NCBI RefSeq assembly: GCF_009911645.1
Contig: NZ_QWKI01000004.1
Span: 1-64,000, forward strand
Origin: Pseudoflavonifractor sp. 60
Lineage (GTDB): Bacteria > Bacillota > Clostridia > Oscillospirales > Oscillospiraceae
Direction: 5' to 3'
Length of the DNA: 64,000 nucleotides
Shown: piece after piece, positions 1 to 64,000 of the stretch
Layout: each line of letters opens with the position of its first letter
Position numbering within the stretch: the first letter of the stretch is position 1
The notes under the pieces: model-generated
What the model saw: the letters and a program-made list of their open reading frames with translations, nothing else
What the model was told of the DNA's origin: nothing
Database searches by the model: none
Made by a program: the position numbers and the translations under genes

Positions 1-213
1 GCTGGTGCCGTCCTTGACGTTCTTCTGAGCGGCCTCCAGGCCGGCGATCTGGGCGCGCATCTTCTCGGAGATAGCCAGACCGGCAGCGTCGTCACCGGCG
101 CGGTTGATCTTGTAGCCGGAGCTCAGCTTCTCCAGGTTGCCGGCCAGGGCCTTGTTATTCAGGTTGTAGTTGCGATAGGCATTCATAGCCATAATATTGT
201 GCTGAATCCTCAT
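1..213 (-). CDS. hag: Flagellin, N-terminal part (gene runs off the window)
   Basis: This is the first 71 codons of a flagellin, the secreted subunit of the flagellar filament. The start reads [20 protein letters not shown] and continues into the conserved D0/D1 helix with [20 protein letters not shown], which is diagnostic of bacterial flagellins. The ATG at 213 follows an AAAGGAAG Shine-Dalgarno sequence. The gene continues beyond base 1, so its length and variable domain cannot be judged. It lies 177 bp downstream of a CsrA-like gene on the same strand, the arrangement in which CsrA represses flagellin translation in Bacillus. The flagellin call is secure; the symbol is by analogy. Confidence 0.95.
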
Positions 214-390
214 TTTAATGCTTCCTTTCAAAAAAATGTTTAGGGGTATGCGGTCGGCGTGCCAGTACTTCCTTGTTCCGGCACTGGGTTTTGCGCCGCC
301 GCTGTTCCTGCTCCGTGGCCTTTGGAAGCGGGAACAGTTCAGACGCGGTACTATATTTCATCCGGCTTGCAAGACCGGTTGAAATCTAAT
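214..390 (-). promoter_or_regulatory. Flagellin leader with candidate CsrA sites
   Basis: On the minus strand, 287-259 can form a stem (CCAGT with ACTGG, or GTGCC with GGCAC) whose loop holds two GGA motifs, including AAGGAAG. The Shine-Dalgarno sequence at about 222-229 is itself AAAGGAAG. A GGA in a hairpin plus a GGA at the ribosome binding site is the layout of the Bacillus subtilis hag leader bound by CsrA. No convincing separate flagellin promoter was seen in this spacer, so transcription may read through from the upstream gene. The site assignment is inference from motif and position. Confidence 0.5.
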
Positions 391-771
391 TCAGGGAGCC
401 GCCAAGTCGTCCTCCCACACGGCGGGGATAATTCGGTTCAGCTGGTCCCGCAGCAGCTTTGCCTCCTGGCTGAACTGGCTCTGGTCCAGCTGATCCAAGG
501 TCCGCTTCATAATCCGGACGGCCCGTTCCCGGTCGTCGTTCCAGCGGAAAACCTGGTCCCGGCTGCTCTTGGCCTTCTTCTTCGGCGGAGGCGCTAAGCA
601 CGCCGGACGCTGGCCGCCGTTTTTCTCCAGCACTGCCCCGCGCACAATGGGAAACTCGCGGGGCGCGTCCACCGCCAACTCCGCCCGTCCCCCGGCTACC
701 CGGGTGAGCTGAATCACGATGTCGTCCCGGACGGTCAGATACTCGTCAGGGAGCAGGGTCAATTTCAGCAT
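391..771 (-). CDS. csrA: CsrA-like translational regulator with C-terminal extension
   Basis: Residues 1-50 resemble CsrA, an RNA-binding homodimer that blocks translation by binding GGA motifs: the start MLKLTLLPDEYLTVRDDIVI and the AVDAPREFPI segment align with the CsrA strands. Arg44, one of the two main RNA-contacting arginines, is kept, but the usual Arg6 is Leu. CsrA is normally 55-80 residues; this protein has 126, with a Pro/Lys-rich linker (PPPKKKAK, about 61-68) and a helical tail to 126. The ATG at 771 follows AAGGAG. It sits directly upstream of flagellin, which supports a role in flagellin control. No fliW, whose product antagonises CsrA, is in the window. The loss of Arg6 leaves open a weaker or different RNA specificity. 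Confidence 0.8.
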   Translation of the reverse strand: MLKLTLLPDEYLTVRDDIVIQLTRVAGGRAELAVDAPREFPIVRGAVLEKNGGQRPACLAPPPKKKAKSSRDQVFRWNDDRERAVRIMKRTLDQLDQSQFSQEAKLLRDQLNRIIPAVWEDDLAAP

Positions 772-793
772 GTCGTTCTCCTTACTTCGTTCC

Positions 794-811
794 GGCGCGC
801 TCCTTCGCGCC
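794..811 (-). promoter_or_regulatory. Hairpin with ANGGAN loop in the csrA 5' region
   Basis: On the minus strand the sequence reads GGCGCG-AAGGAG-CGCGCC: a perfect 6-bp GC stem with the hexaloop AAGGAG. ANGGAN in a hairpin hexaloop is the preferred CsrA-family target. It lies about 23 nt upstream of the csrA-like start codon, and the gene's own Shine-Dalgarno also contains AAGGAG. Autoregulation is a reasonable inference but not shown. Confidence 0.5.
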
Positions 812-876
812 CTTTTTCCTCCACTGCAAAAAAAGTATAGTTTTTTTGCATCACTTCCATTGCTGGGTACATTTAC

Positions 877-904
877 TTATTCGGCTGGAATTTGAAAAAG
901 TTTA
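877..904 (-). promoter_or_regulatory. Possible sigma-D (flagellar) promoter for csrA-flagellin
   Basis: The minus strand carries TAAA (904-901), a 15-nt spacer, then GCCGAATAA (885-877). The flagellar sigma factor consensus is TAAA-N15-GCCGATAA, so the spacing is exact and six of the eight -10 bases match. It would give a leader of roughly 100 nt before the csrA-like gene. Its position upstream of a flagellar operon makes it plausible. Confidence 0.4.
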
Positions 905-1000
905 GCCCTTTTTTCAAATTTTTTCTGAAATCCGCTTTTCGCCGCAGAATTGCAAATATCCTATAGATTCTTTGCAGATAAAATCCATTTATATGTGCAA

Positions 1001-1043
1001 AACTACCTATCGAACTTGAGTTCAACAGGTAGTTTTTTATTTT
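1001..1043 (+). terminator. Terminator-like hairpin upstream of recombinase
   Basis: AACTACCT (1001-1008) pairs with AGGTAGTT (1027-1034), with an inner GAAC-TTGA-GTTC hairpin, followed by TTTTTTATTTTT. It has the form of a plus-strand intrinsic terminator, but no plus-strand gene lies upstream in the window. It may end a non-coding transcript or be a relic of a lost gene. Confidence 0.5.
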
Positions 1044-1103
1044 TATGGAGCGGTTCCCTTCGCCAATGTCATGCGAAATATCGCCGCCGATGTACACGGA
1101 AGA

Positions 1104-1131
1104 TTTTTTTCGATAAAATAGACTGATATTC
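1104..1131 (+). promoter_or_regulatory. Conserved element upstream of recombinase (copy 1)
   Basis: A T-run followed by CGATAAAATAGACTGATATTC lies 28 bp before the start codon. Almost the same sequence occurs at the same place before the paralogue at 61480 (61427-61453), with two differences over about 27 bp. TAAAAT could be a -10 box. It is either a shared promoter or a recombination or operator site. Confidence 0.5.
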
Positions 1132-1158
1132 TTTCTATTTTTTGAGGAGGACACAGGG

Positions 1159-1800
1159 ATGTCAGGAAACACATACGGATATGTCCGCGTATCCACCAGA
1201 GGACAGCGGGAGGACCGGCAGCTGGCTGCCATGCGAAATTTCGGTGTGCCGGAGGAGCACATTGTGATTGAAAAGCAGTCCGGAAAGGATTTCGCCCGCC
1301 CCGCCTACCTCCAGCTTGTTGCAACCCTGAAAAATGGCGACGTGCTGGTGGTCAAGAGCATTGACCGGCTGGGCCGCAACTACAAGGAAATTCTGGAACA
1401 GTGGTCCGGCCTGACCAAGGACCGGGGCATTGCAATTGTGGTGCTGGATATGCCCCTGCTGGATACCCGGGAGGGCCGCGACCTCACCGGTACGCTGATT
1501 GCTGACATTGTGCTCCAGCTGCTCAGCTACGTTGCCCAGACCGAACGGGACTTTATCCACCAGCGCCAGGCTGAGGGCATTGCAGCGGCCAAGGAGCGGG
1601 GCGTGCAGTTTGGCCGGGAGCGTATTCCTATGCCTGAGCGGTTCGGAGCGCTGGCGGAGGAATGGTGGTATGGCCGTATCTCCGCCGTGCAGGCCGGGAA
1701 GGAGCTGGGGGTGTCCCGCACCACCTTCCGCACCCGGGCCGTGGAGTGGTGCCGCGCCAAAGGTCTGGAAGCGCCCACCCGGCGGAGGGCCGCCTCCTAG
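1159..1800 (+). CDS. Small serine recombinase (resolvase/invertase family)
   Basis: A 213-residue site-specific DNA recombinase of the resolvase/invertase family. The catalytic serine is Ser12 in the start SGNTYGYVRVSTRGQ; SIDRLGRN (about 71-78) and the RDLTGTLIADIVLQLLSYVA helix region follow, and a helix-turn-helix lies at the C-terminus (AVQAGKELGVSRTTF, about 178-192). The length suits a resolvase rather than a large integrase. The ATG at 1159 follows GAGGAGG. No transposase, inverted repeats or other mobile genes flank it. A paralogue at 61480 shares most of the protein and the upstream element. It could act on a nearby inversion or resolution site, but no such site was identified. Confidence 0.9.
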   Translation: MSGNTYGYVRVSTRGQREDRQLAAMRNFGVPEEHIVIEKQSGKDFARPAYLQLVATLKNGDVLVVKSIDRLGRNYKEILEQWSGLTKDRGIAIVVLDMPLLDTREGRDLTGTLIADIVLQLLSYVAQTERDFIHQRQAEGIAAAKERGVQFGRERIPMPERFGALAEEWWYGRISAVQAGKELGVSRTTFRTRAVEWCRAKGLEAPTRRRAAS

Positions 1801-1814
1801 AACGCAGAAACATA

Positions 1815-1845
1815 CGGCGGGTACGCCATCCAGACGTACCCGCCG
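1815..1845. terminator. Hairpin between convergent recombinase and secretion operon
   Basis: CGGCGGGTACG (1815-1825) and CGTACCCGCCG (1835-1845) form a perfect 11-bp stem with a 9-nt loop, followed on the plus strand by CATATTTT. It lies between the converging recombinase gene and the end of the secretion operon and probably terminates both, although the U-tract is weak. Confidence 0.6.
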
Positions 1846-1860
1846 CATATTTTGCCGTGT

Positions 1861-2331
1861 TCAGCCGAAGTAGTACAGGAAAAGAGCTTCCCCCTCGCCC
1901 TGGGTCAGGTAGAGCTCCACCGCCCGGGTCTTTGCACCGTCCCGGCCGCTGAGAAAGCAGTTCCAGGCGCTGACCAGCGGCTCACTCGCCAGCTTTTTGG
2001 CAATCTCGTGGCCCATGTAGCCGGGGATCTCCTCCTCCGTCAGCTCCAGCGGCTCCCCGCAGACCTGGTTCAGGGTCTCCTCTAGCTTTCTCTGGTCGGA
2101 TACTGGAAAGCGGAGATAGGCGTAGGGCTCGTCGGTGATCTCTCCCTCGCCGGCGCCCAAATACTCCGACAGGTCAACCCCAAGGTCTTCACGCATATAT
2201 TCCATAAAATCCATGTTTTCCTCCGTTGTCTGAGACTGAGCACTCCCTGCAATCCCACAGGCGGTCATGCTCCCCAGAAGGGCCAGGGCCAGCAGGCAGC
2301 TTATGAGCTTCCGCGGGAGAGTCATCAGCAC
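1861..2331 (-). CDS. Small lipoprotein, candidate immunity protein
   Basis: A 156-residue secreted lipoprotein of unknown family. Residues 1-25 form a signal peptide ending in a lipobox (LGSMTAC), so the mature protein should be anchored on the outer face of the membrane by the cysteine. The rest is acidic with no recognised domain. A GTG at 2331 lies after AGGGGG; an ATG at 2325 is also possible and overlaps the RHS stop codon as TGATG. This tight coupling to a polymorphic-toxin-type effector suggests an immunity protein against its C-terminal domain, but this is inference from position. It is the last gene of the operon. Confidence 0.75.
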   Translation of the reverse strand: MLMTLPRKLISCLLALALLGSMTACGIAGSAQSQTTEENMDFMEYMREDLGVDLSEYLGAGEGEITDEPYAYLRFPVSDQRKLEETLNQVCGEPLELTEEEIPGYMGHEIAKKLASEPLVSAWNCFLSGRDGAKTRAVELYLTQGEGEALFLYYFG

Positions 2332-5300
2332 ATCGTCCCCCTTCTCCGGCGTAGCTCGTCGGTCATCTCGGTAACGTACATCTTCTTATCGTTCACCACG
2401 TGGGTCTGGACCTGCCCGTTTTCATAGGTGTACTCCACCCAGCCCAGGTTGTCACGATCCCCATTCCGCAGGTACCTGTTAAAGGTGTCGTCCGCCCGGG
2501 AATCATAATCCGTGCGCCCGCTGGGGGTCGAGTATACCGTACCATCGCTGGCTAACACCTGTCCGCCGTTGACCCGCTGGGCAAACTGGGCCGCTGGGTT
2601 GGTGTTCTGGTAGTCCATGTGGCCGGCGTTGCAGCCGTAGAGGACCAGCTCCTTCACGTCCTGGCTGTTCAGATTCTGAATATCCTGGGCCCGCATGGAG
2701 CTGCTCCCGTTGCCAAAGCCCAGAGAGCTGGGGCTGGCGTGAGAGTCGATGACCACCGTATCAATGTCCACCGGCTGGCCGTCTACCGTACCCATACCGT
2801 TCCATCCGTTGGTCAGGTCCTGCTTGTTGTTCATGGGAATCATGTGGACCTTGGAGATGTCGTAGCCGTACTTCTGTGCCAGAGCCTTCCGGTCAGCCAT
2901 GGCCTCCCCCTTCCACTCGGGCAGATAGAAGATGTAGCAGTCGGTGCCCTGGGGGTCAATGAAGGTGACCGGATTGTTCCGGCAGTAGGCATACAGGTTC
3001 ACCGATTCGGGAATCTCCGGGAAGATATACCGCTCCTTGTCCTTGGCCAGGAATCGGCCCAGCTGAGGGGAGTAGAATCGGGCTTGGGCGAAGTAGGAGG
3101 CCGACTCGGCGTCGTATTGCAGGCCGGAGAAGCCGAACTCGGGACAGCTGCCGGTGGTGCTCTTGCCGAACTCGTCGTAATCAAAGTGCTCCACCACCTT
3201 GCCTGTGCCGTCCGCCGCAGCGCGGACACTGCCCAGCTCGTCGGTAAAGAACCAGCGCACCTCTCCCCCGCTCAGCTCGGCGGTCAGGGCCTCGTCCCAG
3301 AGCAGATGCCGGGTCTCCTCCTGAGATTCGATGGACAGAACATTGCCGGTGGGCCGGCTGAAGTCGTTGACAAACAGCACCTTCTTGCCGTCCACCACCT
3401 TGCCCAAGCGATGACCCATGCCGTCCCAGAAGTACTCCGCCGCAGTGCCGTCGAAGTCCTCCACCTTGACCAGGCGGTTCTCCGGACTGTACACGAAGGT
3501 CCGGGTCTGACCACCCTGCGTCTCGGTGACCAGGTTGCCCCGCTCGTCGTAGGTGTAGGTAAACACCTGATTGCCGCACACCTTCTCGGTTACCTGGTTG
3601 AGAACATTGTAGCGGAACTGAGTGGCAACGCCGTCCTCTGTCATCTCGGTTCGGTTGCCAAACTGGTCGTACTGGTAGCTCCTGCGCAGGACCCCGTTCT
3701 CGGTGACGGAAACCAGCCGGTTCAGGGCGTCGTAGCTGTACACCGTGACCCGCCGCTCCCCGCCGCGGCGGGTCTCCGCCTTCTCGGAGATGCTGCCCAA
3801 ATCGTCGTACTGGTAGTCGCAGGACCAGCACTCACCCTCCCCGTCGGTGCGCACGACCCGCTTCACCTGGCCTGCGGGGGTGTAGGTGTAGGACTCGGAC
3901 AGGCCGCCTGTCATCTCCTTCTTCGCCAGCCGGCCATCGCTGTCGTAGGAGTAGGTGATCCGGCTGCCCTCCACGCTGACGGCGGCCAGGCGCATGTGGG
4001 CGTCGTACTCGTAGAGGTAGGTCTTGCCGTTGGCGGTGACCTCCTTCTTCACTCCCGCCCCCTCCAGAACATAGTCCACCTCATGGCCGAAGCTGTCCCG
4101 GGTGTGGGTCAGCTGGCCCGCAGCGTCGTACTGGAAGGAGCTGGTCCCCCACTGGTCCTCCATCCCGGTCATCCGCTTCATCTTATCGTAGGTATAGCGG
4201 GCCAGACTGGCGCCGTCCCACTCCACCTCGGCCATCAGGCCGCCCGGATGGTAACGGTAGCGCAGCTCACTCCCCGACAGATCAGTGTGGCTGACCATTC
4301 TGCCATAGGCGTCGTAGGTAAAGGTCTCCGCCGCGCCCACGGCGTTTCGGATCTCGGTCACACTGCCGGCGGCGTTCCGCTTCCAGGTGGTCAGGCGGCA
4401 GTCCACGTTCTCCGGCTTCTGGTACTGCTCCGGGGCGCTGAGGATCTCCTGGGCCCGCTCGTCGGGGAAGGCCCCCTTCAGCACAGCGCTGAGCCGTCCA
4501 GCCTGGTCGTAGCCGTAGTGGGTCACCTGGCCCATCTCATCAATGACCTTCTCCAGGGAGCCGGCAGCGGAGTAGGAATAGCACACCACCCGGCCCTGGT
4601 TGTCCTCTGTGCGGATTACATTGCCGGCAGCATCGTACTCCAGCCCCTTTTCCCGGCCCTCGCTGTCGGCAATCCGGACCCGGCGGCTGAGCCTGTCGTA
4701 GGTGTAGAACTCGGTGTAGCCGCTCTGAAGGGCTCGCTTGACCAGATTGCCCAGGGCATCGTAGGTAAAGTCAATATACTTGCCGTCTGCGTAGGTGACC
4801 CGGCTGAGCCGGCCATCCGGTCCGTAAGTATAGCCGGTCCGCACACCACTCTCATCCGTGCGGCCAGTCATCCGCCCGGCGGGGGAGTACTCATAGGATA
4901 CCTCCCGGCCCAGGGCGTCTCGCTCGGTGACACAGCGCCCAACCACGTCATACACAAAGGTGACGGCACTGCCGTCCGCGTAGGTCCGCCTGGTAACCCG
5001 ACCCAGAGCGTCCCGCTCCACGGTGATCTCGCCGCCGTTCCAGTCGGTAATCCCAATCAGACGGCCTGCGGCGTCGTAGCGGTACAGCTTGCTCTCCTCG
5101 CCCCGCCGCTCCGCAGTGACCCGGCCATAGCTGTCGTACTCGAAGAGACGGGGGGCCATACCGGTCTGTTCCTCTCGCTCCAACAGGTTCATGGCGTTGT
5201 AGGAGCGGGTTATGACGCTGCCGTTGGGCAGAGTGATCTCCACCGGATTGGACATATTGTCGTAGGTAAAGGTGGTGACGCCCCCCAACTTGTTGGTATA

Positions 5301-7133
5301 GGTGGCAATCATATCCATCTCGTTGAAAGTCCACCGCTCAGTCAGGCCGTCAAAGTCCTGAATGGCAGACACCTTGCCTGTGGGGGAATAGGTGATCCAC
5401 CGCTCCTGGCCGGCGGGGTCCCGGATAAGCAGGAGCCGGTCCAGGCCGTCGTACTCAAACTCAGACACATTGCCCTTCTGGTCGGTCAGGCGGACCAGCC
5501 GCCCCGCTCTGTCATACTCGTGGCGCACCGTGTTCCCCAGGCTGTCCGTGATGGCGATGACACGGCCCTCCTCGTCGTAGGCAAAGACCGTCTTCAGCCC
5601 GTCCGGGTCCACCGCCTCCACTACTCTGCCGTCCTGATACACGGTGGTCTGGCGGCTGCCCGCCGCGTCCACAATCTCGGTCATATTGCTGTTCTCATCG
5701 TAGGCCATCCGGGTCTCGCCGCCATCGGGGGCGGATACGAAGGTGAGCAGGCCCCGGGCGTCGTACTGGTATCTGGTCACCTGCCCCAGGGGGTCTGTAA
5801 GGGAGATCACATTGCCGCTCTCGTCAAACTCCCGTTTCCAAATGCTGCCGTTCAGGTCGGTATAGGTAATGCGCTCGTTCTTGTCGTTGTAGGTATAGGA
5901 CTCCTCGCCCACGGCAAAGCGGGTGCAGGTGTGGCGCAGGCGCTGGTCGTGGTAGTACACTGCCTGACTGCCGTTGCGGTCGGTGAAGACCACATGGTCA
6001 TCCCGGTACTCGTAGCGCATTTCGGTCCCGTCGGGGAAGCGCTGGTGGACAACCCGGCCCTCTTCATCGAAGGTGTTCTCCAGGATGCGAACCCCCGCCG
6101 CGTTGATGATGGCGCTCAGGCGGCTGTTCCCGTCGTACTCGTACTGCTCCGAGGTGCCGTCGGCGGAGGAGGCGCTCTGGAGCAGGACGCCGTCGTACTG
6201 GAAGGACACCTCTCGGTCCATGCTGTCGGTCAGCCGGGCCAGCAGGCCTTCCTCGTTGTAGGACAGCTGAATCCACCGTTCCTCCGAGGCCGCCGCCCGC
6301 ACCATGCGGTCCTCCTCATAGGTAAAGGACAGCCCGTGGCCCGCCCGGTCCTGAATCCGGGTGATACGGCCCTGGGTGCTGAAAAAGCTCTTCTTCCCTT
6401 CCCGGGTCGTATAGCAGTAGCCATCCTCCATCTGCTCCAAGGTGTCGTAGCCCCCGAAGATGTGGACAAAGGCGCCGCTCTCGTCCCGGTCAAACCGCTC
6501 CTGCCGTCCATTGCCCCAGCACACCGTCACCTCGTCCCCCTCAATCTTCAGGGCACAGTCCAGGCTGTGGCTCCAGCCCACACCCAGAGGGCCGGACTGG
6601 ACAAACTGGGAGTTGTAGTGCCGGACAAAGCTCAGCTCCATATCTCCCCGCAGGGTCAGCTCCCAGATGTCGTTGACATAGTTGCCGGTACACATATTCA
6701 CCGGCTCGCCGGCGTACTCGCTGCTGTTGTTATTGCTGCCGCCTGGCACGATGCCCAAGGCGCGGAGGATGTCCTGAATTTTCTGGCGCAGATTCTCCAG
6801 GAATTGGGTAATCGTGCTTTTGCCCGACTCTTTGGTGACATTGGAGGGGTCCGCATGGATAAGTCCGGTATTCCGGTTCTCCGCCTGGTTGTACCGGATC
6901 ACCGCCTGTTCCAGACCCCGGCGCAGGGCCGAGGTACTGTTGGACTCCTTGGCAATCTGAGCCGCCGCCTCATTCAGGCGGGCCATAATTCGCTGCTGAC
7001 AGGAAATTTTAAAGCGCAGCGCTCCCTTGATACTGCTGACCTCACTGGACATGGATGTAAGCTTTTTTGCCAGGTCGGCCTCTGCGCTGATCGCCTGATT
7101 GGCCCGCTTGGGGTCAATGCTTATCTTTGCCAT
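2325..7133 (-). CDS. RHS-repeat effector with type VII targeting domain and peptidase-like tail
   Basis: A 1602-residue RHS/YD-repeat toxin. Residues 1-90 are a helical domain ending in YNQAE (81-85), like the substrate motif of the operon's WXG100 proteins. About 170-1390 hold RHS repeats (many Y-D-x-x-G-R-L type units), closing with the conserved RHS core end (RFYSPQLGRFLAKD ... NPVTFIDPQG). The variable tail is residues 1397-1602 (bases 2328-2945). In it VVIDSHAS (His1465) and LVLYGCNAG (Cys1501), each after a hydrophobic strand, resemble the His/Cys dyad of clan CD cysteine peptidases. RHS proteins usually form a shell enclosing such toxins. The start is the ATG at 7133, after GGGAGGAAGA; open sequence upstream to 7262 lacks a good site. 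Cysteine peptidase activity is inferred, not established. Confidence 0.88.
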   Translation of the reverse strand: MAKISIDPKRANQAISAEADLAKKLTSMSSEVSSIKGALRFKISCQQRIMARLNEAAAQIAKESNSTSALRRGLEQAVIRYNQAENRNTGLIHADPSNVTKESGKSTITQFLENLRQKIQDILRALGIVPGGSNNNSSEYAGEPVNMCTGNYVNDIWELTLRGDMELSFVRHYNSQFVQSGPLGVGWSHSLDCALKIEGDEVTVCWGNGRQERFDRDESGAFVHIFGGYDTLEQMEDGYCYTTREGKKSFFSTQGRITRIQDRAGHGLSFTYEEDRMVRAAASEERWIQLSYNEEGLLARLTDSMDREVSFQYDGVLLQSASSADGTSEQYEYDGNSRLSAIINAAGVRILENTFDEEGRVVHQRFPDGTEMRYEYRDDHVVFTDRNGSQAVYYHDQRLRHTCTRFAVGEESYTYNDKNERITYTDLNGSIWKREFDESGNVISLTDPLGQVTRYQYDARGLLTFVSAPDGGETRMAYDENSNMTEIVDAAGSRQTTVYQDGRVVEAVDPDGLKTVFAYDEEGRVIAITDSLGNTVRHEYDRAGRLVRLTDQKGNVSEFEYDGLDRLLLIRDPAGQERWITYSPTGKVSAIQDFDGLTERWTFNEMDMIATYTNKLGGVTTFTYDNMSNPVEITLPNGSVITRSYNAMNLLEREEQTGMAPRLFEYDSYGRVTAERRGEESKLYRYDAAGRLIGITDWNGGEITVERDALGRVTRRTYADGSAVTFVYDVVGRCVTERDALGREVSYEYSPAGRMTGRTDESGVRTGYTYGPDGRLSRVTYADGKYIDFTYDALGNLVKRALQSGYTEFYTYDRLSRRVRIADSEGREKGLEYDAAGNVIRTEDNQGRVVCYSYSAAGSLEKVIDEMGQVTHYGYDQAGRLSAVLKGAFPDERAQEILSAPEQYQKPENVDCRLTTWKRNAAGSVTEIRNAVGAAETFTYDAYGRMVSHTDLSGSELRYRYHPGGLMAEVEWDGASLARYTYDKMKRMTGMEDQWGTSSFQYDAAGQLTHTRDSFGHEVDYVLEGAGVKKEVTANGKTYLYEYDAHMRLAAVSVEGSRITYSYDSDGRLAKKEMTGGLSESYTYTPAGQVKRVVRTDGEGECWSCDYQYDDLGSISEKAETRRGGERRVTVYSYDALNRLVSVTENGVLRRSYQYDQFGNRTEMTEDGVATQFRYNVLNQVTEKVCGNQVFTYTYDERGNLVTETQGGQTRTFVYSPENRLVKVEDFDGTAAEYFWDGMGHRLGKVVDGKKVLFVNDFSRPTGNVLSIESQEETRHLLWDEALTAELSGGEVRWFFTDELGSVRAAADGTGKVVEHFDYDEFGKSTTGSCPEFGFSGLQYDAESASYFAQARFYSPQLGRFLAKDKERYIFPEIPESVNLYAYCRNNPVTFIDPQGTDCYIFYLPEWKGEAMADRKALAQKYGYDISKVHMIPMNNKQDLTNGWNGMGTVDGQPVDIDTVVIDSHASPSSLGFGNGSSSMRAQDIQNLNSQDVKELVLYGCNAGHMDYQNTNPAAQFAQRVNGGQVLASDGTVYSTPSGRTDYDSRADDTFNRYLRNGDRDNLGWVEYTYENGQVQTHVVNDKKMYVTEMTDELRRRRGTMC

Positions 7134-7258
7134 ACCATCTTCCTCCCTCATAGCTTGCCGCTGTCTGGTGTTGAGCCAATGATACCCTAACATCACAGCC
7201 CTGTGGAGCTGAGAGGACGAAATGCCTGTATTCCACGACGAACGGCATATTCCCCCGC

Positions 7259-7972
7259 TCACGCCCCACTGACCCGAACATAGATCAGAGAATAGTTGTC
7301 TCCCGCGCCGTTTTGCTCAATTTCCCGGGAAAAGTCCTGGATCAGCTGCTCCGGCTGGGGCCAGCCCAGCAGCAGACGCCGGCTCAGCCGGTTGGCGTCC
7401 AGATAACGGTAGACCCCATCGCTGCACAGAAAGAACCGGTCCCCCTTTTGCAGCGTGTCGGTCCTCACGCTGAACTCCGGCTGCTCCCGGATGCCCACCG
7501 CGCCCATCAGCTTGCCCCGGTCGGCCTGTCTCTGTGCTCCGGCGGAATTTCCCACCGTGTCGTCCACCGTGACCTGCTGGAAGGACAACCGCCGGGCCAG
7601 ATAGATCCTGCTGTCGCCGGCGGACAGATACAGGCAGTTTTTTCCCATCAGGAGGAGCAGCACCAGGGTTGAGCCCGCCTGGAGGGGGCCGAAGCGGTCC
7701 ACCACCTCCCGGTTGACCCGGAGCAGGACCCCTTTCAGCTCCCCGATGGCGTCGGGAAAGCTCATACCGGGGTCCTGTAAAAAGCGGTCCTGCCACCACT
7801 GGCTATAGCGCTCCCGCAGCATGGCGCTGACCAGCTCGCCGTGTTCCCTGCCGCCAATGCCGTCGGCCACCAGGAACAGCCCGCCCCGTTCGTCGGTCCG
7901 GAGCAGGATAGCATCCTCGTTATTCCGGCGTACCTGGCCAATGTGAGACGCCCCCGCACACAGCAGCTTCAT
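7259..7972 (-). CDS. PP2C-family serine/threonine phosphatase
   Basis: A 237-residue protein phosphatase of the PP2C/PPM family, which removes phosphate from Ser/Thr with two metal ions. Visible motifs: RRNNEDA (about 15-21), VADGIGG (about 35-41), LCSDGVYRYLD (about 175-185) and GAGDNYSL near the end, supplying the metal-binding aspartates. There is no signal peptide or membrane segment, so it should be cytosolic. Its ATG overlaps the stop of the VWA-FHA gene (ATGA), indicating translational coupling. Next to three FHA proteins that read phosphothreonine, it probably resets phosphorylation of the secretion machinery. The family call is secure; the target is inferred. Confidence 0.93.
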   Translation of the reverse strand: MKLLCAGASHIGQVRRNNEDAILLRTDERGGLFLVADGIGGREHGELVSAMLRERYSQWWQDRFLQDPGMSFPDAIGELKGVLLRVNREVVDRFGPLQAGSTLVLLLLMGKNCLYLSAGDSRIYLARRLSFQQVTVDDTVGNSAGAQRQADRGKLMGAVGIREQPEFSVRTDTLQKGDRFFLCSDGVYRYLDANRLSRRLLLGWPQPEQLIQDFSREIEQNGAGDNYSLIYVRVSGA

Positions 7973-9441
7973 CGAATTTCCACCACAAGCTCAATCCGGC
8001 CCAGCTTCAGCACACTGCCGCTGGAGATCTCCGCCATATCTCCCACCTGCATTCCATCCACATAGGTCCCGTTTCGGGAGCCCAGATCCCGCACCTTAAA
8101 GATACTGCCCGAGATGAACACCTCACAGTGGGTTCCGGACACCGACTTATCGTAGTTCAGCACAATCTGGTTGCCCGGACCCCGGCCAATGGATACCCGC
8201 TCCCGGAGGGGGGCCTCAAAGTGGCGGTTGGCGTCGGCCCGGTCGGTAAGGCACAGGGTCAGCCGCCGGTCATTGCCAATCAAAATCGCGGTGTCGCCGC
8301 CCCCTGGGCTGTCGCCGCTGTCCACCTCGGTCTCGCCGCTGCCGGCGTCGGGGATGGGGTCCCGCACCGTCTCAATGCGCTCCTGGTCCTTTTTGCGGCT
8401 CATCAGGAAGAAAATCCCTCCTCCCACCACCACCGCCGCTAAAACTGCCGCCAGCACAATGGTGAGGATGGGCATTTCCGCTTCCGGCTCTTCCACCGGC
8501 GGAGGCGTGGGAACGGGCGGGTCCTCCTCCGGCGGCTGGGTCACGTCTCCAAAGGGCATGATGGCCTGGATCTCCGCCACCGCCCCATCCCCGAAGGTAA
8601 TTTGAATCCCCTTCACCGTACCGTCCCGCAGGGGCTCCGGAACGGTTACCTCCACACACACCGGAAGCTCACTGCCGCCCATGGTCTGAGAGACGCTGAG
8701 GGTATCGCTAAGCTCCCCTATGGTCCAGCTCAGGGCGTTGGTCTGCCGGGAGAGGGCGTACATGGCCTTCAGGCGCTGGTCGCTGTCCGCCTTGTTGTTC
8801 TTGGAACCCAGGGCGTAGATGGGGATGGGCTGCTCTTTCAGCCGCTGGGTCAGCTCCTCCCGGGTCAGCCCGCCGGGGTTGTTGTCCACACCGTCGGAGA
8901 TTACCACGATCCGCACAAAGGCGCTGTCCTCCCGGGCCTTTTCCTGGTCCAGCACCTCGGCCAGCACATCGGTGAGATAGGTCTCCTGATTCACGTTCTC
9001 GATCTGGTCGATTTTGCCCTTCAAGTCGGCATAGTCCTGGCTCTCCTCCAGCAGGATGTTCAGCTTGTCGCTGAAGGTACACAGATTGAACCGCTCGTTG
9101 GACGCCCGGCCCGCCACCAGGTCGGTGAGCAATTGTTTGGCCGTGACCCGGTCGGCGTCGTTGATGGACAGGGAGTTATCCATCAGCAGCCAGGTGACCA
9201 CGGGAAGGCTGCCGTCCTCCCCGGTCACGCTGACACTGACCCCGGACTGGGTCCCGATCCGGGCCTGGGCAGTCTGGTCCTCCCCACTGTGCTTCACATA
9301 CAGCAACACGGAGTCCTGGGTCACCTGCTGCTCCAGCACCACCGCAGAAGAGGCCGCATAGGCAGCAATTGTAACTGCGGCCAGCAAAAAAGCCGCAGTT
9401 ACAATTCGAATGCTGTTTCTTTTGATGTTATGTCCGCTCAT
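7969..9441 (-). CDS. Membrane protein with VWA and FHA domains
   Basis: A 490-residue membrane protein. An N-terminal signal or anchor segment (about 12-32) is followed by an extracellular von Willebrand A domain with the metal site DNSLS (about 88-92), a Pro/Glu-rich spacer, a second membrane segment (about 325-347, MPILTIVLAAVLAAVVVGGG) and a cytosolic FHA domain (about 395-485) with SIGRG, SGTHCEV and SRNGTYVDG, the conserved phosphothreonine-binding residues. It thus joins an external adhesion-type domain to internal phosphopeptide reading. The start at 9441 follows TTGGAGG and overlaps the upstream gene's end by 14 bp. Its place in the secretion operon suggests a structural or sensing role in the apparatus. 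Confidence 0.9.
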   Translation of the reverse strand: MSGHNIKRNSIRIVTAAFLLAAVTIAAYAASSAVVLEQQVTQDSVLLYVKHSGEDQTAQARIGTQSGVSVSVTGEDGSLPVVTWLLMDNSLSINDADRVTAKQLLTDLVAGRASNERFNLCTFSDKLNILLEESQDYADLKGKIDQIENVNQETYLTDVLAEVLDQEKAREDSAFVRIVVISDGVDNNPGGLTREELTQRLKEQPIPIYALGSKNNKADSDQRLKAMYALSRQTNALSWTIGELSDTLSVSQTMGGSELPVCVEVTVPEPLRDGTVKGIQITFGDGAVAEIQAIMPFGDVTQPPEEDPPVPTPPPVEEPEAEMPILTIVLAAVLAAVVVGGGIFFLMSRKKDQERIETVRDPIPDAGSGETEVDSGDSPGGGDTAILIGNDRRLTLCLTDRADANRHFEAPLRERVSIGRGPGNQIVLNYDKSVSGTHCEVFISGSIFKVRDLGSRNGTYVDGMQVGDMAEISSGSVLKLGRIELVVEIR

Positions 9442-9736
9442 TTGCAATCCTCCAAGCCTCCAGCTCCGCGTCCAGGACCCGCTGGGCAATGGTCCGGATT
9501 GCAGCGGCGATATTGGTGAGATTTCCGGCGGTGATGCGGATGTCGCCCCCCACCTTCTGACCCTTCTTGATGTACTGGGGTGCGCTGTCGCTCTTCCAGG
9601 CGCTGTTTACGGTGTTCAGGATACTCTCCATGTTATCATCGGAGGCATTCCGCAGCCGGCGGGCGATATCGTCTAATTTTTTGGCCTGCTCGATGGCCTT
9701 GTTATAGTTGAAATAGATTTCAGACAAGCTGCTCAT
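9428..9736 (-). CDS. WXG100-like protein, divergent
   Basis: A 102-residue, mostly helical protein with the size and helix-turn-helix shape of ESAT-6/WXG100 proteins. The turn reads NSAWKSDSA, so the motif is WKS (47-49) rather than WXG. Unlike its neighbours it lacks a C-terminal YxxxE motif; its tail ends LEAWRIANERT. It may be the non-secreted partner of a heterodimer. It lies 17 bp after the next WXG100 gene. The family assignment rests on length, helicity and context. Confidence 0.75.
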   Translation of the reverse strand: MSSLSEIYFNYNKAIEQAKKLDDIARRLRNASDDNMESILNTVNSAWKSDSAPQYIKKGQKVGGDIRITAGNLTNIAAAIRTIAQRVLDAELEAWRIANERT

Positions 9737-9752
9737 CCTGTCTCAGCCTCCC

Positions 9753-10070
9753 TTATACGATCTGGTTTGTCTGGAGCTTCGCGTTGGTCTCCGTGGCGCT
9801 CTTTTCCGCCTCGCTGTAGATGCCCGCCATCTCCAGCAGGTCCACAGGGTGCTCGCTCAGGCGGCGGATCAAAAACTGGATGTCATTCTCATAAGAGGCA
9901 AAGCTCTCCCGGTCCCGGGTCCCCGCCTCCCCCAGCCAGTAGCCCTTGGTCTTGGCGGCAATGCTCTCGACCCGGTCAAACCGCTTCTGGATATCCTTGA
10001 TGATGGTGCTGAATTCGGTGGACTTCCGGCGCAGCTCCTCCGGGGTAACCCGCAATACAATATCAGCCAT
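9753..10070 (-). CDS. WXG100-family protein
   Basis: A 105-residue helical protein of the ESAT-6/WXG100 family, small substrates or partners of type VII secretion. The turn motif is YWLGEAG (WLG, 45-47). The C-terminal YSEAE (85-89) fits the YxxxD/E secretion signal. Its last residues, TNQIV, closely match TNEIV at the end of the 104-residue protein at 18216, so the two are probably paralogues within the operon. Confidence 0.88.
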   Translation of the reverse strand: MADIVLRVTPEELRRKSTEFSTIIKDIQKRFDRVESIAAKTKGYWLGEAGTRDRESFASYENDIQFLIRRLSEHPVDLLEMAGIYSEAEKSATETNAKLQTNQIV

Positions 10071-10093
10071 ACTTCCTCCTTCTATAACCCGCT

Positions 10094-10399
10094 CTACACC
10101 TTGATAGAGCTGACGATCTGAGACACTGTGTTTTCACACTTGTCATATTCCTCCCGGGCCTGTCCGGTCTTGGTGGTCAGGCTCTGCATCGCCTTTACCA
10201 GGTCCCGCAGACGGCTCAGGTCGTCCCGGACAGCGGCGGAAAAGGCCTGTTTGGCGTAGCCGTCCCACATACTCTCCAGCTGGCCCAGCACACCCTCCAG
10301 CTTGTCTGCGTCGCTCTTGATTCCCAGGAGCTCCGAAGCAATCTCCGACACATCGGACCGCAGCGTACTGGTGTTGACCTCAATGATTTGTCCTGCCAT
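10094..10399 (-). CDS. WXG100-family protein
   Basis: A 101-residue helical hairpin protein with a classic WXG turn (MWDGYAKQAF, WDG at 45-47) and a C-terminal YDKCE (85-89) matching the YxxxD/E type VII secretion motif. The ATG at 10399 follows GGGGGAG. It belongs to a run of three consecutive WXG100-type genes and is the most canonical of them. Confidence 0.92.
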   Translation of the reverse strand: MAGQIIEVNTSTLRSDVSEIASELLGIKSDADKLEGVLGQLESMWDGYAKQAFSAAVRDDLSRLRDLVKAMQSLTTKTGQAREEYDKCENTVSQIVSSIKV

Positions 10400-10414
10400 A
10401 ACAACTCCCCCTAC

Positions 10415-10783
10415 TTATTGATACAAGATTGTTTGGACCGTCTGATTCAGTCCGTACCCGCTGCCAAAGATGATAATCTCTTCCTTCCCCCTGTGGGCAG
10501 GGGGCTGTTCCTCAATGCAAGCGATATTCTTTTGCTCGGTCCGGCGGTACACCTGAACGATCTCCCGCAGGGAACAGGACAGCTTGACGCAGTTGGCGGT
10601 GGTCCGTGTCAGTGCGTCCTCCTGCTTTTGCAGCGCATACCTGCACTCCTCCAGCTGGGAGTGGCGGCGCAGCTGACGGCGCACCTCCTCCACCTCCTCC
10701 CGCGCCTGCCGCAGCATACGGGAGAGCTCCAGCATCTCCAGACCGGCCTGGTCCGCTTTGTCAGGAATGACTTCGATCTTCAT
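10415..10783 (-). CDS. Coiled-coil protein related to the RHS effector N-terminus
   Basis: A 122-residue, strongly helical protein. Residues 2-83 align nearly without gaps to residues 3-85 of the RHS effector: both open with K-I-x-[IV]-x-P-x-x-A-x-Q-A, share spaced Leu/Val positions, and end in LxxxVxxYxxxE (here VYRRTE, Y79-E83). It has no WXG turn. The ATG at 10783 follows AAGGAGAG; an upstream in-frame start has no such site. It may be a secreted partner, a targeting chaperone or a toxin-less copy of the effector's leader domain. The family is not named with confidence. Confidence 0.75.
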   Translation of the reverse strand: MKIEVIPDKADQAGLEMLELSRMLRQAREEVEEVRRQLRRHSQLEECRYALQKQEDALTRTTANCVKLSCSLREIVQVYRRTEQKNIACIEEQPPAHRGKEEIIIFGSGYGLNQTVQTILYQ

Positions 10784-10894
10784 ACGTTCTCTCCTTTTGC
10801 CTGCCCCAAGCATACCACACAGGGCCGCCGCCCGCCGCCTCAGGCGACGAACTGCGCCTTTCTTTGGACAAACGGCAGGGACACCCGGTTTCCC

Positions 10895-11143
10895 CTAGAC
10901 CAGGACCAGCTCGCCTCCGCCGCACACGCCGTAGTCATTCAGGCACTTCTCCTTGTCGCACATGGCCCCGCTGTCCACGGAGCACAGCACCATCTTCTCA
11001 ATCTCGCCCCCAAAGGGCACACACTCCTTTTGAATAATCAGCTCCACCAGCTCCTCGATCAGGTCGCCCACCTTGGCCCTTTCCTCCACCGAGAAGTTAT
11101 ACACCTTTTCCAGTGCCGGCACGTTCACATTAACAACGATCAT
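10895..11143 (-). CDS. YukD/EsaB-like ubiquitin-fold protein
   Basis: An 82-residue protein that begins with a ubiquitin-like strand pattern (MIVVNVNVPALEKVYNF) followed by a helix (VGDLIEELVELII), as in YukD/EsaB, small cytosolic proteins of Firmicute type VII systems. The C-terminal half is less typical and holds three cysteines in a short stretch (MCDKEKCLNDYGVC), an unusual feature. The ATG at 11143 follows AAAGGAA and lies inside the end of the upstream gene (14-bp overlap). The assignment rests on fold pattern and context. Confidence 0.75.
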   Translation of the reverse strand: MIVVNVNVPALEKVYNFSVEERAKVGDLIEELVELIIQKECVPFGGEIEKMVLCSVDSGAMCDKEKCLNDYGVCGGGELVLV

Positions 11144-11777
11144 AGCGTTCCTTTCCAAAGCAGTCTGTCAGCATCTGCGACAGCGCCTCTTGTGTGTAAT
11201 TGACATCCTGGCCATTCCGGCTGATCCCTCGCTGGACCCCGTTTTGATACACCTCATAGAGCTCCATCACCGGACCGCCGTTGCGGCGCTTCTCCAGGCG
11301 CAGGAGGGTCTGCCGGTCCAGGCCGGGCAGCTCCTCCTCCAGGGCGCCCAGCTCTGACAGGTCCTCACAGGTCAGCACCGGCCGCTCCAGCAGCTCGCTG
11401 TCAAACAGCCACTGCTCCATCGAAAGCCGGTCCATCCGCCGCACCCGGTACTGCCGGGTCAGGATGGTATCGGCCAGCTCCACCAGCCAGAGGCCCTCCT
11501 CCCCTACATAGCACACCCCTCGCTCCCCCTCCGGACTGGAGAGGCACACCGCCCAAGGTGCGCTCCGGATATCTGCAAAGAGCACTCCCGTTCCTTCCAG
11601 AGCAAAGCCCTCCCCCTGCCTGCGGAGCATCCCCCGCTGAAACAGGGCCGCAAAGGCCAGGGTCAGCGCTTCCCTCTCCGGCCGCACCCCGTCGCTGAGG
11701 AGGGAGCACTCCCCTCCCCCTGCCAGCTCCAGCAGGAGCATAAACTCCGCCTGCGTGAAATACAGAACTTCGCTCAT
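11130..11777 (-). CDS. Uncharacterised secretion-operon protein
   Basis: A 215-residue protein I do not recognise. It has no signal peptide or membrane segment and is rich in Leu, Glu and Arg. The start MSEVLYFTQAEFMLLLELAG begins a helical segment. The ATG at 11777 overlaps the stop of the LytTR gene (ATGA), after AGGGGG, and its own end overlaps the YukD-like gene, so the three are translationally coupled. Mycobacterial systems encode cytosolic EspG chaperones of similar order of size, but no motif supports equating them. A cytosolic accessory role is inferred from context. Confidence 0.7.
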   Translation of the reverse strand: MSEVLYFTQAEFMLLLELAGGGECSLLSDGVRPEREALTLAFAALFQRGMLRRQGEGFALEGTGVLFADIRSAPWAVCLSSPEGERGVCYVGEEGLWLVELADTILTRQYRVRRMDRLSMEQWLFDSELLERPVLTCEDLSELGALEEELPGLDRQTLLRLEKRRNGGPVMELYEVYQNGVQRGISRNGQDVNYTQEALSQMLTDCFGKERYDRC

Positions 11778-12490
11778 TGCCACGCCCCCTTAAACAGCGG
11801 CTTATAGCTGCGGGAGACGGGCACGCCAATCTGGTCGCTGAGCTCAATGTAGTTCTCGCCAAACCGTATCCGCACGATTTTACTGGTATTGACGATGTAG
11901 CTCCGGTGACAGCGCTGGAAGGAGTCGGGAAGCTGCTTCTCCAGGGCCTCGATGGTGTCGTAGAAAGCGTACTCCTGGTTTTTGATCCGCACAAAGAGCT
12001 TTTTGTCCCGGGCCTCGAAGTAGTAGATGCGGGAGAAGGGGATAAACACCTTCTCCTCCCGGGTGTCCACCACAAAACAGGACTCGGTCTTTCCCTGCTG
12101 GAAGCGCTCGAAGAAGCTGTCCATAAACTCAGCGTTGGCCCCCTCCAGCTGCCCCGCCGTGACGGGCCGCAGCAGCAGAGAGTCGGGGGCAACTCCGGGC
12201 CGCAGATACTCCAGGGGAGAGACGGTGGGGTCCGCAATGAGCATGACCAGGGTGTTTCCATAGCGGCGGCGGAAGAAGCGCAGCTCGTCCACCGGCTGAC
12301 CCTTCCGAAACTCGTAATACAGCAGGTCCACCTGCTTCTCCTCCTCCGCCGCTGCCGTCAGGGCTCCCTCCTTCGCTGTACCCTCCAGCTGGAGCAGCTC
12401 CTCGCTGTTTTTAGCCACCTGATTTTTGCAGTCCCGGGCAATCAGCGTCCGCTCCTGCTCGTCGCGGTCGCAGACAAGAACCCCGATCAT
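11774..12490 (-). CDS. LytTR-family regulator with degenerate receiver domain
   Basis: A 238-residue transcription regulator. Residues about 135-238 are a LytTR DNA-binding domain (VFIPFSRIYYFEARDKKLFV ... FQRCHRSYIVNTSKI). The N-terminal half has the start of a response-regulator receiver (MIGVLVCDRDEQE), but where the phosphate-accepting Asp should end strand 3 the sequence is DLLYYEFRKG, so the acceptor seems to be missing. It may respond to something other than a histidine kinase. The ATG at 12490 follows GAGGGGG. Being inside the operon it probably regulates it, yet no LytTR-type repeats were seen at the operon promoter. Confidence 0.85.
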   Translation of the reverse strand: MIGVLVCDRDEQERTLIARDCKNQVAKNSEELLQLEGTAKEGALTAAAEEEKQVDLLYYEFRKGQPVDELRFFRRRYGNTLVMLIADPTVSPLEYLRPGVAPDSLLLRPVTAGQLEGANAEFMDSFFERFQQGKTESCFVVDTREEKVFIPFSRIYYFEARDKKLFVRIKNQEYAFYDTIEALEKQLPDSFQRCHRSYIVNTSKIVRIRFGENYIELSDQIGVPVSRSYKPLFKGAWQ

Positions 12491-12505
12491 ATCTATCCCC
12501 CTCTA

Positions 12506-15500
12506 TCAACTCATGGGCACCACGATTTTTACCTGGCGCTCCTCTCGATTTTCGCTGGGCACCATACCCACGCCGCACTTCATGGAGCGCTCCTGGTCCT
12601 GATAACCCACATTCTCGAAGGGGAAGAGCTTCTGCTCGCTGAAGCGACCGCCGAAGCGGACGCCGGAGCGATAGCCCCGCATACTGTCGAAGCAGGTGTA
12701 GCCCATCAGGTCGGTCTCCTCACGGTCGCTCACCTCGCCATAGAGGAAGATGTTGTAGCCCATGCCCCGCTCGCAAAGGGTCTCGAACAGGTCTCTGGCG
12801 TTGAAGACAGGGGACTCCGGGTCGTGGAGCTGTCCGATAAGGGTGGACATATTGCCGATAAAAATGTTGATCCGGGAGTTGGCCTGGGCAGCTGTAAACA
12901 TCTCCTCCTGGGACGCTTTCCGGTCCAGGCAGGCCTTCTTGATGCCGGCCCGCTGAACCAGCTCCCCGTGGATCCGGGACAGGAAATTATACACCTCTTG
13001 GGCCTCGGTGCAGCGGGTCAGGGCGTGCTCCTGGGCGATTTGGGCAAAGCGGCTGTCCCCCATCTCCAGAATTACCACCTCGTCCCCCCGGTCCAGGCTG
13101 TTGAGCATAAGGTTTTCCATGAACACCGACTTGCCGCTCTTTTTGGTGCCGGTAATCAGGAACACATAGTTCTCCACCAGATTGAGGGAGTAGATATCCG
13201 CAAACTCGAAATCGTAGCCCGCCGGCATGAGTTCCGGACGCTCCAGCAGCTGCCGGTACTCCGGCAGAGAGGTGAAGTCCTCTCTGGTGGGGTTGTCCGG
13301 GATGGCGGGAATGGCTCTGGCTCTGGGGCCGGTATAGGCGGCGTTCATGGCAGCCACCGCTTTCTTCAGCAGCTCGGTGCGCTCCGGCCCGTCCTCCGCC
13401 CGAGTCGCCAGCGCGGTCTGGAACTCCAAAATACGCTCGCCGCAGTACATCAGGCCCCGGCCCTTCACCTTGGTCTCGGGCAGCACCGGAGGCCGGACCA
13501 CCCGCAGCACATCCGCATAGGCGAAGGAGTCCTGCATCTCCAGGGCGACGCCGGTGCGGAAGGTCTCCGCCAGCCGGCCGGGCAGCTCCTGCATCCCAAT
13601 GCCTCCGGCGGACACCAGCAGGTAGACGCCGTAGCTGTTGCCCTCCTTGGCAATACGCATCATGTTGGCCTCGTAGGTCTCGCCGGTCTTGTCGTGGAAG
13701 CTGCCGTAGTTGTCAATGACGATCAGGATGGCGGGGACGGTCCAGCCGTTGTAGTTCACATAGTCCTCGTAGCTGGTGCCGGCAAACAGGGTCTTCCGCT
13801 CGTCCAGAATGCGGGTCATCATGGTAAAGAACTTGCTGAAGCCGTCGCCGTCCAGGTCGTTCTCGTCCAGATATCCACCCACGTGCTTCAAATCAGAGAA
13901 GACGGACATCATTTTGGCGCTGAAGTCCAGACAGTAGACATTCAGCAGGTCGGGGGTATAGCTGGACGTCAGGGAGTAAATCACCGTCTGGAGCAGGGTC
14001 GACTTGCCGGTGGACACCGTACCGATGACCATATGGTGGCCGCCGTTGGCAAAGTCCAGGGATACGGGCAGCTGCGCCTGGTTGGCCGGGTCGTCCGCCA
14101 TGCCGATAACCGCGCTGAGCTGGAAGCGGCGGGGACGCTCCTTCCAACCCTTTCCGTCAAAGGCGGAGCGGGAGAAGGGCTCCAGAGAGTCCAGATACAG
14201 GCAGGTGGGCAGTACGGGCAGCCACAGCTTTCTGATCTTCTCAATGCCCATCTCCTCCGCCACGCCCCGCAGGTAGTCCACCGTCACCTCCAGCTGGGTC
14301 TTGGACTTCACCTCGGGCAGGCGCTTGCCCTCCCGGGTCGCCTTGCGGATGAGCTGGAGCACCAGCTGGCCGTCGTCCTGAATATCTGCCAGCTCCCGGT
14401 ACAGGGCGCAGAAGTCCCCGATGCGGGTGTTGTTGAACTGGTTGTCCTCAAAATCAGGCTGGAGCTTCCACAGCGCCTGATAGAAGCTGTCCTTGAACTC
14501 CCCGTGCTCCTCAAAGCTGAAACTGGGGTCGGAGACCGACAGGCCGGTCTCCCGCTGGGCGGTCCGGAGGACATCCACCAGCTGGTGGACCCACCGCCGC
14601 TTCAGCTCCTCCTTGCGCTTGACCTTGGCGTGGTTGCCCGCCAGGTCCACCTTGCCGGTGGCGCTGAGCATCTGGGCAATCAGCAGACTGCCGCCTCCCA
14701 GCTCCTCGTCATAGGAGGCGCCCGACCAGCCGCTCTGGAACAGCTCAAAAATCTCATCGTTGCCCACCTGGAGGTAGCACCGGCCCGCCTGAGTCAGATA
14801 GGCCGCCTCGGTACGGTGGAGCATATCCATGGAGTCCTGCCGGTCCTGGACCCGCAGACACAGGCGGAACTTACTGTTGGCCCAGATGTTCTCATCCACC
14901 GTGCCCGAGGGGCGCTGGGTCGACAAAATCAGATGGACCCCCAGGCTTCGTCCCACCTGGGCCACGCTGATGAGTTCCTTCATAAACTCCGGCTCTTCCC
15001 GCTTCAGCTCGGCAAACTCGTCGATGATGATAAATAGATGGGGCACCGGTTCCACAGCGTCGCCGCTCTTGTACAGGGCGGTGTAGCCGTTAATGTTGTT
15101 GACCCCGTACTCGGTAAAAATCCGCTGCCGGCGGCGGTTCTCCGACTGGATGGACACCATGGCCCGCTTGACCTGATTGCCCGACAGGTTGGAGATGGAG
15201 CCGATCATGTGGGGCAGGCCGTCAAAGAGGTTGGCCATACCGCCGCCTTTGTAGTCGATGATAAAGAAGCCGATATCCTCAGGGCTGAAATTCACCGCCA
15301 GGGAGAGGATGTAGGTCTGGAGGGTCTCCGACTTGCCGGAGCCCGTGGTGCCCGCCACCAGGCCGTGGGGGCCGTGGTAGCGCTCGTGGATATCCAGATA
15401 GCAGGGGGCGTTGCCGCTGCGGAAGCCCACTAGCGCCTTCATGGTCTGGATGCTGTTGGCCTTCTTCCACCGCTCGGCAGCGTTCAGCGCCTCAGGGCGG

Positions 15501-17482
15501 TCGATGCCGAACATATCAAAGAAGGTGAGGGTATTGGGAATCTCGCCCTCCTGCTCCGACTCGATGACCTCAATGCGGCCCAGGGTCTTGGAAAGCTTCT
15601 TCAGGCCCTCGTCGGTGACAGTGTCAAACTTGAGCTGGGTCCCGTCTTCCCTGCCGCCCCTCATGCTGAACAGGCCCTGATACTCGCTGTCGCACTCCAC
15701 CACGCACTCGCACTCGTTGGGCAGGTCCTCCGGCCTGTCCGCCAGCAGCACAGTGGACAGGCCCAGATTCTCATTGCGGGCGAAGACATAGCGGGCCACC
15801 GCCTCGCTGTCCAGCAGTCTGGGCTCGGTCACAAAGAGGACGAAGTGGGGCTTCCAGCTGCGCTCCTTCTCCTCCTCGCTGCGGTTGCGCAGCACCTGGG
15901 TCAGGGCGTGGAACACGTCCCCTGCCTCCGACTTGCTGGTGGCGATATAGCGGATCTTCTTGTCACTGGACCACACATGGGGCAGCCACATGGCAAAGTC
16001 CCAGGCCTCCCGGTCGATGTCCTTGCTTCCGTCGTAGATCACGGCAATCTTCACGTCGGTATAGCAGTTGGCGGTGGCCAGCTGAGCCATCATTGCTTTG
16101 GCCACGCTGATGGCCGCTTTCCGGTTCTCGCCGCCGGCAATGCCCACCAGCCGGTTTTGCATCAGGTCCACCGTCACCGGCACCTGCCGCAGGGTCTTGA
16201 AGTTGTCCAAAATCACCTGGGGTTTATCCGCCAGGGAGTCGTTTATCAGGGAAAAACGCTCCCTGGGCACGGAAATAGGCGCCTGAAATGGCACCTCGCC
16301 AATCCCCAGACGCACACTGAGGTAGTCCTCGTGGGAGCTGTTCCGGTTCCACAGCAGCGGGGAGTGCTCATCCAGGGCGCAGCAGTCCCCGGCGCTGAGA
16401 TACCGCTTGTTCAGCACCGCCGCGTTCTCGTTGTGGGCCTTCTCGATCTTGTCCCGCATTCGGATCAGGTACTCGCTGTACCGCTCAAACCGGCGGTTCT
16501 CCTCCTGCTTCTTCATCTTAGCGGCGTAGCGCACATTAATCAGCGCCCAAACCGCACCAATCAACGCAGACGCCAGGGCGGTAATCATGCCCATGTACAT
16601 CATCGCTCCGGACCCTGCCCCGCTGCTGCGGCTGGCAAAGACGGAGACGGCGGTGCCCAGCATCATGGGGATGGACATGGTGAGGGCGGGGCCGATGGTC
16701 ATGGCCAGAGGGGCCTCCCGGCTGTCGGGGGGCTGAGGAGGCCCTTCAATCTCAAAGGGATCTGTGTACAGCTTCTCCAGCTCGCGGGGAGAGCGGCGGA
16801 AGAGGATCTTGTGGCTGCTCTCCTCCTCCCGAACCGGACCCGCCAGCGCCTGGATACGCTCCGCCCCCAGCGGGGAGAGGGAGACGCTCAGGTGGTCACA
16901 TTCATCCACGGCGATCATATTGCCCAGATAAATGATATTCAGCCGCATGACGCGAATGCTGTCGCCGTAGTTCAGCACCGTACTGCCGTACACCCGCTTG
17001 AAATTCAAATAGGTCCCGTTGGTAGACTTGTCGCACAGCTTTGCGGTCCCGTTCTCCAACACAATGGAGCAGTGCTCCCCGGAGACAAAATCATTCTCGT
17101 ATTGGAGCATATTTCCCGGCTTCCGGCCAATGGTGACCTCCCGCAGGCCGGACAGCTCATATTTCTTGTAAACCGAGAAGGGATTGCTCTGCTCAAAGCT
17201 GATGACGGTGATCCGGCTGCCCTGTTGGGTGGCCGCCTCAAAGCGGAAACCGTCGCGGATGGTCACCGCACTGTCCCCCTCCGGTCCCTTGCCCGCCACC
17301 ACTGCGGCGTTTTCCAACTCCAGCCGCCAATGCTCCTCCCGCTTCTCCAGCTTGAGCCGAATATCCTGGTCCAGAGCAAACAGCTCCTTCTGGATCAGGA
17401 CCTCCAGCTCGTCCTGGCCGCGCTCAGGCAGGGTCACCTCCCGGAAGCCCTTCTGGCTGTAAATTGATAGTACCATACCCAT
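12506..17482 (-). CDS. essC: EssC-like type VII secretion ATPase (FHA and FtsK/SpoIIIE domains)
   Basis: The membrane motor of the secretion system, about 1658 residues. The N-terminus has an EssC/YukBA-type start (MVLSIYSQKGFREVTLP) and an FHA domain at about 100-185 (TIGRKPGN, SGEHCSI, STNGTYLN). Two membrane segments lie at about 265-320. Three FtsK/SpoIIIE-type ATPase domains follow with Walker A motifs GTTGSGKSETLQ (about 710), GTVSTGKSTLLQ (about 1155) and GTKKSGKSVFME (about 1447); the first also has a clear Walker B (LFIIIDEFAEL). This triple-ATPase layout is standard for EssC. The start is uncertain between 17494 (GTG), 17482 and 17476; none has a perfect ribosome site. Confidence 0.93.
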   Translation of the reverse strand: MGMVLSIYSQKGFREVTLPERGQDELEVLIQKELFALDQDIRLKLEKREEHWRLELENAAVVAGKGPEGDSAVTIRDGFRFEAATQQGSRITVISFEQSNPFSVYKKYELSGLREVTIGRKPGNMLQYENDFVSGEHCSIVLENGTAKLCDKSTNGTYLNFKRVYGSTVLNYGDSIRVMRLNIIYLGNMIAVDECDHLSVSLSPLGAERIQALAGPVREEESSHKILFRRSPRELEKLYTDPFEIEGPPQPPDSREAPLAMTIGPALTMSIPMMLGTAVSVFASRSSGAGSGAMMYMGMITALASALIGAVWALINVRYAAKMKKQEENRRFERYSEYLIRMRDKIEKAHNENAAVLNKRYLSAGDCCALDEHSPLLWNRNSSHEDYLSVRLGIGEVPFQAPISVPRERFSLINDSLADKPQVILDNFKTLRQVPVTVDLMQNRLVGIAGGENRKAAISVAKAMMAQLATANCYTDVKIAVIYDGSKDIDREAWDFAMWLPHVWSSDKKIRYIATSKSEAGDVFHALTQVLRNRSEEEKERSWKPHFVLFVTEPRLLDSEAVARYVFARNENLGLSTVLLADRPEDLPNECECVVECDSEYQGLFSMRGGREDGTQLKFDTVTDEGLKKLSKTLGRIEVIESEQEGEIPNTLTFFDMFGIDRPEALNAAERWKKANSIQTMKALVGFRSGNAPCYLDIHERYHGPHGLVAGTTGSGKSETLQTYILSLAVNFSPEDIGFFIIDYKGGGMANLFDGLPHMIGSISNLSGNQVKRAMVSIQSENRRRQRIFTEYGVNNINGYTALYKSGDAVEPVPHLFIIIDEFAELKREEPEFMKELISVAQVGRSLGVHLILSTQRPSGTVDENIWANSKFRLCLRVQDRQDSMDMLHRTEAAYLTQAGRCYLQVGNDEIFELFQSGWSGASYDEELGGGSLLIAQMLSATGKVDLAGNHAKVKRKEELKRRWVHQLVDVLRTAQRETGLSVSDPSFSFEEHGEFKDSFYQALWKLQPDFEDNQFNNTRIGDFCALYRELADIQDDGQLVLQLIRKATREGKRLPEVKSKTQLEVTVDYLRGVAEEMGIEKIRKLWLPVLPTCLYLDSLEPFSRSAFDGKGWKERPRRFQLSAVIGMADDPANQAQLPVSLDFANGGHHMVIGTVSTGKSTLLQTVIYSLTSSYTPDLLNVYCLDFSAKMMSVFSDLKHVGGYLDENDLDGDGFSKFFTMMTRILDERKTLFAGTSYEDYVNYNGWTVPAILIVIDNYGSFHDKTGETYEANMMRIAKEGNSYGVYLLVSAGGIGMQELPGRLAETFRTGVALEMQDSFAYADVLRVVRPPVLPETKVKGRGLMYCGERILEFQTALATRAEDGPERTELLKKAVAAMNAAYTGPRARAIPAIPDNPTREDFTSLPEYRQLLERPELMPAGYDFEFADIYSLNLVENYVFLITGTKKSGKSVFMENLMLNSLDRGDEVVILEMGDSRFAQIAQEHALTRCTEAQEVYNFLSRIHGELVQRAGIKKACLDRKASQEEMFTAAQANSRINIFIGNMSTLIGQLHDPESPVFNARDLFETLCERGMGYNIFLYGEVSDREETDLMGYTCFDSMRGYRSGVRFGGRFSEQKLFPFENVGYQDQERSMKCGVGMVPSENREERQVKIVVPMS

Positions 17483-17535
17483 CTTTATGCACACACCCTC
17501 TGTCTTTCTGTATTGTTTTGGCCTGAACCGCGCCC

Positions 17536-18093
17536 CTATCCTTTAAAGCTCCGAAACTGGATCTCTGACACGCCCAGCTGGAGCCGGTCGCCGTTGTTCA
17601 GGTAGACGCCCTCTGTCCCCACCAGCACCGATTTCTTGTTTCGGATCAGCACTGTCTTGGCGTCGGACAAGCTCCGCACACAAAAGCGCTTGCCGTTCAG
17701 CAGAATCTCACAGTGCCGCTCCGCTACGCCCTCCCGGGGAAGGACCAGCTGGCAATCCTTGCCCATCCCCACCGTAACCCGCTGCTCGGCCCGGAAGACG
17801 TATTTTCGCCGGGAATAGGCGGAAAATTCTGTCAGTTCCATCATCAGGGAGGCGCTGCCTACCCCCCGCGGATTGACAGCCTTGTCGTCCCAGCTGATCT
17901 CCATGGGTCCCTGGGAACCGGGCTTCTCCTGTTTCGCACGGGGGTTGCGCAGCGCTTCCGTCAGGGCGTCATCCCGGCGCTTGTTCTGGGACATTTCCTC
18001 GAACTTCTTGTGTTCCTTCCGCCGCCTGGTCCAAAAGCGCAGTCCGGCAGCCAGAGCGGCTAGGATGGCCGCCGCCAGCACATAGTTCAGCAT
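17536..18093 (-). CDS. Membrane-anchored FHA protein
   Basis: A 185-residue protein with one N-terminal membrane helix (about 3-20), a basic charged stretch (RFWTRRRKEHKKF) and a C-terminal FHA-like domain (about 95-182; TVGMGKDCQLVL, AERHCEILL). The usual SxxH appears as AERH and the NG loop is altered, so phosphothreonine binding may be weakened. It lies between the EssC-like gene and the first WXG100 genes. It is not clearly homologous to EssB/YukC or EssA, but its topology could let it couple the ATPase to regulation. Confidence 0.82.
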   Translation of the reverse strand: MLNYVLAAAILAALAAGLRFWTRRRKEHKKFEEMSQNKRRDDALTEALRNPRAKQEKPGSQGPMEISWDDKAVNPRGVGSASLMMELTEFSAYSRRKYVFRAEQRVTVGMGKDCQLVLPREGVAERHCEILLNGKRFCVRSLSDAKTVLIRNKKSVLVGTEGVYLNNGDRLQLGVSEIQFRSFKG

Positions 18094-18215
18094 AGCTTAC
18101 ATCTGTCCTTTCTCCACAGGCCCCAGGATTGTATCTGTATACCAGCACACCCGAAGCACACAGGGCGCTTCGGGCGGCTTGACTCCAAACACTGTCTATG
18201 TATCCGGAGGCGTTT

Positions 18216-18530
18216 TTAGACAATCTCGTTGGTCTTCAGGGCGTTGGCGGTCTGGACGTTGGCCTTCTCCGCCTCCTGATAGGTCTTGGCCATCTCCTGC
18301 AGGTCGGTGGTGTGCTCCTGAATCATCTTGTGCAGCTTCTGCATGTCGGCCTGGAGGCCCTTCAGCTTGGTGTAGTAGCCGGTGGCGGCCTCGCCGGCCC
18401 AGGTGGAATTGAGCTGGTTGGCAATGTCCATCATGCTCTGGGTCAGGGTGTTCACCTTGGAGTCGGACTGGCCGAACTGGGTAGAGGTGGAAATCAGCTT
18501 CTCAGGGGTCACTCTCAAATTACCGGTCAT
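18216..18530 (-). CDS. WXG100-family protein
   Basis: A 104-residue ESAT-6-like helical hairpin protein with a WAG turn (44-46, NSTWAGEAA) and a YQEAE motif (84-88) matching YxxxD/E. Its TNEIV end and its EMAxxYxEAEK helix match the 105-residue protein at 9753. The ATG at 18530 is preceded by AAAGGAG on the minus strand. It is the second gene of the operon. Confidence 0.92.
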   Translation of the reverse strand: MTGNLRVTPEKLISTSTQFGQSDSKVNTLTQSMMDIANQLNSTWAGEAATGYYTKLKGLQADMQKLHKMIQEHTTDLQEMAKTYQEAEKANVQTANALKTNEIV

Positions 18531-18599
18531 ATCTATATACTCTCCTTTATTATATTCAGGCTGCCGGAATTTCCGGCTGCGGACGAAGCGCCGGGGCGC

Positions 18600-18896
18600 T
18601 TACTTCCGGGTGGTGGCGATGTTGGTGGTCTTGTTCTCCGCTTCCTCGTACTTCTGGGCGTCCTCCCGGAGGGCCACCACGTACTTGTCGATGTTCAGAG
18701 CGAAGCGGTCCATCTTCAGCTTGTCATCGTTGAAAGCCTTGCGGAAGGCTTGCTGGGCGTCGCCCTCCCACATGCTGGCCAGCTGCTGCTCGTAGCCCAC
18801 CATCTTCTCCACTTCCTGCCGGAACTGCCGGTTCAGCTGCTCCAGGGTGTCCGCCTTGTTGCGAAGCTCTCTCGGGGTTACCTTAATCTCTGCCAT
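18600..18896 (-). CDS. WXG100-family protein, first gene of the secretion operon
   Basis: A 98-residue ESAT-6-like protein with a canonical turn (MWEGDAQQAF, WEG at 43-45) and a YEEAE motif (83-87). The start MAEIKVTPRELRNKAD is typical of WXG100 proteins. A good AGGAGG-type site precedes the ATG at 18896. It leads the operon, about 200 nt after the sigma-A-type promoter at 19099-19127, and is probably an abundant secreted substrate or pore partner. Confidence 0.93.
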   Translation of the reverse strand: MAEIKVTPRELRNKADTLEQLNRQFRQEVEKMVGYEQQLASMWEGDAQQAFRKAFNDDKLKMDRFALNIDKYVVALREDAQKYEEAENKTTNIATTRK

Positions 18897-19098
18897 TGTC
18901 TTCTCCTCCTAAATTTTCGTTTTGGAAATTGTTTGTTGGGGCATCGCCTTGTTGTGATGTCATCATACCAGCATCTCGTCCGCCTGGGGAAAATTTCTGA
19001 CGAATGGCCGTTTAGCCGGGATGGATGACATTTCAGCCAGGAATGTGGGGGGATTTTCTCCTGATAACGGCAGAGTTTCCCCTGCCAATATTGGTTCA

Positions 19099-19127
19099 AT
19101 TTTACAGTGGCTGGTGTTGTTTGTCAA
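19099..19127 (-). promoter_or_regulatory. Sigma-A promoter of the secretion operon
   Basis: On the minus strand TTGACA (19127-19122), a 17-nt spacer and TAAAAT (19104-19099) form a near-perfect housekeeping promoter directed at the WXG100 gene at 18896, implying a leader of about 195 nt. Such a strong core promoter suggests basal expression or control by a repressor or leader rather than obligatory activation. Confidence 0.85.
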
Positions 19128-19193
19128 TAGCTCTGTGTGGAAAAAGGAAAATGCCAATCACGCAGACAGCAGTTGGTGTCCAGGACCAGCGTT

Positions 19194-19325
19194 CTGCTGT
19201 TGGGCGGATCGTTTTCGGAATGCCACCAGTGTGGACTCCCTGAACGGACACAGTTCATACGCTTTCATACCGATGAAATATTGCGGGTACGGGTTCGCTT
19301 CGATGTGTTTCACCGGCCATTGATC
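19194..19325 (-). pseudogene. Transposase N-terminal fragment (IS5/IS1182-like relic)
   Basis: One minus-strand frame encodes about 44 residues including ANPYPQYFIGMKAYELCPF and STLVAFRKR, which matches the conserved N-terminal block of IS5/IS1182-type transposases (ENPY-QYF-G ... LV-FRKR). There is a stop upstream and one soon after, and no catalytic domain. It is a decayed insertion-sequence remnant between the secretion promoter and tRNA-Gly. Confidence 0.65.
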
Positions 19326-19396
19326 GCTGCATTTCAACCGCCACCTGGATCAGCAGCCCCCAAATTTATCTTTTTGCGATTTCCATTAATAAAATG

Positions 19397-19426
19397 AAAA
19401 ACACCGCATGAAAATGCGGTGTTTTT
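19397..19426 (-). terminator. Terminator of tRNA-Gly
   Basis: AAAAACACCGCAT and ATGCGGTGTTTTT form a 13-bp stem with a GAAA loop, and the A/T runs make it able to act on both strands. It lies 28 bp beyond the 3' end of tRNA-Gly on the minus strand. Confidence 0.85.
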
Positions 19427-19454
19427 CGTCTGTATCTTTTTGGGCAACACAGGT

Positions 19455-19528
19455 TGGAGCAGGTGAAGGGAATCGAACCCTCGTGTTCAGCTTGGGAAGC
19501 TGACATTCTGCCATTGAACTACACCTGC
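19455..19528 (-). tRNA. tRNA-Gly (anticodon CCC)
   Basis: A 74-nt tRNA with encoded CCA. The acceptor arm pairs GCAGGTG with CACCTGC, the anticodon loop is TTCCCAA giving CCC, and the T arm contains GGTTCGATTCC. The folding is standard. It has its own promoter at 19549-19577 and its own terminator. Confidence 0.95.
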
Positions 19529-19548
19529 ACGCTCCTGAAAGCGTTTTT

Positions 19549-19577
19549 ACTATACCACAAGCTGGACCAATTTGCAA
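19549..19577 (-). promoter_or_regulatory. Promoter of tRNA-Gly
   Basis: TTGCAA (19577-19572), 17 nt, then TATAGT (19554-19549) on the minus strand, 21 bp upstream of the tRNA 5' end. Spacing and match fit a sigma-A promoter. Confidence 0.75.
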
Positions 19578-19618
19578 GCAGAAATTTGAAGAAACAGAAA
19601 ATTTTTGCCGGCGGCGGT

Positions 19619-20239
19619 TCAGGAATCGATAAAGCTGCGCACTCGCAGTTTGACACCCAGATTTTCGGCAATTTTCCGACAGGTTTCAATTTCCTCTGGT
19701 GTTTTATCCTTGTCTACAATGGTCATCACCACGTCCGGGACATAGGCGGCGGACTTCCGAGCAAAGTCCAGCATAGCCTGCCAGGCCGTTTCACCTTGGA
19801 CGGGGTGGCACAGGGCCACATAATCCGCCGCATTGGCTGCGTTAAGGGAGATGGACAGGGTGTCAATACGCCCTTGCAGTTCAGGGCACACATCTCGATT
19901 TTGAATCAGGTTGGCGTGACCATTGGTGTTGATGCGCACTGGAGGCAGCTTATCGCCATAGCGCTCTTTCAGCTGGTCCACCAGCCACAGCAGATCGTCC
20001 AGGCGGTAGGTAGGCTCTCCATAGCCGCAGAAGACGATTTCCCGGTAGGAACACACATCCCGGCTCAAAAAGCTGTCCAGAGCCTCCTGACGGGTTGGCT
20101 CCCGCTCCAGCCACAGGGAATCTTCGGTATAAATGGAGCCCTCCGCCTTGCCCTTTCGCAGGCAGAACTCACAGGCACAGTTGCACTGATTGGTCAGATT
20201 GACATACAGCGCACCCTCGTACTCATAGGTGATGGTCAT
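19619..20239 (-). CDS. TatD-associated radical SAM protein
   Basis: A 206-residue radical SAM enzyme. The cluster-binding motif is CNCACEFC (CxxxCxxC, about residues 19-26), followed by a glycine-rich SAM-binding segment (IVFCGYGEPTYR, about 68-79) and RINTNGHAN. It is shorter than most radical SAM proteins and matches the small radical SAM family encoded next to tatD. Its ATG overlaps the stop of tatD (ATGA), so the two are co-translated. The substrate is unknown. Confidence 0.88.
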   Translation of the reverse strand: MTITYEYEGALYVNLTNQCNCACEFCLRKGKAEGSIYTEDSLWLEREPTRQEALDSFLSRDVCSYREIVFCGYGEPTYRLDDLLWLVDQLKERYGDKLPPVRINTNGHANLIQNRDVCPELQGRIDTLSISLNAANAADYVALCHPVQGETAWQAMLDFARKSAAYVPDVVMTIVDKDKTPEEIETCRKIAENLGVKLRVRSFIDS

Positions 20240-21015
20240 AGCGGTCTCTCCTCGATTCCAAAAAATTTCATTCCATTCTCCAGGGTGATTCGAGCTGCCT
20301 CCTCCAGGGTGATTCCCTTCACCTGAGCGATGGTCTCCGCAACCCGGTACACCTTGCGGGAGTCATTGCGCTGGCCTCGGAAGGGTTCTGGCGTGAGGTA
20401 GGGAGAATCTGTCTCAATCATCACCCGGTCCAAGGGCAGCCAGTCAATGACCTCCAGGGACCTGCGGGCATTTTTATAGGTGACGACTCCGGTAAAGGAC
20501 AGCATCCAGCCCAGTTTAACCAGGGTCTTGGCATCCTCCAGGCTTCCGGAGTAGCAGTGGTACACTCCTGTCACATTGGGGTGGGCACGGACGATTTCCA
20601 GACAGTCGTGATGGGCCTCCCGGTCGTGGACAATTACGGGCAGCTTCAGTTCCTCCGCCAGCGCCAGTTGAGCGTGAAACACCTTTTGTTGGAAGTCGTG
20701 GGCGGGGTTGTCCTTCCAGTAGTAGTCCAGGCCAATCTCTCCAATGGCTCTCACTTTAGGGTGGGCGGCCAGGGCCCTCAGTTCCTCCGGCCAGCTGTCC
20801 TCCCAGGGGCCGCAGTCGGAGGGGTGGACCCCCACGGCGGCGTAAACATAGGGAAATCGCTCTGCCAGCTCCACTGCGGTGCGGGAACTGTCCAGGTCGC
20901 AGCCGGGATTCAAAATCAACTCCACTCCCTGCTCCGGCATGGAGGCCAACACCTCCAGACGGTCGGCGTTGAAAGCGCCCGAGTCGTAGTGGGCGTGGGT
21001 ATCAAACAGGCGCAT
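20236..21015 (-). CDS. tatD: TatD-family metal-dependent hydrolase (DNase)
   Basis: A 259-residue TatD-family TIM-barrel nuclease. Metal-binding motifs are visible: FDTHAHYD (4-11), GEIGLDYYW (about 100-108), VHDREAHHD (about 135-143), YHCYSG (about 160-165) and ETDSPYL (about 210-216). The ATG at 21015 follows GAGGAGGGG; longer in-frame starts upstream have no good site. Family members are magnesium-dependent DNases. It forms a two-gene operon with the radical SAM gene. Confidence 0.93.
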   Translation of the reverse strand: MRLFDTHAHYDSGAFNADRLEVLASMPEQGVELILNPGCDLDSSRTAVELAERFPYVYAAVGVHPSDCGPWEDSWPEELRALAAHPKVRAIGEIGLDYYWKDNPAHDFQQKVFHAQLALAEELKLPVIVHDREAHHDCLEIVRAHPNVTGVYHCYSGSLEDAKTLVKLGWMLSFTGVVTYKNARRSLEVIDWLPLDRVMIETDSPYLTPEPFRGQRNDSRKVYRVAETIAQVKGITLEEAARITLENGMKFFGIEERPL

Positions 21016-21130
21016 ATGGCCCCTCCTCATCCAATTTAGTAGTTGGGTCATTTTTATATGAAGATGCGGGGCTGTCAGCCGCGCTCCCATCAACGATATA
21101 CTTTTGAACTCTCAACAAAAAAGGTTATGA

Positions 21131-21164
21131 AAAAATCCTGAAACCTCACGATTTCAGGATTTTT
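21131..21164 (-). terminator. Terminator of tRNA-Pro
   Basis: AAAAATCCTGAAA pairs with TTTCAGGATTTTT (13 bp, 8-nt loop) directly after the tRNA-Pro 3' end on the minus strand, with a T-run on that strand. It could also act on the plus strand. Confidence 0.85.
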
Positions 21165-21166
21165 TC

Positions 21167-21243
21167 TGGTCCGAGTGACTGGATTCGAACCAGCGGCCTC
21201 TTGAACCCCATTCAAGCGCGATACCAAACTTCGCCACACCCGG
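21167..21243 (-). tRNA. tRNA-Pro (anticodon GGG)
   Basis: A 77-nt tRNA with encoded CCA. CCGGGTG pairs imperfectly with CACTCGG, the anticodon loop ATGGGGT gives GGG within the stem CTTGA/TCAAG, and the T arm has GGTTCGAATCC. It has its own strong promoter at 21273-21301. Confidence 0.93.
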
Positions 21244-21272
21244 AAATACAGCCCTTCGTGACTGCAAGAGAG

Positions 21273-21301
21273 ATAATAGCACAACCCCACCGCTTTGTCA
21301 A
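21273..21301 (-). promoter_or_regulatory. Promoter of tRNA-Pro
   Basis: TTGACA (21301-21296), 17 nt, TATTAT (21278-21273) on the minus strand, 30 bp upstream of the tRNA 5' end: a near-consensus sigma-A promoter. Confidence 0.85.
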
Positions 21302-21412
21302 GGATAATATTTGATTTATTTTCATTTTTTTGGAGATGAGTTTTGGGAGGGGTTTCCAGGGGCGTCCACAGCCAGGCGGAGTCTCGTGTTGAGCTACCTC
21401 CATGTTGGATGA

Positions 21413-22270
21413 TTAAAATCTATAATTCATAAACTCGCGGGGATTACATCCAAATTCCCGTTTAAAGGCTTTTAGATAATTAGAGTAATCGTTAAAGCCG
21501 CACTCCATGCAGGCACTTGTCACAGAGGTGCCACTTCGGAGCAAATCTCGGGAAATGGTAACCCGCTTTTTAATGATGTACTGGTAAATACTCATACCAG
21601 TAAATTGCTTAAACTGCCTGCTCAAGTAGAATTTACTGGTAAAGAACCGTTCCGCAATAGCATCAAGAGATAAATTTGCGGTAATATTTTAGTTGATATA
21701 GGCCAAAATACCATTGATTTTGTCGTTTTCCGTCACATCCTCCTGTACTGTGTCGGAAGTGTTGAAATAACATCGGCATACTTCCACCAAAAACTCAAAC
21801 AAATAAGCGCAGACCAAAGTAAAGCTGCCGAAGGCCCTGCTATTTTGAGCCTGAGAGATTTGTGCGCATAGATTCCGCATACGAATCAGGCTTGACTGGT
21901 CAGGGCGAATCCGGCGGTAGTCCTTTCTGGCGGCGTCTGCGAAACAGGAGGCCAGATCATCTCCGCCGGCGCGCAGCTGTTCGAAGAAACGTTCATCCAG
22001 CCAGATCACAATGCGCTCATAGGGCTTTCCGGGAGAGATTTCCGGGCGATGAATATCCAGGCTGTTGGTCAGCAAAATATCTCCGGGGAGGAGCTTATAG
22101 GTCTTGCCCTCAATGGTGTAGCTCACGTTGCCGCCCAGGAATAAGAACACCTCATAAAAGGGGTGCTGATGAAATTCCACTTTCGGCGGAACATGGTCCA
22201 GATAGTGGTGAAATTCAAAGGCGGACTCATCCAGCATGACCTGACGGTCAGTCCAAATGTCTTTGTTCAT
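21413..22270 (-). pseudogene. AraC-family regulator interrupted by an in-frame stop
   Basis: An AraC-type transcription factor of about 285 codons whose frame is broken once by TAA at 21691-21689. Upstream, residues 1-193 form an AraC-type cupin sensor domain (FHQHPFYEVFLFLGG, LLPGDILLTNSLDIHRPEI). Downstream in the same frame, SLDAIAERFFTSKFYLSRQF and the second helix-turn-helix (SVTSACMECGFNDYSNYLKA, FKREFGCNPREF) form the complete DNA-binding domain. The stop falls at the linker (LAYIN-stop-NITANLSL), where family members usually have E, Q or K. The start is taken as ATG 22270; TTG 22279 is possible. It diverges from the glucuronate operon and was presumably its regulator. It could be a true null allele, a split protein or a sequencing error. 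Confidence 0.85.
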
Positions 22271-22407
22271 CTTCCACAAAAACTCCTCTCTGTTTTTACA
22301 CCATTATATTATAAGGCAATTTTCACCATATTTCAAGCCATAAATACCACGCGAAAAAAATGAATTCTGGCTATACTTGCATTATAGAAAACAGGAGGGC
22401 CGGCCAA

Positions 22408-22500
22408 ATGTTTTTTGAACTGCGTTTTACAGATACAGCGATCCATCAGAAACAATCCTGGAAGGAAAATCTGGAATATACAACTTTCAGGAAAAATTAG
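22408..22500 (+). CDS. Possible 30-residue leader ORF before dctP
   Basis: An ATG at 22408 follows AGGAGGG with 8-nt spacing and opens a 30-codon frame (MFFELRFTDTAIHQKQSWKE...) ending at TAG 22498-22500, 44 bp before dctP. The ribosome site is as good as that of true genes here, but the peptide matches nothing I know. It could be a translated leader, a small protein or a remnant. Confidence 0.3.
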   Translation: MFFELRFTDTAIHQKQSWKENLEYTTFRKN

Positions 22501-22544
22501 GGCAATATTTTCAAAATCAGTTATCAAAGGAGGCCATTCAGAGG

Positions 22545-23567
22545 ATGAAACATTTTCGGAAACTATTGGCGGCCGCACTGGGTGCAATTGTGCTGCTGCC
22601 AATCCTCTCCGGCTGCTCAGCGGGGGATAAACGCATCATCCGCATCGGTCACAACCAGGCGACAGACCATCCTACGAATATCGCACTTCTTGCCTTCGAG
22701 GAATTTATTGAGAGCAAGCTGGGCCACAAGTATGACGTGGAGGTCTACCCCAGTGAGCTGTTAGGCTCTCAGACGGACATGGTCCAGCTGACCCAGACGG
22801 GAGCCATTGATTTCTGCGTTGCCAGCAACTCCATTCTGGAGACCTTCTCCAGAAACTACACCATCTTCAACCTGCCCTATCTCTTCTCCTCCAGCGAGGC
22901 ATACCACGCGGCTATGGACGACCCGGAGGTGGCGGACCCCATCTTCGAGTCCACCAAGCAGGCCGGCTTCGAGGCGGTCACCTGGATTGACGCGGGGACC
23001 CGAAACTTCTACACCGTGGATACCCCCATCAACTCCCCTGCAGACCTGAAGGGCCTGAAGATCCGGGTCCAGCAGTCCCCCACCAATGTGACCATGATGA
23101 ATCTGCTGGGCGGCTCTGCGACCCCCATGGGCTTTGGCGAGGTCTACACCGCCCTCCAGTCCAAGGTCATCGACGGAGCGGAGAACAACGAACTGGCCTT
23201 GACCTCCAACGGCCATGGCGACGTGTGCAAATTCTACTCCTACGACATGCACCAGATGATCCCCGACATTTTGATTGGCAACTGCAGCTTTCTGGACGGT
23301 CTGTCCGAGGAGGAGCGCGTCATCTTCAAGGAGGGCTTCAAGCTGGTCAACACGGTGGAGCGGGAGGAGTGGAGCGAGGCCGTAGAGGCCGCCAAGGACC
23401 GGGCTGTCAACCAGCAGGGCGTCACCTTCCTGTATCCCGACGTCCAGCCCTTTCAGGATATCTGTACCCCTATGCATCAGAACCTGATTGACTCCAACCC
23501 TGATCTGGCCCCAATCTATGAGAGAATCCAGGAATTAAACGCCGAGTACGCCTCGGCGGAGCAGTGA
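22545..23567 (+). CDS. dctP: TRAP transporter substrate-binding lipoprotein (DctP family)
   Basis: A 340-residue extracellular solute-binding protein of a TRAP transporter. Residues 1-24 are a lipoprotein signal peptide with lipobox LSGC. The mature part shows DctP features: IRIGHNQATDHPTNIAL, GSQTDMVQLTQTGAIDF, LPYLF, the GLKIRVQQSPTNVTMMNLLG segment with the conserved substrate-contacting Arg, and GAENNELAL. An AAAGGAGG site precedes the ATG. It starts an operon with the two permeases and all glucuronate-degrading enzymes, so the substrate is most likely glucuronate or a related hexuronate; this is inferred from context. Confidence 0.93.
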   Translation: MKHFRKLLAAALGAIVLLPILSGCSAGDKRIIRIGHNQATDHPTNIALLAFEEFIESKLGHKYDVEVYPSELLGSQTDMVQLTQTGAIDFCVASNSILETFSRNYTIFNLPYLFSSSEAYHAAMDDPEVADPIFESTKQAGFEAVTWIDAGTRNFYTVDTPINSPADLKGLKIRVQQSPTNVTMMNLLGGSATPMGFGEVYTALQSKVIDGAENNELALTSNGHGDVCKFYSYDMHQMIPDILIGNCSFLDGLSEEERVIFKEGFKLVNTVEREEWSEAVEAAKDRAVNQQGVTFLYPDVQPFQDICTPMHQNLIDSNPDLAPIYERIQELNAEYASAEQ

Positions 23568-23583
23568 GAGGAGGCCGCTGACC

Positions 23584-24066
23584 ATGAAAACCCTTCGTAC
23601 CGCATTGACCCGGCTGCTGAATTTGTTGGCGGGCGTCAGCTTCCTTGTTATGGTGGCGCTGACCTGCTGGCAGGTCTTTACCCGCTATATTTTGGACAAT
23701 CCTTCCTCCTGGTCTGAGGAGCTGGTCTCCTACATGTTCGCGTGGATGAGTCTGCTGGGCGCCTCCATTGTTATCTCCGAGCGGGGCCACATGAACATCC
23801 CTATCCTGGTGGACATGACCAAGCCCGGCGTCCAGAAGCTGCTCCACTGCCTGGGCGAGACCATCGCCTTCCTGTTCTCCTTGGTCATCCTGGTCTTCGG
23901 CGGCGTGCAGATTGCCAACCTGGCGATGGGACAGATGACCTCCTCTCTGGGGGTTTCCATTGGGATCTTCTATGTGGTCCTTCCGCTGTGCGGTGTGCTC
24001 AATATGCTCTTCACCGCACTGAATATCATTGAAATCCTCTCCAATCGAGAAAAGGAGGCGGTATAA
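23584..24066 (+). CDS. dctQ: TRAP transporter small permease (DctQ family)
   Basis: A 160-residue membrane protein with four predicted helices, typical of DctQ. The first-helix pattern VMVALTCWQVFTRYILDNPS and SWSEELVSYMFAWMSLLGAS are hallmarks of the family. It pairs with the large permease, whose ATG begins immediately after its stop codon, and 16 bp separate it from dctP. Confidence 0.93.
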   Translation: MKTLRTALTRLLNLLAGVSFLVMVALTCWQVFTRYILDNPSSWSEELVSYMFAWMSLLGASIVISERGHMNIPILVDMTKPGVQKLLHCLGETIAFLFSLVILVFGGVQIANLAMGQMTSSLGVSIGIFYVVLPLCGVLNMLFTALNIIEILSNREKEAV

Positions 24067-25368
24067 ATGGCGATTTCTTCTCTGTTTTTGATTTTGGCGA
24101 TTCTGCTGGTCCTGCTGGCCCTGGGGGTACCCATCGCCTACTCCATCGGCATCGCCGCGCTGGCGACCATCCTCCCCACCATGCCTCTGGACGTGTCCGT
24201 GGTCACCGCGGCTCAGCGCACCTTCGTGGGGATGAGCAGCTTCAGCCTGACCGCTATCCCCTTCTTCATCCTGGCCGGCAATCTGATGAATCAGGGCGGC
24301 ATTGCCAAGCGGCTGGTGGACTTTGTAATGGCGCTGCTGGGCAAGCTGCCCGGCGCGTTGCTGGTCACCAACGCCGGGGCCAACGCCCTCTTTGGGGCCA
24401 TCTCCGGTTCCGCCTCCGCCGCGGCCGCCGCAGTGGGCAGCATGGTCCGCCAGGGCGAGGAGGAGCAGGGCTACGACCCCGCCCTGTGTGCCGCCACCAA
24501 CGGCGCCTCCGCCCCCTCCGGCCTGCTGATCCCCCCGTCCAACGCCCTGATTACCTACTCTCTGGCCTCCGGCGGCACCTCGGTGGCGGCCCTCTTCCTG
24601 GCCGGTTATGTACCTGGTCTCCTGTGGGCTCTTTGCTGTATTGTGGTGGGCGTCATTCTGGCCATGCGCAAGGGCTATAAGGGGACCCCCGGCAAATATG
24701 ACTGGAAGAATCTGTGGGTCTCAACCCTTTATGCACTCCCCGCCCTGTCCCTCATTGTGGTGGTCATCGGCGGCATTGTGGGCGGCATCTTCACCGCCAC
24801 CGAGGGTTCCGCCATCGCCGTGATCTACGCGCTGCTTCTGGGCGTCCTCTACCGCAATATCACCCTGAAATCCCTGTGGACCATCGTGGTGGACAGCGCC
24901 AAAATGAGCGGCATGGTGGTATTCCTCATTGGCGTATCCAACATTCTGGGCTGGGTCATGTCCTTCCTCCAGATCCCCCAGGCTGTCTCCGCCGCGCTGC
25001 TGGGGCTGACGGACAATCCCATCATCATTCTGCTCATTATGAATGTGATCCTCCTGATCTCCGGCACCTTCATGGACGTGACCCCCGCCATTCTCATCTT
25101 TACCCCGCTGTTCCTGCCCATCGTCCGGACCTTCGGCATGAGCCCCGTCCACTTCGGTCTGATTTTGGTCTACAACCTGTGCATCGGCAACATCACCCCG
25201 CCTGTGGGCAACACCCTGTTCGTGGCCATCAAGGTAGGCAAGACGACGCTGGCCAAAACCATCCCCTATATGCTCTGGTACTATGTCGCCATCCTCATCG
25301 GGCTGATGCTGGTTACCTATGCGCCCTTCCTCAGTTTGGGACTGCCCACCATGGCTGGGCTGGTATAA
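24067..25368 (+). CDS. dctM: TRAP transporter large permease (DctM family)
   Basis: A 433-residue integral membrane protein with about 12 helices, the sodium-driven translocation subunit of the TRAP system. Family features include LGVPIAYSIGIAAL near the N-terminus, LTAIPFFILAGNLMNQGGIA, the GAISGSASAAAAAVGSM segment and IGNITPPVGNTLFVA near the C-terminus. Length and order (P-Q-M) are standard. Confidence 0.95.
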   Translation: MAISSLFLILAILLVLLALGVPIAYSIGIAALATILPTMPLDVSVVTAAQRTFVGMSSFSLTAIPFFILAGNLMNQGGIAKRLVDFVMALLGKLPGALLVTNAGANALFGAISGSASAAAAAVGSMVRQGEEEQGYDPALCAATNGASAPSGLLIPPSNALITYSLASGGTSVAALFLAGYVPGLLWALCCIVVGVILAMRKGYKGTPGKYDWKNLWVSTLYALPALSLIVVVIGGIVGGIFTATEGSAIAVIYALLLGVLYRNITLKSLWTIVVDSAKMSGMVVFLIGVSNILGWVMSFLQIPQAVSAALLGLTDNPIIILLIMNVILLISGTFMDVTPAILIFTPLFLPIVRTFGMSPVHFGLILVYNLCIGNITPPVGNTLFVAIKVGKTTLAKTIPYMLWYYVAILIGLMLVTYAPFLSLGLPTMAGLV

Positions 25369-25388
25369 AAGAAAGGAGTAATTGCGTT

Positions 25389-26450
25389 ATGAAGAGTTCC
25401 TTCCGCTGGTACGGGGAGAGCGACCCTGTCACGCTGGACGATATCCGCCAGATCCCCGGGATGCGCTCCATTGTCTCCGCCGTCTACGACGTTAAGCCCG
25501 GCGAGGTGTGGCCCGAGGAGAGCATCAAGCGCCTGGCCGACCTGTGCGCCGAAAAGGGCCTGGTCTTCGACGTGGTGGAGTCCATCCCCGTCACCGAGGA
25601 GATCAAACTGGGCAGGCCGGAGCGGGACCGGCACATCGAGAACTACTGCGAGTCCATCCGCCGCTGCGCCAAATACGGTGTCAAGTGCGTCACCTACAAT
25701 TTCATGCCCGTCTTCGACTGGACCAGGACCCAGTTGGACAAGGCCGCCGCCGACGGCTCCACCAGTCTGGTCATGTACTGGGACCAGATGAAGGGCCTGG
25801 ACCCTCTGAAGGACAACATCCACCTGCCTGGCTGGGACTCCAGCTACACCCAGGACCAGGTCCGGGACCTGATCCGCGCCTACGGTGAGCTGGGTGAGGA
25901 GGGCCTGTGGGCCAACATCGAATATTTTCTGAAAAAGGTCATCCCCGTGGCCGAGGCGTGCGGCGTGGTGATGGCGCTCCACCCGGACGACCCCCCCTAC
26001 CCCATCTTCGGCCTGCCCCGGGTCATCACCTGCGAGGAGAATCTGGACCGCTATCTGTCCATTGTGGACAGCTCCGCCAACAGCCTGTGCTTGTGTACCG
26101 GATCTCTGGGCTGCTCCCCCAAAAACGACATCCCCAAGCTGGTCCGGAAGTACTCCGCTATGGACCGCATTGGCTTTATGCACCTGCGCAATGTGAGGAT
26201 TCTGGAGGACACCTCCTTTGAGGAGTCCGGCCACCTGTCCCAGGAGGGCTCCCTGGATATGAACGCTATTGTCAAGGCCCTGGTGGACACCGGCTTCAAC
26301 GGCTGGTTCCGCCCCGACCACGGCCGCATGATCTGGTCCGAGGTGGGCTCCAACGCCAAGCCGGGCTACGGCCTCTTTGACCGGGCCCTGGGCAGCGCCT
26401 ACCTGAACGGCCTGATTGAGGCCAACGGCGGCGCCATTGAGGGGGTATGA
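25389..26450 (+). CDS. uxuA: Mannonate dehydratase
   Basis: A 353-residue UxuA enzyme, converting D-mannonate to 2-keto-3-deoxygluconate. It begins MKSSFRWYGESDPVTLDDIR and contains YNFMPVFDWTRTQL, ALHPDDPPYPIFGLPR and RPDHGRMIW, all characteristic of UxuA's metal and substrate site. The ATG at 25389 follows AAAGGAG. It lies 20 bp after dctM and 3 bp before uxaC, in the middle of the hexuronate operon. Confidence 0.96.
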   Translation: MKSSFRWYGESDPVTLDDIRQIPGMRSIVSAVYDVKPGEVWPEESIKRLADLCAEKGLVFDVVESIPVTEEIKLGRPERDRHIENYCESIRRCAKYGVKCVTYNFMPVFDWTRTQLDKAAADGSTSLVMYWDQMKGLDPLKDNIHLPGWDSSYTQDQVRDLIRAYGELGEEGLWANIEYFLKKVIPVAEACGVVMALHPDDPPYPIFGLPRVITCEENLDRYLSIVDSSANSLCLCTGSLGCSPKNDIPKLVRKYSAMDRIGFMHLRNVRILEDTSFEESGHLSQEGSLDMNAIVKALVDTGFNGWFRPDHGRMIWSEVGSNAKPGYGLFDRALGSAYLNGLIEANGGAIEGV

Positions 26451-26453
26451 TTT

Positions 26454-27854
26454 ATGGCTGCATTCATGGACCAGGACTTCCTGCTGTCCACCGAGACGGC
26501 GAAGCGGCTCTACCATCAGGTGGCGGAGAACCAGCCCATCATTGACTACCACTGCCACATCGACCCCAGGGAGATCGCTGAGGACCGGAAGTTTGAGAGC
26601 ATCACACAGGTCTGGCTGGGAGGGGACCACTACAAGTGGCGCCTCATGCGGGCCGTGGGAATCCCCGAGGACCAGGTGACGGGGGCGGCCTCCCACTGGG
26701 AGAAGTTCCTTGCCTTCGCCCGGACTATGCCCCAGATTATCGGCAATCCTATCTATCACTGGAGCCACCTGGAGCTCCAGCGGGGCTTTGATATCCACAC
26801 CCCACTGACGCCGGAGACCGCCAAAGCCATCTACGACGAGGCCAACGAGAAACTCAAGGGCTATTCGGCGCGGCAGCTCATGAGGAAATTTAACGTTAAG
26901 GCGGTGTGTACCACCGATGACCCGGCGGACGACCTCCACTGGCACCAGGTCATCGCGGCGGACGAGACGATGGAGATCAAGGTCCTGCCCGCCTTCCGCC
27001 CGGACCAGGCGGTGAATGTGGAGAAGCCCGGCTTCGACCGCTATATCCAGCGTCTGTCCGGCGTTGTTGGCCGGGAGCTGTCCTCCGCTGAGGATGTGGC
27101 CGCCGCCCTCCTGGAACGTATTGACTACTTCGACGCCCAAGGCTGTCTGTGCGCCGACCACGGTCTGGACTACTGCATGTACGCCCAGCCCGACTCCGCC
27201 CTGGCCAACGCCGCCTTCCGGAAGACAGTGGCGGGAGAAAAGCCCTCCCGGGAGGAGGCTGACGCCTACAAGACCCTGGTGACCATAGCCTGCGCCAGGA
27301 AGTACGTCCAGGTCAACTGGGTCATGCAGATCCACTTTGGCTGCCTCCGGAACAACAACAAGCCCGCTGTGGCGGCCATGGGACCCGACCACGGCCACGA
27401 CGCGGTGAACAGCCAGAGCGGCGTGGAGAACCTAGCCCCCCTGCTCAACGCCTTCCTGGAGAACGGCGGCCTGCCCAAGGTGATTGTCTACTCCCTGAAT
27501 CCGGCGGACAACACCGCCATTGACTCCATTATCTCCTGCTTCCAGGGTGGCGGCGTACCCGGCAAGCTCCAGCACGGCAGTGCCTGGTGGTTCAACGACA
27601 ATCTGCCCGGTATGCGCGCCCACCTCACCGACCTGGCCTGCAACGGCGTTCTGAGCCGCTTTGTGGGGATGCTCACCGACTCCCGCTCCTTCCTCAGCTA
27701 CACCCGTCACGAGTATTTCCGGCGAATCTTGTGCCAGCTCATTGGCCAGTGGGTTGAGAGCGGCCAGTACCCGGAAGATGAGAAATATCTGAATCAAATG
27801 GTGGCGGATATCTGCTTTGGCAACACCAACGAGTTTTTCCGTTTCCACGTATGA
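26454..27854 (+). CDS. uxaC: Glucuronate isomerase
   Basis: A 466-residue uronate isomerase of the amidohydrolase superfamily, interconverting D-glucuronate and D-fructuronate. The N-terminal metal motif is DYHCHIDPREIAED (about 29-42); CTTDDPADDL, ADHGLDYC and GMLTDSRSFLSYTRHEYFRR near the end are family hallmarks. Length is standard. It is the first cytosolic step for imported glucuronate. Confidence 0.96.
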   Translation: MAAFMDQDFLLSTETAKRLYHQVAENQPIIDYHCHIDPREIAEDRKFESITQVWLGGDHYKWRLMRAVGIPEDQVTGAASHWEKFLAFARTMPQIIGNPIYHWSHLELQRGFDIHTPLTPETAKAIYDEANEKLKGYSARQLMRKFNVKAVCTTDDPADDLHWHQVIAADETMEIKVLPAFRPDQAVNVEKPGFDRYIQRLSGVVGRELSSAEDVAAALLERIDYFDAQGCLCADHGLDYCMYAQPDSALANAAFRKTVAGEKPSREEADAYKTLVTIACARKYVQVNWVMQIHFGCLRNNNKPAVAAMGPDHGHDAVNSQSGVENLAPLLNAFLENGGLPKVIVYSLNPADNTAIDSIISCFQGGGVPGKLQHGSAWWFNDNLPGMRAHLTDLACNGVLSRFVGMLTDSRSFLSYTRHEYFRRILCQLIGQWVESGQYPEDEKYLNQMVADICFGNTNEFFRFHV

Positions 27855-27922
27855 CCCCTTTTCTGCCCTTCCCGGAGTGGCAGGAGCTGAATCAATCCAA
27901 CCCATCAAAAAGAAAGGAAGTA

Positions 27923-28771
27923 ATGATGATGAATCTCCCGCTGAACATTGACTTTACCGGCAAAGTTGTGGTCGTGACCGGAGCCGGCGGCATACTGTGC
28001 GGCACCATGGCCCAGGCCTTCGCTCAGGCGGGCGCCAAGGTGGCTGCACTGGACCTGAACGAGGAGGCGGTGAAAAAGCTGGCCGCTGATTTGAAGGCCG
28101 AGGGTCTGGTCTGCGAGGGCTACAAGGCCAACGCGCTTGAGCCCGAGTCCCTGGAGGCGGTCCGCCAGCAGGTACGGGCCGACCTGGGTCCCTGTGACAT
28201 CCTCATCAACGGCGCGGGCGGCAACAATCCCCGAGCCACCACCGACAACGAGTATCACCATGAGGCCGCCGAGGGGCAGAAGACCTTCTTCGACCTGGAC
28301 GCAGGCGGCGTGGACTTCGTGTTCAAGCTGAACTTCCAGGGGACCCTCCTGCCCACCCAGACCTTTGTCAAGGACATGGTAGAGAAGAAATCCGGCTGCA
28401 TCCTGAACATCTCCTCCATGAACGCCTATATCCCCCTCACCAAGATCCCCGCTTACTCCGGGGCCAAGGCCGCCATCTCCAACTTCACTCAGTGGCTGGC
28501 AACCCACTTCGCCGGCTCCGGCATCCGCTGCAACGCCATCGCCCCCGGGTTCCTGGTATCCAACCAGAACAGAGCCCTGCTGTTCAACGAGGACGGAACC
28601 CCCACGGCCCGCTCCGCCAAGATCCTCAACGGGACTCCCATGGGCCGCTTTGTGGACAGCGAGGAGCTGCTGGGCGGCGTGTTCTTCCTGTGCGATGACA
28701 AGTCCGCCAGCGCCATTACCGGCGTGGTCCTGCCCATCGACGCGGGCTTCGCGGCCTACTCCGGCGTGTAA
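27923..28771 (+). CDS. uxuB: SDR-family D-mannonate oxidoreductase (fructuronate reductase)
   Basis: A 282-residue short-chain dehydrogenase, likely reducing fructuronate to mannonate. The NAD-binding motif is VVVTGAGGILCG (about 15-26), NGAGGNNPRA follows strand 4, and the catalytic pair is in IPAYSGAKAAISN (YxxxK). Its use here parallels the SDR-type UxuB (YjmF) of Bacillus rather than the long-chain E. coli enzyme. The ATG at 27923 follows AAAGGAAG; open sequence back to 27851 lacks a site and overlaps uxaC. Confidence 0.92.
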   Translation: MMMNLPLNIDFTGKVVVVTGAGGILCGTMAQAFAQAGAKVAALDLNEEAVKKLAADLKAEGLVCEGYKANALEPESLEAVRQQVRADLGPCDILINGAGGNNPRATTDNEYHHEAAEGQKTFFDLDAGGVDFVFKLNFQGTLLPTQTFVKDMVEKKSGCILNISSMNAYIPLTKIPAYSGAKAAISNFTQWLATHFAGSGIRCNAIAPGFLVSNQNRALLFNEDGTPTARSAKILNGTPMGRFVDSEELLGGVFFLCDDKSASAITGVVLPIDAGFAAYSGV

Positions 28772-28831
28772 TCTGGATTCACCGGGGGGATTGGGTCCCC
28801 AGTCTCCCCGGTTTTGTTAGGAGGAATTTTT

Positions 28832-29776
28832 ATGAATCCAATCAGTGAAACCATTTCCAACATCGGCATCATCCCCGTTATCGCTTTCAACAGTGTGGAG
28901 GAGGCCATCCCCCTGTGCAGAGCGCTGGTGGCCGGGGGGCTGCCCGCTGCCGAGGTCACCTTCCGCACCGCCTGCGCGGAGGAGTGCATCAAGATCATCA
29001 ACCGGGAGGTCCCCGAGATGCTGCTGGGGGCGGGCACCGTGCTCACCGTGGACCAGGCCGACCGGGCTATGGCCGCCGGCGCAAAATTCATCGTGGCCCC
29101 TGGCTACGACCCCAAGGTGGTCCAGCACGTTATGGGCAAGGGCGTACTGATGATGCCCGGCACCACCACCGCCGGTGAGATGCAGCAGGCTATGAATCAG
29201 GGCTGCGAGGTGCTGAAGTTTTTCCCCGCCGAGGCCAACGGCGGCGTGGCTATGCTGAAGAACATTGGTGCGGCACTGAAAACCGCTAAGTGGATGTGTA
29301 CCGGCGGCATCAACGCCAAAAATGTCAACGACTATCTGGGCTATGAGCGGATTGTGGCCGTGGGCGGCACCTGGATGTGCAAGAGCGACATGATCAAGGC
29401 CGGCAAGTGGGAGGAGATCACCGCCATCTGCAAGGAGGCCGTCCGCACCATGCTGGGCTTCTCCCTAGCCCACGTGGGCATTAACTGCGAGAACGAGGGG
29501 GAGGCGGAGCAGACCGCCAGAGGTCTGTGTACCCTCTTCGGCTTCGACTACAGGCCGGGCAGCAGCTCCATCTTCGCCGGCGGCACCGTGGAGTGCATGA
29601 AGGCCCCCTACCTGGGCAAGAACGGCCACATCGCCATTGGCACCAACCACCTGGAGCGGGCCGTCTACCATCTGGGCCGCCAGGGCGTGGAGTTTGACCA
29701 GACCACCCGCAAGCCCAAGGCCATCTACCTCAAGGGCGAGGTGGGCGGCTTCGCTATCCATCTGGTCCAGAAATAG
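28832..29776 (+). CDS. eda: KHG/KDPG aldolase fused to a C-terminal VOC-like domain
   Basis: A 314-residue protein. Residues 1-210 are a KHG/KDPG aldolase, cleaving 2-keto-3-deoxy-6-phosphogluconate to pyruvate and glyceraldehyde 3-phosphate: Glu41 (AEVTFRT) and Schiff-base Lys129 (VLKFFPAE) are present. Normal enzymes end near 205-215 residues; here about 100 more follow (HVGINCENEGEAEQTARGLC ... VEFDQTTRKPKAIYLKGEVGG), with the strand-helix pattern of a glyoxalase/VOC half. The GGAGG site sets the ATG at 28832. The added domain could bind a metal, a ligand or another subunit; its role is unknown. Confidence 0.93.
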   Translation: MNPISETISNIGIIPVIAFNSVEEAIPLCRALVAGGLPAAEVTFRTACAEECIKIINREVPEMLLGAGTVLTVDQADRAMAAGAKFIVAPGYDPKVVQHVMGKGVLMMPGTTTAGEMQQAMNQGCEVLKFFPAEANGGVAMLKNIGAALKTAKWMCTGGINAKNVNDYLGYERIVAVGGTWMCKSDMIKAGKWEEITAICKEAVRTMLGFSLAHVGINCENEGEAEQTARGLCTLFGFDYRPGSSSIFAGGTVECMKAPYLGKNGHIAIGTNHLERAVYHLGRQGVEFDQTTRKPKAIYLKGEVGGFAIHLVQK

Positions 29777-29796
29777 AGATTTAGGAGGAACCCGTT

Positions 29797-30825
29797 ATGG
29801 CTAAAATTGTTACCTTTGGCGAGCTGATGATTCGGCTCCAGCCCTACAACTACGAGCGGTTTGTCCAGGCCGACCACCTGGAATTCTCCTTCGGCGGCGG
29901 CGAGGCCAACGTGGCGGTCTCCCTGGCCAACTACGGTCTGGACGCCGCCTTTGTCACGAAGCTGCCCGCCCACGCCATCGGTCAGGCGGCGGTGAACTCC
30001 CTGCGCCGGTACGGTGTGGACACCAGCATGATCGTCCGGGGCGGCGACCGGGTTGGCATCTACTTCAACGAGAAGGGGGCCGCCCAGCGGGGCAGCGTGT
30101 GCATCTACGACCGGGCCCACTCCGCCATTCAAGAGGCCGCCACCACTGACTTCAACTGGGGCACCATCTTTGAGGGCGTGGACTGGTTTCACTTCACCGG
30201 CATCACCCCGGCCCTGGGCCCCAATGTGGTGGATATCTGCCGGGAAGCCTGCAAGGCCGCCAAGGCCAAGGGGGGCAAAATTTCCTGTGACCTGAACTAT
30301 CGGGGTAAGCTGTGGACCCGGGACCAGGCCCGCGAGGCCATGACCGACCTGTGCCAGTACGTGGACGTGTGCATCTCCAACGAGGAGGACGCCAAGGACG
30401 TGTTCGGCATCGAGGCGGAGGCCACCGACATTACCGCCGGTTCTCTGAACCACGAGGGCTACAAGTCGGTGGCCAAGCAGCTGGCCGGCAGATTCGGCTT
30501 TGAGAAGGTGGCCATCACCCTGAGGGAGTCCCACTCCGCCTTTGACAACGGCTGGTCCGCCATGCTCTACGATGCGGCCAGCGGCGAGTACTGCTTCTCC
30601 AAGAAGTACGACTTACACATTATCGACCGGGTGGGCGGCGGCGACTCCTTTGGCGGCGGGCTGATCTACTCCCTGCTCACCGGCAAGAACACCCAGGCGG
30701 CGGTGGAGTTCGCCGTGGCGGCCTCCGCCCTGAAGCACTCCATTGAGGGGGATTACAATATGGTCACCGTCGCCGAGGTGAAAAAGCTGGCCGGCGGCGA
30801 CGGCTCCGGACGGATCCAGCGGTAA
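29797..30825 (+). CDS. kdgK: 2-keto-3-deoxygluconate kinase (PfkB family)
   Basis: A 342-residue PfkB/ribokinase-family sugar kinase, which phosphorylates KDG to KDPG. GGGEANVAVSLANYG (about 33-47) is the N-terminal family signature and DRVGGGDSFGGG (about 272-283) carries the catalytic Asp. Its position as last gene after the aldolase completes the pathway from glucuronate to KDPG. A GGAGG site lies 8 bp before the ATG. Confidence 0.95.
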   Translation: MAKIVTFGELMIRLQPYNYERFVQADHLEFSFGGGEANVAVSLANYGLDAAFVTKLPAHAIGQAAVNSLRRYGVDTSMIVRGGDRVGIYFNEKGAAQRGSVCIYDRAHSAIQEAATTDFNWGTIFEGVDWFHFTGITPALGPNVVDICREACKAAKAKGGKISCDLNYRGKLWTRDQAREAMTDLCQYVDVCISNEEDAKDVFGIEAEATDITAGSLNHEGYKSVAKQLAGRFGFEKVAITLRESHSAFDNGWSAMLYDAASGEYCFSKKYDLHIIDRVGGGDSFGGGLIYSLLTGKNTQAAVEFAVAASALKHSIEGDYNMVTVAEVKKLAGGDGSGRIQR

Positions 30826-30888
30826 CGTCTGCTTCATAGGATAACCCCATTTGTCAGAGCTTGCCAAACCCTGGGGAAAAATGAAATT

Positions 30889-30931
30889 GCCAGTGCTTGC
30901 TGTCTGCTTTACGCAGGCAGCAAGCACTGGC
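30889..30931. terminator. Long hairpin after the glucuronate operon
   Basis: A 19-bp nearly perfect stem (one G-T pair) with a 5-nt loop TTTAC, arms 30889-30907 and 30913-30931, between the convergent kdgK and epimerase genes. No U-run follows, so it may act as a bidirectional structure or by a factor-assisted route. Confidence 0.6.
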
Positions 30932-31079
30932 GTCTGTTTGAAGGGTTATCATGCGCTGTTCATTCTTGTGCCGCAGGCCCTCTTACCGGGGCCAGCTGCC
31001 AGCCCAGGCGGCAAGGGACTCTTGGGTCATGCCGTGCTTGCCCTCCCGAATGGCCATTGGGCGCTAACAGTGTATGGGC

Positions 31080-32171
31080 TCAGGTCAAGTACTGGATGCC
31101 CTCCACGCCCTTGATGCCCAGACCGGGCTCGTCAGAGACGGTGATAACCTGCTCCTCAAACACCGCGCCGCCCAGAATGGGGTCCTCGCTGCACAGCACG
31201 GGACCGTCCAGGTCGATCTTCGTGATAATTTTCTTGGCGCAGGCCAGGTGGACGGCGGCGTTGACCGAGATTTTGGCCTCCAGCATACATCCGATCATGC
31301 ACTCCACACCGTAGACCTCGGCAGCAGAGGCAATCTTCAGAGCGTTGTACAGCCCGCCGCACTTCATCAGCTTAATATTCACCAGGTCGGCAGCCCCCAT
31401 CTGCATGATCTTCATGGCATCCTCAGGGGAGAACACACTCTCGTCGGCCAGGACAGGGACATAGGAGCGCTCGGTGACATACTTCATGCCCTCGAAGTCG
31501 TGGGCCTTGACCGGCTGTTCCACAAACTCGATATCCAGCCCCTTCTCCTGCATCTGATTGAGCAGACGGACGGCCTGCTTGGGCTCCCAGCCCTGGTTGG
31601 CGTCAATGCGGATACAGGTCTTGTCGCCAATGGCCTGGCGGACAGCGGTGAGCCGGGCCACGTCCAGCTCCGGATTGGCCCCCACCTTGATTTTCAGCGT
31701 GTCATAGCCCCGCTCCACTGCGTTGACGGCGTCCCGGGCCATCTCCTCCGGGGGATTGACGCTGATGGTAATGTCGGTGACGATTTGCTTCCGGGCCCCG
31801 CCCATCAGCTTATACACAGGAATCTTGTAGAGCTGACCATACAGGTCCCACAAGGCCATATCCACAGCGGCCTTGGCACTGGAGTTCTTAACAATGCACT
31901 TCTGGACAATCTGGAGCACATCCTCAAAGTCATCCACATCGTGCCCCACAAGGCTCTTGGCGATATGGTCCTGAATGGCTCCCACAATGGCCCCAGTGGT
32001 GTCGCCGGTGATGGCCCCGGTGGGGGGCGCCTCGCCGTAGCCAATGGCCCCGGTGTCGGTGTGGATCTCCACAATCACGTCCTCCACGCTGTTGACAGAG
32101 CGGAGGGCGGTCTTAAAGGGGACCCGCAGGGGAACAGAAATCTTGCCCAGCTTTACCTCAGTAATCTTCAT
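31080..32171 (-). CDS. Enolase-superfamily dipeptide epimerase
   Basis: A 363-residue member of the muconate-lactonizing subgroup of the enolase superfamily. The catalytic TLKIKVG (KxK, about 158-164), metal ligands in IDANQGW (about 190), FVEQP (about 220) and LADESVF (about 245) and a C-terminal Lys are visible. Dipeptide epimerases such as YkfB/YcjG racemise L-Ala-D/L-Glu. The ATG at 32171 follows GGAGGATATT. It is the last gene of an operon with a dipeptidase and alanine dehydrogenase, which favours L-Ala-D/L-Glu as substrate. Confidence 0.9.
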   Translation of the reverse strand: MKITEVKLGKISVPLRVPFKTALRSVNSVEDVIVEIHTDTGAIGYGEAPPTGAITGDTTGAIVGAIQDHIAKSLVGHDVDDFEDVLQIVQKCIVKNSSAKAAVDMALWDLYGQLYKIPVYKLMGGARKQIVTDITISVNPPEEMARDAVNAVERGYDTLKIKVGANPELDVARLTAVRQAIGDKTCIRIDANQGWEPKQAVRLLNQMQEKGLDIEFVEQPVKAHDFEGMKYVTERSYVPVLADESVFSPEDAMKIMQMGAADLVNIKLMKCGGLYNALKIASAAEVYGVECMIGCMLEAKISVNAAVHLACAKKIITKIDLDGPVLCSEDPILGGAVFEEQVITVSDEPGLGIKGVEGIQYLT

Positions 32172-32225
32172 AATATCCTCCAATTTTATAAAATTCTTAA
32201 TAAAATCCAGATCAAAGCAGTACCC

Positions 32226-33599
32226 TCAGCGTGCCATTTCATACATGGCGGAGGCCAGGATCTTGGTGTTGTCCAGCAGGCGGGACACCTCCATAAACTC
32301 GTCGGGCTTGTGCTCCCGCACCTCATCCCCGGGGAAAATCGGTCCGAAGGCCAGGGTATTGGGGATCATTTTGGCATAAGTACCTCCGCCGATGCACTTG
32401 GGGGTCGACTGGCGGTCGCCGGTATAGTCGGCGTACACCTTCATCAGCTTGCTGACCAGAGGGCTGTCCTCCGCCATATAGAGGGCCTTCTTGTGGAGAA
32501 TGTAGCTCTGCTGGAAGCCGGCCTCCTCAAAAGCCGCCTTCACCTTGGGTCCGCACTCCTCAAACAGGTGGGTGACCGGATAGCGGTAGTTCAGCTTGAC
32601 GGTAACCCGCTCCCCCTCCTTCTGGATAACGCCCAGATTCATGGTCAGGGGGCCGGACAGCTCATCGGACAGCTTGATGCCCAGGGCCCCGCCGTCGTAC
32701 TCCATCCCCAGCTTGCCGGCCAGCATATCTACCATGGTCTTTACGTCCCCCTCCAGGGGCAGGGAGGACAGGAAGAGCATCAGCCGCCCAATGGCGTTCT
32801 CCCCCTCCTCCGGGGCGCCGCCGTGGGCTCCGACGCCCTCGGCCTCAATCCGGACGCCGCCGTCTGTCAGGGTACAGGTCACCTTGCCGACCCGGCGCTG
32901 GGCGATCTTCTCCGCCTCCTCCCAGGAGCAGGAGAGCACTGCGCAGGCGTGGGCGGGAACAATGTTGTGGGCCGCGCCGCCGGACAGTTCCTCCAGGCGA
33001 ATGGGGCCGGTCTGGTTCAGGTCCTTGGTGAAAAACTCGGTGACCAGCCCCTTCTCCCCATTGATGACAGGGTACTCCCCGTCGGGGGTGATGCCCATCA
33101 CCGGGACCTCCCCACCGTGGGCGGCGTAGTACTTCATGTCATAGCTGCCCGTCTCCTCATTCAGGCCGAAAATCAGGCGGATACGGCGCTTCAGCGGCAG
33201 ACCTGCCTGGGCAATGGCCTTGAGGCCGTAGAGGGCGCACATGGCGGGGCCCTTGTCGTCCATGGAGCCGCGGCCATAGAGCTTGCCGTCAATCACGTCT
33301 CCCCCATAGGGCGGCACGGTCCAGCCATCCCCCTCGGGGACGATATCCAGGTGGCTGAGCACCGCCACCATCTCTTCCCCCTCGCCGTACTCGCACCAGC
33401 CCACCTGCTCATCCATGTTGTGGACCCGGAAGCCCAGAGCCTGAGCCGCGTCCAGCACATAGTGGAGGCAGCGGTGGACCTGCTCGCCGTAGGGGTAGCC
33501 GCTGCTGTCGTCGGCCTGGAGGCTTGGAATTTGGATACAGCCCTGCAAATCGCGGATCAGCCCATCCTTATTTTGGTCGATGATATCATAGAGTGCCAT
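32226..33599 (-). CDS. M20-family dipeptidase (PepV/Sapep-like)
   Basis: A 457-residue zinc dipeptidase. Metal and catalytic motifs: LSHLDIVPEGDGW (His and Asp, about 82-94), GRGSMDDKGP (about 109-118) and FGLNEETGS (Glu-Glu pair, about 143-151), with a lid domain and a late CIGGGTYAK metal motif. Length and motifs fit PepV-type dipeptidases of Firmicutes, cytosolic and broad for dipeptides. It lies between the epimerase and transglutaminase-like genes and would cleave the epimerised dipeptide. Confidence 0.93.
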   Translation of the reverse strand: MALYDIIDQNKDGLIRDLQGCIQIPSLQADDSSGYPYGEQVHRCLHYVLDAAQALGFRVHNMDEQVGWCEYGEGEEMVAVLSHLDIVPEGDGWTVPPYGGDVIDGKLYGRGSMDDKGPAMCALYGLKAIAQAGLPLKRRIRLIFGLNEETGSYDMKYYAAHGGEVPVMGITPDGEYPVINGEKGLVTEFFTKDLNQTGPIRLEELSGGAAHNIVPAHACAVLSCSWEEAEKIAQRRVGKVTCTLTDGGVRIEAEGVGAHGGAPEEGENAIGRLMLFLSSLPLEGDVKTMVDMLAGKLGMEYDGGALGIKLSDELSGPLTMNLGVIQKEGERVTVKLNYRYPVTHLFEECGPKVKAAFEEAGFQQSYILHKKALYMAEDSPLVSKLMKVYADYTGDRQSTPKCIGGGTYAKMIPNTLAFGPIFPGDEVREHKPDEFMEVSRLLDNTKILASAMYEMAR

Positions 33600-33697
33600 C
33601 GTATGGTCATTCCTTCCAGTTGTTCTCCCCCATCGAGTTTGATGGTAGGAACGGGTTTCCTCTCCTTTTCCGCCCTTTTTCAGCGGAACGAAGGGTT

Positions 33698-35101
33698 TCA
33701 GACTTCCTCATGGAGCAGCACCGCCTTGCTGCGGTCAAACTCCTCATAGCGCAGGCCCCGGTCCGCTGTCTCCAGCTCCCCCACCTGGTTGTCATAGGGG
33801 TCCGCCCGCCAGTGGACCTTCTCCACAATGAAGGGGGCCTGGAACCGGCGGTTAGCCACCATGCGGTAGGGGTCCAGGTTGCCGAAGTAGAACTTCCTCC
33901 GCTCCTCTTTATCAGCCCGGACGGCGGCGGTACCGTAAGAGGGGTCGGCGTAGAGCCAGCCGTACTCCAGAACATAGAAGCGGGCCCAGTCGTGACCGCC
34001 GCAGAAGTCGGGCTCGGCAGTCAGGCCGCTCTGCCACTGGGCGGGTATCCCGGCGCACCGGCACAGGGTTATAAACAGCAGGGCAAATACCCCGCAGTCG
34101 CCAGTAAAACTGCGGGCGCAGTTTTCCGCAATATTCTCAAGGCCAAAGTAGGCGGGCATAAAGGTATACTTCATATTCAGCGTTATAAAGTCAAAAATGC
34201 TCCGCGCTTTCTCCAGAGTGTCCTCCTTCCCTGCGGTCAACTCCCTGGCCAGATCCCGGAGATAGGGCGTAAAGACGATATGCGGGGGCTCCTCCTTCAG
34301 GCACTGGGCCAGCTCCTCCTCGCTGGCCGGCGTTTGAATCCCCAATCCCGGCTGAGAGAGGTCGTGAAATCTGGCGGTGTGGACATAGGAGTAGGTGACG
34401 GAAAACTCCGGATTTTCCTCCCACTCCCCCTCCCAGCATACGGTGCGCTGGAGGGCGTCCTCGGGGTCGATCCTTCCGGAGGCGGGGGTGATTTTCTCAA
34501 TGATAATATCCCGCTGCTGCTCACAGGCGGCGGGAATGGGCAGGTGAGCCCGGAGAAACATCCCCGGGATAAAATGTTCGTCCTTCAGCCGCAGGGCGGC
34601 CCGAATCTGGATGCGGTTGGACACCTGCCCCCTTTCTCTCATGAGCCGGGTACACCGCTCCAGCCGGTCCTCCTTGCCGGAGACGCCGGCAACGCTCTCC
34701 ACGCCGTGCATCTGAAAGTTGGCACGACGGGCAAAGCTGGGCTCCGCCTTGCACATGGTCTCGAAAAAGCGGGCAAAGTAGTGGGGCTGACCCTGAAGGT
34801 AGATCCAGCCGATTTTCCCTGCGTCAACCCTCTGGTCAAACTCCTCCTCCGAGAAGTCCGGAATATAGCTGCGGACCCGGGCCAGCGCCTGTTCCCGGGT
34901 GAAGGGGTAATCGGGAGGCGTGCGCAGCATCATCTCCCGCTGAGCGGTCATGCAGTCCCGCAGGCCCTGGGGAACGCCCTCCTGGGCCAGCCGCCCGTCA
35001 ATCAGGCGGACCGCTCTGTCAAAGTCACCATAGATCTTTCGGCGCAGGATGTCCTCGGGCAGGCCTACGTTCAGGCTGCGGAAGGTCTCATTGACATCCA
35101 T
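33698..35101 (-). CDS. Transglutaminase-like protein
   Basis: A 467-residue protein with a C-terminal transglutaminase-like (papain-fold) domain. The catalytic triad is visible as TGDCGVFALLFITLCRCAGI (Cys, about 338), GGHDWARFYV (His) and YADPSYG (Asp). The N-terminal half (1-300) is uncharacterised, with no signal peptide, so it is probably cytosolic. The ATG at 35101 follows AAAAGGAGA. In bacteria such domains often act as peptidases on cell-wall-type peptides, which fits this operon. Exact reaction unknown. Confidence 0.85.
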   Translation of the reverse strand: MDVNETFRSLNVGLPEDILRRKIYGDFDRAVRLIDGRLAQEGVPQGLRDCMTAQREMMLRTPPDYPFTREQALARVRSYIPDFSEEEFDQRVDAGKIGWIYLQGQPHYFARFFETMCKAEPSFARRANFQMHGVESVAGVSGKEDRLERCTRLMRERGQVSNRIQIRAALRLKDEHFIPGMFLRAHLPIPAACEQQRDIIIEKITPASGRIDPEDALQRTVCWEGEWEENPEFSVTYSYVHTARFHDLSQPGLGIQTPASEEELAQCLKEEPPHIVFTPYLRDLARELTAGKEDTLEKARSIFDFITLNMKYTFMPAYFGLENIAENCARSFTGDCGVFALLFITLCRCAGIPAQWQSGLTAEPDFCGGHDWARFYVLEYGWLYADPSYGTAAVRADKEERRKFYFGNLDPYRMVANRRFQAPFIVEKVHWRADPYDNQVGELETADRGLRYEEFDRSKAVLLHEEV

Positions 35102-35217
35102 AAATATCTCCTTTTCCCGGTTTCCCTTTTGAATTTGAGCCAAAAGGACCCCGCCCCCAGCGGGACGGGGCACTTTCAGCAGTAAATTGTCGGAACAGCG
35201 CGGTCCTCTTTCGCTGG

Positions 35218-36429
35218 TCAGGCCAGCATTTTCAGAATTGCGCCCATGCCCATGCCGAAGAAGTTGCCTACTGCGGCGCCCAGCACGCCCATCAGGATAC
35301 CGATGCCGGCGAAGCTGGTGTTGTAGGCGCAGGCAATAATGGGGGCGGAGGCGGAGCCGCCGATGTTGGCCACAGAGGCGGTGGACACCATGCACAGATC
35401 CCAGTGGAAGACCTTGGACAGGATGAACATCAGCACCACGTGGACAGCCAGGATCAGCATACCGTAGACAACCCACATGGGGGCGTCCAGCAGCTCGTTC
35501 AGCGGAGCCTGGGTTGCCAGCATGGCCACAACTGCATACAGCAGCACGTTGGACAGCTCCTCCACGGCGGGCAGCTTGCCCATGGGCGTCATGGCACAGA
35601 TCAGGCCCAGCACAGTAACCACCACAGTGATACAGGTGGCGTTGCCAAACAGGTTCTCACCAATGATGCTGCCAAAGGCGGAATTGATGCCGCTGTTGAG
35701 CATGACGCCCAGCTTCTGGCACACCACGGAAGCTATCAGGCCAATGCCAATGATAAAGATCCAGTCGGCAGAGGTGGCCTTCTTCTGCTCTTTAGCAATC
35801 TCAGTGTTGGCGGCCTCAGCCAGCGCGTCCAGCTTGGAGGTGTCGGCATTGGCGGCCTTGTTCCACTTGGGGGAGAACTTGACCGCAAACAGCAGCAGCG
35901 CAATCCACACAGAGTAGCAAACGGTATCCAGAGCCAGAGCGCAGCCATAGGCGCCTTTGTCAATCAGGTCGCCGAAGTTAGCTTCCATAGCGGCCATGTT
36001 ACCGGAGCCGCCCACCCAGGAGGCGTACAGAGCGGCAGTGGCAGCCCAGGTCTTCTCGCCGCCGCCCAGAGCACCCTTCAGGACAGGGTAGAACAGGACG
36101 AAGCCCACAGCCAGAGTGAGCGAACAGGCCAGGAAGATGGCGATGAGCCGGCCGCCCAGCTTGCCGATTTTGCGGAAGTCGCAGCGCAGCAGCATGACAA
36201 AGATCATAGCGTACAGCAGGTTGTTCTTCAGTGCGCCATATGCGGCGCTGACACCGTCAGAGTTGAACATACCGGCGGTGCAGCACAGCATTCCGATGAC
36301 ATAAATCCACACCAGAGGAGGCACAATGTCAAAAATCTTCCACTTGGCGTACTTTTGCAGCGCCAGTAGGCCGCCGCACAGGAACATCAAGAACGCAATG
36401 TAAGTAAAGCCGTTTTCAATTACAAACAC
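35218..36429 (-). CDS. DUF819-family membrane transporter
   Basis: A 403-residue protein with about 10-11 membrane helices, of the DUF819 (YjcL-like) family. Features include ATAALYASWVGGSGNMAAM and, near the end, ASVANIGGSASAPIIACAYN, small-residue motifs typical of the family. A charged cytosolic loop (about 200-230) lies mid-protein. These genes are often found with dipeptide epimerases, so uptake of peptidoglycan-derived dipeptides is a plausible role; this is inferred. Confidence 0.85.
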   Translation of the reverse strand: MFVIENGFTYIAFLMFLCGGLLALQKYAKWKIFDIVPPLVWIYVIGMLCCTAGMFNSDGVSAAYGALKNNLLYAMIFVMLLRCDFRKIGKLGGRLIAIFLACSLTLAVGFVLFYPVLKGALGGGEKTWAATAALYASWVGGSGNMAAMEANFGDLIDKGAYGCALALDTVCYSVWIALLLFAVKFSPKWNKAANADTSKLDALAEAANTEIAKEQKKATSADWIFIIGIGLIASVVCQKLGVMLNSGINSAFGSIIGENLFGNATCITVVVTVLGLICAMTPMGKLPAVEELSNVLLYAVVAMLATQAPLNELLDAPMWVVYGMLILAVHVVLMFILSKVFHWDLCMVSTASVANIGGSASAPIIACAYNTSFAGIGILMGVLGAAVGNFFGMGMGAILKMLA

Positions 36430-36469
36430 AATATTCTCTCCTTTTCTCTCGCTGATTGTTGATAAGGAA

Positions 36470-36841
36470 TTATTTTCCCGGCTGGCATCCCCCTTTCCGC
36501 ATAGTCCGGTAACGCTTCAGGGCATCCCGGTAAGATACCAGCACCGCTCTCCGGGAGGAACCGCCATAGCGGCGCTCCAGGACCTCCTCCAGCCATGTGT
36601 CAATGGAGGGAAAGTGCTGTCCCAAAAAGAGCTTGCGGAGAAAGTTCTCCGTCAAGTCCAACGTATGGGTGCAGTTAAATGCCACAACCTGCTCCGTCAG
36701 CTCACTGACCTCAAAAGCCAGGTAAAAAGAGCCATAGATGGTGGTTATGGCGTTGTCCGCGTTTGTGCGGGACTCGCCGATCACATAATAAGTTCGGGTC
36801 TCCGCGCCCCCTGGGCCCTGTTCCAGTTCATATTCGTTCAT
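36470..36841 (-). CDS. DUF3870-family protein
   Basis: A 123-residue cytosolic protein resembling DUF3870: YYVIGESRTNADNAITTIYG, FNCTHTLDLTENFLRKLFLG and a closing helix with RRAVLVSYRDALKRY. Function is unknown. It lies 40 bp before the DUF819 transporter and 120 bp after alanine dehydrogenase. Confidence 0.7.
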   Translation of the reverse strand: MNEYELEQGPGGAETRTYYVIGESRTNADNAITTIYGSFYLAFEVSELTEQVVAFNCTHTLDLTENFLRKLFLGQHFPSIDTWLEEVLERRYGGSSRRAVLVSYRDALKRYRTMRKGGCQPGK

Positions 36842-36898
36842 CCACTGCCTCCTATGCGGCGCCGGAGCCGAATGGCCCCATTTTGTTTGAGCGTTATA

Positions 36899-36949
36899 TT
36901 ACAGCCCCCTTTTGGGGGCTGTAAAAAGCGGGGACCCGCTTTTTACAGC
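36899..36949 (-). promoter_or_regulatory. Two overlapping, mutually exclusive hairpins after ald
   Basis: Hairpin A pairs 36899-36909 with 36914-36924 (11 bp, TTTT loop on the plus strand). Hairpin B pairs 36918-36932 with 36935-36949 (15 bp). They share the arm 36918-36924, so only one full structure can form. On the minus strand B is transcribed first, then A. Neither has a strong U-tract, so this may be an attenuator, a processing site or a partial terminator that sets ald above the downstream genes. Confidence 0.55.
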
Positions 36950-36961
36950 TTTGTTTCGGGA

Positions 36962-38071
36962 TCAGATCAGCGCCGCAGGATCGGAATACTCCAGTTTCAG
37001 CGCCTCTGCCACACCGGGGAAGGTACACTTGCCGTCGTAGCAATTCAGGCCGGCCAGCAGCCCCTTGTCCTCCTTGCAGGCGGCAACCCCCTTGGCGGCC
37101 AGCTCCAGACCATAGGACAATGTGGCGTTGCCCAGAGCCAGCGTGGAGGTACGGGCCACCGCACCAGGCATATTGGCCACACAGTAGTGGACCACGCCGT
37201 CCACGATAAAGACGGGATCGTCATGGGTGGTGGCGTGGGTGGTCTCCACGCAGCCGCCCTGGTCCACCGCCACGTCCACAACCACTGCGCCAGGCTTCAT
37301 CAGAGGCAGGTCCTCCTTCCGCAGCAGCTTGGGAGCCGCCCGTCCGGGCAGGAGTACAGCGCCCACCACCAGGTCCGCCTGAGCGACCGCCTTTTGGATG
37401 TTGTCACGGCTGGAGTAAAGGGTTGTGATCCGCTTGTCAAAGATATCGTCCAGGTAGGCCAGCCGGCGCAGATTCACGTCCAGTACGGTAACATTGGCGC
37501 CCATGCCCACGGCAATCTTGCAGGCATTGGTGCCCACATTGCCGCCTCCCAGAATGACCACGTTGCCCTTCTCCACTCCGGGCACACCGGCCAGCAGCAC
37601 GCCCCGGCCGCCGTAGGTCTTCTCCAGGTATTTGGCGCCCTCTTGCACCGCCATACGGCCCGCAATCTCACTCATGGGAGCCAGACAGGGCAGTCCGCCT
37701 TCGCGGCCCACGATGGTCTCGTATGCCACGGCAGTCACTTTGGCGTCCAGCAGCGCCCTGGTCAGAGGCTCATCAGCGGCCAGGTGAAGGTAGGTGTACA
37801 GCAGCAGGCCCTCCCGGAAGTACTTGTACTCACACTCGATGGGCTCCTTCACCTTCACCACCATGCCAGCCTTGGCCCACACCTCCGCCGCAGAGGCCTC
37901 GATCTGTGCGCCGGCCTCCACATACTCCTGGTCCGTAAAGCCAGAGCCCAGACCGGCTCCCTGCTCTACCAGCACTGTGTTCCCAGCCTGCACATAGGCA
38001 CTGACTGCACCAGGCGTGAGTCCCACTCGAAACTCATTGTTTTTAATCTCCTTGGGTAATCCGATTATCAT
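36962..38071 (-). CDS. ald: Alanine dehydrogenase
   Basis: A 369-residue NAD-dependent enzyme interconverting L-alanine and pyruvate plus ammonia. MIIGLPKEIKNNEFRVGLTP is the classic start; the substrate site LYTYLHLAAD and the Rossmann motif VVILGGGNVGTNA (about 170-182) follow, and NMPGAVARTSTLALGNATL is a C-terminal hallmark. It leads an operon with dipeptide-using genes, where it would deaminate the released alanine. A promoter at 38302-38330 and a leader terminator precede it. Confidence 0.97.
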   Translation of the reverse strand: MIIGLPKEIKNNEFRVGLTPGAVSAYVQAGNTVLVEQGAGLGSGFTDQEYVEAGAQIEASAAEVWAKAGMVVKVKEPIECEYKYFREGLLLYTYLHLAADEPLTRALLDAKVTAVAYETIVGREGGLPCLAPMSEIAGRMAVQEGAKYLEKTYGGRGVLLAGVPGVEKGNVVILGGGNVGTNACKIAVGMGANVTVLDVNLRRLAYLDDIFDKRITTLYSSRDNIQKAVAQADLVVGAVLLPGRAAPKLLRKEDLPLMKPGAVVVDVAVDQGGCVETTHATTHDDPVFIVDGVVHYCVANMPGAVARTSTLALGNATLSYGLELAAKGVAACKEDKGLLAGLNCYDGKCTFPGVAEALKLEYSDPAALI

Positions 38072-38140
38072 TTGCTTTTCCCTCTCTCTTAATAATTAGT
38101 AGGTTTTTAGTGCAGTACGCTAATGAGCGAAATGCAACAG

Positions 38141-38203
38141 AAAATAAAAACCAGCAGAGTAAGACAGCCAAGGAAAGACACCTTTGCCTCTTACGTCTGC
38201 TGG
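38141..38203 (-). terminator. Terminator-like hairpin in the ald leader (possible attenuator)
   Basis: On the minus strand CCAGCAGA (38203-38196) pairs with TCTGCTGG (38158-38151), and inside it GTAAGA pairs with TCTTAC, with a further imperfect stem; TTTTTATTTT follows directly (38150-38141). It sits between the promoter and the start codon, so it would stop transcription unless antitermination occurs. The ligand or protein is unknown, and I do not recognise a known riboswitch. Confidence 0.6.
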
Positions 38204-38301
38204 ATTTCATCTATGGCGACTATGATAAAAATCATGTTCAAATAGATAGAAGCAGCAATGTGTATTTGAGTACAGGGGGCGGACGCCCTCTCTATAGATA
38301 T

Positions 38302-38330
38302 AATATACAAAATCTCCCGCCATTTGTCAA
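38302..38330 (-). promoter_or_regulatory. Sigma-A promoter of the ald operon
   Basis: TTGACA (38330-38325), 17 nt, TATATT (38307-38302) on the minus strand, near-consensus. It predicts a leader of about 220 nt that includes the hairpin at 38141-38203. Confidence 0.85.
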
Positions 38331-38460
38331 GAGAAAAATGTGATTTTTTTCGCTTTTTCTCTCTGGGACGCAACCAGGCTGAAAATCCCCCATCGTGAAC
38401 CGGCTTTCTCTCCGCAAGTCCCCTCCTTTCCGCCCTTGCCGCACAGCCGTCTTCCCCTTG

Positions 38461-38532
38461 TCAGGGCGTCCAGCCGTCCATGCCTGTCTGAAGCTTTTCC
38501 AGCGCCTTTTTCTCAATGCGGGATACATAGCA
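38461..38532 (-). pseudogene. 3' fragment of a sigK-like sigma factor gene
   Basis: The minus strand encodes CYVSRIEKKALEKLQTGMD followed by GWTP and a stop. SYVSRIEK(K/R)AL is the region 4.2 recognition helix end characteristic of sporulation sigma-K; other sporulation sigma factors differ here. Only about 23 codons remain and a stop lies just upstream in frame. The fragment begins 43 bp after the stop of a large serine recombinase gene. In Bacillus and Clostridioides sigK is interrupted by an element excised by just such a recombinase. The 5' part of sigK is not in this window. Confidence 0.65.
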
Positions 38533-38575
38533 CCCCGGCTATTGTAAACGATGACCCCCAAAAATTTGCTTCCAG

Positions 38576-40150
38576 TCAGCCGTTTTCCAGCTGCTTGAAG
38601 CGGAATTTGATGATGATTTGCTTGTCGCTGGTCAGCTCCACCCGTTCAATCAGGCTGACCAACAGCTCCCGGCTGGTGCAGGCGGTTTCCAGGAATCGTT
38701 CCACCAACTTTTTTGCCAGGTCAACCTGTTCTGCCGGGGAGTAGTCCGGGCGGTCCAGCTGGCTGAACCGCTGCTCCAGGGCGGCACGGTCGGCCTTGAC
38801 CTTGGCGTAGATGCGCTGGAAGTCGGACTCGTCCAGGACGCCGCTCAGTTTATCCATGTACACTTTGTCAAGGTGGGCGGTCAGACTGTCAATTTTTGCT
38901 TTCAGCGAGACAATCTCTTTTTCGTTGTTCGCTTCCGCCAAAGCCTTTGCCACCTCCCGCTTGGCCGCTGGCAGCAGTTGGTCTGCCTGAAGATACTGCC
39001 AACAGACCTCCTGTACCTTTTCAATCACCGCTTGGGTCACTGTTTGCTCTTTGATGGTGTGGCTGGTACAGACGCCCGCCTTGGTAAAACGCTGGTAAGT
39101 TCGGCAGACAAAATACAGCTTATCCTCCCCCGCCACGTTCTTGCGGTTCAGCACCGCCAGCGGATAGCCGCACTCGTGACAGAAGATCAGCCCCTTGAGC
39201 AGAAAGTCGTAGGTCCGGCTGCGGGTATGCCTGCGGCTGTTGACCAACACTCGCACTTTGTCGAAGGTTTCCCGGTCGATAATTGGCTCATGGGTTCTCT
39301 CTACCACTACCCAGTTCCGGCGGTCCTGCCTGATGCACTTCTTGGATTTGTAATTGATCTTTCGAGTGCGGCCCTGAACCATACTTCCGATGTAAGTCTC
39401 ATTTTGCAGCATATCGGAAATGCGCTCGCTGCTCCACAGGCCGGTGTAGGGCCCTGGATTGGCAACCGGCAGGCCGGCATAAGCAGCTGGTGTAGGAACT
39501 TTTTCCTCATTCAGTTGAGTGGCAATCTTTCGGCAGCTCATACCATCCAGTGCCATAGAGAAAATCCGTCGCACCATTGGGGCCGCTTCCTCGTCAATGA
39601 CAATTCTGTTCTTCTCCGTGGGGCTCATTTTGTAACCGTAGACCGGCTTTCCGCCGATGAACAGCCCCTTGCGCTGTTTGTCGTGCTTGACACTGGAAAT
39701 CTTCTTGGAGATGTCCTTGGCGTACATATCGTTCATGATGGCACGGAAGGGGGTGATGTCGTTGGCGGTGGAGTCCACCCCGGTATCAATGCCATCCAGC
39801 AGGGAGATGTAGCGCACCCGGTGCTCCGGGAAGTACCGCTCCATGTAGTGGCCGGTCAGGATATAGTCGCGGCCCAGACGGCTCAGATCCTTAGTAATGA
39901 CCATGTTAACCTTTTTGGCCTCAATGTCTGCAATCATGCGCTGGAAATTCGGACGGTCGAAGTTCGTTCCGCTCCAGCCGTCGTCAATGTATGTGTCATA
40001 GACTTGAAGCCGGTGCTGCTGGACAAATTCGTTGAGCAGGGACTGCTGGTTGTTGACGCTCTCAGATGGTCCCTCGTTCTCATCCTCCTTTGATAATCTG
40101 ATGTATAATGCCGCATGATAGTCCATGGGATTGCTTATCCCTAAATACAT
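38576..40150 (-). CDS. Large serine recombinase
   Basis: A 524-residue site-specific recombinase. Ser20 in LYIRLSKEDE is the catalytic serine; SRLGRDYILTGHYMERYFP and the RKGLFIGGKPVYGYKM segment continue the catalytic and recombinase domains, LIFCHECGYPLAVL starts a zinc-ribbon domain, and a coiled coil lies at about 410-480. The ATG at 40150 follows GGAGG. Its 3' end faces a sigK-like gene fragment, which suggests an element integrated into sigK. No other phage or conjugation genes remain except a 46-residue protein upstream, so the element is degenerate or rearranged. Confidence 0.93.
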   Translation of the reverse strand: MYLGISNPMDYHAALYIRLSKEDENEGPSESVNNQQSLLNEFVQQHRLQVYDTYIDDGWSGTNFDRPNFQRMIADIEAKKVNMVITKDLSRLGRDYILTGHYMERYFPEHRVRYISLLDGIDTGVDSTANDITPFRAIMNDMYAKDISKKISSVKHDKQRKGLFIGGKPVYGYKMSPTEKNRIVIDEEAAPMVRRIFSMALDGMSCRKIATQLNEEKVPTPAAYAGLPVANPGPYTGLWSSERISDMLQNETYIGSMVQGRTRKINYKSKKCIRQDRRNWVVVERTHEPIIDRETFDKVRVLVNSRRHTRSRTYDFLLKGLIFCHECGYPLAVLNRKNVAGEDKLYFVCRTYQRFTKAGVCTSHTIKEQTVTQAVIEKVQEVCWQYLQADQLLPAAKREVAKALAEANNEKEIVSLKAKIDSLTAHLDKVYMDKLSGVLDESDFQRIYAKVKADRAALEQRFSQLDRPDYSPAEQVDLAKKLVERFLETACTSRELLVSLIERVELTSDKQIIIKFRFKQLENG

Positions 40151-40189
40151 ATCCTACCTCCAGAAATAAGCGGCCATTCATCGTATCTG

Positions 40190-40330
40190 TTATACGGTGG
40201 CGCGCAGGTATTTTTCAACATTTTGCAGCTCTTTTTTGAGGAATATTTCAAAAGAATCCCGGATGATCTGGGCGATGCAGATTTCTTCCTTGGTATAGCG
40301 GCATATCACCACCATTTCCTGCGTCTTCAA
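40190..40330 (-). CDS. Small 46-residue protein upstream of the recombinase
   Basis: A TTG start at 40330 follows AGGAGG with good spacing. The product begins MKTQEMVVICRYTKEEICIA and ends FLKKELQNVEKYLRATV, a compact protein with one predicted helix. Similar short proteins occur beside recombinases on Firmicute mobile elements. It ends 39 bp before the recombinase start, so they are probably co-transcribed. Function unknown. Confidence 0.65.
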   Translation of the reverse strand: MKTQEMVVICRYTKEEICIAQIIRDSFEIFLKKELQNVEKYLRATV

Positions 40331-40773
40331 CGGAACACCTCCTCATTCAAATTGATAAACTATATGCAGGCGGCAGATTCTGTTTGCCAGTTTGAACAAA
40401 ACAAAAGCGACGTGCACACAGCCCATCGCTTTCCTCACTTCACTCCAGCATCTGCCGGATGTATTTAAATTTCTGGTCATGGACAATCTGCTTGTCCCTG
40501 TGCAAAAAATCGACTCCACCACCATCACAGCATTGAGGAACTATCCCCTTTCTGACACGCTGATGTGATTTGTACCCTGCAAACTAATAGCAGCGGCCGC
40601 TCTTTCCGATTTTCATCACCAAAGGATTGCATTTACTGGGTTCCTGTAGTATAATACTAACAATTATGGGGTTTTATGGCTTTTTTGCAGCGGGACCTTT
40701 TCCTGTGAGGGCTGGTCTCGCTGTCCCAAGCTCTACAGAATGTATAAAATACGATGGATTGGCGGTGGTTCCT
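40331..40773. other. Intergenic region between recombinase element and kinase operon
   Basis: It holds a plus-strand promoter (40627-40655). On the minus strand a reading frame ending at 40440 encodes DKQIVHDQKFKYIRQMLE before a stop; it looks protein-like but has no convincing start or known family and may be the end of a degraded element gene. Confidence 0.5.
40627..40655 (+). promoter_or_regulatory. Promoter of the kinase operon
   Basis: TTGCAT (40627-40632), 17 nt, TATAAT (40650-40655), a good sigma-A match about 120 bp before the small membrane protein gene. Confidence 0.7.
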
Positions 40774-40935
40774 ATGTTCAACGCACTTGCAAGCTCCAAC
40801 GTACTCTTTCTCGCCGGCGCTGCATTGATGGCTCTGTCCGCAGCCGGCATGGCTGTTGCGGCGGTGGTCCTGCGCATCTCCGGCCAGCGGCTGCGCGCCA
40901 AGCTGGAGGAGGAATTTGGAAAGAAACGGCGGTGA
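40774..40935 (+). CDS. Small single-helix membrane protein
   Basis: A 53-residue protein with one long hydrophobic helix (about 10-34, LFLAGAALMALSAAGMAVAA) and a basic tail (LRAKLEEEFGKKRR). The ATG at 40774 is preceded by a weak GGTGG; upstream starts lie inside the promoter region. It ends 4 bp before the kinase gene, suggesting co-expression and perhaps a membrane partner for it. Confidence 0.6.
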   Translation: MFNALASSNVLFLAGAALMALSAAGMAVAAVVLRISGQRLRAKLEEEFGKKRR

Positions 40936-40939
40936 AAGA

Positions 40940-43900
40940 ATGGCACAAATTATTGCAGCGACCTATGAGCTGCTGGAGCAGATTGGTTCCGGCGGCGGCG
41001 GCATTGTCTATCGGGGCCGCCACATTCGGCTGGACAAGGAGGTGGTCCTGAAAGCCGACAAGCGGACCCTGACCACCGACCCGGAGGTACTCCGCCGTGA
41101 GGTGGACGCGCTGAAAAACCTCAGCCATACATATATCCCCCAGGTCTACGACTTTGTAGCCGAGGGCGGAATCGTCTATACCGTGATGGACTTTATCCCG
41201 GGGGAGAGTCTGGACCAGCCCCTGAAGAATAACAAGCGCTTCTCCCAGCCGCAGGTGATTGAATGGGCCTGCCAGCTGCTGGACGCCCTGCGCTATCTCC
41301 ACAGCCGTCCGCCCCACGGCATTCTCCACAGCGATATTAAGCCGGCTAATATTATGCTGACCCCCCAGGGGGATATTCGGCTCATCGACTTTAACATCGC
41401 TTTGGCCCTGGGCGAGGACGGCTCCGTCCGGGTCGGCTACAGCCGCGGCTATGCCTCCCCGGAGCACTACGGGCTGGACTACACCCGCAGCGGCTCCCTC
41501 ACCCGGGCCACCGCCCAGTTCAGCTCCATGCCCACCAAGCAGGCTGTTCTGAAAAACAGCGCTCCCATGGCCGGCCAGACAGAGCCTGAGGACAGCGCCC
41601 TCCCCCGAACCGAGACGGTGGGCCCCACCAACATCCTGGTTCCTGGGGCGGACACTCCAATCGACGCTACCGAGGTGCTCTCCCCCGGGAACTCCACCGA
41701 GGTACTGTCCCGACCGGCCCCCGCCGGCAGGAGCACCAGTGAGACCGCCTCCAAAAAGACGGTGCTGCTGGATGTGCGCTCCGATATCTACAGCCTGGGC
41801 GCAACCCTTTACCACCTGTTCTCCGGCGTCAAGCCCGCCGAAAACGCCAAGGACGTTATGCCCATCAACGTGCCCGGCGTCAGCCCCGCCATATCCGCCA
41901 TCATCCAGAAGGCAATGGCCCCCGACCCGGACGACCGGTACCAGACCGCACAGGAGATGCTGGACGCCTTTGAACACCTCCACGACAACGACCCACGGAC
42001 CATCCGGCACAAGCGGCGGGTTAAAGTGACCGCCGCCGTTCTCACCTGCCTGTTTTTGGCGGGCGGTCTGTGCTCCTTTACCGGTCTGCGCCAGATGGAG
42101 CGGGCCCAGCAGGCGGCCAGGATCGAGGCGGAGCAGTCCGAGGCGGAGCAGCGCGCCGCAAAACAGGCACTGGCTGCAGTGGGCGAGTCGGAGGTGGCCT
42201 ACCGCCGGGGCGACCTGCCCTTGGCGGCAGAGCGGGCCCTGGAGGCGCTGCGGCTGGACTCCCCCTATGCCGCCCAGGCCCAGCTGGCGCTGACCAACGC
42301 GCTGGGGGTCTACGACCTGTCCGACGGCTTCCACCCCGACCGGACGGTGGAGTTGCCCTCCGAGCCCCTGCGGCTGGTCCTCTCCCCCGGCGGGACTCGG
42401 CTGGGGGCGATCACCGCGTTCCAGGCGGATATTATCGACCTGGACAGCGGCGAGCCCCTGGTCCGGCTGCCTATGGAGCCCTCCGCACTGTCTGAGCTGG
42501 TCTTCCTGGACGAAAACCGGCTGATTTACGCCGGCGAGGGGGCAGTGACAGCCTATGACCTCAGCGCCGGGACTACCCTATGGACTGGAGAGGCCGCCAC
42601 TGGACTGGCCCTGTCGGGGGACGGAAAGCGGCTGGCTGCCCTTTATAAGGACGAGGACCAGGCCCGCGTCTATGACACCGCCTCTGGCGCACTGCTCCAG
42701 ACCGTCTCCTTCCAGGGCCGACGGCAGGCTACAGTGTCCAACGACGTGTTTGCCGATGCCGGAAACGACCTCTTCGCCCTGGACGGCGGCGGGACCCAGC
42801 TGGCGGTGAGCTTCTCTGACGGCGCCCTGGTCCTCTTTGACTTGAGCAGCGGTGAGGAACTGGAGCTGCTACAGGTCTCTCCCGACAGCCGTTTCGAAGG
42901 GGGTTTCTGCGGAAAATATTTTGCTTTCTCCACCTGGGATGGAGCCGAATCCATCTGCGCCGTGGTGGACACCCAACAGATGGTACAGACCAGCGGCTTC
43001 TCCGCCCCTACCCCCTTCCATGTCCAGTCAGACCAGAGGGGCATCTTCCTCTCCATGGAAAACCTGATGGTTCAGCTGGATCCGGCTACGGGAGACCAGA
43101 CCGAGCTGGCCTATCCCAAGCGGGATATCACCCTGTTCAGCTCCCAGGGCGGCTGCACCGTCACCACTTCGGCGGAAAACACTTGCACCATCTTTGACGG
43201 CAAGGGGCGGACGCTGGCAGAGCTGGAGCTGGAGTACCCCTGTGACTTCCTCCAGCTGTCTGGCGATCACGCGGTCATCGGCAGCAGAGACACCTCCTCA
43301 GTGCGGCTGCTGAAGCGGGAGGACCACCAGGAGGCGACGCTGTTCTCCTATGACCCCGCCTACTCCCACCAGGAGGCCCGCCTCAGCGCCGACGGCAGTA
43401 CGGTGATGCTCTTCTCCTACTCCGGCTTCTGCCTGTACAGCGCGGATAGCAGTCTGCTGAGCCAGACGGTCCTCCCCGACGCGGCGCAGGTCTATGACCA
43501 GCAGTACCGCCGGGAGGAGGATGGAACCTCCTATCTTGAGGTCTTCTATAATGACGGCACCGTACGCAGCTACTCCGCCCGGGACGGTTCCCTGATGGAG
43601 GAGCGCACAGGGGAACCGCCGGAAGCGGACCTGTATGAGGAATTTATTACCGACCGTCTGCGCATCACCTCCCCCCTCCACGACACCCCGGCGGCCTACG
43701 ACCGGGAGACCGGCGAGCTGGTCAGTATGCTGGAGGAGGACGCTTTCCTCACCTATGTGACCCAGGTGGGGGATCTCATCATCACAGAATATGTCTCCGC
43801 CCAGGGAGAGCGGTACGGCCTGCTGCTGGACGAGTCCTGTCAGGTCCTGGCCTGTATGCCCAACCTGTGCGACGTCACCGGCGATATGCTGGTGTTCGAC

Positions 43901-43969
43901 TACCCATCGGGAAATCTGCGGCAATGCCGCATTTATTCCCTGCAGGAGCTGATGGCTCTTGCAGAATGA
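40940..43969 (+). CDS. Hanks-type Ser/Thr kinase with transmembrane helix and propeller-like extracellular region
   Basis: A 1009-residue receptor kinase. Gly-loop GSGGGGIVYRG (17-27), Lys38, HSDIKPAN (130-137; catalytic Asp132) and DFN in place of DFG (150-152) define a kinase to about 350. A Ser/Thr/Pro-rich insert (about 180-277) separates GYASPEHYG from DVRSDIYSLG and contains TETVGPT, ATEVLS and STEVLS, which look like FHA-type phosphothreonine sites. One membrane helix lies at about 361-383, then a short coiled coil and about 600 residues of repeated beta-strand units like a WD40/quinoprotein propeller outside the cell. It could phosphorylate proteins of the FHA-rich secretion operon; that link is inferred. 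Confidence 0.92.
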   Translation: MAQIIAATYELLEQIGSGGGGIVYRGRHIRLDKEVVLKADKRTLTTDPEVLRREVDALKNLSHTYIPQVYDFVAEGGIVYTVMDFIPGESLDQPLKNNKRFSQPQVIEWACQLLDALRYLHSRPPHGILHSDIKPANIMLTPQGDIRLIDFNIALALGEDGSVRVGYSRGYASPEHYGLDYTRSGSLTRATAQFSSMPTKQAVLKNSAPMAGQTEPEDSALPRTETVGPTNILVPGADTPIDATEVLSPGNSTEVLSRPAPAGRSTSETASKKTVLLDVRSDIYSLGATLYHLFSGVKPAENAKDVMPINVPGVSPAISAIIQKAMAPDPDDRYQTAQEMLDAFEHLHDNDPRTIRHKRRVKVTAAVLTCLFLAGGLCSFTGLRQMERAQQAARIEAEQSEAEQRAAKQALAAVGESEVAYRRGDLPLAAERALEALRLDSPYAAQAQLALTNALGVYDLSDGFHPDRTVELPSEPLRLVLSPGGTRLGAITAFQADIIDLDSGEPLVRLPMEPSALSELVFLDENRLIYAGEGAVTAYDLSAGTTLWTGEAATGLALSGDGKRLAALYKDEDQARVYDTASGALLQTVSFQGRRQATVSNDVFADAGNDLFALDGGGTQLAVSFSDGALVLFDLSSGEELELLQVSPDSRFEGGFCGKYFAFSTWDGAESICAVVDTQQMVQTSGFSAPTPFHVQSDQRGIFLSMENLMVQLDPATGDQTELAYPKRDITLFSSQGGCTVTTSAENTCTIFDGKGRTLAELELEYPCDFLQLSGDHAVIGSRDTSSVRLLKREDHQEATLFSYDPAYSHQEARLSADGSTVMLFSYSGFCLYSADSSLLSQTVLPDAAQVYDQQYRREEDGTSYLEVFYNDGTVRSYSARDGSLMEERTGEPPEADLYEEFITDRLRITSPLHDTPAAYDRETGELVSMLEEDAFLTYVTQVGDLIITEYVSAQGERYGLLLDESCQVLACMPNLCDVTGDMLVFDYPSGNLRQCRIYSLQELMALAE

Positions 43970-44177
43970 CGGGCCTCCACCAGACAGAGGCGGGGCATGA
44001 ACAGGGCGGTTCCGCCGGTTGTGGCAGAAAGTTAAATGGACCGGATACCATTCAAATCTCTGTCAGGAGCGGCGGGACAGGCCCTGGTCAGACCGCGCCG
44101 GAGTTTGGAGCGGTTGGACCCGAGGAGAGGAGGATTGAAGTCTTAGTACCCAGAAAAATAGAAGGAGGATACAAGAA

Positions 44178-47100
44178 ATGCGGAAATTCAAACGCCTGAT
44201 GGCCGCTGTGCTGACAGCCGCCATGCTGGCAACGTTCCTTCCGGCGGGTGTGTTGGCCGCCGAAGGGGACGAACCCATTAGCCCGGACAGTGAGACTGTT
44301 ACCAGCGTGGACCAAACCAATGAACTCATTAGCCCGGATAGTGAGACTGTCACTAGCACAGACCAAACTGTGGATCTGGAAGAGAGTCAGAATGAGGGTG
44401 AGCCTGAGGTCCCCCCTGTTATGGATGACCTCTATGTCACCGTGAGCGGGGAGACAATCAATCTCATCCCTGACGAATCTGCCACCTTCTCCATCCACCC
44501 TTTGGAGAGCCAGAACTACTCGCTGTATATCAGCGGATACCTTCCTGAAGAGCTGAAATCTGTGGATGTCTCCTACATTTTGGCTCAGTTGAAGGCACAA
44601 AATTCTGGCAAACCCGACGTACCTCAAGCAGTGAACGAGGTCGCCGCCTACTCCAAAGACGGCGGTGACAGCTATATTGTAATTGAGGATGGTACGATTG
44701 ACCTGTCGGATGCAAAGCATGGATATGTGGAGTTGATTATCGGCACAAAAGACCAGTTGGATGACAGCAATATCCGCTGCTTCATTTTCCTGAGTATCAA
44801 CATCGACTCCATTTCCAATTATCTGGAGGCTCAGGTTTACTCTATTGCCAACCCCCGCCAGGAAATTGTGATCCACGACCAATACGCTTACGAGCCCTAT
44901 GGCTACGACTACGTGCAGTTCATGCTGACAGTGGACCCCAAGAACTGGGGACGCGGTGATCTGGCCAATCTTGGGCTGAAAATGACTGATGAATATGCCA
45001 GCCGCAACTATACCGGCAAAGTCTATAAGGGCCACTACGCTACAGCCAACGACATTGCCAACGGGAACGCTGTTGATATCACCAATCAGATTTGGAACCA
45101 GAATGACTTGGCCAACAGCGGCGGTTATCAGGCCGATTACAGCGAGGGCGTAGAGGTTACTCTGTTGGTGGAGCACAACGGCAAGCCCGCGCTGATTCAG
45201 CCGGTCGAGCTGTATATGGTTCCCGGTGGACCCAGTGTTTCTTTAGCCAGCAGTTTGTATGGCCAGTCTGGCTCCAGCGTTACTAACACCTACAGTCCTA
45301 CTACTTCCGATGGTGTTTCTTACCGCACCTATCGCCTGCAATCCGGCTACGAGGCCAGTGGGACCTACTACGTTCGGATGAGCTACTCCAACTCGGACAC
45401 TGCTTCCCCGAACTACACTGACTATGTGAAGGCCACCTATGTAGGTAAGCTGGAAACCATGGCTGACGCAGAAAGCAAAGAAGATATCGCCAGCAGTATC
45501 TTTGGAACTCCGGGTTATGCAGTGGATTTCTCCCAGTATCCGGACGGAGTTATCTTCACCGTGGTAGATAAGGATGACGGACTGCATTACCTGGGCGCGA
45601 AAGTTGAGCAACAGGGCGTATCTGTCACTTTGAGAAGTCAGTATCTGTACAAACAGACAGAAACCGGTTTCGATGCGGCGACTGACTACTACTGGAGTTA
45701 CAACGATCACTACCCTGTGAGTAGTGAGAACAGGGACCTTTACAACTTTGGACTGATTTATGGCAACAAAAAAGACGGAACCTACTATGTCCGCATGGAT
45801 TGCCGCAACCAGGCCACTCAGTCGACTACCTTGGACAATATCAAGGGCGCTTATGTGTCTGCCAGCAAACTAACCAAGCCCCAGATTGACCGTCTGCCCG
45901 CCGATGCCAACATCAAGGAAGCTCTGTTCGGCACTGATGGTGCGCCGGTTGATTTTTCCCTGTATCCAAATGAGGCTGTCATTACCGTACTGGATGCCAA
46001 CGACACCCTACACTACTTCCGCCTTTTCATTTTTGAATACAGTGTCTCTGCCTGGTTTGATGGGGACCTTTACAAAAAGACAGAGGACAGCTTCAAGCAG
46101 ATGACATCGTACTACGAGGATACCAATGAGGCTGGCTGTCCCTACTGGATCTACTGGCTGACAGCTGAAGAATCATCTGATGGAACCTACTACGCTAAGC
46201 TGAATTACGATAATCCCGATCCTAACGCCGACCCTGCCACTACCCGCGGAGACGGCATTGCGGGCGTCTATGTGGCCGCAGATATGTTGAGTCTGGCCGA
46301 AACCGCCGGAAAAGAGAACATCAAGGACGCTATATTCAGCACTGACGGCGCTCCCATTGATTTCTCTCAGTATCCCGATGGGGTTGTGATTACCGTGGTC
46401 TATGAGGAGCAAAACTATCTGAATTACTACGGCATCAGGCTCAATGATTACCGACCCTCGGGGGATACTTATTTCCAGATGCGCGGCGCGCTCACCGGGA
46501 AGGAAGGCGAGGAAAACACTACTGCCTACAAGGTATACGTACTGGACCCCCGCCACGACGATTACTATGACTGGGGCTATCAGACCGTATTCCTGCTGAA
46601 TGAGGATGGTACTCCGATTACTGCCGAAAAGATTACCCCCACTTTCTGGACCGGTAAGAATGTGGATGCCTATATGGGCGAGCACACAGACATTGGAGCT
46701 CACATTGGCGGAACTCTTCAAAAAAGCGGTGAGACCCCTGTCACGTTCAAGTCTGGCGAAGCTCTCCAGTACTCCGCCGCCGCTGAGAACGACACCAACC
46801 TGCGGAACTACTTTGTTACCTTCCTGACTCCTCAGGAAGAGCCCACCCTCTTTGTCAACGGCACCAACGACGAGAGCAACTACAATAAGACCTACAACAT
46901 TCCCCAGCGCACCATCAGACTGGACGCAAGGCATGATGGCACCAGCCATGACATTCTCTTTGCCAATGTGGGTAAAACCGCGCTCACTGGTCTGAAAGTC
47001 ACCCTCACTGGTGCGGATGGCACTGGCGAGGCCCAGAATGTAGAGCTGGACCAGTACTGGACTGTTAACAACAGCACTTTGGCCGGCTTTACTTCTGTCA

Positions 47101-48881
47101 ATAAGGGTGCCCTTCCCGACGGCGGCACGGACATCTACGGCGAGTTGGCCAACATCGGCAAGATCCGTCTGGTCCCCAAGAAGGATGAAAATGGCAATCC
47201 TATTGCTGGCCTGGTCAGCGGCAGACTGAAGATTGAGGCTGACGGCGTTGATCCCGTGGAGATTCTGCTCACCGGTACTGCTGGTGATTTCCAGATCAAC
47301 ACCACAAAACTCCTGGATGCCGTTAAGTATGTCTCCTACTCCTGCCTGGTCCAGACCAACTATATCACAGAGACCGGCGCTAACACCAGTGCTGTCAGCT
47401 TCAGCATCAGCGGCAATGTACCCGCTGGTATCAGACTGAAGCCTAATGGTGAATTATATGGTGTTCCCACCGCTGATCCTGACGATTACGAGTTTACTGT
47501 CACCGCCAGGTGTACCATTGACGGTGTAAGCAAGGAAGATTCGAAAACCTACACCATCAAGGTAGAGGACAACGAAAATATGCCGGTTTGGTGGTACGAC
47601 CAGGAGATCTTCGGCAACACTGACTACACTCCGAGGATTGCCATCCCCAACCAGAATATGGACTACACCAACATAGACCAGGACGCCATTTATGGCAATA
47701 ACTTCTGGAGCGAAGAGGACCGGATGCCGGATTGGATGATTCTGGAGACCCAGCCCGCCGGCAACTACGCCAACTTTATTGACCGGGTCTTTATAGACGG
47801 TGTACCGCTCACTCCCGGTGTGGACTACACCAGCGAAGAGGGCAGCATCAAACTGACCATCCGGACCCAGACACTGCGCAGCTTCGGCAACGGCAAACAC
47901 ACCATCTCTGCGGAGTCCCGTATTGGCGACAAGGATAACGGTACCCTGCGCCGTACCGCTCAGAACTACACTCTGACCAGCCTTGGCGGCGGCAGCCGTC
48001 CTGGCGCCAGCTCCGGCAGCTCCAGTTCCAGCAGCAGCTCCAGCAGCGACCGGAACAGTGGAACCGCCTCCAGCAGCTTCGCTATCAATGTGGCTGATGT
48101 AGTAAATGGTTCCGCTTCTCCCTCTGTGAGCAGCGCCAAGTCCGGCACCAAGGTCACAGTCACCATAAGCCCGGATGCCGGTTATGCCCCCACTGGACTG
48201 ACCGTTACCAGGTCGAATGGCAGAACCGTCTCCACCGTGAAGGTCTCCGACACCGAGTACACCTTCATCATGCCCGTCGGCGCGGTCACTGTGACCCCCA
48301 GCTTCCAGCAGATTTTCGTCCCCGTCGTCGGCTCCTTCACTGATGTGCGCGAGAACGACTGGTTCCGTGAGGCTGTGGAGTACGTCTTTGACCGGGACCT
48401 GATGGTCGGCACCAGCGGCAACACCTTCAATCCTGACGGCACTGTGAGCCGCTCTATGCTGGTCACTGTTCTGTACAGCCTGGAGGGCAAGCCGGCTGTG
48501 TCCGACGTCTCCCCCTTCACCGACGTTCAGGCCGGACAGTGGTTCGCCGCCCCCGTCATCTGGGCCGCGGAGAACAATCTGGTCGCCGGTCTGGGTGACG
48601 GCACCTTCGGCGCTGACGCCTCCCTCACCCGTGAGCAGGCTGCGGTCATCCTCTACAGCTACGCCAAACTGAAGGGCTACGACGTGGAGCCCAGCAGTGA
48701 TCTGGCGCAGTTCGCGGACACCGGCAGCATCTCCTCCTTCGCCCTCCCCGCCCTCCAGTGGGCCAACGCGGCAGGCCTAATTAACGGCTACAGCCAGGAT
48801 ACCCTGGCCCCCGGCGGCACAACTACCCGCGCTCAGCTGGCCGCGATCCTGAGGAGCTTCTGCGAAAATATCATCAAGTAA
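44178..48881 (+). CDS. Secreted SLH-domain surface protein
   Basis: A 1567-residue exported protein. A signal peptide (1-27, ending VLAAEG) is followed by a 17-residue duplication (ISPDSETVTS...), three related modules in the middle (each with an ALFGTDGAPVDFS-like block, about residues 430-800), a putative-Ig cadherin-like part (about 1030-1130), a Ser-rich linker (GASSGSSSSSSSSSSD), a beta repeat (KSGTKVTVTISPDAGY) and three SLH domains at about 1385-1565 (FTDVRENDWFREAVEYV, FTDVQAGQWFAAPVIWA, and a third with ANAAGLINGYSQDTLAPGG), which bind cell-wall polymers. GAAGGAGG precedes the ATG. It is probably an S-layer-attached adhesin or structural protein. Confidence 0.93.
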   Translation: MRKFKRLMAAVLTAAMLATFLPAGVLAAEGDEPISPDSETVTSVDQTNELISPDSETVTSTDQTVDLEESQNEGEPEVPPVMDDLYVTVSGETINLIPDESATFSIHPLESQNYSLYISGYLPEELKSVDVSYILAQLKAQNSGKPDVPQAVNEVAAYSKDGGDSYIVIEDGTIDLSDAKHGYVELIIGTKDQLDDSNIRCFIFLSINIDSISNYLEAQVYSIANPRQEIVIHDQYAYEPYGYDYVQFMLTVDPKNWGRGDLANLGLKMTDEYASRNYTGKVYKGHYATANDIANGNAVDITNQIWNQNDLANSGGYQADYSEGVEVTLLVEHNGKPALIQPVELYMVPGGPSVSLASSLYGQSGSSVTNTYSPTTSDGVSYRTYRLQSGYEASGTYYVRMSYSNSDTASPNYTDYVKATYVGKLETMADAESKEDIASSIFGTPGYAVDFSQYPDGVIFTVVDKDDGLHYLGAKVEQQGVSVTLRSQYLYKQTETGFDAATDYYWSYNDHYPVSSENRDLYNFGLIYGNKKDGTYYVRMDCRNQATQSTTLDNIKGAYVSASKLTKPQIDRLPADANIKEALFGTDGAPVDFSLYPNEAVITVLDANDTLHYFRLFIFEYSVSAWFDGDLYKKTEDSFKQMTSYYEDTNEAGCPYWIYWLTAEESSDGTYYAKLNYDNPDPNADPATTRGDGIAGVYVAADMLSLAETAGKENIKDAIFSTDGAPIDFSQYPDGVVITVVYEEQNYLNYYGIRLNDYRPSGDTYFQMRGALTGKEGEENTTAYKVYVLDPRHDDYYDWGYQTVFLLNEDGTPITAEKITPTFWTGKNVDAYMGEHTDIGAHIGGTLQKSGETPVTFKSGEALQYSAAAENDTNLRNYFVTFLTPQEEPTLFVNGTNDESNYNKTYNIPQRTIRLDARHDGTSHDILFANVGKTALTGLKVTLTGADGTGEAQNVELDQYWTVNNSTLAGFTSVNKGALPDGGTDIYGELANIGKIRLVPKKDENGNPIAGLVSGRLKIEADGVDPVEILLTGTAGDFQINTTKLLDAVKYVSYSCLVQTNYITETGANTSAVSFSISGNVPAGIRLKPNGELYGVPTADPDDYEFTVTARCTIDGVSKEDSKTYTIKVEDNENMPVWWYDQEIFGNTDYTPRIAIPNQNMDYTNIDQDAIYGNNFWSEEDRMPDWMILETQPAGNYANFIDRVFIDGVPLTPGVDYTSEEGSIKLTIRTQTLRSFGNGKHTISAESRIGDKDNGTLRRTAQNYTLTSLGGGSRPGASSGSSSSSSSSSSDRNSGTASSSFAINVADVVNGSASPSVSSAKSGTKVTVTISPDAGYAPTGLTVTRSNGRTVSTVKVSDTEYTFIMPVGAVTVTPSFQQIFVPVVGSFTDVRENDWFREAVEYVFDRDLMVGTSGNTFNPDGTVSRSMLVTVLYSLEGKPAVSDVSPFTDVQAGQWFAAPVIWAAENNLVAGLGDGTFGADASLTREQAAVILYSYAKLKGYDVEPSSDLAQFADTGSISSFALPALQWANAAGLINGYSQDTLAPGGTTTRAQLAAILRSFCENIIK
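44277..44378 (+). repeat. Tandem 51-bp duplication in the SLH gene
   Basis: Two copies (44277-44327, 44328-44378) encode ISPDSETVTS-VDQTNEL and ISPDSETVTS-TDQTVDL. The copies differ at several bases, so the duplication is not recent. Confidence 0.85.
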
Positions 48882-48900
48882 TCCCCGGCATTCCATTGTA

Positions 48901-48942
48901 AAATCCCGGCACACCGGACCAGCTTCCGGTGTGCCGGGATTT
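48901..48942 (+). terminator. Terminator of the SLH gene
   Basis: An 18-bp perfect stem (48901-48918 with 48925-48942), 6-nt loop CCAGCT, ending in ATTTCATTTCT. It lies 20 bp after the SLH stop codon and is a strong intrinsic terminator. Confidence 0.85.
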
Positions 48943-49011
48943 CATTTCTGTAAAAATCCAATTATTTTCTTCCAAGCCACGGTAAAATCCTCATAATTCA
49001 GATTCAAAAGG

Positions 49012-49041
49012 TTGACAAATATAGCTGGCAGAACATATAAT
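49012..49041 (+). promoter_or_regulatory. Promoter of the chemoreceptor gene
   Basis: TTGACA (49012-49017), 18-nt spacer, TATAAT (49036-49041): both hexamers perfect, about 60 bp before the chemoreceptor ATG. Confidence 0.8.
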
Positions 49042-49102
49042 TGTAGAAAGCCCCGATGGCCCAAGCTGGCGCACTCGGAAGAATGAGTTGAGGTGGAGAG
49101 AG

Positions 49103-51076
49103 ATGAACAGTATCCGGAAAAAAATTACAGTGTGTTTGATGGCAACCGTACTTATTGCCCTGGTGCTGGTGGGAACGTCCAGCATTGCCCTAAACTACAG
49201 GAACACAATCGCTACAGTGGATCAAATGATGAGTGAAACTGCGGTGCTGGCAGCTGAGCGGATCGAACAGGAGCTGACTGCCTACAAGAACGTGGCAATG
49301 GACACGGGCTGTATTCCTCAGCTGTCCGCTTTCTCCGCTTCCACAGAGGAGAAACGGGCTATCATTAACGAACGGGTGTCCATGCACGGCTTTCAGCGGG
49401 GCAATATCATCGGTGCGGACGGCCGCAGCATTTTCGATGGCAACGACTACTCCGACCGGGAGTATGTAAAGCAGGCTATGCAGGGCAACGTATACGTCTC
49501 TGAGCCCCTGATTAGCAAAATCACCGGCGAGCTGTCCATTATGGTGGCAGCCCCCATCTACACTGGCGGGACTCGCAACGGTCAAATTACTGGGGTCGTC
49601 TACTTCGTGCCCCCGGAGACCTTCCTGAATGATATCGTCTCCTCTATCAAGGTCAGCGAGCACTGCCAGGCCTATATGATTAATAAATCAGGCGACACCA
49701 TTGCCGACGTCACGCTGGATACCATTACAACCCAGAACATTGAGCGTGAGGCCCAAAGTGATAAGTCCTTGAAGGGACTGGCAGCCATCCACGAGAAGAT
49801 GCGCCAGGGGCAGAATGGCTTTGGCAGCTTCCGCAGCTCTGACGGACACCGCTTCGCCGCCTATGCTCCCGTGGGCGGCACCGACGGCTGGAGCCTGGCG
49901 GTCACCGCTCTGAAAACTGACTACCTGTCTGATACATACCTGGGCATGATTATCAACGTTGCGGTAATCGTGGCCTCCATTCTGGCCTCCATCGTAGTGG
50001 CGGTGAAGCTGTCCAGCAACATCAGTGTACCCATGCGGGCCTGTGCCGCCCGGATGAAGCTGCTGGTGGAGGGTGACCTGGATTCCCCTGTCCCCCAAGT
50101 CCTGGGTCGGGATGAGACCGCCGAGCTCACCCAGTCTACAGCAGATATGGTGGCCGGGCTGAACACCATTATCGGCGACATCGGCTATCTGCTTAATGAG
50201 CTGGCAACCCAGAACTTTGACGTCACCTCCAGTCACCGGGACGCCTATGTGGGAGGCTATCAGAACATTCTGTTGTCCATGCGCAACCTGAAAATGTCGC
50301 TGAGTGAAACCATTCGCCAGATCGACTCCTCCGCCGGCCAGGTGTCCTCCGCCAGCGGACAGGTCTCTATGGGCGCTCAGACCCTGAGCCAGGGCTCCAT
50401 GGAGCAGGCCAGTGCGGTGGAACAGCTGGCAGCCACCATCCAGGAGATCTCCCAGAGCGCCAAGAGCACCTCCGCCGCCGCCGGAGAAGCGGGCCAGTTT
50501 GTAGAGGAGGCCGGTGCACATCTGGGGATCAGCATGGAGTATATGAAGGAACTGAATCAAGCTATGGAAAGGATTTCTAGCTCCTCCACAGAAATTTCTA
50601 AAATCATTGCCGCCATTGAGGATATCGCCTTCCAGACCAATATTCTGGCCCTTAACGCCGCTGTGGAGGCCGCCCGGGCTGGCGCCGCAGGCAAGGGCTT
50701 TGCCGTGGTGGCTGATGAGGTGCGCAATTTGGCCTCCAAGTCCGACAAGGCCGCAAAGGCTACCAAGGACCTGATTGGAGCCTCCATCCACGCCGTCACC
50801 GAGGGTAAGGAGGCTGTGGGCAAGGTCACCGAGGCCCTGAATCGGACTGCCACCAGCGCGGGACAGGTGACCTCCAAGATGGAGATTGTGGTACACTCTG
50901 TGGAGAAGCAGACCTCGGATATCGCCCAGGTCACCGAGGGTGTGGATCAAATTTCTGCGGTGGTCCAGACCAACAGCGCCACCGCCCAAGAGAGTGCCGC
51001 CGCCAGCGAGGAGCTGTCCGCCGAGGCCGCCAGCCTGAAACAGCTGGTAGGTCGCTTCACCCTTGCAAAGAACTAA
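49103..51076 (+). CDS. Methyl-accepting chemotaxis protein
   Basis: A 657-residue chemoreceptor. Membrane helix 1 (about 10-30) and helix 2 (about 278-300) flank an extracellular Cache-type sensor domain ([20 protein letters not shown]). A HAMP-like part follows, then a long signalling coiled coil whose hairpin tip reads [20 protein letters not shown] and ends with [20 protein letters not shown]. The ATG at 49103 follows GGTGGAGAG. It will couple an external ligand to the flagellar motor, in keeping with the flagellin gene at the window start. The ligand is unknown. Confidence 0.95.
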
Positions 51077-51163
51077 ACCCTCCGGTGCGCAGTCCCCTGT
51101 TCCGGTTTTTTGTATATTCCAAAACACTGCACACTGGACCGGCATCACAAAAATAGCAATGAC

Positions 51164-51199
51164 GAGGGCCGGCGCGGCAATGGAGCTGCGCCGGCCCTC
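51164..51199. other. GC-rich hairpin before the AgrA-like gene
   Basis: GAGGGCCGGCGC (51164-51175) pairs perfectly with GCGCCGGCCCTC (51188-51199), 12 bp with a 12-nt loop, about 85 bp upstream of the regulator's start. There is no U-run. It may end the chemoreceptor transcript or affect expression of the regulator. Confidence 0.5.
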
Positions 51200-51282
51200 A
51201 GCGGACAGGCAGCGCAACACGCAAACTCTTTCAATCTCCATATTCCAGAACTGCCACAGACATTAAACGGAGGCGAGGAGCT

Positions 51283-51993
51283 ATGATCCGTATCCTGATC
51301 GCAGAGGACGACCAGCAATGTTTTCAGCAGATGGAACAATTTATCCACGACTACAGCAAGGAGACCGGACGGAATTTCCACATCACCCACTACGACAACG
51401 GCGAGGACCTGGTGGAGCGATACCGTCCGGAGTTTGACCTGCTTCTGCTGGATGTGGATATGCCTTTTATGGATGGGATGACGGCGGCGGGCCACATCCG
51501 GAAGATGGACGCGGAGGTGGTGATTGTCTTTGTCACCAACCTGGCTCAGTACGCCATCCAGGGCTACTCGGTGAACGCGCTGGACTACATCCTCAAGCCA
51601 CTGAACTACTTCTCTTTCTCCCAGCGCCTCACCCGGTGCCTGCGCTATGTCAAAAAGCGGGAAAACGCCTGCCTTACGGTGGCAGTGAAGGGGGGCGTAC
51701 GCAAGCTGGAGGTGGAAAGTATTCATTACATTGAGCGGCTGGGCCATCAGCTGATGCTGCACACCCGCGATGGGGTATACGCCTCCTCCTCAACTCTTCA
51801 GCAAATGGAGGAAGCGCTGGCCGGCAAGGGGTTCGCCCGCTGCAACAAGGGCTATCTGGTAAACCTGGCCCATGTGACCGGCGTACAGGACGGCTGCGCC
51901 GTAATTTCCGGGGAAAAGCTGCTCATCAGCCGGGGCCGGCGCGGGCCCTTCCTGGACGCTCTGGCCGACTATGTGGGAGGGATACAGGTATGA
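51283..51993 (+). CDS. LytTR-family response regulator (AgrA/VirR-like)
   Basis: A 236-residue two-component regulator. The receiver domain (1-120) has the acidic pair in ILIAEDDQQ, the phosphate-accepting Asp57 in LLLLDVDMPFMDGM and the Lys in YILKPLNY. The C-terminal LytTR DNA-binding domain (about 132-236) contains VESIHYIERLGHQLMLHT and FARCNKGYLVNLAHV. The stop overlaps the kinase start (ATGA), so regulator and kinase are co-translated. Its likely target is the GH3 gene after the kinase, which has matching direct repeats. Confidence 0.93.
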   Translation: MIRILIAEDDQQCFQQMEQFIHDYSKETGRNFHITHYDNGEDLVERYRPEFDLLLLDVDMPFMDGMTAAGHIRKMDAEVVIVFVTNLAQYAIQGYSVNALDYILKPLNYFSFSQRLTRCLRYVKKRENACLTVAVKGGVRKLEVESIHYIERLGHQLMLHTRDGVYASSSTLQQMEEALAGKGFARCNKGYLVNLAHVTGVQDGCAVISGEKLLISRGRRGPFLDALADYVGGIQV

Positions 51994-53336
51994 GTCAGGT
52001 CTACTTTTCTGATATCCCCCGGCTCTACACTGCCATCGCCGAGTGGCTGGCCTGTCTGATGTTTCTCCCCAAAATCCCTCTGCGCTTTACCGGGCTCCGG
52101 CTGTGGGGGACACTGGGACTGGGGCTGGGGCTTCAATGTCTGTTCCTCAGCCTCACCGACGGACTGCCCATCGGCCTGTGGCTGCCCTGTATGATGGGGG
52201 CGGTTGGACTGATGTTTATCCTAATCCTTCTATGCAGCAGCATCTCCCTTCTCAGCGTGGGCTACTTCACCGCCTGCGCTTTCCTGACGGCGGAGTTTGC
52301 CGCCTCCCTGGAGTGGCAGCTGTGGTCCTTCTTCCGGCACCGCCTGAACTGGGACTCTCCGCTGCTGTCCCTCGCCTTTCTGGCAGTGGTCTATGCCCTG
52401 GTGTTTGAAGTGATGCTCTGGCTGACCAGCCGGCGGAAGGACCCGCCCGCCGCCTTTGTCTTTCGGTTCAGAGAGCTGTGGCCTCCGGTGGTCATCAGTG
52501 TCACCTGTTTCCTGATGAGCAATCTATCCTTTGTCTACTCCAACACCCCCTTCAGCAGCTCCGCCATTGAGGGCATCTATAACATCCGAACCCTGATGGA
52601 CCTGGCCGGGGTCGCCATGCTGTACGCCTACCACGTTCAGCGGTGTGAGCTGTATATGCAGCGGGAGCTGGACGCCATCCAGAACATACTGCAAAATCAG
52701 TATATCCAGTACAAGCAGTCCCGGGAGAGCATCGATGTGGTCAACCGGAAGTATCACGACTTGAAGCACCAGATCGCCATCCTCCGGGCGGAGCAGGACC
52801 CTCAGCGGCGCATGGACTTTCTGGACGGCATGGAGGAGGAAATCCGCACCTACGAGTCCCAGAACAAGACAGGCAACTCGGTACTGGACACCGTTCTCAC
52901 TGGCAAGAGCCTGTACTGTGCCCGCCACGGCATTGAGCTGACCTGTGTGGCAGACGGGGCCCGGCTGGATTTCATGGACGTGATGGACCTGTGCTCCATC
53001 TTCGGCAACATCCTGGACAACGCCATCGAGTGCGAGCTGGGTATTCAGGACAAGAAGAAACGTCTGATCCACCTGGCGGTGTACACAAAAAAGGATTTTC
53101 TGGTCATCCAGTGTGAGAACTACTGTGAGGTGCGCCTGGAGTTTCAGGACGGCCTGCCCGTCTCCACCAAGGGGGACGGAGCCTACCACGGCTACGGTAT
53201 CAAATCCATCCGCTACGCTGCTGAAAAATACGGCGGCACGATGAGAGTTTACAACCGGGACAGCTGGTTTGAGATCAATATTGTCATCCCCCTCCTCCAA
53301 GCGCCGGGGCCCTCCCCTGCCGCCTCTCCGTCATAA
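51990..53336 (+). CDS. GHKL-family sensor histidine kinase (AgrC-like)
   Basis: A 448-residue membrane kinase. About six membrane helices fill residues 15-215, followed by a dimerisation coil with the phospho-acceptor motif YHDLKHQIA (about 252-260), an N box (GNILDNAIECELG) and a glycine box (YHGYGIKSIRYAAEKYGG), as in AgrC/ComD kinases. No peptide-signal gene (AgrD-like) was found beside it, so the signal is unknown. Partner of the regulator just upstream. Confidence 0.92.
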   Translation: MSQVYFSDIPRLYTAIAEWLACLMFLPKIPLRFTGLRLWGTLGLGLGLQCLFLSLTDGLPIGLWLPCMMGAVGLMFILILLCSSISLLSVGYFTACAFLTAEFAASLEWQLWSFFRHRLNWDSPLLSLAFLAVVYALVFEVMLWLTSRRKDPPAAFVFRFRELWPPVVISVTCFLMSNLSFVYSNTPFSSSAIEGIYNIRTLMDLAGVAMLYAYHVQRCELYMQRELDAIQNILQNQYIQYKQSRESIDVVNRKYHDLKHQIAILRAEQDPQRRMDFLDGMEEEIRTYESQNKTGNSVLDTVLTGKSLYCARHGIELTCVADGARLDFMDVMDLCSIFGNILDNAIECELGIQDKKKRLIHLAVYTKKDFLVIQCENYCEVRLEFQDGLPVSTKGDGAYHGYGIKSIRYAAEKYGGTMRVYNRDSWFEINIVIPLLQAPGPSPAASPS

Positions 53337-53405
53337 CGATAAGCCCTTTTGTTTGAACCGCCAAACAGAAGGGCTTACTTTTGTACAACATCCACAGAGC
53401 GAAAA

Positions 53406-53435
53406 ACAGTTTGTGCCGGAAAATGAGCAGTTTGC
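53406..53435 (+). promoter_or_regulatory. Direct repeats resembling an AgrA-type LytTR operator
   Basis: ACAGTTTGT (53406-53414) and GCAGTTTGC (53427-53435) are direct repeats 21 bp apart start to start, with a 12-bp gap. AgrA binds two 9-bp repeats (consensus ACAGTTAAG) with this same 12-bp gap. A candidate -10 TATGAT lies at 53468-53473 without a good -35 box, as expected for an activated promoter. It precedes the GH3 gene at 53534. Confidence 0.6.
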
Positions 53436-53533
53436 GCGGAATCTATGTTGGAGATACTTTTTTGTGATATGATTCGCAGCGTAAAGACCGGGGCGGCCGG
53501 CAGCCCCGACCAACAGGAAAAGGAGAGGTATCT

Positions 53534-56527
53534 ATGATGAATTTGCTTGCGAATTTGTTATCCCCCATCTTTGCCCCTATGGGCGTCAGCTACGCCGACC
53601 TACAGTCCTATCTGGATATGTGCAGCGCCTATGTCTACGTCATTCTGGCAGCTCTGGCGCTCATGGTTGTGGCCTTGGTGGCCGCCGGGAAGGCCAAAAA
53701 GGGCCTGCGCGGCCTGATCCGCTGGAATGCAGTCATCGCCATGGTCGCGGTTGTGGCTGTCTGCGTCAATCTGATCTGCTTTGGCCCCATGTACACCAAC
53801 GTCTCCGGCGCCCTCAACGCCGCCAAGGTGAACCTGTCCGCCGAGACGGTGGCCGCCAGCAAGGAGGCCATCCAGAAGGTGGGCGAGGAAGGCCTGGTGC
53901 TGGTGAAGAACAACGGCCTCCTGCCTCTCACCGGCGAGGGTAAGAGCCTGAACGTCTTCGGCTGGGGCTCCACCAATCCCATCTTCGGCGGCACCGGCTC
54001 CGGCTCCTCCGACGCCTCCACCGCCGTGGGCATCCTCCAGTCCCTGAAGGACGCCGGCTTCACCACCAACGAGGAGCTGACCAAGCTGTATACCGACTAC
54101 CGCGCCGACCGCCCGGTGATTGATATGCACTCCCAGGACTGGACCCTCCCCGAGCCCACCGCCGACGCCTACACCGACGCGGTGATGAGCCAGGCCAAGG
54201 GCTTCTCCGATACCGCAGTCATCGTCATCTCCCGCTCCGGCGGCGAGAACGCCGACCTGCCCATGGATATGTACGCCCTGATCCACGGCACCTACAATAT
54301 TGAAAGCCAAGTCTCCTACGCCCCCGACAACTACGACTACTTCAAGGGCACCTATACCAACAACGGCAGCTATGACGACTTTGAGCAGGGGGAGCACTAC
54401 CTGGAGCTGTCCGTCACCGAGGAGAACATGGTGGAGAAGGTATGCTCTGAGTTCAGCAATGTGGTGGTGGTCATCAACGCCAACAACGCCATGGAGCTGG
54501 GCTGGGTGGACCAGTACCCCTCCATCGGCGCCGTCATCCTGGCCCCCGGCGCGGGCAACACCGGCTTCGCCGGCCTGGGCAAGATCATCTCCGGCGAGGT
54601 CAACCCCTCCGGCCGGACGGCGGACACCTACGTCAAGGATTTGACCGCAACCCCCACATGGAACAACTTCGGCAACTTCGACTTCAACAACGTGGACGAC
54701 CTGCGCCGCCAGATGGTGGAAAACGACGGCGCCTATCAGGGCGTGGTCTCCTTCGTCAACTACGTGGAAGGCATCTATGTAGGCTACAAGTTCTATGAGA
54801 CCGCCGCTCAGGAGGGTCTGATTAACTACAACGACTATGTTCAGTACCCCTTCGGCCACGGCCTGAGCTACACCACCTTCACCCAGGAGATTACCAACTT
54901 CTCTGACGGCGGCGATACCGTCTCTCTGGATGTGCTGGTAACTAATACCGGCTCCGCCGCCGGCAAAGAGGTGGTGGAGGTCTACTTCGAGCCCCCCTAC
55001 ACCAACGGCAGCATTGAGAAGGCCAGCGTCAACCTGGTCCAGTTCGCCAAGACCCAGCTTCTGGAGCCCAACGCCTCCGAGACCATCCACTTTGACATCG
55101 CCAAGGAGGACTTCGCCGCCTATGACGACGGCCTGAAGATCTCCGGCGGCGGCTATATTCTGGAGGCCGGGGACTACACCCTGACCCTCCGCTCCAACTC
55201 CCACACCGTTCTGGATGCCGCCACCTTCACCGTGGACGCCGACGTGGACTACAGCTCCGGCCGGCCCAGCGACCTGACCCCCGCAGTCAATCAGTTCCAG
55301 GACTACTCCCGGGGCGACTTTGTTCAGCTCTCCCGGGCCAATGGCTTCGCCAACTACGCCCAGGCCACTGCCGCTCCCGCCGCCTCCGCTTTTGCCATGA
55401 GCGCTGAGACCCGGGCCGCTGTGGAAAAGAATCTGTTCGGCTACTACGACCCCACCGCCCTGGACGACCCCAACGACCAGATGCCCACCCTGGGAGCCAA
55501 CAACGGCCTAAAGCTCATCGACCTGGTGGGCAAGGACTACAATGACCCCCAATGGGAACAGCTGCTGGACCAGCTCTCCTTTGAGGATATGGTCACCATG
55601 ATCAACATCGGCGGCTGGCAGACTGCGGCGGTGGACTCCGTGGGCAAGATCGCCACCTCCGACTGCGACGGCCCCGCCGGCCTGTCCAACTTCATCACCG
55701 GGGCCTACGGCACCGCCTACCCCTCCGAGGTCCTGATGGCCCAGACCTGGAACAAAGAACTCATCTATGACATGGGCGTGGCTATGGGGCAGGAATACGC
55801 CGAAGCCAGCAACTACGGCTGGTATGGTCCCGCTATGAACACCCACCGCTCCGCCTTTGCCGGGCGCAACTTCGAGTACTTCTCTGAGGACGGCGTGCTG
55901 GCCGGCTATCTGGCTGCCGCCGAGATCAACGGCGCGGCCACCAAGGGCATCTACCCCTACATCAAGCACTTTGCCCTCAACGACCAGGAGACCAACCGCT
56001 GCGCCGTCCTGCTCACCTACGCCTCTGAGCAGACCATCCGGGAAATCTACCTCAAGCCCTTTGAGCGCTGCGTGAAGGACTACACCGGCAATTGTATCGC
56101 CGCCATGTCCTCCTTCAACTTCATCGGAACCCAGCCCTCCTGCTCCAACCCCGACCTGCTGAACACCGTCCTTCGGGACGAGTGGGGCTTTGTGGGCATG
56201 GTGGAAAGCGATTACAACGGCTCCTATGGCTATATGATCTCCGACCACTGCGTGCGCACCGGCAACGACCTGATGCTGGCCTTCGGTCAGGCAGAGTCCA
56301 ACAAGTTCACCGACCAGAGCGCCACCGCCACGCTGGCTATGCGCCAGTCCTGCAAAAATATTCTGTACACCATCGGCAACAGCGGCTACTACGCCAACGG
56401 CGATCCCACCGGCGGCATGGACAACATGACCAAGACCTTCCTGATGGCCGATATCGGCATCGCTGTGGTCCTGGCAGCTGCCGAGGCTCTGCTTCTGCTG
56501 AACTACCGCAAGCGCAAAGTCCAGTAA
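53534..56527 (+). CDS. Membrane-anchored GH3 glycosidase with permuted domain order
   Basis: A 997-residue glycoside hydrolase family 3 protein whose domains are swapped. Membrane helices lie at about 35-55 and 67-90. The GH3 C-terminal domain comes first (about 110-440; ends in NPSGRTADTY, YPFGHGLSYTTF), then the fibronectin-III-like domain (about 450-570), then the TIM-barrel N-domain (about 640-950; SDCDGPAGLSN, AGRNFEYFSEDG, KHFALNDQETNR and nucleophile Asp893 in MVESDYNG). A final helix (about 972-992, AVVLAAAEALLLLNY) anchors the end. Normal GH3 enzymes have the reverse order; permuted examples are known from rumen Clostridia. The likely activity is a beta-glucosidase or related exo-glycosidase at the cell surface. 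Confidence 0.9.
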   Translation: MMNLLANLLSPIFAPMGVSYADLQSYLDMCSAYVYVILAALALMVVALVAAGKAKKGLRGLIRWNAVIAMVAVVAVCVNLICFGPMYTNVSGALNAAKVNLSAETVAASKEAIQKVGEEGLVLVKNNGLLPLTGEGKSLNVFGWGSTNPIFGGTGSGSSDASTAVGILQSLKDAGFTTNEELTKLYTDYRADRPVIDMHSQDWTLPEPTADAYTDAVMSQAKGFSDTAVIVISRSGGENADLPMDMYALIHGTYNIESQVSYAPDNYDYFKGTYTNNGSYDDFEQGEHYLELSVTEENMVEKVCSEFSNVVVVINANNAMELGWVDQYPSIGAVILAPGAGNTGFAGLGKIISGEVNPSGRTADTYVKDLTATPTWNNFGNFDFNNVDDLRRQMVENDGAYQGVVSFVNYVEGIYVGYKFYETAAQEGLINYNDYVQYPFGHGLSYTTFTQEITNFSDGGDTVSLDVLVTNTGSAAGKEVVEVYFEPPYTNGSIEKASVNLVQFAKTQLLEPNASETIHFDIAKEDFAAYDDGLKISGGGYILEAGDYTLTLRSNSHTVLDAATFTVDADVDYSSGRPSDLTPAVNQFQDYSRGDFVQLSRANGFANYAQATAAPAASAFAMSAETRAAVEKNLFGYYDPTALDDPNDQMPTLGANNGLKLIDLVGKDYNDPQWEQLLDQLSFEDMVTMINIGGWQTAAVDSVGKIATSDCDGPAGLSNFITGAYGTAYPSEVLMAQTWNKELIYDMGVAMGQEYAEASNYGWYGPAMNTHRSAFAGRNFEYFSEDGVLAGYLAAAEINGAATKGIYPYIKHFALNDQETNRCAVLLTYASEQTIREIYLKPFERCVKDYTGNCIAAMSSFNFIGTQPSCSNPDLLNTVLRDEWGFVGMVESDYNGSYGYMISDHCVRTGNDLMLAFGQAESNKFTDQSATATLAMRQSCKNILYTIGNSGYYANGDPTGGMDNMTKTFLMADIGIAVVLAAAEALLLLNYRKRKVQ

Positions 56528-56595
56528 ACCACAACTGCCGGGGAGAGCGCCCGCCGACCGGCGGGCGCTTCCTGTGAAGGAAGGAGCAAAATCTG

Positions 56596-59013
56596 ATGAA
56601 GCATGAGGATATCATCAAGAAAATGACGCTGGAGGAGAAGTGCTTTCTCCTCTCCGGCAAGGATTTTTGGCAGACCCGCAGTGTGGAGCGGCTGGGTGTC
56701 CGCAATATGACCCTGTCCGACGGCCCCCACGGCGTCCGCAAGCAGGCGGGAGCGGGAGACCAGCTGGGTTTGAATCCCTCCCTTCCCGCCACCTGTTTCC
56801 CCACCGCCGCCACCATCGCCAACTCCTGGGACCCGGCTCTGGGCGAGGAGATCGGCCTGTGTCTGGGGGAAGAGGCCGCCTCCCAGGGGGTTGGGGTACT
56901 GCTGGGCCCCGGCCTGAACATCAAGCGCAGTCCCCTGTGCGGACGGAATTTTGAGTACTTTTCCGAGGACCCCTATCTGGCGGGCAAGATGGCCGCAGGC
57001 TACGTGCGGGGCATTCAGAAAAACGGCGTGGCCGCATGCCCCAAGCATTTCGCCTGCAACTCCCAGGAGCTGAGGCGGATGGCCTCCGACTCGGTGGTGG
57101 ACGAGCGGACTCTGCGGGAGATCTACCTCACCGGCTTTGAGATTGCTGTGAAGGAGTCCCATCCCAAGGCAGTGATGTCCTCCTACAACCGGGTCAACGG
57201 CGTCTACGCCAACGAGAATTACCACCTGCTCCAGGAAATTCTGCGGGACGAGTTCGGCTTTGACGGCTTCGTGGTCTCCGACTGGGGCGGCTCCAATGAG
57301 CACATTGAGGGCGTCCAGGCGGGCTCACACCTGGAGATGCCCACCACCGGCGGCGACTCCGACCTGGAGCTGGTCCAGGCGGTCAGGGACGGGAAAATCA
57401 GCGAAGAAGTCATCAATCAGCGGGTCGATGAGCTGGTAGATGTGATTCTCTCGGTCACCAAAGCAATCGCCCCGCTGGAGGGCAAGCCTTTTGATATCGA
57501 CGCCCACCACAGGATGGCCGCGAAAGCCGCCGGGGAGTCCATCGTCCTGCTGAAAAACCAGGGAAATATTCTGCCTCTGAAGAAGGGGGCGAAGGTGGCG
57601 GTCATCGGGGAATTTGCCCAGAAGGCCCGGTATCAGGGGGCGGGCTCCTCAGTGGTCAACCCCACCAAGGTGGACAACACCATGGACTTGATTGGAAATT
57701 ACCCCCTGGAGGTGGCGGGTTTTGAGGCCGGTTACCCCCGCAGCGGCAAGGGAGACCCCGCCATGCAGGCCAAGGCGGTGGAGCTGGCCAAGAGAGCGGA
57801 TGTGGTCCTGCTCTATATCGGGCTGGATGAGATCAGCGAGTCCGAGGGCCTGGACCGGCCCCACATGAGGCTGCCTAAGAGCCAGGTGGACCTGCTGGAG
57901 GCGGTGGCCGCCGTCAATGCCAACGTGGTGGCGGTCCTGTCCGCCGGTTCCGCAGTGGAGATGCCCTGGCTGGACAAATGCAAAGCGGTGATCCACGGCT
58001 ACCTCTGCGGCCAGGCGGGGGCGGGGGCCATGCTCCAGGCTATTTTAGGGGAGATCAACCCCTCCGGCAAGCTGGCGGAGAGCTATCCGCTGAACTATGA
58101 GGATGTATCCTCTGCGCCCTACTTCCCCGCCAAGCAGCGCAATGCCGAGTACCGCGAGGGCCTCTATGTGGGCTATCGCCATTTCGAAACCGCCCATATC
58201 CACGTTCTCTTCCCCTTCGGCTACGGCCTGAGCTACACCACCTTCACCTACGACGGTCTGCACATCAGTGACAAGGAAGTGACCTTTACACTGAAAAATA
58301 CCGGTTCCATGGACGGCGCTGAGGTGGCCCAGCTGTATATCTCCAAGGCGAACGGCCAAATCTTTCGGCCCATCAAGGAGCTGAAAGGCTTCCAGAAGGT
58401 TTTCCTCAAGGCCGGTGAGAGCAAAACCGTCACCATTTCCCTGGACGACAAGTCCTTCCGCTATTTCAACGTGAAAACGAACCGGTTCGAGGTGGAGGGC
58501 GGCGAGTATCAAATTTTAATCGGCTCCTCTGCGGCGGATATCAAGCTGTCCGGCTCCATCACCGTGAAGGGCACCGGCGCGGAAAATCCCTATGACGCCC
58601 AAAAGCTGTCCCCCTACTACAGCGGGGATATCAGGCAGGTCTCTGACCAGGTCTTTGAGGCTCTGCTGGGCCGCCCCATTCCCGACAGCAGCTGGAGCGG
58701 GACCCTTACCATGAACGACGCCATCTGCCAGATGTACTACGCAAAGAGCGGCCTGGCCCGGTTTGTCTGCAAACGCCTCACCAATATGCTGAACAAGAGC
58801 ATAGAGAGGGGTACCCCCAACCTGAACCTGATGTTCAACTACAATATGCCCTTCCGAGGCATTGCCAAAATGACCGGCGGCATCTGCACCATGGAGATGG
58901 CGGAGGGTATCCTCACCATTGTCAATGGCCGCTTCCTGAAGGGTCTGGGGCAGATCATCGGCGGCTTCTTCCGGGCTGGAAAAAAGCACAAGGCCGCTGA
59001 GGCTATCAAGTAA
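56596..59013 (+). CDS. GH3 beta-glycosidase, standard domain order
   Basis: An 805-residue GH3 enzyme. The TIM barrel (about 1-310) has LSDGPHGVRKQ, GRNFEYFSEDPYLAG, KHFACNSQE and the nucleophile Asp229 in VVSDWGG. The second domain (about 320-530) contains NPSGKLAESYPL and FPFGYGLSYTTF, then a fibronectin-III-like domain to about 660. About 145 extra residues at the C-terminus (from about 660) end in a hydrophobic and basic stretch and are not part of the core enzyme. No signal peptide, so cytosolic. It probably finishes degradation of oligosaccharides together with the surface GH3 upstream. Confidence 0.94.
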   Translation: MKHEDIIKKMTLEEKCFLLSGKDFWQTRSVERLGVRNMTLSDGPHGVRKQAGAGDQLGLNPSLPATCFPTAATIANSWDPALGEEIGLCLGEEAASQGVGVLLGPGLNIKRSPLCGRNFEYFSEDPYLAGKMAAGYVRGIQKNGVAACPKHFACNSQELRRMASDSVVDERTLREIYLTGFEIAVKESHPKAVMSSYNRVNGVYANENYHLLQEILRDEFGFDGFVVSDWGGSNEHIEGVQAGSHLEMPTTGGDSDLELVQAVRDGKISEEVINQRVDELVDVILSVTKAIAPLEGKPFDIDAHHRMAAKAAGESIVLLKNQGNILPLKKGAKVAVIGEFAQKARYQGAGSSVVNPTKVDNTMDLIGNYPLEVAGFEAGYPRSGKGDPAMQAKAVELAKRADVVLLYIGLDEISESEGLDRPHMRLPKSQVDLLEAVAAVNANVVAVLSAGSAVEMPWLDKCKAVIHGYLCGQAGAGAMLQAILGEINPSGKLAESYPLNYEDVSSAPYFPAKQRNAEYREGLYVGYRHFETAHIHVLFPFGYGLSYTTFTYDGLHISDKEVTFTLKNTGSMDGAEVAQLYISKANGQIFRPIKELKGFQKVFLKAGESKTVTISLDDKSFRYFNVKTNRFEVEGGEYQILIGSSAADIKLSGSITVKGTGAENPYDAQKLSPYYSGDIRQVSDQVFEALLGRPIPDSSWSGTLTMNDAICQMYYAKSGLARFVCKRLTNMLNKSIERGTPNLNLMFNYNMPFRGIAKMTGGICTMEMAEGILTIVNGRFLKGLGQIIGGFFRAGKKHKAAEAIK

Positions 59014-59027
59014 GGAGGTCTCCAATT

Positions 59028-59588
59028 ATGAATTTTTGGAGCGATTTTGCCCAAAAACACCCCGGCGCAGCCAAATGGATCCGGGAGGGCGGCCTGTTCT
59101 TCCTGTTCAGCAACCTGGTCACGGTATGGCAGTATCTGCTGATCCAGTTTCTGCCCGCCGCCTTCTCCCAGTACGCCAATGTGGAGTGGATGTGGCCCGG
59201 CATCCCTATGAGCCTGCTGGGGGCCGACTTTACCTTCAACATCCTGGGCTACAGCGTGAAGGACGGCGGTCTGGCCTACTTCATCGCCTACCTCATCGCC
59301 ACCTTTACCGCCCAGTGCATTAACTTCCCCCTACAGCGGAACATCACCTTCCGCAGCCACGGCGCCATTCCGCCCCAAATCGCGGGCTACTTTGTTGGCT
59401 GGGTGGGGGTAACTCTGGTGGTCAACTCCATCAACAGTATCTGGGTCGGGGTTGCCGGCTCTCTGGGCGTCCCCAATTTCCTGTACAACATCCTGACTAC
59501 CGTCCTCACCGGCGGCGTGTCTATGGTTATTTTCTTCGTCATCAACAAGATCATCTTCCCCGAGGGGGAGGCAAAACAGGCTGGATAA
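59028..59588 (+). CDS. GtrA-like membrane protein
   Basis: A 186-residue membrane protein with about four helices, resembling the GtrA family (flippase-like accessory proteins for lipid-linked sugars). The NFPLQRNITFRS motif after helix 3 and the spacing of helices fit the family. It begins 14 bp after the GH3 stop with an AAGGAGG site, so it is in the same operon, and a terminator follows it. A role in cell-envelope glycan handling is inferred. Confidence 0.78.
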   Translation: MNFWSDFAQKHPGAAKWIREGGLFFLFSNLVTVWQYLLIQFLPAAFSQYANVEWMWPGIPMSLLGADFTFNILGYSVKDGGLAYFIAYLIATFTAQCINFPLQRNITFRSHGAIPPQIAGYFVGWVGVTLVVNSINSIWVGVAGSLGVPNFLYNILTTVLTGGVSMVIFFVINKIIFPEGEAKQAG

Positions 59589-59592
59589 GTCA

Positions 59593-59637
59593 AACAAGGG
59601 GCATTCCGAGGCAGCTTGGAATGCCCCTTGTTTTTTT
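59593..59637 (+). terminator. Terminator of the GH3-GtrA operon
   Basis: AACAAGGGGCATTCC (59593-59607) pairs with GGAATGCCCCTTGTT (59618-59632), 15 bp with a 10-nt loop, followed by TTTTT. It is a strong intrinsic terminator directly after the GtrA-like gene. Confidence 0.92.
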
Positions 59638-59639
59638 CA

Positions 59640-59668
59640 TTGATTTTGTGGGGCGTATCCTGTATAAT
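59640..59668 (+). promoter_or_regulatory. Promoter of the TerD-domain gene
   Basis: TTGATT (59640-59645), 17 nt, TATAAT (59663-59668), about 45 bp before the ATG at 59714. Confidence 0.7.
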
Positions 59669-59713
59669 GTGGGGTGAGAAACGGGAAAAAGAGCGGTTGG
59701 GGGAGAAAATTTT

Positions 59714-60622
59714 ATGGTCGATATCCCAATGACATCCAAAAAGCCTATGCGCACCTCTGAGCTGGGGGGAATCAACCGGGTTGGTCAGTCCCAGAGCCTC
59801 CAGTCACTGTGTGCGGGCCAGACTGCCCCCAGAAGGAGCACTCCCCCGCCCAACCGCGCTCAGAGTACTCCCCCACCCAATCGCGCTCAGAGTACTCCCC
59901 CGCCCAACCGGGCCCAGAGTACTCCCCCACCCAACCGGGCTCAGAGCACTCCCCCGCCCAACCGGGCCCAGAGTACTCCCCCGCCCAACCGGGCTCAGAG
60001 CACTCCCCCGCCCAACCGGGCCCAGAGCGCTCCCCCGCCCAGGCGGCCCCATCCGCCCGCCGCCGGGACCATGGTCCAGAAGGGGCAGAAAATATCCCTC
60101 TCCCAGCTGGACCCCACCCTGGAGCAGATCGAGGTGGGCATGGGCTGGGACCTGGGTCCCGGCGGCCGGGGATATGACCTGGATGTGGAGGCCTTTCTCC
60201 TGAAGGCGGACGGAACCGTGCCGGGGGACGACTGGTTTGTCTTCTACAATCAGCCGGGCAGCCCGGACGGGGCGGTGCGCCTGCTGGAAGCCAGCGTCTC
60301 TGGCGACGACGCGGTGATTCAGGTCCGCCTCAGTCAGGTCAACCCCGGTGTGGCAAAAATTGCCTTTATTGTCACCATCAACGAGGCGCGGACACATGGC
60401 CGGCACTTCGGCAACGTGGCCAACGCCTACGTCCGCATTGTAAATTCGTCAACCCGCCGGGAGCTGGTGCGCTTCCAGCTGACGGACTACTACAACAGTG
60501 TGTGCAGTATGGTGGTGGGCGAAATTTACCGCTATAAAAATGAGTGGCGCTTCAACCCCGTGGGCAACGGCACGGGGGACGATTTGGAGGGCTTGTGCCG
60601 GCGGTACGGCGTCAACGTCTGA
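59714..60622 (+). CDS. TerD-domain protein with Pro-rich tandem repeats
   Basis: A 302-residue protein. Residues about 42-113 are seven exact STPPPNRAQ repeats plus a degenerate eighth, likely an extended, flexible linker. The TerD domain follows (about 120-302): KGQKISLSQLDP, VGMGWDLGPGGRGYDLDVEA with the calcium-binding acidic residues, DDWFVFYNQ and NAYVRIVN. TerD-family proteins occur in tellurite-resistance and general stress systems and bind calcium. GGGGGAG precedes the ATG. The following AIM24 gene is probably co-transcribed. Nothing else of a full ter operon is present. Confidence 0.92.
   Translation: MVDIPMTSKKPMRTSELGGINRVGQSQSLQSLCAGQTAPRRSTPPPNRAQSTPPPNRAQSTPPPNRAQSTPPPNRAQSTPPPNRAQSTPPPNRAQSTPPPNRAQSAPPPRRPHPPAAGTMVQKGQKISLSQLDPTLEQIEVGMGWDLGPGGRGYDLDVEAFLLKADGTVPGDDWFVFYNQPGSPDGAVRLLEASVSGDDAVIQVRLSQVNPGVAKIAFIVTINEARTHGRHFGNVANAYVRIVNSSTRRELVRFQLTDYYNSVCSMVVGEIYRYKNEWRFNPVGNGTGDDLEGLCRRYGVNV
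59837..60052 (+). repeat. 27-bp minisatellite in the TerD gene
   Basis: Seven 27-bp units encoding STPPPNRAQ (59837-60025) plus one degenerate unit (to 60052). The unit is a multiple of three, so copy-number change would alter linker length without a frameshift. Copies differ by only a few silent bases, which points to recent expansion. Confidence 0.92.
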
Positions 60623-60665
60623 CCGCGGGAAACGAAATGGACTGTATCAAGATGGAGGTCGGATT

Positions 60666-61370
60666 GTGGCATTTTTCGAGACAGTAAATGAGTTGACTTT
60701 AAAGATTACCTTTGACAACGGGGAGCGTGTCCACACCAAGGCGGGGGCGATGATTGGCTTTCAGGGCGATTTGAACTTTGACAAGGAGCTCCTGGGGCCT
60801 GGTCAGAGTGCGGGAAGCGCCTTTATGGGCCAAATCACCCGCCGGCTGACGGGCGAGAACCTCCCCCTGATGCTGGTAACCCCCCGGGGCAGAGCGGTGG
60901 GCTATTTTGCCAATCTGGCCCAGCACATTGTGGTCTTGGATCTGCAGCGGGGCGAGCGGGTCAGCGTGGAGAGCGAGAATATTTTGGCCTTTACCGAGTC
61001 CTGCCAGTACAGCGTGCGCTTTATGGGGGCGGGCGTCATCAGCCAGAAGGGGCTGTTTACCTCCACCATCATCGGGCCCGGCCAGTGCGCCCTGCTGTGT
61101 GACGGCAACCCCATCGCACTGAACGCCCCCTGTACCGTGGACCCGGACGCCTTTGTGTTCTACGTGGGCCAGGAGGACCCCCAGTTCCGCACCCAGATCA
61201 GCTGGAAGAACTTTATTGGACAGGCCTCTGGCGAGTCCTATTTTCTGGATTTTCACGACCCCAGGACAACAGTTGTCATCCAGCCCAGCGAGCGCACCTC
61301 CGGCATTGACATCGGAATCGATGGCCGGGGCGGCAGGCCCAGCAGGCAGGACAACCGCCTCTTCCGCTGA
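60666..61370 (+). CDS. AIM24-family protein
   Basis: A 234-residue protein of the AIM24/TIGR00266 beta-sheet family: HTKAGAMIGFQGDLNF, ITRRLTGENLPLMLV, the glycine-rich strand ends and LLCDGNPIALNAPCTVDP are typical. The GTG at 60666 follows GGAGG with 8-nt spacing. Function in bacteria is poorly known; members often neighbour TerD genes, as here. Probably cytosolic. Confidence 0.85.
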   Translation: MAFFETVNELTLKITFDNGERVHTKAGAMIGFQGDLNFDKELLGPGQSAGSAFMGQITRRLTGENLPLMLVTPRGRAVGYFANLAQHIVVLDLQRGERVSVESENILAFTESCQYSVRFMGAGVISQKGLFTSTIIGPGQCALLCDGNPIALNAPCTVDPDAFVFYVGQEDPQFRTQISWKNFIGQASGESYFLDFHDPRTTVVIQPSERTSGIDIGIDGRGGRPSRQDNRLFR

Positions 61371-61426
61371 GGACACAAGCTGTCCCACTTATGCGAGACC
61401 AGTTTTCCCTCCATGGACAGGACCGG

Positions 61427-61453
61427 TTTTTTTGATAAAATAGACTGACATTC
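61427..61453 (+). promoter_or_regulatory. Conserved element upstream of recombinase (copy 2)
   Basis: A T-run followed by GATAAAATAGACTGACATTC, 27 bp before the ATG, nearly identical to 1104-1131. A TGGACA at 61414-61419 lies 16 bp before TAAAAT and could be a -35 box. Confidence 0.5.
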
Positions 61454-61479
61454 GATTGAATTCTAAGGAGGAAATTGGA

Positions 61480-62169
61480 ATGTCAGGAAAGACCTATGGC
61501 TATGTCCGCGTATCAACCCGAGGCCAGAAGGAGGACCGGCAGGTGGCCGCCATGGAGGAATTTGGCATTCCGGCGGCACACATTGTGGTGGAAAAACAGT
61601 CCGGGAAGGACTTTTTGCGGCCAATCTATCTCCAGCTGGTCCAAATTCTGGAGCCCGGCGATGTATTGGTCATCAAAAGCATTGACCGGCTGGGCCGGAA
61701 CTACGACGAAATTCTGGAGCAGTGGGCCTGCCTGACCAAGGAGAAGAGGGTTGCCATCGTTGTTCTGGATATGCCCCTGCTGGACACCCGGGAGGGCCGC
61801 GACCTCACCGGCACCTTGATTGCGGATATTGTGCTCCAGCTGCTCAGCTATGTGGCCCAGACCGAGCGGGAATTCCTTCGCCAGCGCCAGGCTGAGGGCA
61901 TCGAGGCGGCCAAGGCCAAGGGAGTCCGCTTCGGCCCGGACCGCATCCCCATGCCCGACACCTTTCCGCTCCTGGCGGAAAACTGGCACCTGGGCCGGGT
62001 GACCGCCGTTCAGGCCGGCCGGGAGCTGGGAGTCTCACGCACCACCTTTACACGCCGGGCGGCGGAGTGGGGGGCGCGCAATGGGCTCCAGCGCAGTCTG
62101 GCCTCCCAAAAAGTGGGACGGCCTAAAAAGATAGGGCTTGAACTCTGCCGTAAAATTGAGTTAAAATAG
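61480..62169 (+). CDS. Small serine recombinase, paralogue of 1159-1800
   Basis: A 229-residue resolvase/invertase-family recombinase with catalytic Ser12 (SGKTYGYVRVSTRGQ), SIDRLGRN, and a C-terminal helix-turn-helix (AVQAGRELGVSRTTF). It is closely similar to the protein at 1159 and slightly longer, ending in a basic tail. The start is ATG 61480 after AAGGAGG; a TTG 24 nt upstream lies before that site and is not used. It lies between the AIM24 gene and the DHH-Sel1 gene with no transposon features around it. Confidence 0.9.
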   Translation: MSGKTYGYVRVSTRGQKEDRQVAAMEEFGIPAAHIVVEKQSGKDFLRPIYLQLVQILEPGDVLVIKSIDRLGRNYDEILEQWACLTKEKRVAIVVLDMPLLDTREGRDLTGTLIADIVLQLLSYVAQTEREFLRQRQAEGIEAAKAKGVRFGPDRIPMPDTFPLLAENWHLGRVTAVQAGRELGVSRTTFTRRAAEWGARNGLQRSLASQKVGRPKKIGLELCRKIELK

Positions 62170-62203
62170 CATGACCCATTTCTTGCAAAAAGGAGTGTTT
62201 CCT

Positions 62204-63994
62204 TTGATCCTTGAAGAACTTCTCCCCTTTGAGCAAATCACCATCCAGTGCCACGACGCCCCGGACGCCGACGCCATCGCCAGCAGCTACGCGCTGTTTC
62301 AATACCTCAAGAGCCAGGGAAAGTCCCCCAGGCTGGTTTACAGCGGGTACGAGATGATCTCCAAACCCGACCTGAAAAAATTGTGCCAGATCTATCACAT
62401 CTCCTTCGATTACATCTCCGACCCCCAGAATGAGGAGCCGGTAGAACTGCTGGTAACGGTGGACTGCCACCCCAATTTCCAGTCCAATGAAAACAAGGTC
62501 TCCCTCCTGCCGTGCAAAAATATCGCCATCATCGACCACCATGCCGAGCCGGACATGCAGGCCATGCTTGACAAGCTGCGGGAGCGCTGCGGCCCCGACG
62601 CCGCCATTTTCTGCGAGTTCCGCACCAGTTACGGGTCCTGCTCCACCATTCTGTGGGATATGCTGTGTAAAGCTGGCTGGGAGCACAATATCTCCACCAA
62701 GCTGGCCACCATCCTGTATTTCGGCCTGTACATTGACAGCTGCTACTTCCAGCGTCTGAACGACACGGACAACATGGATATCAACATGATGAAGACGCTC
62801 AATTACGACCGCAGCGTCTTTGACCAGCTGAAGTACTCCAACCTCCACCTGGAGGACCTGCGCATCTTCGGCGGCGCCCTGTCCCACCTCCATTGCAGCG
62901 AGGAATACCCCTTTGCGATGGCGGAGACCGCGTGCTGCAGCCCAAATCTGCTGGGTACCATCTGCGACATGATTATGGGCGTGGAGGGTCTGGACGCCTG
63001 CATCACCTACTGCAAGCGCCCGGAGGCGGTCAAGCTGTCGGTACGCAGCACCAATCCGGACATTCCGGCGGATAAGCTGGCCGAGTGGATCGCCCGAGAC
63101 CTGGGCAACGGGGGCGGGCGCAACATCAAAGTGGCTGGATGTACCTTAAATCTGAATCAGCTGGAAGCGGTCTGTGAAAGCGACTTCTGGCTTGGGCGCC
63201 GCGAGGCGGTGGGGCAGCTGATTTTCAAGCGGATCACCTCCTACTTTGAGAAGGAGGTCCAGCGTCATGCCGGCGGCGAGGCAGCAGCGGCGGAGGGCAG
63301 CGCCATTGATCTGCTAACCCGTCAGGCCCAGCAGGGCGACGCCAAGGCCCAGTACCAGCTGGGCTCCCATTACGCCCAGGGTGTAGGTGTCGAACAGAGC
63401 TGGACCGAGGCGGCCCTGTGGTACGCCAAGGCGGCAGAGCAGCACCTCCCCGCCGCCCAGCACAGCCTTGGGGTATGCTACGCCTACAAGAGGGGCGTTC
63501 CCAAGGACCTCAAACGGGCAGCAGAGCTGTACCACAGCGCGGCAGAGTCTGGCTATGCCCTGGCCCAGAAGGACCTGGGGGTGTGCTATGCCCGAGGCAG
63601 AGGGGTTGACCAGAGCTGGGAGAAGGCCGTCGAGTGGTACAAAAAGGCGGCGATGAACGGAAACGCCCACGCACAGCACAACCTGGCTCAGCGCTACGCC
63701 AGAAATGAGGGCGTGGAAAATCAGTCCCACGAGCAGGCCTTCTTCTGGTATCACAAGGCGGCGGAACAGGGCTACTCCTGGTCTCAAGAAAAGCTGGGCG
63801 ACTGCTACGCCGGCGGAATGGGAACCGACCAGGACTGGGTTCAGGCCGTTTACTGGTACACCAAGGCGGCAGAGCAGGGAATTGAGGACGCCCAAAAGAA
63901 GCTGGCCGACTGTCTGAAGGAGGGCCGCCCCGGGGTCCCCCAGGATCTGGAACGGGCCGCTTACTGGCGTCAGTGCATCTATCAGCGCTCCTGA
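62204..63994 (+). CDS. DHH-family phosphoesterase fused to Sel1 repeats
   Basis: A 596-residue protein. The N-terminal part (about 1-350) is a DHH/DHHA1 phosphoesterase with DAPDADAIASSYA, TVDCHPN and IDHHAEPD, plus the GGGR variant of the DHHA1 GGGH motif. The C-terminal part (about 375-596) has six Sel1-type (TPR-like) repeats such as AAQHSLGVCYAYKRGVPKDL and ALAQKDLGVCYARGRGVDQS. DHH enzymes cleave cyclic dinucleotides, short RNA or pyrophosphate; Sel1 repeats bind proteins. A TTG at 62204 after AAAAAGGAG is preferred over the ATG at 62171, which has no ribosome site. Substrate unknown. Confidence 0.88.
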   Translation: MILEELLPFEQITIQCHDAPDADAIASSYALFQYLKSQGKSPRLVYSGYEMISKPDLKKLCQIYHISFDYISDPQNEEPVELLVTVDCHPNFQSNENKVSLLPCKNIAIIDHHAEPDMQAMLDKLRERCGPDAAIFCEFRTSYGSCSTILWDMLCKAGWEHNISTKLATILYFGLYIDSCYFQRLNDTDNMDINMMKTLNYDRSVFDQLKYSNLHLEDLRIFGGALSHLHCSEEYPFAMAETACCSPNLLGTICDMIMGVEGLDACITYCKRPEAVKLSVRSTNPDIPADKLAEWIARDLGNGGGRNIKVAGCTLNLNQLEAVCESDFWLGRREAVGQLIFKRITSYFEKEVQRHAGGEAAAAEGSAIDLLTRQAQQGDAKAQYQLGSHYAQGVGVEQSWTEAALWYAKAAEQHLPAAQHSLGVCYAYKRGVPKDLKRAAELYHSAAESGYALAQKDLGVCYARGRGVDQSWEKAVEWYKKAAMNGNAHAQHNLAQRYARNEGVENQSHEQAFFWYHKAAEQGYSWSQEKLGDCYAGGMGTDQDWVQAVYWYTKAAEQGIEDAQKKLADCLKEGRPGVPQDLERAAYWRQCIYQRS

Positions 63995-64000
63995 TATTCC

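What the first reader, a model, noticed from the sequence alone, without database searches (positions are those of the whole stretch)
2328..2945. RHS effector tail with clan CD-like cysteine peptidase signature
The 206-residue variable tail (residues 1397-1602) carries VVIDSHAS (His1465) and LVLYGCNAG (Cys1501), each after a hydrophobic strand. This His...Cys order and spacing is that of caspase/CHAT/C80-type peptidases. I do not recognise the tail as a known named RHS toxin.
Basis: partly seen in the sequence, partly recalled or inferred. Interest (0 to 1): 0.85.

Follow-up and report, generated by a model that had tools for sequence, protein, structure and literature searches.

The report
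Caspase-like toxin tail and its guard
A Clostridia genome carries a large protein whose detachable end looks like a caspase-type protein-cutting enzyme, encoded together with a small, probably surface-anchored protein that may protect the maker, which suggests a weapon against neighbouring bacteria that cuts proteins on the outside of the cell membrane.

Summary
The tail is predicted with high confidence (pLDDT 92.5, pTM 0.90) as a clan CD fold, His after the third strand and Cys after the fourth main strand. The best solved match is Tce1 (DUF4347), a putative cysteine protease of the Pseudomonas aeruginosa type VI system (Z 13.2); alignments put both residues opposite Tce1's proposed dyad.

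The surroundings add more. The RHS gene closes a type VIIb secretion locus (EssC, WXG100). Overlapping its stop is a lipoprotein-like gene of an unnamed family. Of 18 distinct copies of that family, 12 lie behind such a tail and two behind tail remnants; 0 of 68 control RHS loci have one (partly circular). Its exported forms suggest a target outside the membrane.

Caspase-like C-terminal toxins were predicted in 2012, so this is a new variant of a known kind. Enzyme activity, toxicity, secretion and immunity are untested.

The parts
2325..7133 (-). RHS-repeat protein, 1602 aa: leader, DUF6531, RHS repeats, RHS core, tail
   Evidence: RHS_repeat E 3.7e-119, DUF6531 E 7.1e-20, Rhs_assc_core E 2.9e-17
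6714..7133 (-). N-terminal helical leader (residues 1 to about 140), shared with other proteins of the genome and genus; probable T7SS targeting part
   Evidence: matches in own-genome L135 (E 3.2e-17) and L138 (E 4.6e-10), and in L129 (E 2.9e-23); L130 is an identical copy of the L135 protein in another genome of the genus
2943..2972 (-). RHS autoprotease motif P1388-xxxx-D1393-P-x-G1396 (Leu replaced by Thr1397), with D1365 upstream; probable release point of the tail
   Evidence: sequence; motif and role from PMC8765631 passages
2328..2945 (-). Clan CD-like cysteine peptidase domain, residues 1397-1602
2739..2741 (-). Codon of His1465, predicted catalytic
2631..2633 (-). Codon of Cys1501, predicted catalytic nucleophile
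1861..2325 (-). Probable immunity protein, 154 aa from ATG, lipoprotein-like N-terminus; its ATG overlaps the RHS stop by one base (TGATG)
12506..17494 (-). EssC, T7SSb ATPase
   Evidence: TIGR03928 1041 bits, cut-off 778
18600..18896 (-). WXG100 protein
   Evidence: over both cut-offs
18216..18530 (-). WXG100 protein
   Evidence: over both cut-offs
10094..10399 (-). WXG100 protein (over the Pfam cut-off, under the NCBIfam one)
9753..10070 (-). WXG100 protein (over the Pfam cut-off, under the NCBIfam one)
9428..9736 (-). WXG100-like protein, below both cut-offs
7969..9489 (-). VWA-FHA protein of the locus (start codon uncertain)
7259..7972 (-). PP2C-type phosphatase of the locus
17536..18093 (-). 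FHA-domain protein of the locus with a hydrophobic N-terminus
11774..12490 (-). LytTR regulator in the locus

Best explanation
The tail is a cysteine endopeptidase of the clan CD fold and is the toxin of a type VIIb-secreted RHS protein. Proposed sequence of events: EssC exports the protein with the help of its leader and the WXG100 partners. The RHS shell cleaves the tail off near residue 1397. The tail reaches the wall-membrane zone of a neighbouring Gram-positive cell. There Cys1501, activated by His1465, cuts one or more membrane or surface proteins. The producer and its kin are protected by the gene overlapping the RHS stop (1861-2325), which is anchored on the outer face of the membrane and blocks the peptidase. 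Shown here by computation: the predicted fold, the invariant dyad, the T7SS locus, the conserved gene linkage and the hydrophobic N-termini of most partners. Inferred: peptidase activity, release, site of action, immunity, bacterial target. Unknown: the substrate. Rough odds: clan CD fold 0.95; active peptidase 0.85; T7SS export of this protein 0.8; antibacterial with the partner as immunity 0.75; action outside the membrane 0.65.
For: Fold and dyad; the strand order matches the clan CD scheme, His on loop L3 and Cys on loop L4 (PMC4357240 passages). Toxin rather than releasing peptidase: the domain ends the protein, with 0-19 residues beyond the aligned part, 82 in L026-L028; two partial matches, L018 and L029, align only part of the model and are left aside. 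C-terminal position is the criterion used for caspase-like toxins in PMC3482391 (passages). Mobile module: the tail follows RHS proteins, a Big_2 protein (L040) and a protein with no Pfam family in the 757 residues seen (L026). T7SS: EssC and WXG100 in the window; EssC beside L036 and WXG100 genes beside L032. Immunity: of 18 distinct partner copies 12 lie behind a tail and 2 behind tail remnants, and 0 of 68 control RHS loci have one. In 391 class genomes, 7 have a partner hit at E<=2e-15: 5 beside a tail (G424's is truncated), 1 beside a remnant (G692), 1 without (G478); leaving out the four whose sequences built the profile, 2 of 3. Leave-one-out profiles without the hydrophobic N-terminus recover the window partner at E=2e-4 (scaled to 3423 ORFs). 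Copies without a tail fit orphan immunity. Outside the membrane: the gene after the tail has a hydrophobic N-terminus in 14 of 17 cases versus 25 of 65 for other RHS tails (p=0.002), and one partner domain sits behind S-layer homology repeats (L118). Precedents: TelC/TipC (PMC6193138) and LrhA/LrhI (PMC10327511).
Against: No activity, toxicity, secretion or binding has been tested. Foldseek finds no match at E<=0.001; the TM-scores of its listed rows, normalised by the model, are only 0.27-0.43. The window tail alone hits no Pfam model. 25 of 65 other RHS tails also have a hydrophobic next gene, and at a looser cut the contrast is weaker (14 of 17 against 32 of 65, p=0.016); rows from one genome are not independent. 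Three of the 17 (L017, L029, L035) fail the hydropathy rule. Two of 12 leave-one-out tests failed (L035 E=0.13, second L040 copy 0.065). The linkage count is partly circular: 12 of the 18 copies built the profile, and 11 of these were chosen because they follow a tail. L005, L007, L008 and L009 have next genes that the partner profile does not recognise. By a crude motif scan T7SS genes were seen in the flanks of only 2 of 8 long-flank tail loci (L032, L036), and the L040 carrier begins with a Sec-type signal, so T7SS is not the only route. The closest solved relative, Tce1, has no obvious immunity gene and did not inhibit E. coli in one paper (PMC13323088), although an earlier paper reported toxicity (PMC8262886). 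Signal anchors were judged by hydropathy alone, and the lipobox is imperfect.
Confidence: 0.6

Rival explanations
1. The tail is a clan CD peptidase toxin that acts in the cytoplasm of the target, as the papain-like protease toxin Cpe1 does on GyrB/ParE; the membrane anchor of the partner is incidental.
For: An interbacterial cysteine protease toxin that targets GyrB and ParE is known (PMC12136450, title and start of abstract). The partner of L035 lacks a hydrophobic N-terminus. Many other RHS tails also have membrane-type neighbours (25 of 65).
Against: 14 of 17 next genes carry a hydrophobic N-terminus; the same partner domain appears in lipoprotein-like, single-helix, Cu-amine-oxidase-N and S-layer-repeat proteins, exported forms by their N-termini, L035 excepted.
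Confidence: 0.2
2. The domain is a self-processing peptidase: it cuts its own RHS carrier to mature or release it, like the C80 domains of MARTX and clostridial toxins, and is not itself the weapon.
For: C80 domains are among the structural neighbours; most caspase-like domains in polymorphic toxins were read as releasing peptidases (PMC3482391).
Against: In the tail ORFs with a full match no room for a further toxin domain follows it (0-19 residues, 82 in L026-L028). The RHS core has its own autoprotease motif. The tail occurs on different carriers and with a dedicated partner family, which self-processing would not need.
Confidence: 0.08
3. The domain targets animal host or protist proteins, as proposed for Tce1/Tce2; the small gene is a chaperone or surface tether for the toxin.
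For: The closest solved relative, Tce1, is read as possibly anti-eukaryotic and has no obvious immunity gene (PMC13323088). Three of the ten record titles name deer hosts.
Against: Partner copies without a tail or beside tail remnants (L041, L016, L118) fit orphan immunity, not a chaperone. Relatives also occur outside animals (Acetivibrio mesophilus, L037; its habitat is recalled).
Confidence: 0.08
4. The fold is clan CD but catalytically dead, a binding module.
For: Fold similarity alone shows no function.
Against: The dyad is fully conserved: His 22 of 22, Cys 23 of 23, with CN-x-G and DG motifs around it.
Confidence: 0.04

Closest known systems
Tce1 (PA0256), DUF4347, H3-T6SS cargo of Pseudomonas aeruginosa; PDB 9qpe
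   Same: Same fold over 163 residues (Z 13.2, 20% identity); His1465/Cys1501 opposite His186/Cys240 (PMC13323088)
   Different: Tce1 is a free T6SS cargo with no obvious immunity gene; this is the end of a T7SS-linked RHS protein with a conserved partner. The window tail itself hits no DUF4347 model
Tox-Caspase class of polymorphic toxins (PMC3482391)
   Same: Caspase-like fold with His and Cys, C-terminal position, RHS carrier, T7SS (passages)
   Different: That class is listed with Imm36 and Imm57. The window partner matches no Pfam or NCBIfam model at E<=1, no Pfam model is hit by more than 2 of 12 partner relatives, and the partner carries an export anchor
C80 peptidase domains (MARTX, TcdA/TcdB)
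   Same: Clan CD fold (Z about 9), His-Cys dyad
   Different: Those are internal self-processing domains (recalled; also PMC3482391); this one is C-terminal
LrhA/LrhI of Listeria (PMC10327511)
   Same: T7SSb locus, RHS protein with DUF6531, next gene with one N-terminal membrane helix and a domain predicted extracellular
   Different: The toxin type of LrhA was not named in the section read
TelC/TipC of Streptococcus intermedius (PMC6193138)
   Same: T7SS toxin acting at the outer membrane face, anchored immunity (passages)
   Different: TelC is a lipid II phosphatase; TipC was not compared with this partner directly

Membership tests
Clan CD cysteine peptidase | Alpha/beta caspase-haemoglobinase fold, His on the loop after strand 3 and Cys on the loop after strand 4 | tested here: met
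   (predicted model); scheme from PMC4357240
Clan CD cysteine peptidase | Invariant His and Cys | tested here: met
   His 22 of 22, Cys 23 of 23
Clan CD cysteine peptidase | His and Cys side chains adjacent in space | not testable with these tools
   Model coordinates are not released; implied by topology and by alignment with Tce1
Clan CD cysteine peptidase | Thiol-dependent proteolysis | not testable with these tools
   needs a bench assay
DUF4347 (PF14252) | Window tail matches the Pfam model | tested here: not met
   no family at E<=1; 1 of 10 members (best E 0.0092) and 1 of 12 members (best E 0.0014) hit weakly
DUF4347 (PF14252) | Same fold and aligned dyad as the solved member Tce1 | tested here: met
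Tox-Caspase polymorphic toxin | Caspase-like domain as the C-terminal-most domain of a polymorphic toxin | tested here: met
Tox-Caspase polymorphic toxin | Next gene is Imm36 or Imm57 (associated, not defining) | tested here: not met
   the window partner hits no Pfam or NCBIfam family at E<=1
T7SSb effector | Encoded with EssC and WXG100 proteins | tested here: met
T7SSb effector | LXG domain by Pfam | tested here: not met
   no LXG hit in the full protein at E<=1; an unnamed helical leader instead
T7SSb effector | EssC-dependent secretion | not testable with these tools
   needs a bench assay
RHS toxin | DUF6531, RHS repeats, core and PxxxxDPxG release motif | tested here: met
   Leu of PxxxxDPxGL is Thr
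TipC-type immunity | Same fold as TipC | tested here: inconclusive
   no match above Z 6.7, TipC not listed; partner model only pLDDT 77.5

The most novel reading that the evidence does not exclude
This is a distinct class of antibacterial weapon: clan CD proteases that cut proteins on the outer face of Gram-positive membranes, delivered by T7SSb (and, for other carriers, probably Sec), with a matching family of outward-facing inhibitors that cells also keep as orphans and even hang on their S-layer. It would join the DUF4347/Tce effectors of Gram-negative T6SS and the RHS tails of Clostridia into one protease toxin superfamily.
Probability: 0.35. Interest if true: 0.75.

Novelty: new variant of a known kind. 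Interest (0 to 1): 0.56.

Why it matters
Neither the window's tail nor its partner has a Pfam or NCBIfam name in the copies searched. Naming the two domains would annotate toxin-immunity pairs in several families of Clostridia (record titles). A protease toxin restrained at the outer membrane face would be an unusual mode of killing among Gram-positive bacteria (inference): in the held text of a 2023 review of T7SSb competition the word protease occurs once, in a reference title, and peptidase not at all (find in PMC10765036). It would also give Tce1-type domains of unknown target a system in which a probable inhibitor is encoded next door, which makes substrate and specificity testable.

Tried and rejected
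Searches that found no relative: plasmids, phages and two viral-contig scans, the first genome-contig scan, and 399 other genomes of the same family (only the own genome hit). So no phage or plasmid link was seen, and the tail is rare near home.

Database weak hits judged chance: PduB and Tcr3; PB1, Prismane, PNK3P, phage holin and others; the designed repeat proteins Cake3-6, which match only a short DGTVY stretch, repeated. In Foldseek two RadA rows stand among the clan CD rows, and in VIA one anti-sigma factor, DdvA; I did not follow them.

Considered and rejected: subtilisin- or papain-type peptidase (the predicted fold speaks against these); tail as a frameshift or assembly artefact (open frame, homologues in other genomes); partner as a distant copy of the tail (profile comparison, probability 0.6%). 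Partner fold: no convincing neighbour. GC of tail (0.591) and partner (0.600) is close to the RHS body (0.623), so composition gives no sign of recent import.

Corrected while checking this report: the strong partner hits reach down to E 1.6e-15, so the cut is 2e-15; L130 is a copy of the L135 protein, not a further leader-bearing kind.
Full report
What was checked. The gene on the minus strand at 2325-7133 encodes 1602 residues with an RHS architecture: an N-terminal helical leader, DUF6531, 25 RHS-repeat stretches and the RHS core ending at residue 1396. The tail, residues 1397-1602, holds VVIDSHAS with His1465 and LVLYGCNAG with Cys1501 exactly as reported. The tail matches no Pfam family at E<=1 and no NCBIfam family beyond chance level (best E 0.17).

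Relatives. The tail is rare near home: only the own genome among 400 of the same family. In 391 genomes of the class, 22 have a match at E<=0.1, of which 9 (own genome included) are at E<=1.2e-8; the others were mostly chance frames, though L011 and L017 proved real with a profile. In 398 genomes of the phylum an alignment profile finds 8 at E<=0.01. A genome-contig scan with a four-sequence alignment gave 10 loci with flanks. Their record titles name Clostridia or groups within them; three titles name deer hosts and one is Acetivibrio mesophilus. G510 and that strain's contig have the same length and the tail at the same place, which puts the window genome, unnamed here, in the class Clostridia (inference). 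Over 23 distinct tails the His column is H in 22 of 22 and the Cys column C in 23 of 23. His is followed by Gly, Ala or Ser and Cys is preceded by Gly, Ser or Ala. Other nearly invariant positions lie in the CN-x-G stretch after Cys and in a DG pair after the next strand.

Fold. With 12 sequences from the window and from related-loci loci, AlphaFold2 gives pLDDT 92.5 and pTM 0.90. The order is strand 3-9, helix, strand 35-39, helix, strand 62-69, then His71 at the start of the first of three short strands, a short helix, strand 99-105, then Cys107 (model numbering). In clan CD the dyad His lies on loop L3 and the Cys on loop L4 (PMC4357240, passages), which is this order. VIA-align ranks Tce1 (9qpe_G) first at Z 13.2 (163 residues, rmsd 3.3, 20% identity), then SAVED-CHAT 10.4, gingipain RgpB 10.1, GPI transamidase 10.1, legumain 9.9 and C80 domains about 9.2. 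Foldseek alone is weaker: best E 1.2e-3, TM-scores of listed rows 0.27-0.43 by the model's length, and 48 of the 50 listed rows are clan CD by description, two are RadA. By sequence, the tail profile finds 9qpe_G at E=0.0017, behind three designed repeat proteins that match only a short stretch. Both the single-sequence alignment (E 1.2) and the profile alignment pair His1465 with chain residue 77 and Cys1501 with chain residue 131, by my count of columns. As the chain begins at residue 110 these are His186 and Cys240, the dyad proposed for Tce1 (PMC13323088, outline and passages).

Locus. All on the minus strand and in order towards the tail lie two WXG100 genes, an FHA protein, EssC (TIGR03928, 1041 bits against a cut-off of 778), a LytTR regulator, two proteins without a convincing NCBIfam match (not scanned with Pfam), three WXG100-type proteins (two over the Pfam cut-off, one below), a VWA-FHA protein, a PP2C phosphatase and the RHS gene. 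The leader of the RHS protein recurs in two other proteins of the same genome, L135 and L138, and in one of another genome of the genus, L129, each with a different C-terminal part; L130 is a copy of the L135 protein. EssC is also present beside L036, and three WXG100-type genes, two over the cut-off, beside L032. By a crude motif scan the other six long-flank loci looked at (L033, L034, L037-L040) show no T7SS gene in their flanks, and the L040 carrier begins with a Sec-type signal. I therefore read the window's RHS protein as a T7SSb cargo and the tail as a module that also rides on other carriers; secretion itself was not tested and no Pfam LXG domain is present. The RHS core ends in P1388xxxxD1393PxG with an upstream Asp1365, the motif by which RHS shells cut off their tails (PMC8765631, passages); release here is inferred.

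Partner. The ATG of the next gene (1861-2325, 154 residues) overlaps the RHS stop by one base, and its N-terminus looks like a lipoprotein signal. The lipobox is judged from memory and is imperfect. An alignment of 12 such genes (A4; 11 next to a tail, one from L041 further off) shows a common C-terminal pattern. Leave-one-out profiles stripped of the hydrophobic N-terminus recover 10 of 12 at E<0.001 (scaled to 3423 ORFs), the window's at 2e-4 (5e-4 as its full frame); L035 (0.13) and the second L040 copy (0.065) fail. With the full profile, after removing repeated loci by hand, I count 18 distinct partner copies. Twelve lie behind a tail within 900 bases (one of these tails, L006, is truncated), two behind tail remnants (L016, and the third copy of L041), and four have no tail in that distance (two in L041, L118, and a partial one in L036). 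This count is partly circular because 12 of the 18 built the profile. Less circular points: 0 of 68 control RHS loci, of 0.5-3.6 kb each, have a partner; and a search of 391 genomes returned 12 genomes, of which the seven at E<=2e-15 comprise five beside a tail (G510, G557, G000, G634, and G424 with its truncated tail), one beside a tail remnant (G692) and one without (G478). G510, G557, G000 and G634 were in the profile; of the other three, two are beside a tail or remnant. The five weaker genomes (E 7.5e-6 to 2.8e-4) were not followed.

Where it acts. I compared the gene after each RHS ORF. Of 115 RHS-core ORFs, 6 ran off the contig, 4 had tails of 20 residues or fewer and 12 were duplicates, leaving 93. 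With one hydropathy rule, 14 of 17 genes after clan CD tails have a hydrophobic N-terminus (not L017, L029, L035), against 25 of the 65 other tails that have a next gene (11 have none), Fisher p=0.002; with a looser cut 14 of 17 against 32 of 65, p=0.016. Rows from one genome are not independent, and a few control rows are artefacts, for instance the masked L025 row. So membrane-type neighbours are enriched, not unique. The stronger argument is the variety of exported forms of one partner domain: lipoprotein-like (window, L032), single helix (L036-L038, L040), behind a Cu-amine-oxidase-N domain (L039), and behind S-layer homology repeats (L118; SLH E 2.1e-20). L035, without a hydrophobic N-terminus, is the exception. 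More distant tails (L005, L007, L008, L009, and the main tail of L041) have next genes that the partner profile does not recognise, all five with a hydrophobic N-terminus.

What is known. Zhang and co-workers (PMC3482391, passages) described caspase-like domains in polymorphic toxins, mostly as releasing peptidases but, at the C-terminus, probably also as toxins, with T7SS and RHS among the carriers and Imm36 and Imm57 as immunity. The tail works like such a domain and meets the positional criterion; the window partner matches no family. Membrane-anchored immunity facing outwards is established for TelC/TipC (PMC6193138, passages) and proposed for LrhA/LrhI, an RHS protein of a Listeria T7SS locus (PMC10327511, passages and section 15). 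Reports on the closest solved relative conflict: PMC13323088 found no marked effect of Tce1 on E. coli growth and no obvious immunity gene, while the earlier PMC8262886 reported a two-log drop in E. coli survival (passages). Literature searches around this combination (lists capped at 12-20 papers) listed no paper that, from its title and start of abstract, describes this tail-partner pair; the library lacks most subscription papers.

Verdict. The finding is best filed as a new variant of the caspase-like polymorphic toxins: an unnamed clan CD domain related to DUF4347/Tce1, carried by an RHS protein of a T7SSb locus, and paired with an unnamed, probably outward-facing immunity family. Catalysis, target, site and immunity remain predictions.

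Noticed in passing
L135:1372-2736 and L138:958-1974 (own genome, contigs C256 and C226): Two further proteins of this genome share the RHS protein's N-terminal leader; their C-terminal parts look like a papain/C39-like fold (GGHW motif, recalled) and a metallopeptidase (HExxH, recalled motif). No Pfam model reaches its cut-off. Possibly a T7SS set of three different protease toxins.
   Followed up: partly
L118:499-1899: Partner (immunity-like) domain at the end of a 466-residue frame behind S-layer homology repeats, with no tail in the locus: perhaps a wall-anchored orphan guard.
   Followed up: partly
L041:5293-9910: Three partner-family genes among decayed RHS/tail fragments, as in orphan immunity arrays.
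   Followed up: partly
L040:334-8544: Two tail-partner pairs in one locus, the first tail carried by a Big_2-domain protein rather than RHS, the second nearly alone.
   Followed up: partly
window 1159-1800 (+): Serine recombinase (XisF/Mpi-like, below cut-offs) converging on the partner gene; could move or invert the cassette.
   Followed up: no
window 391-771 (-): 126-aa protein whose first 47 residues resemble the regulator CsrA (E 3.6e-5, below cut-off).
   Followed up: no
window 11130-11783 (-) and 10415-10813 (-): Two proteins of the T7SS locus without a convincing NCBIfam match (the second hits one family at E 0.0046, far below its cut-off).
   Followed up: no
L032:9238-14271: Next to the tail-partner pair lie an FHA-type protein and a Ser/Thr kinase-like protein (below cut-offs); together with PP2C and FHA in the window this suggests phospho-signalling around these T7SS loci.
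   Followed up: no
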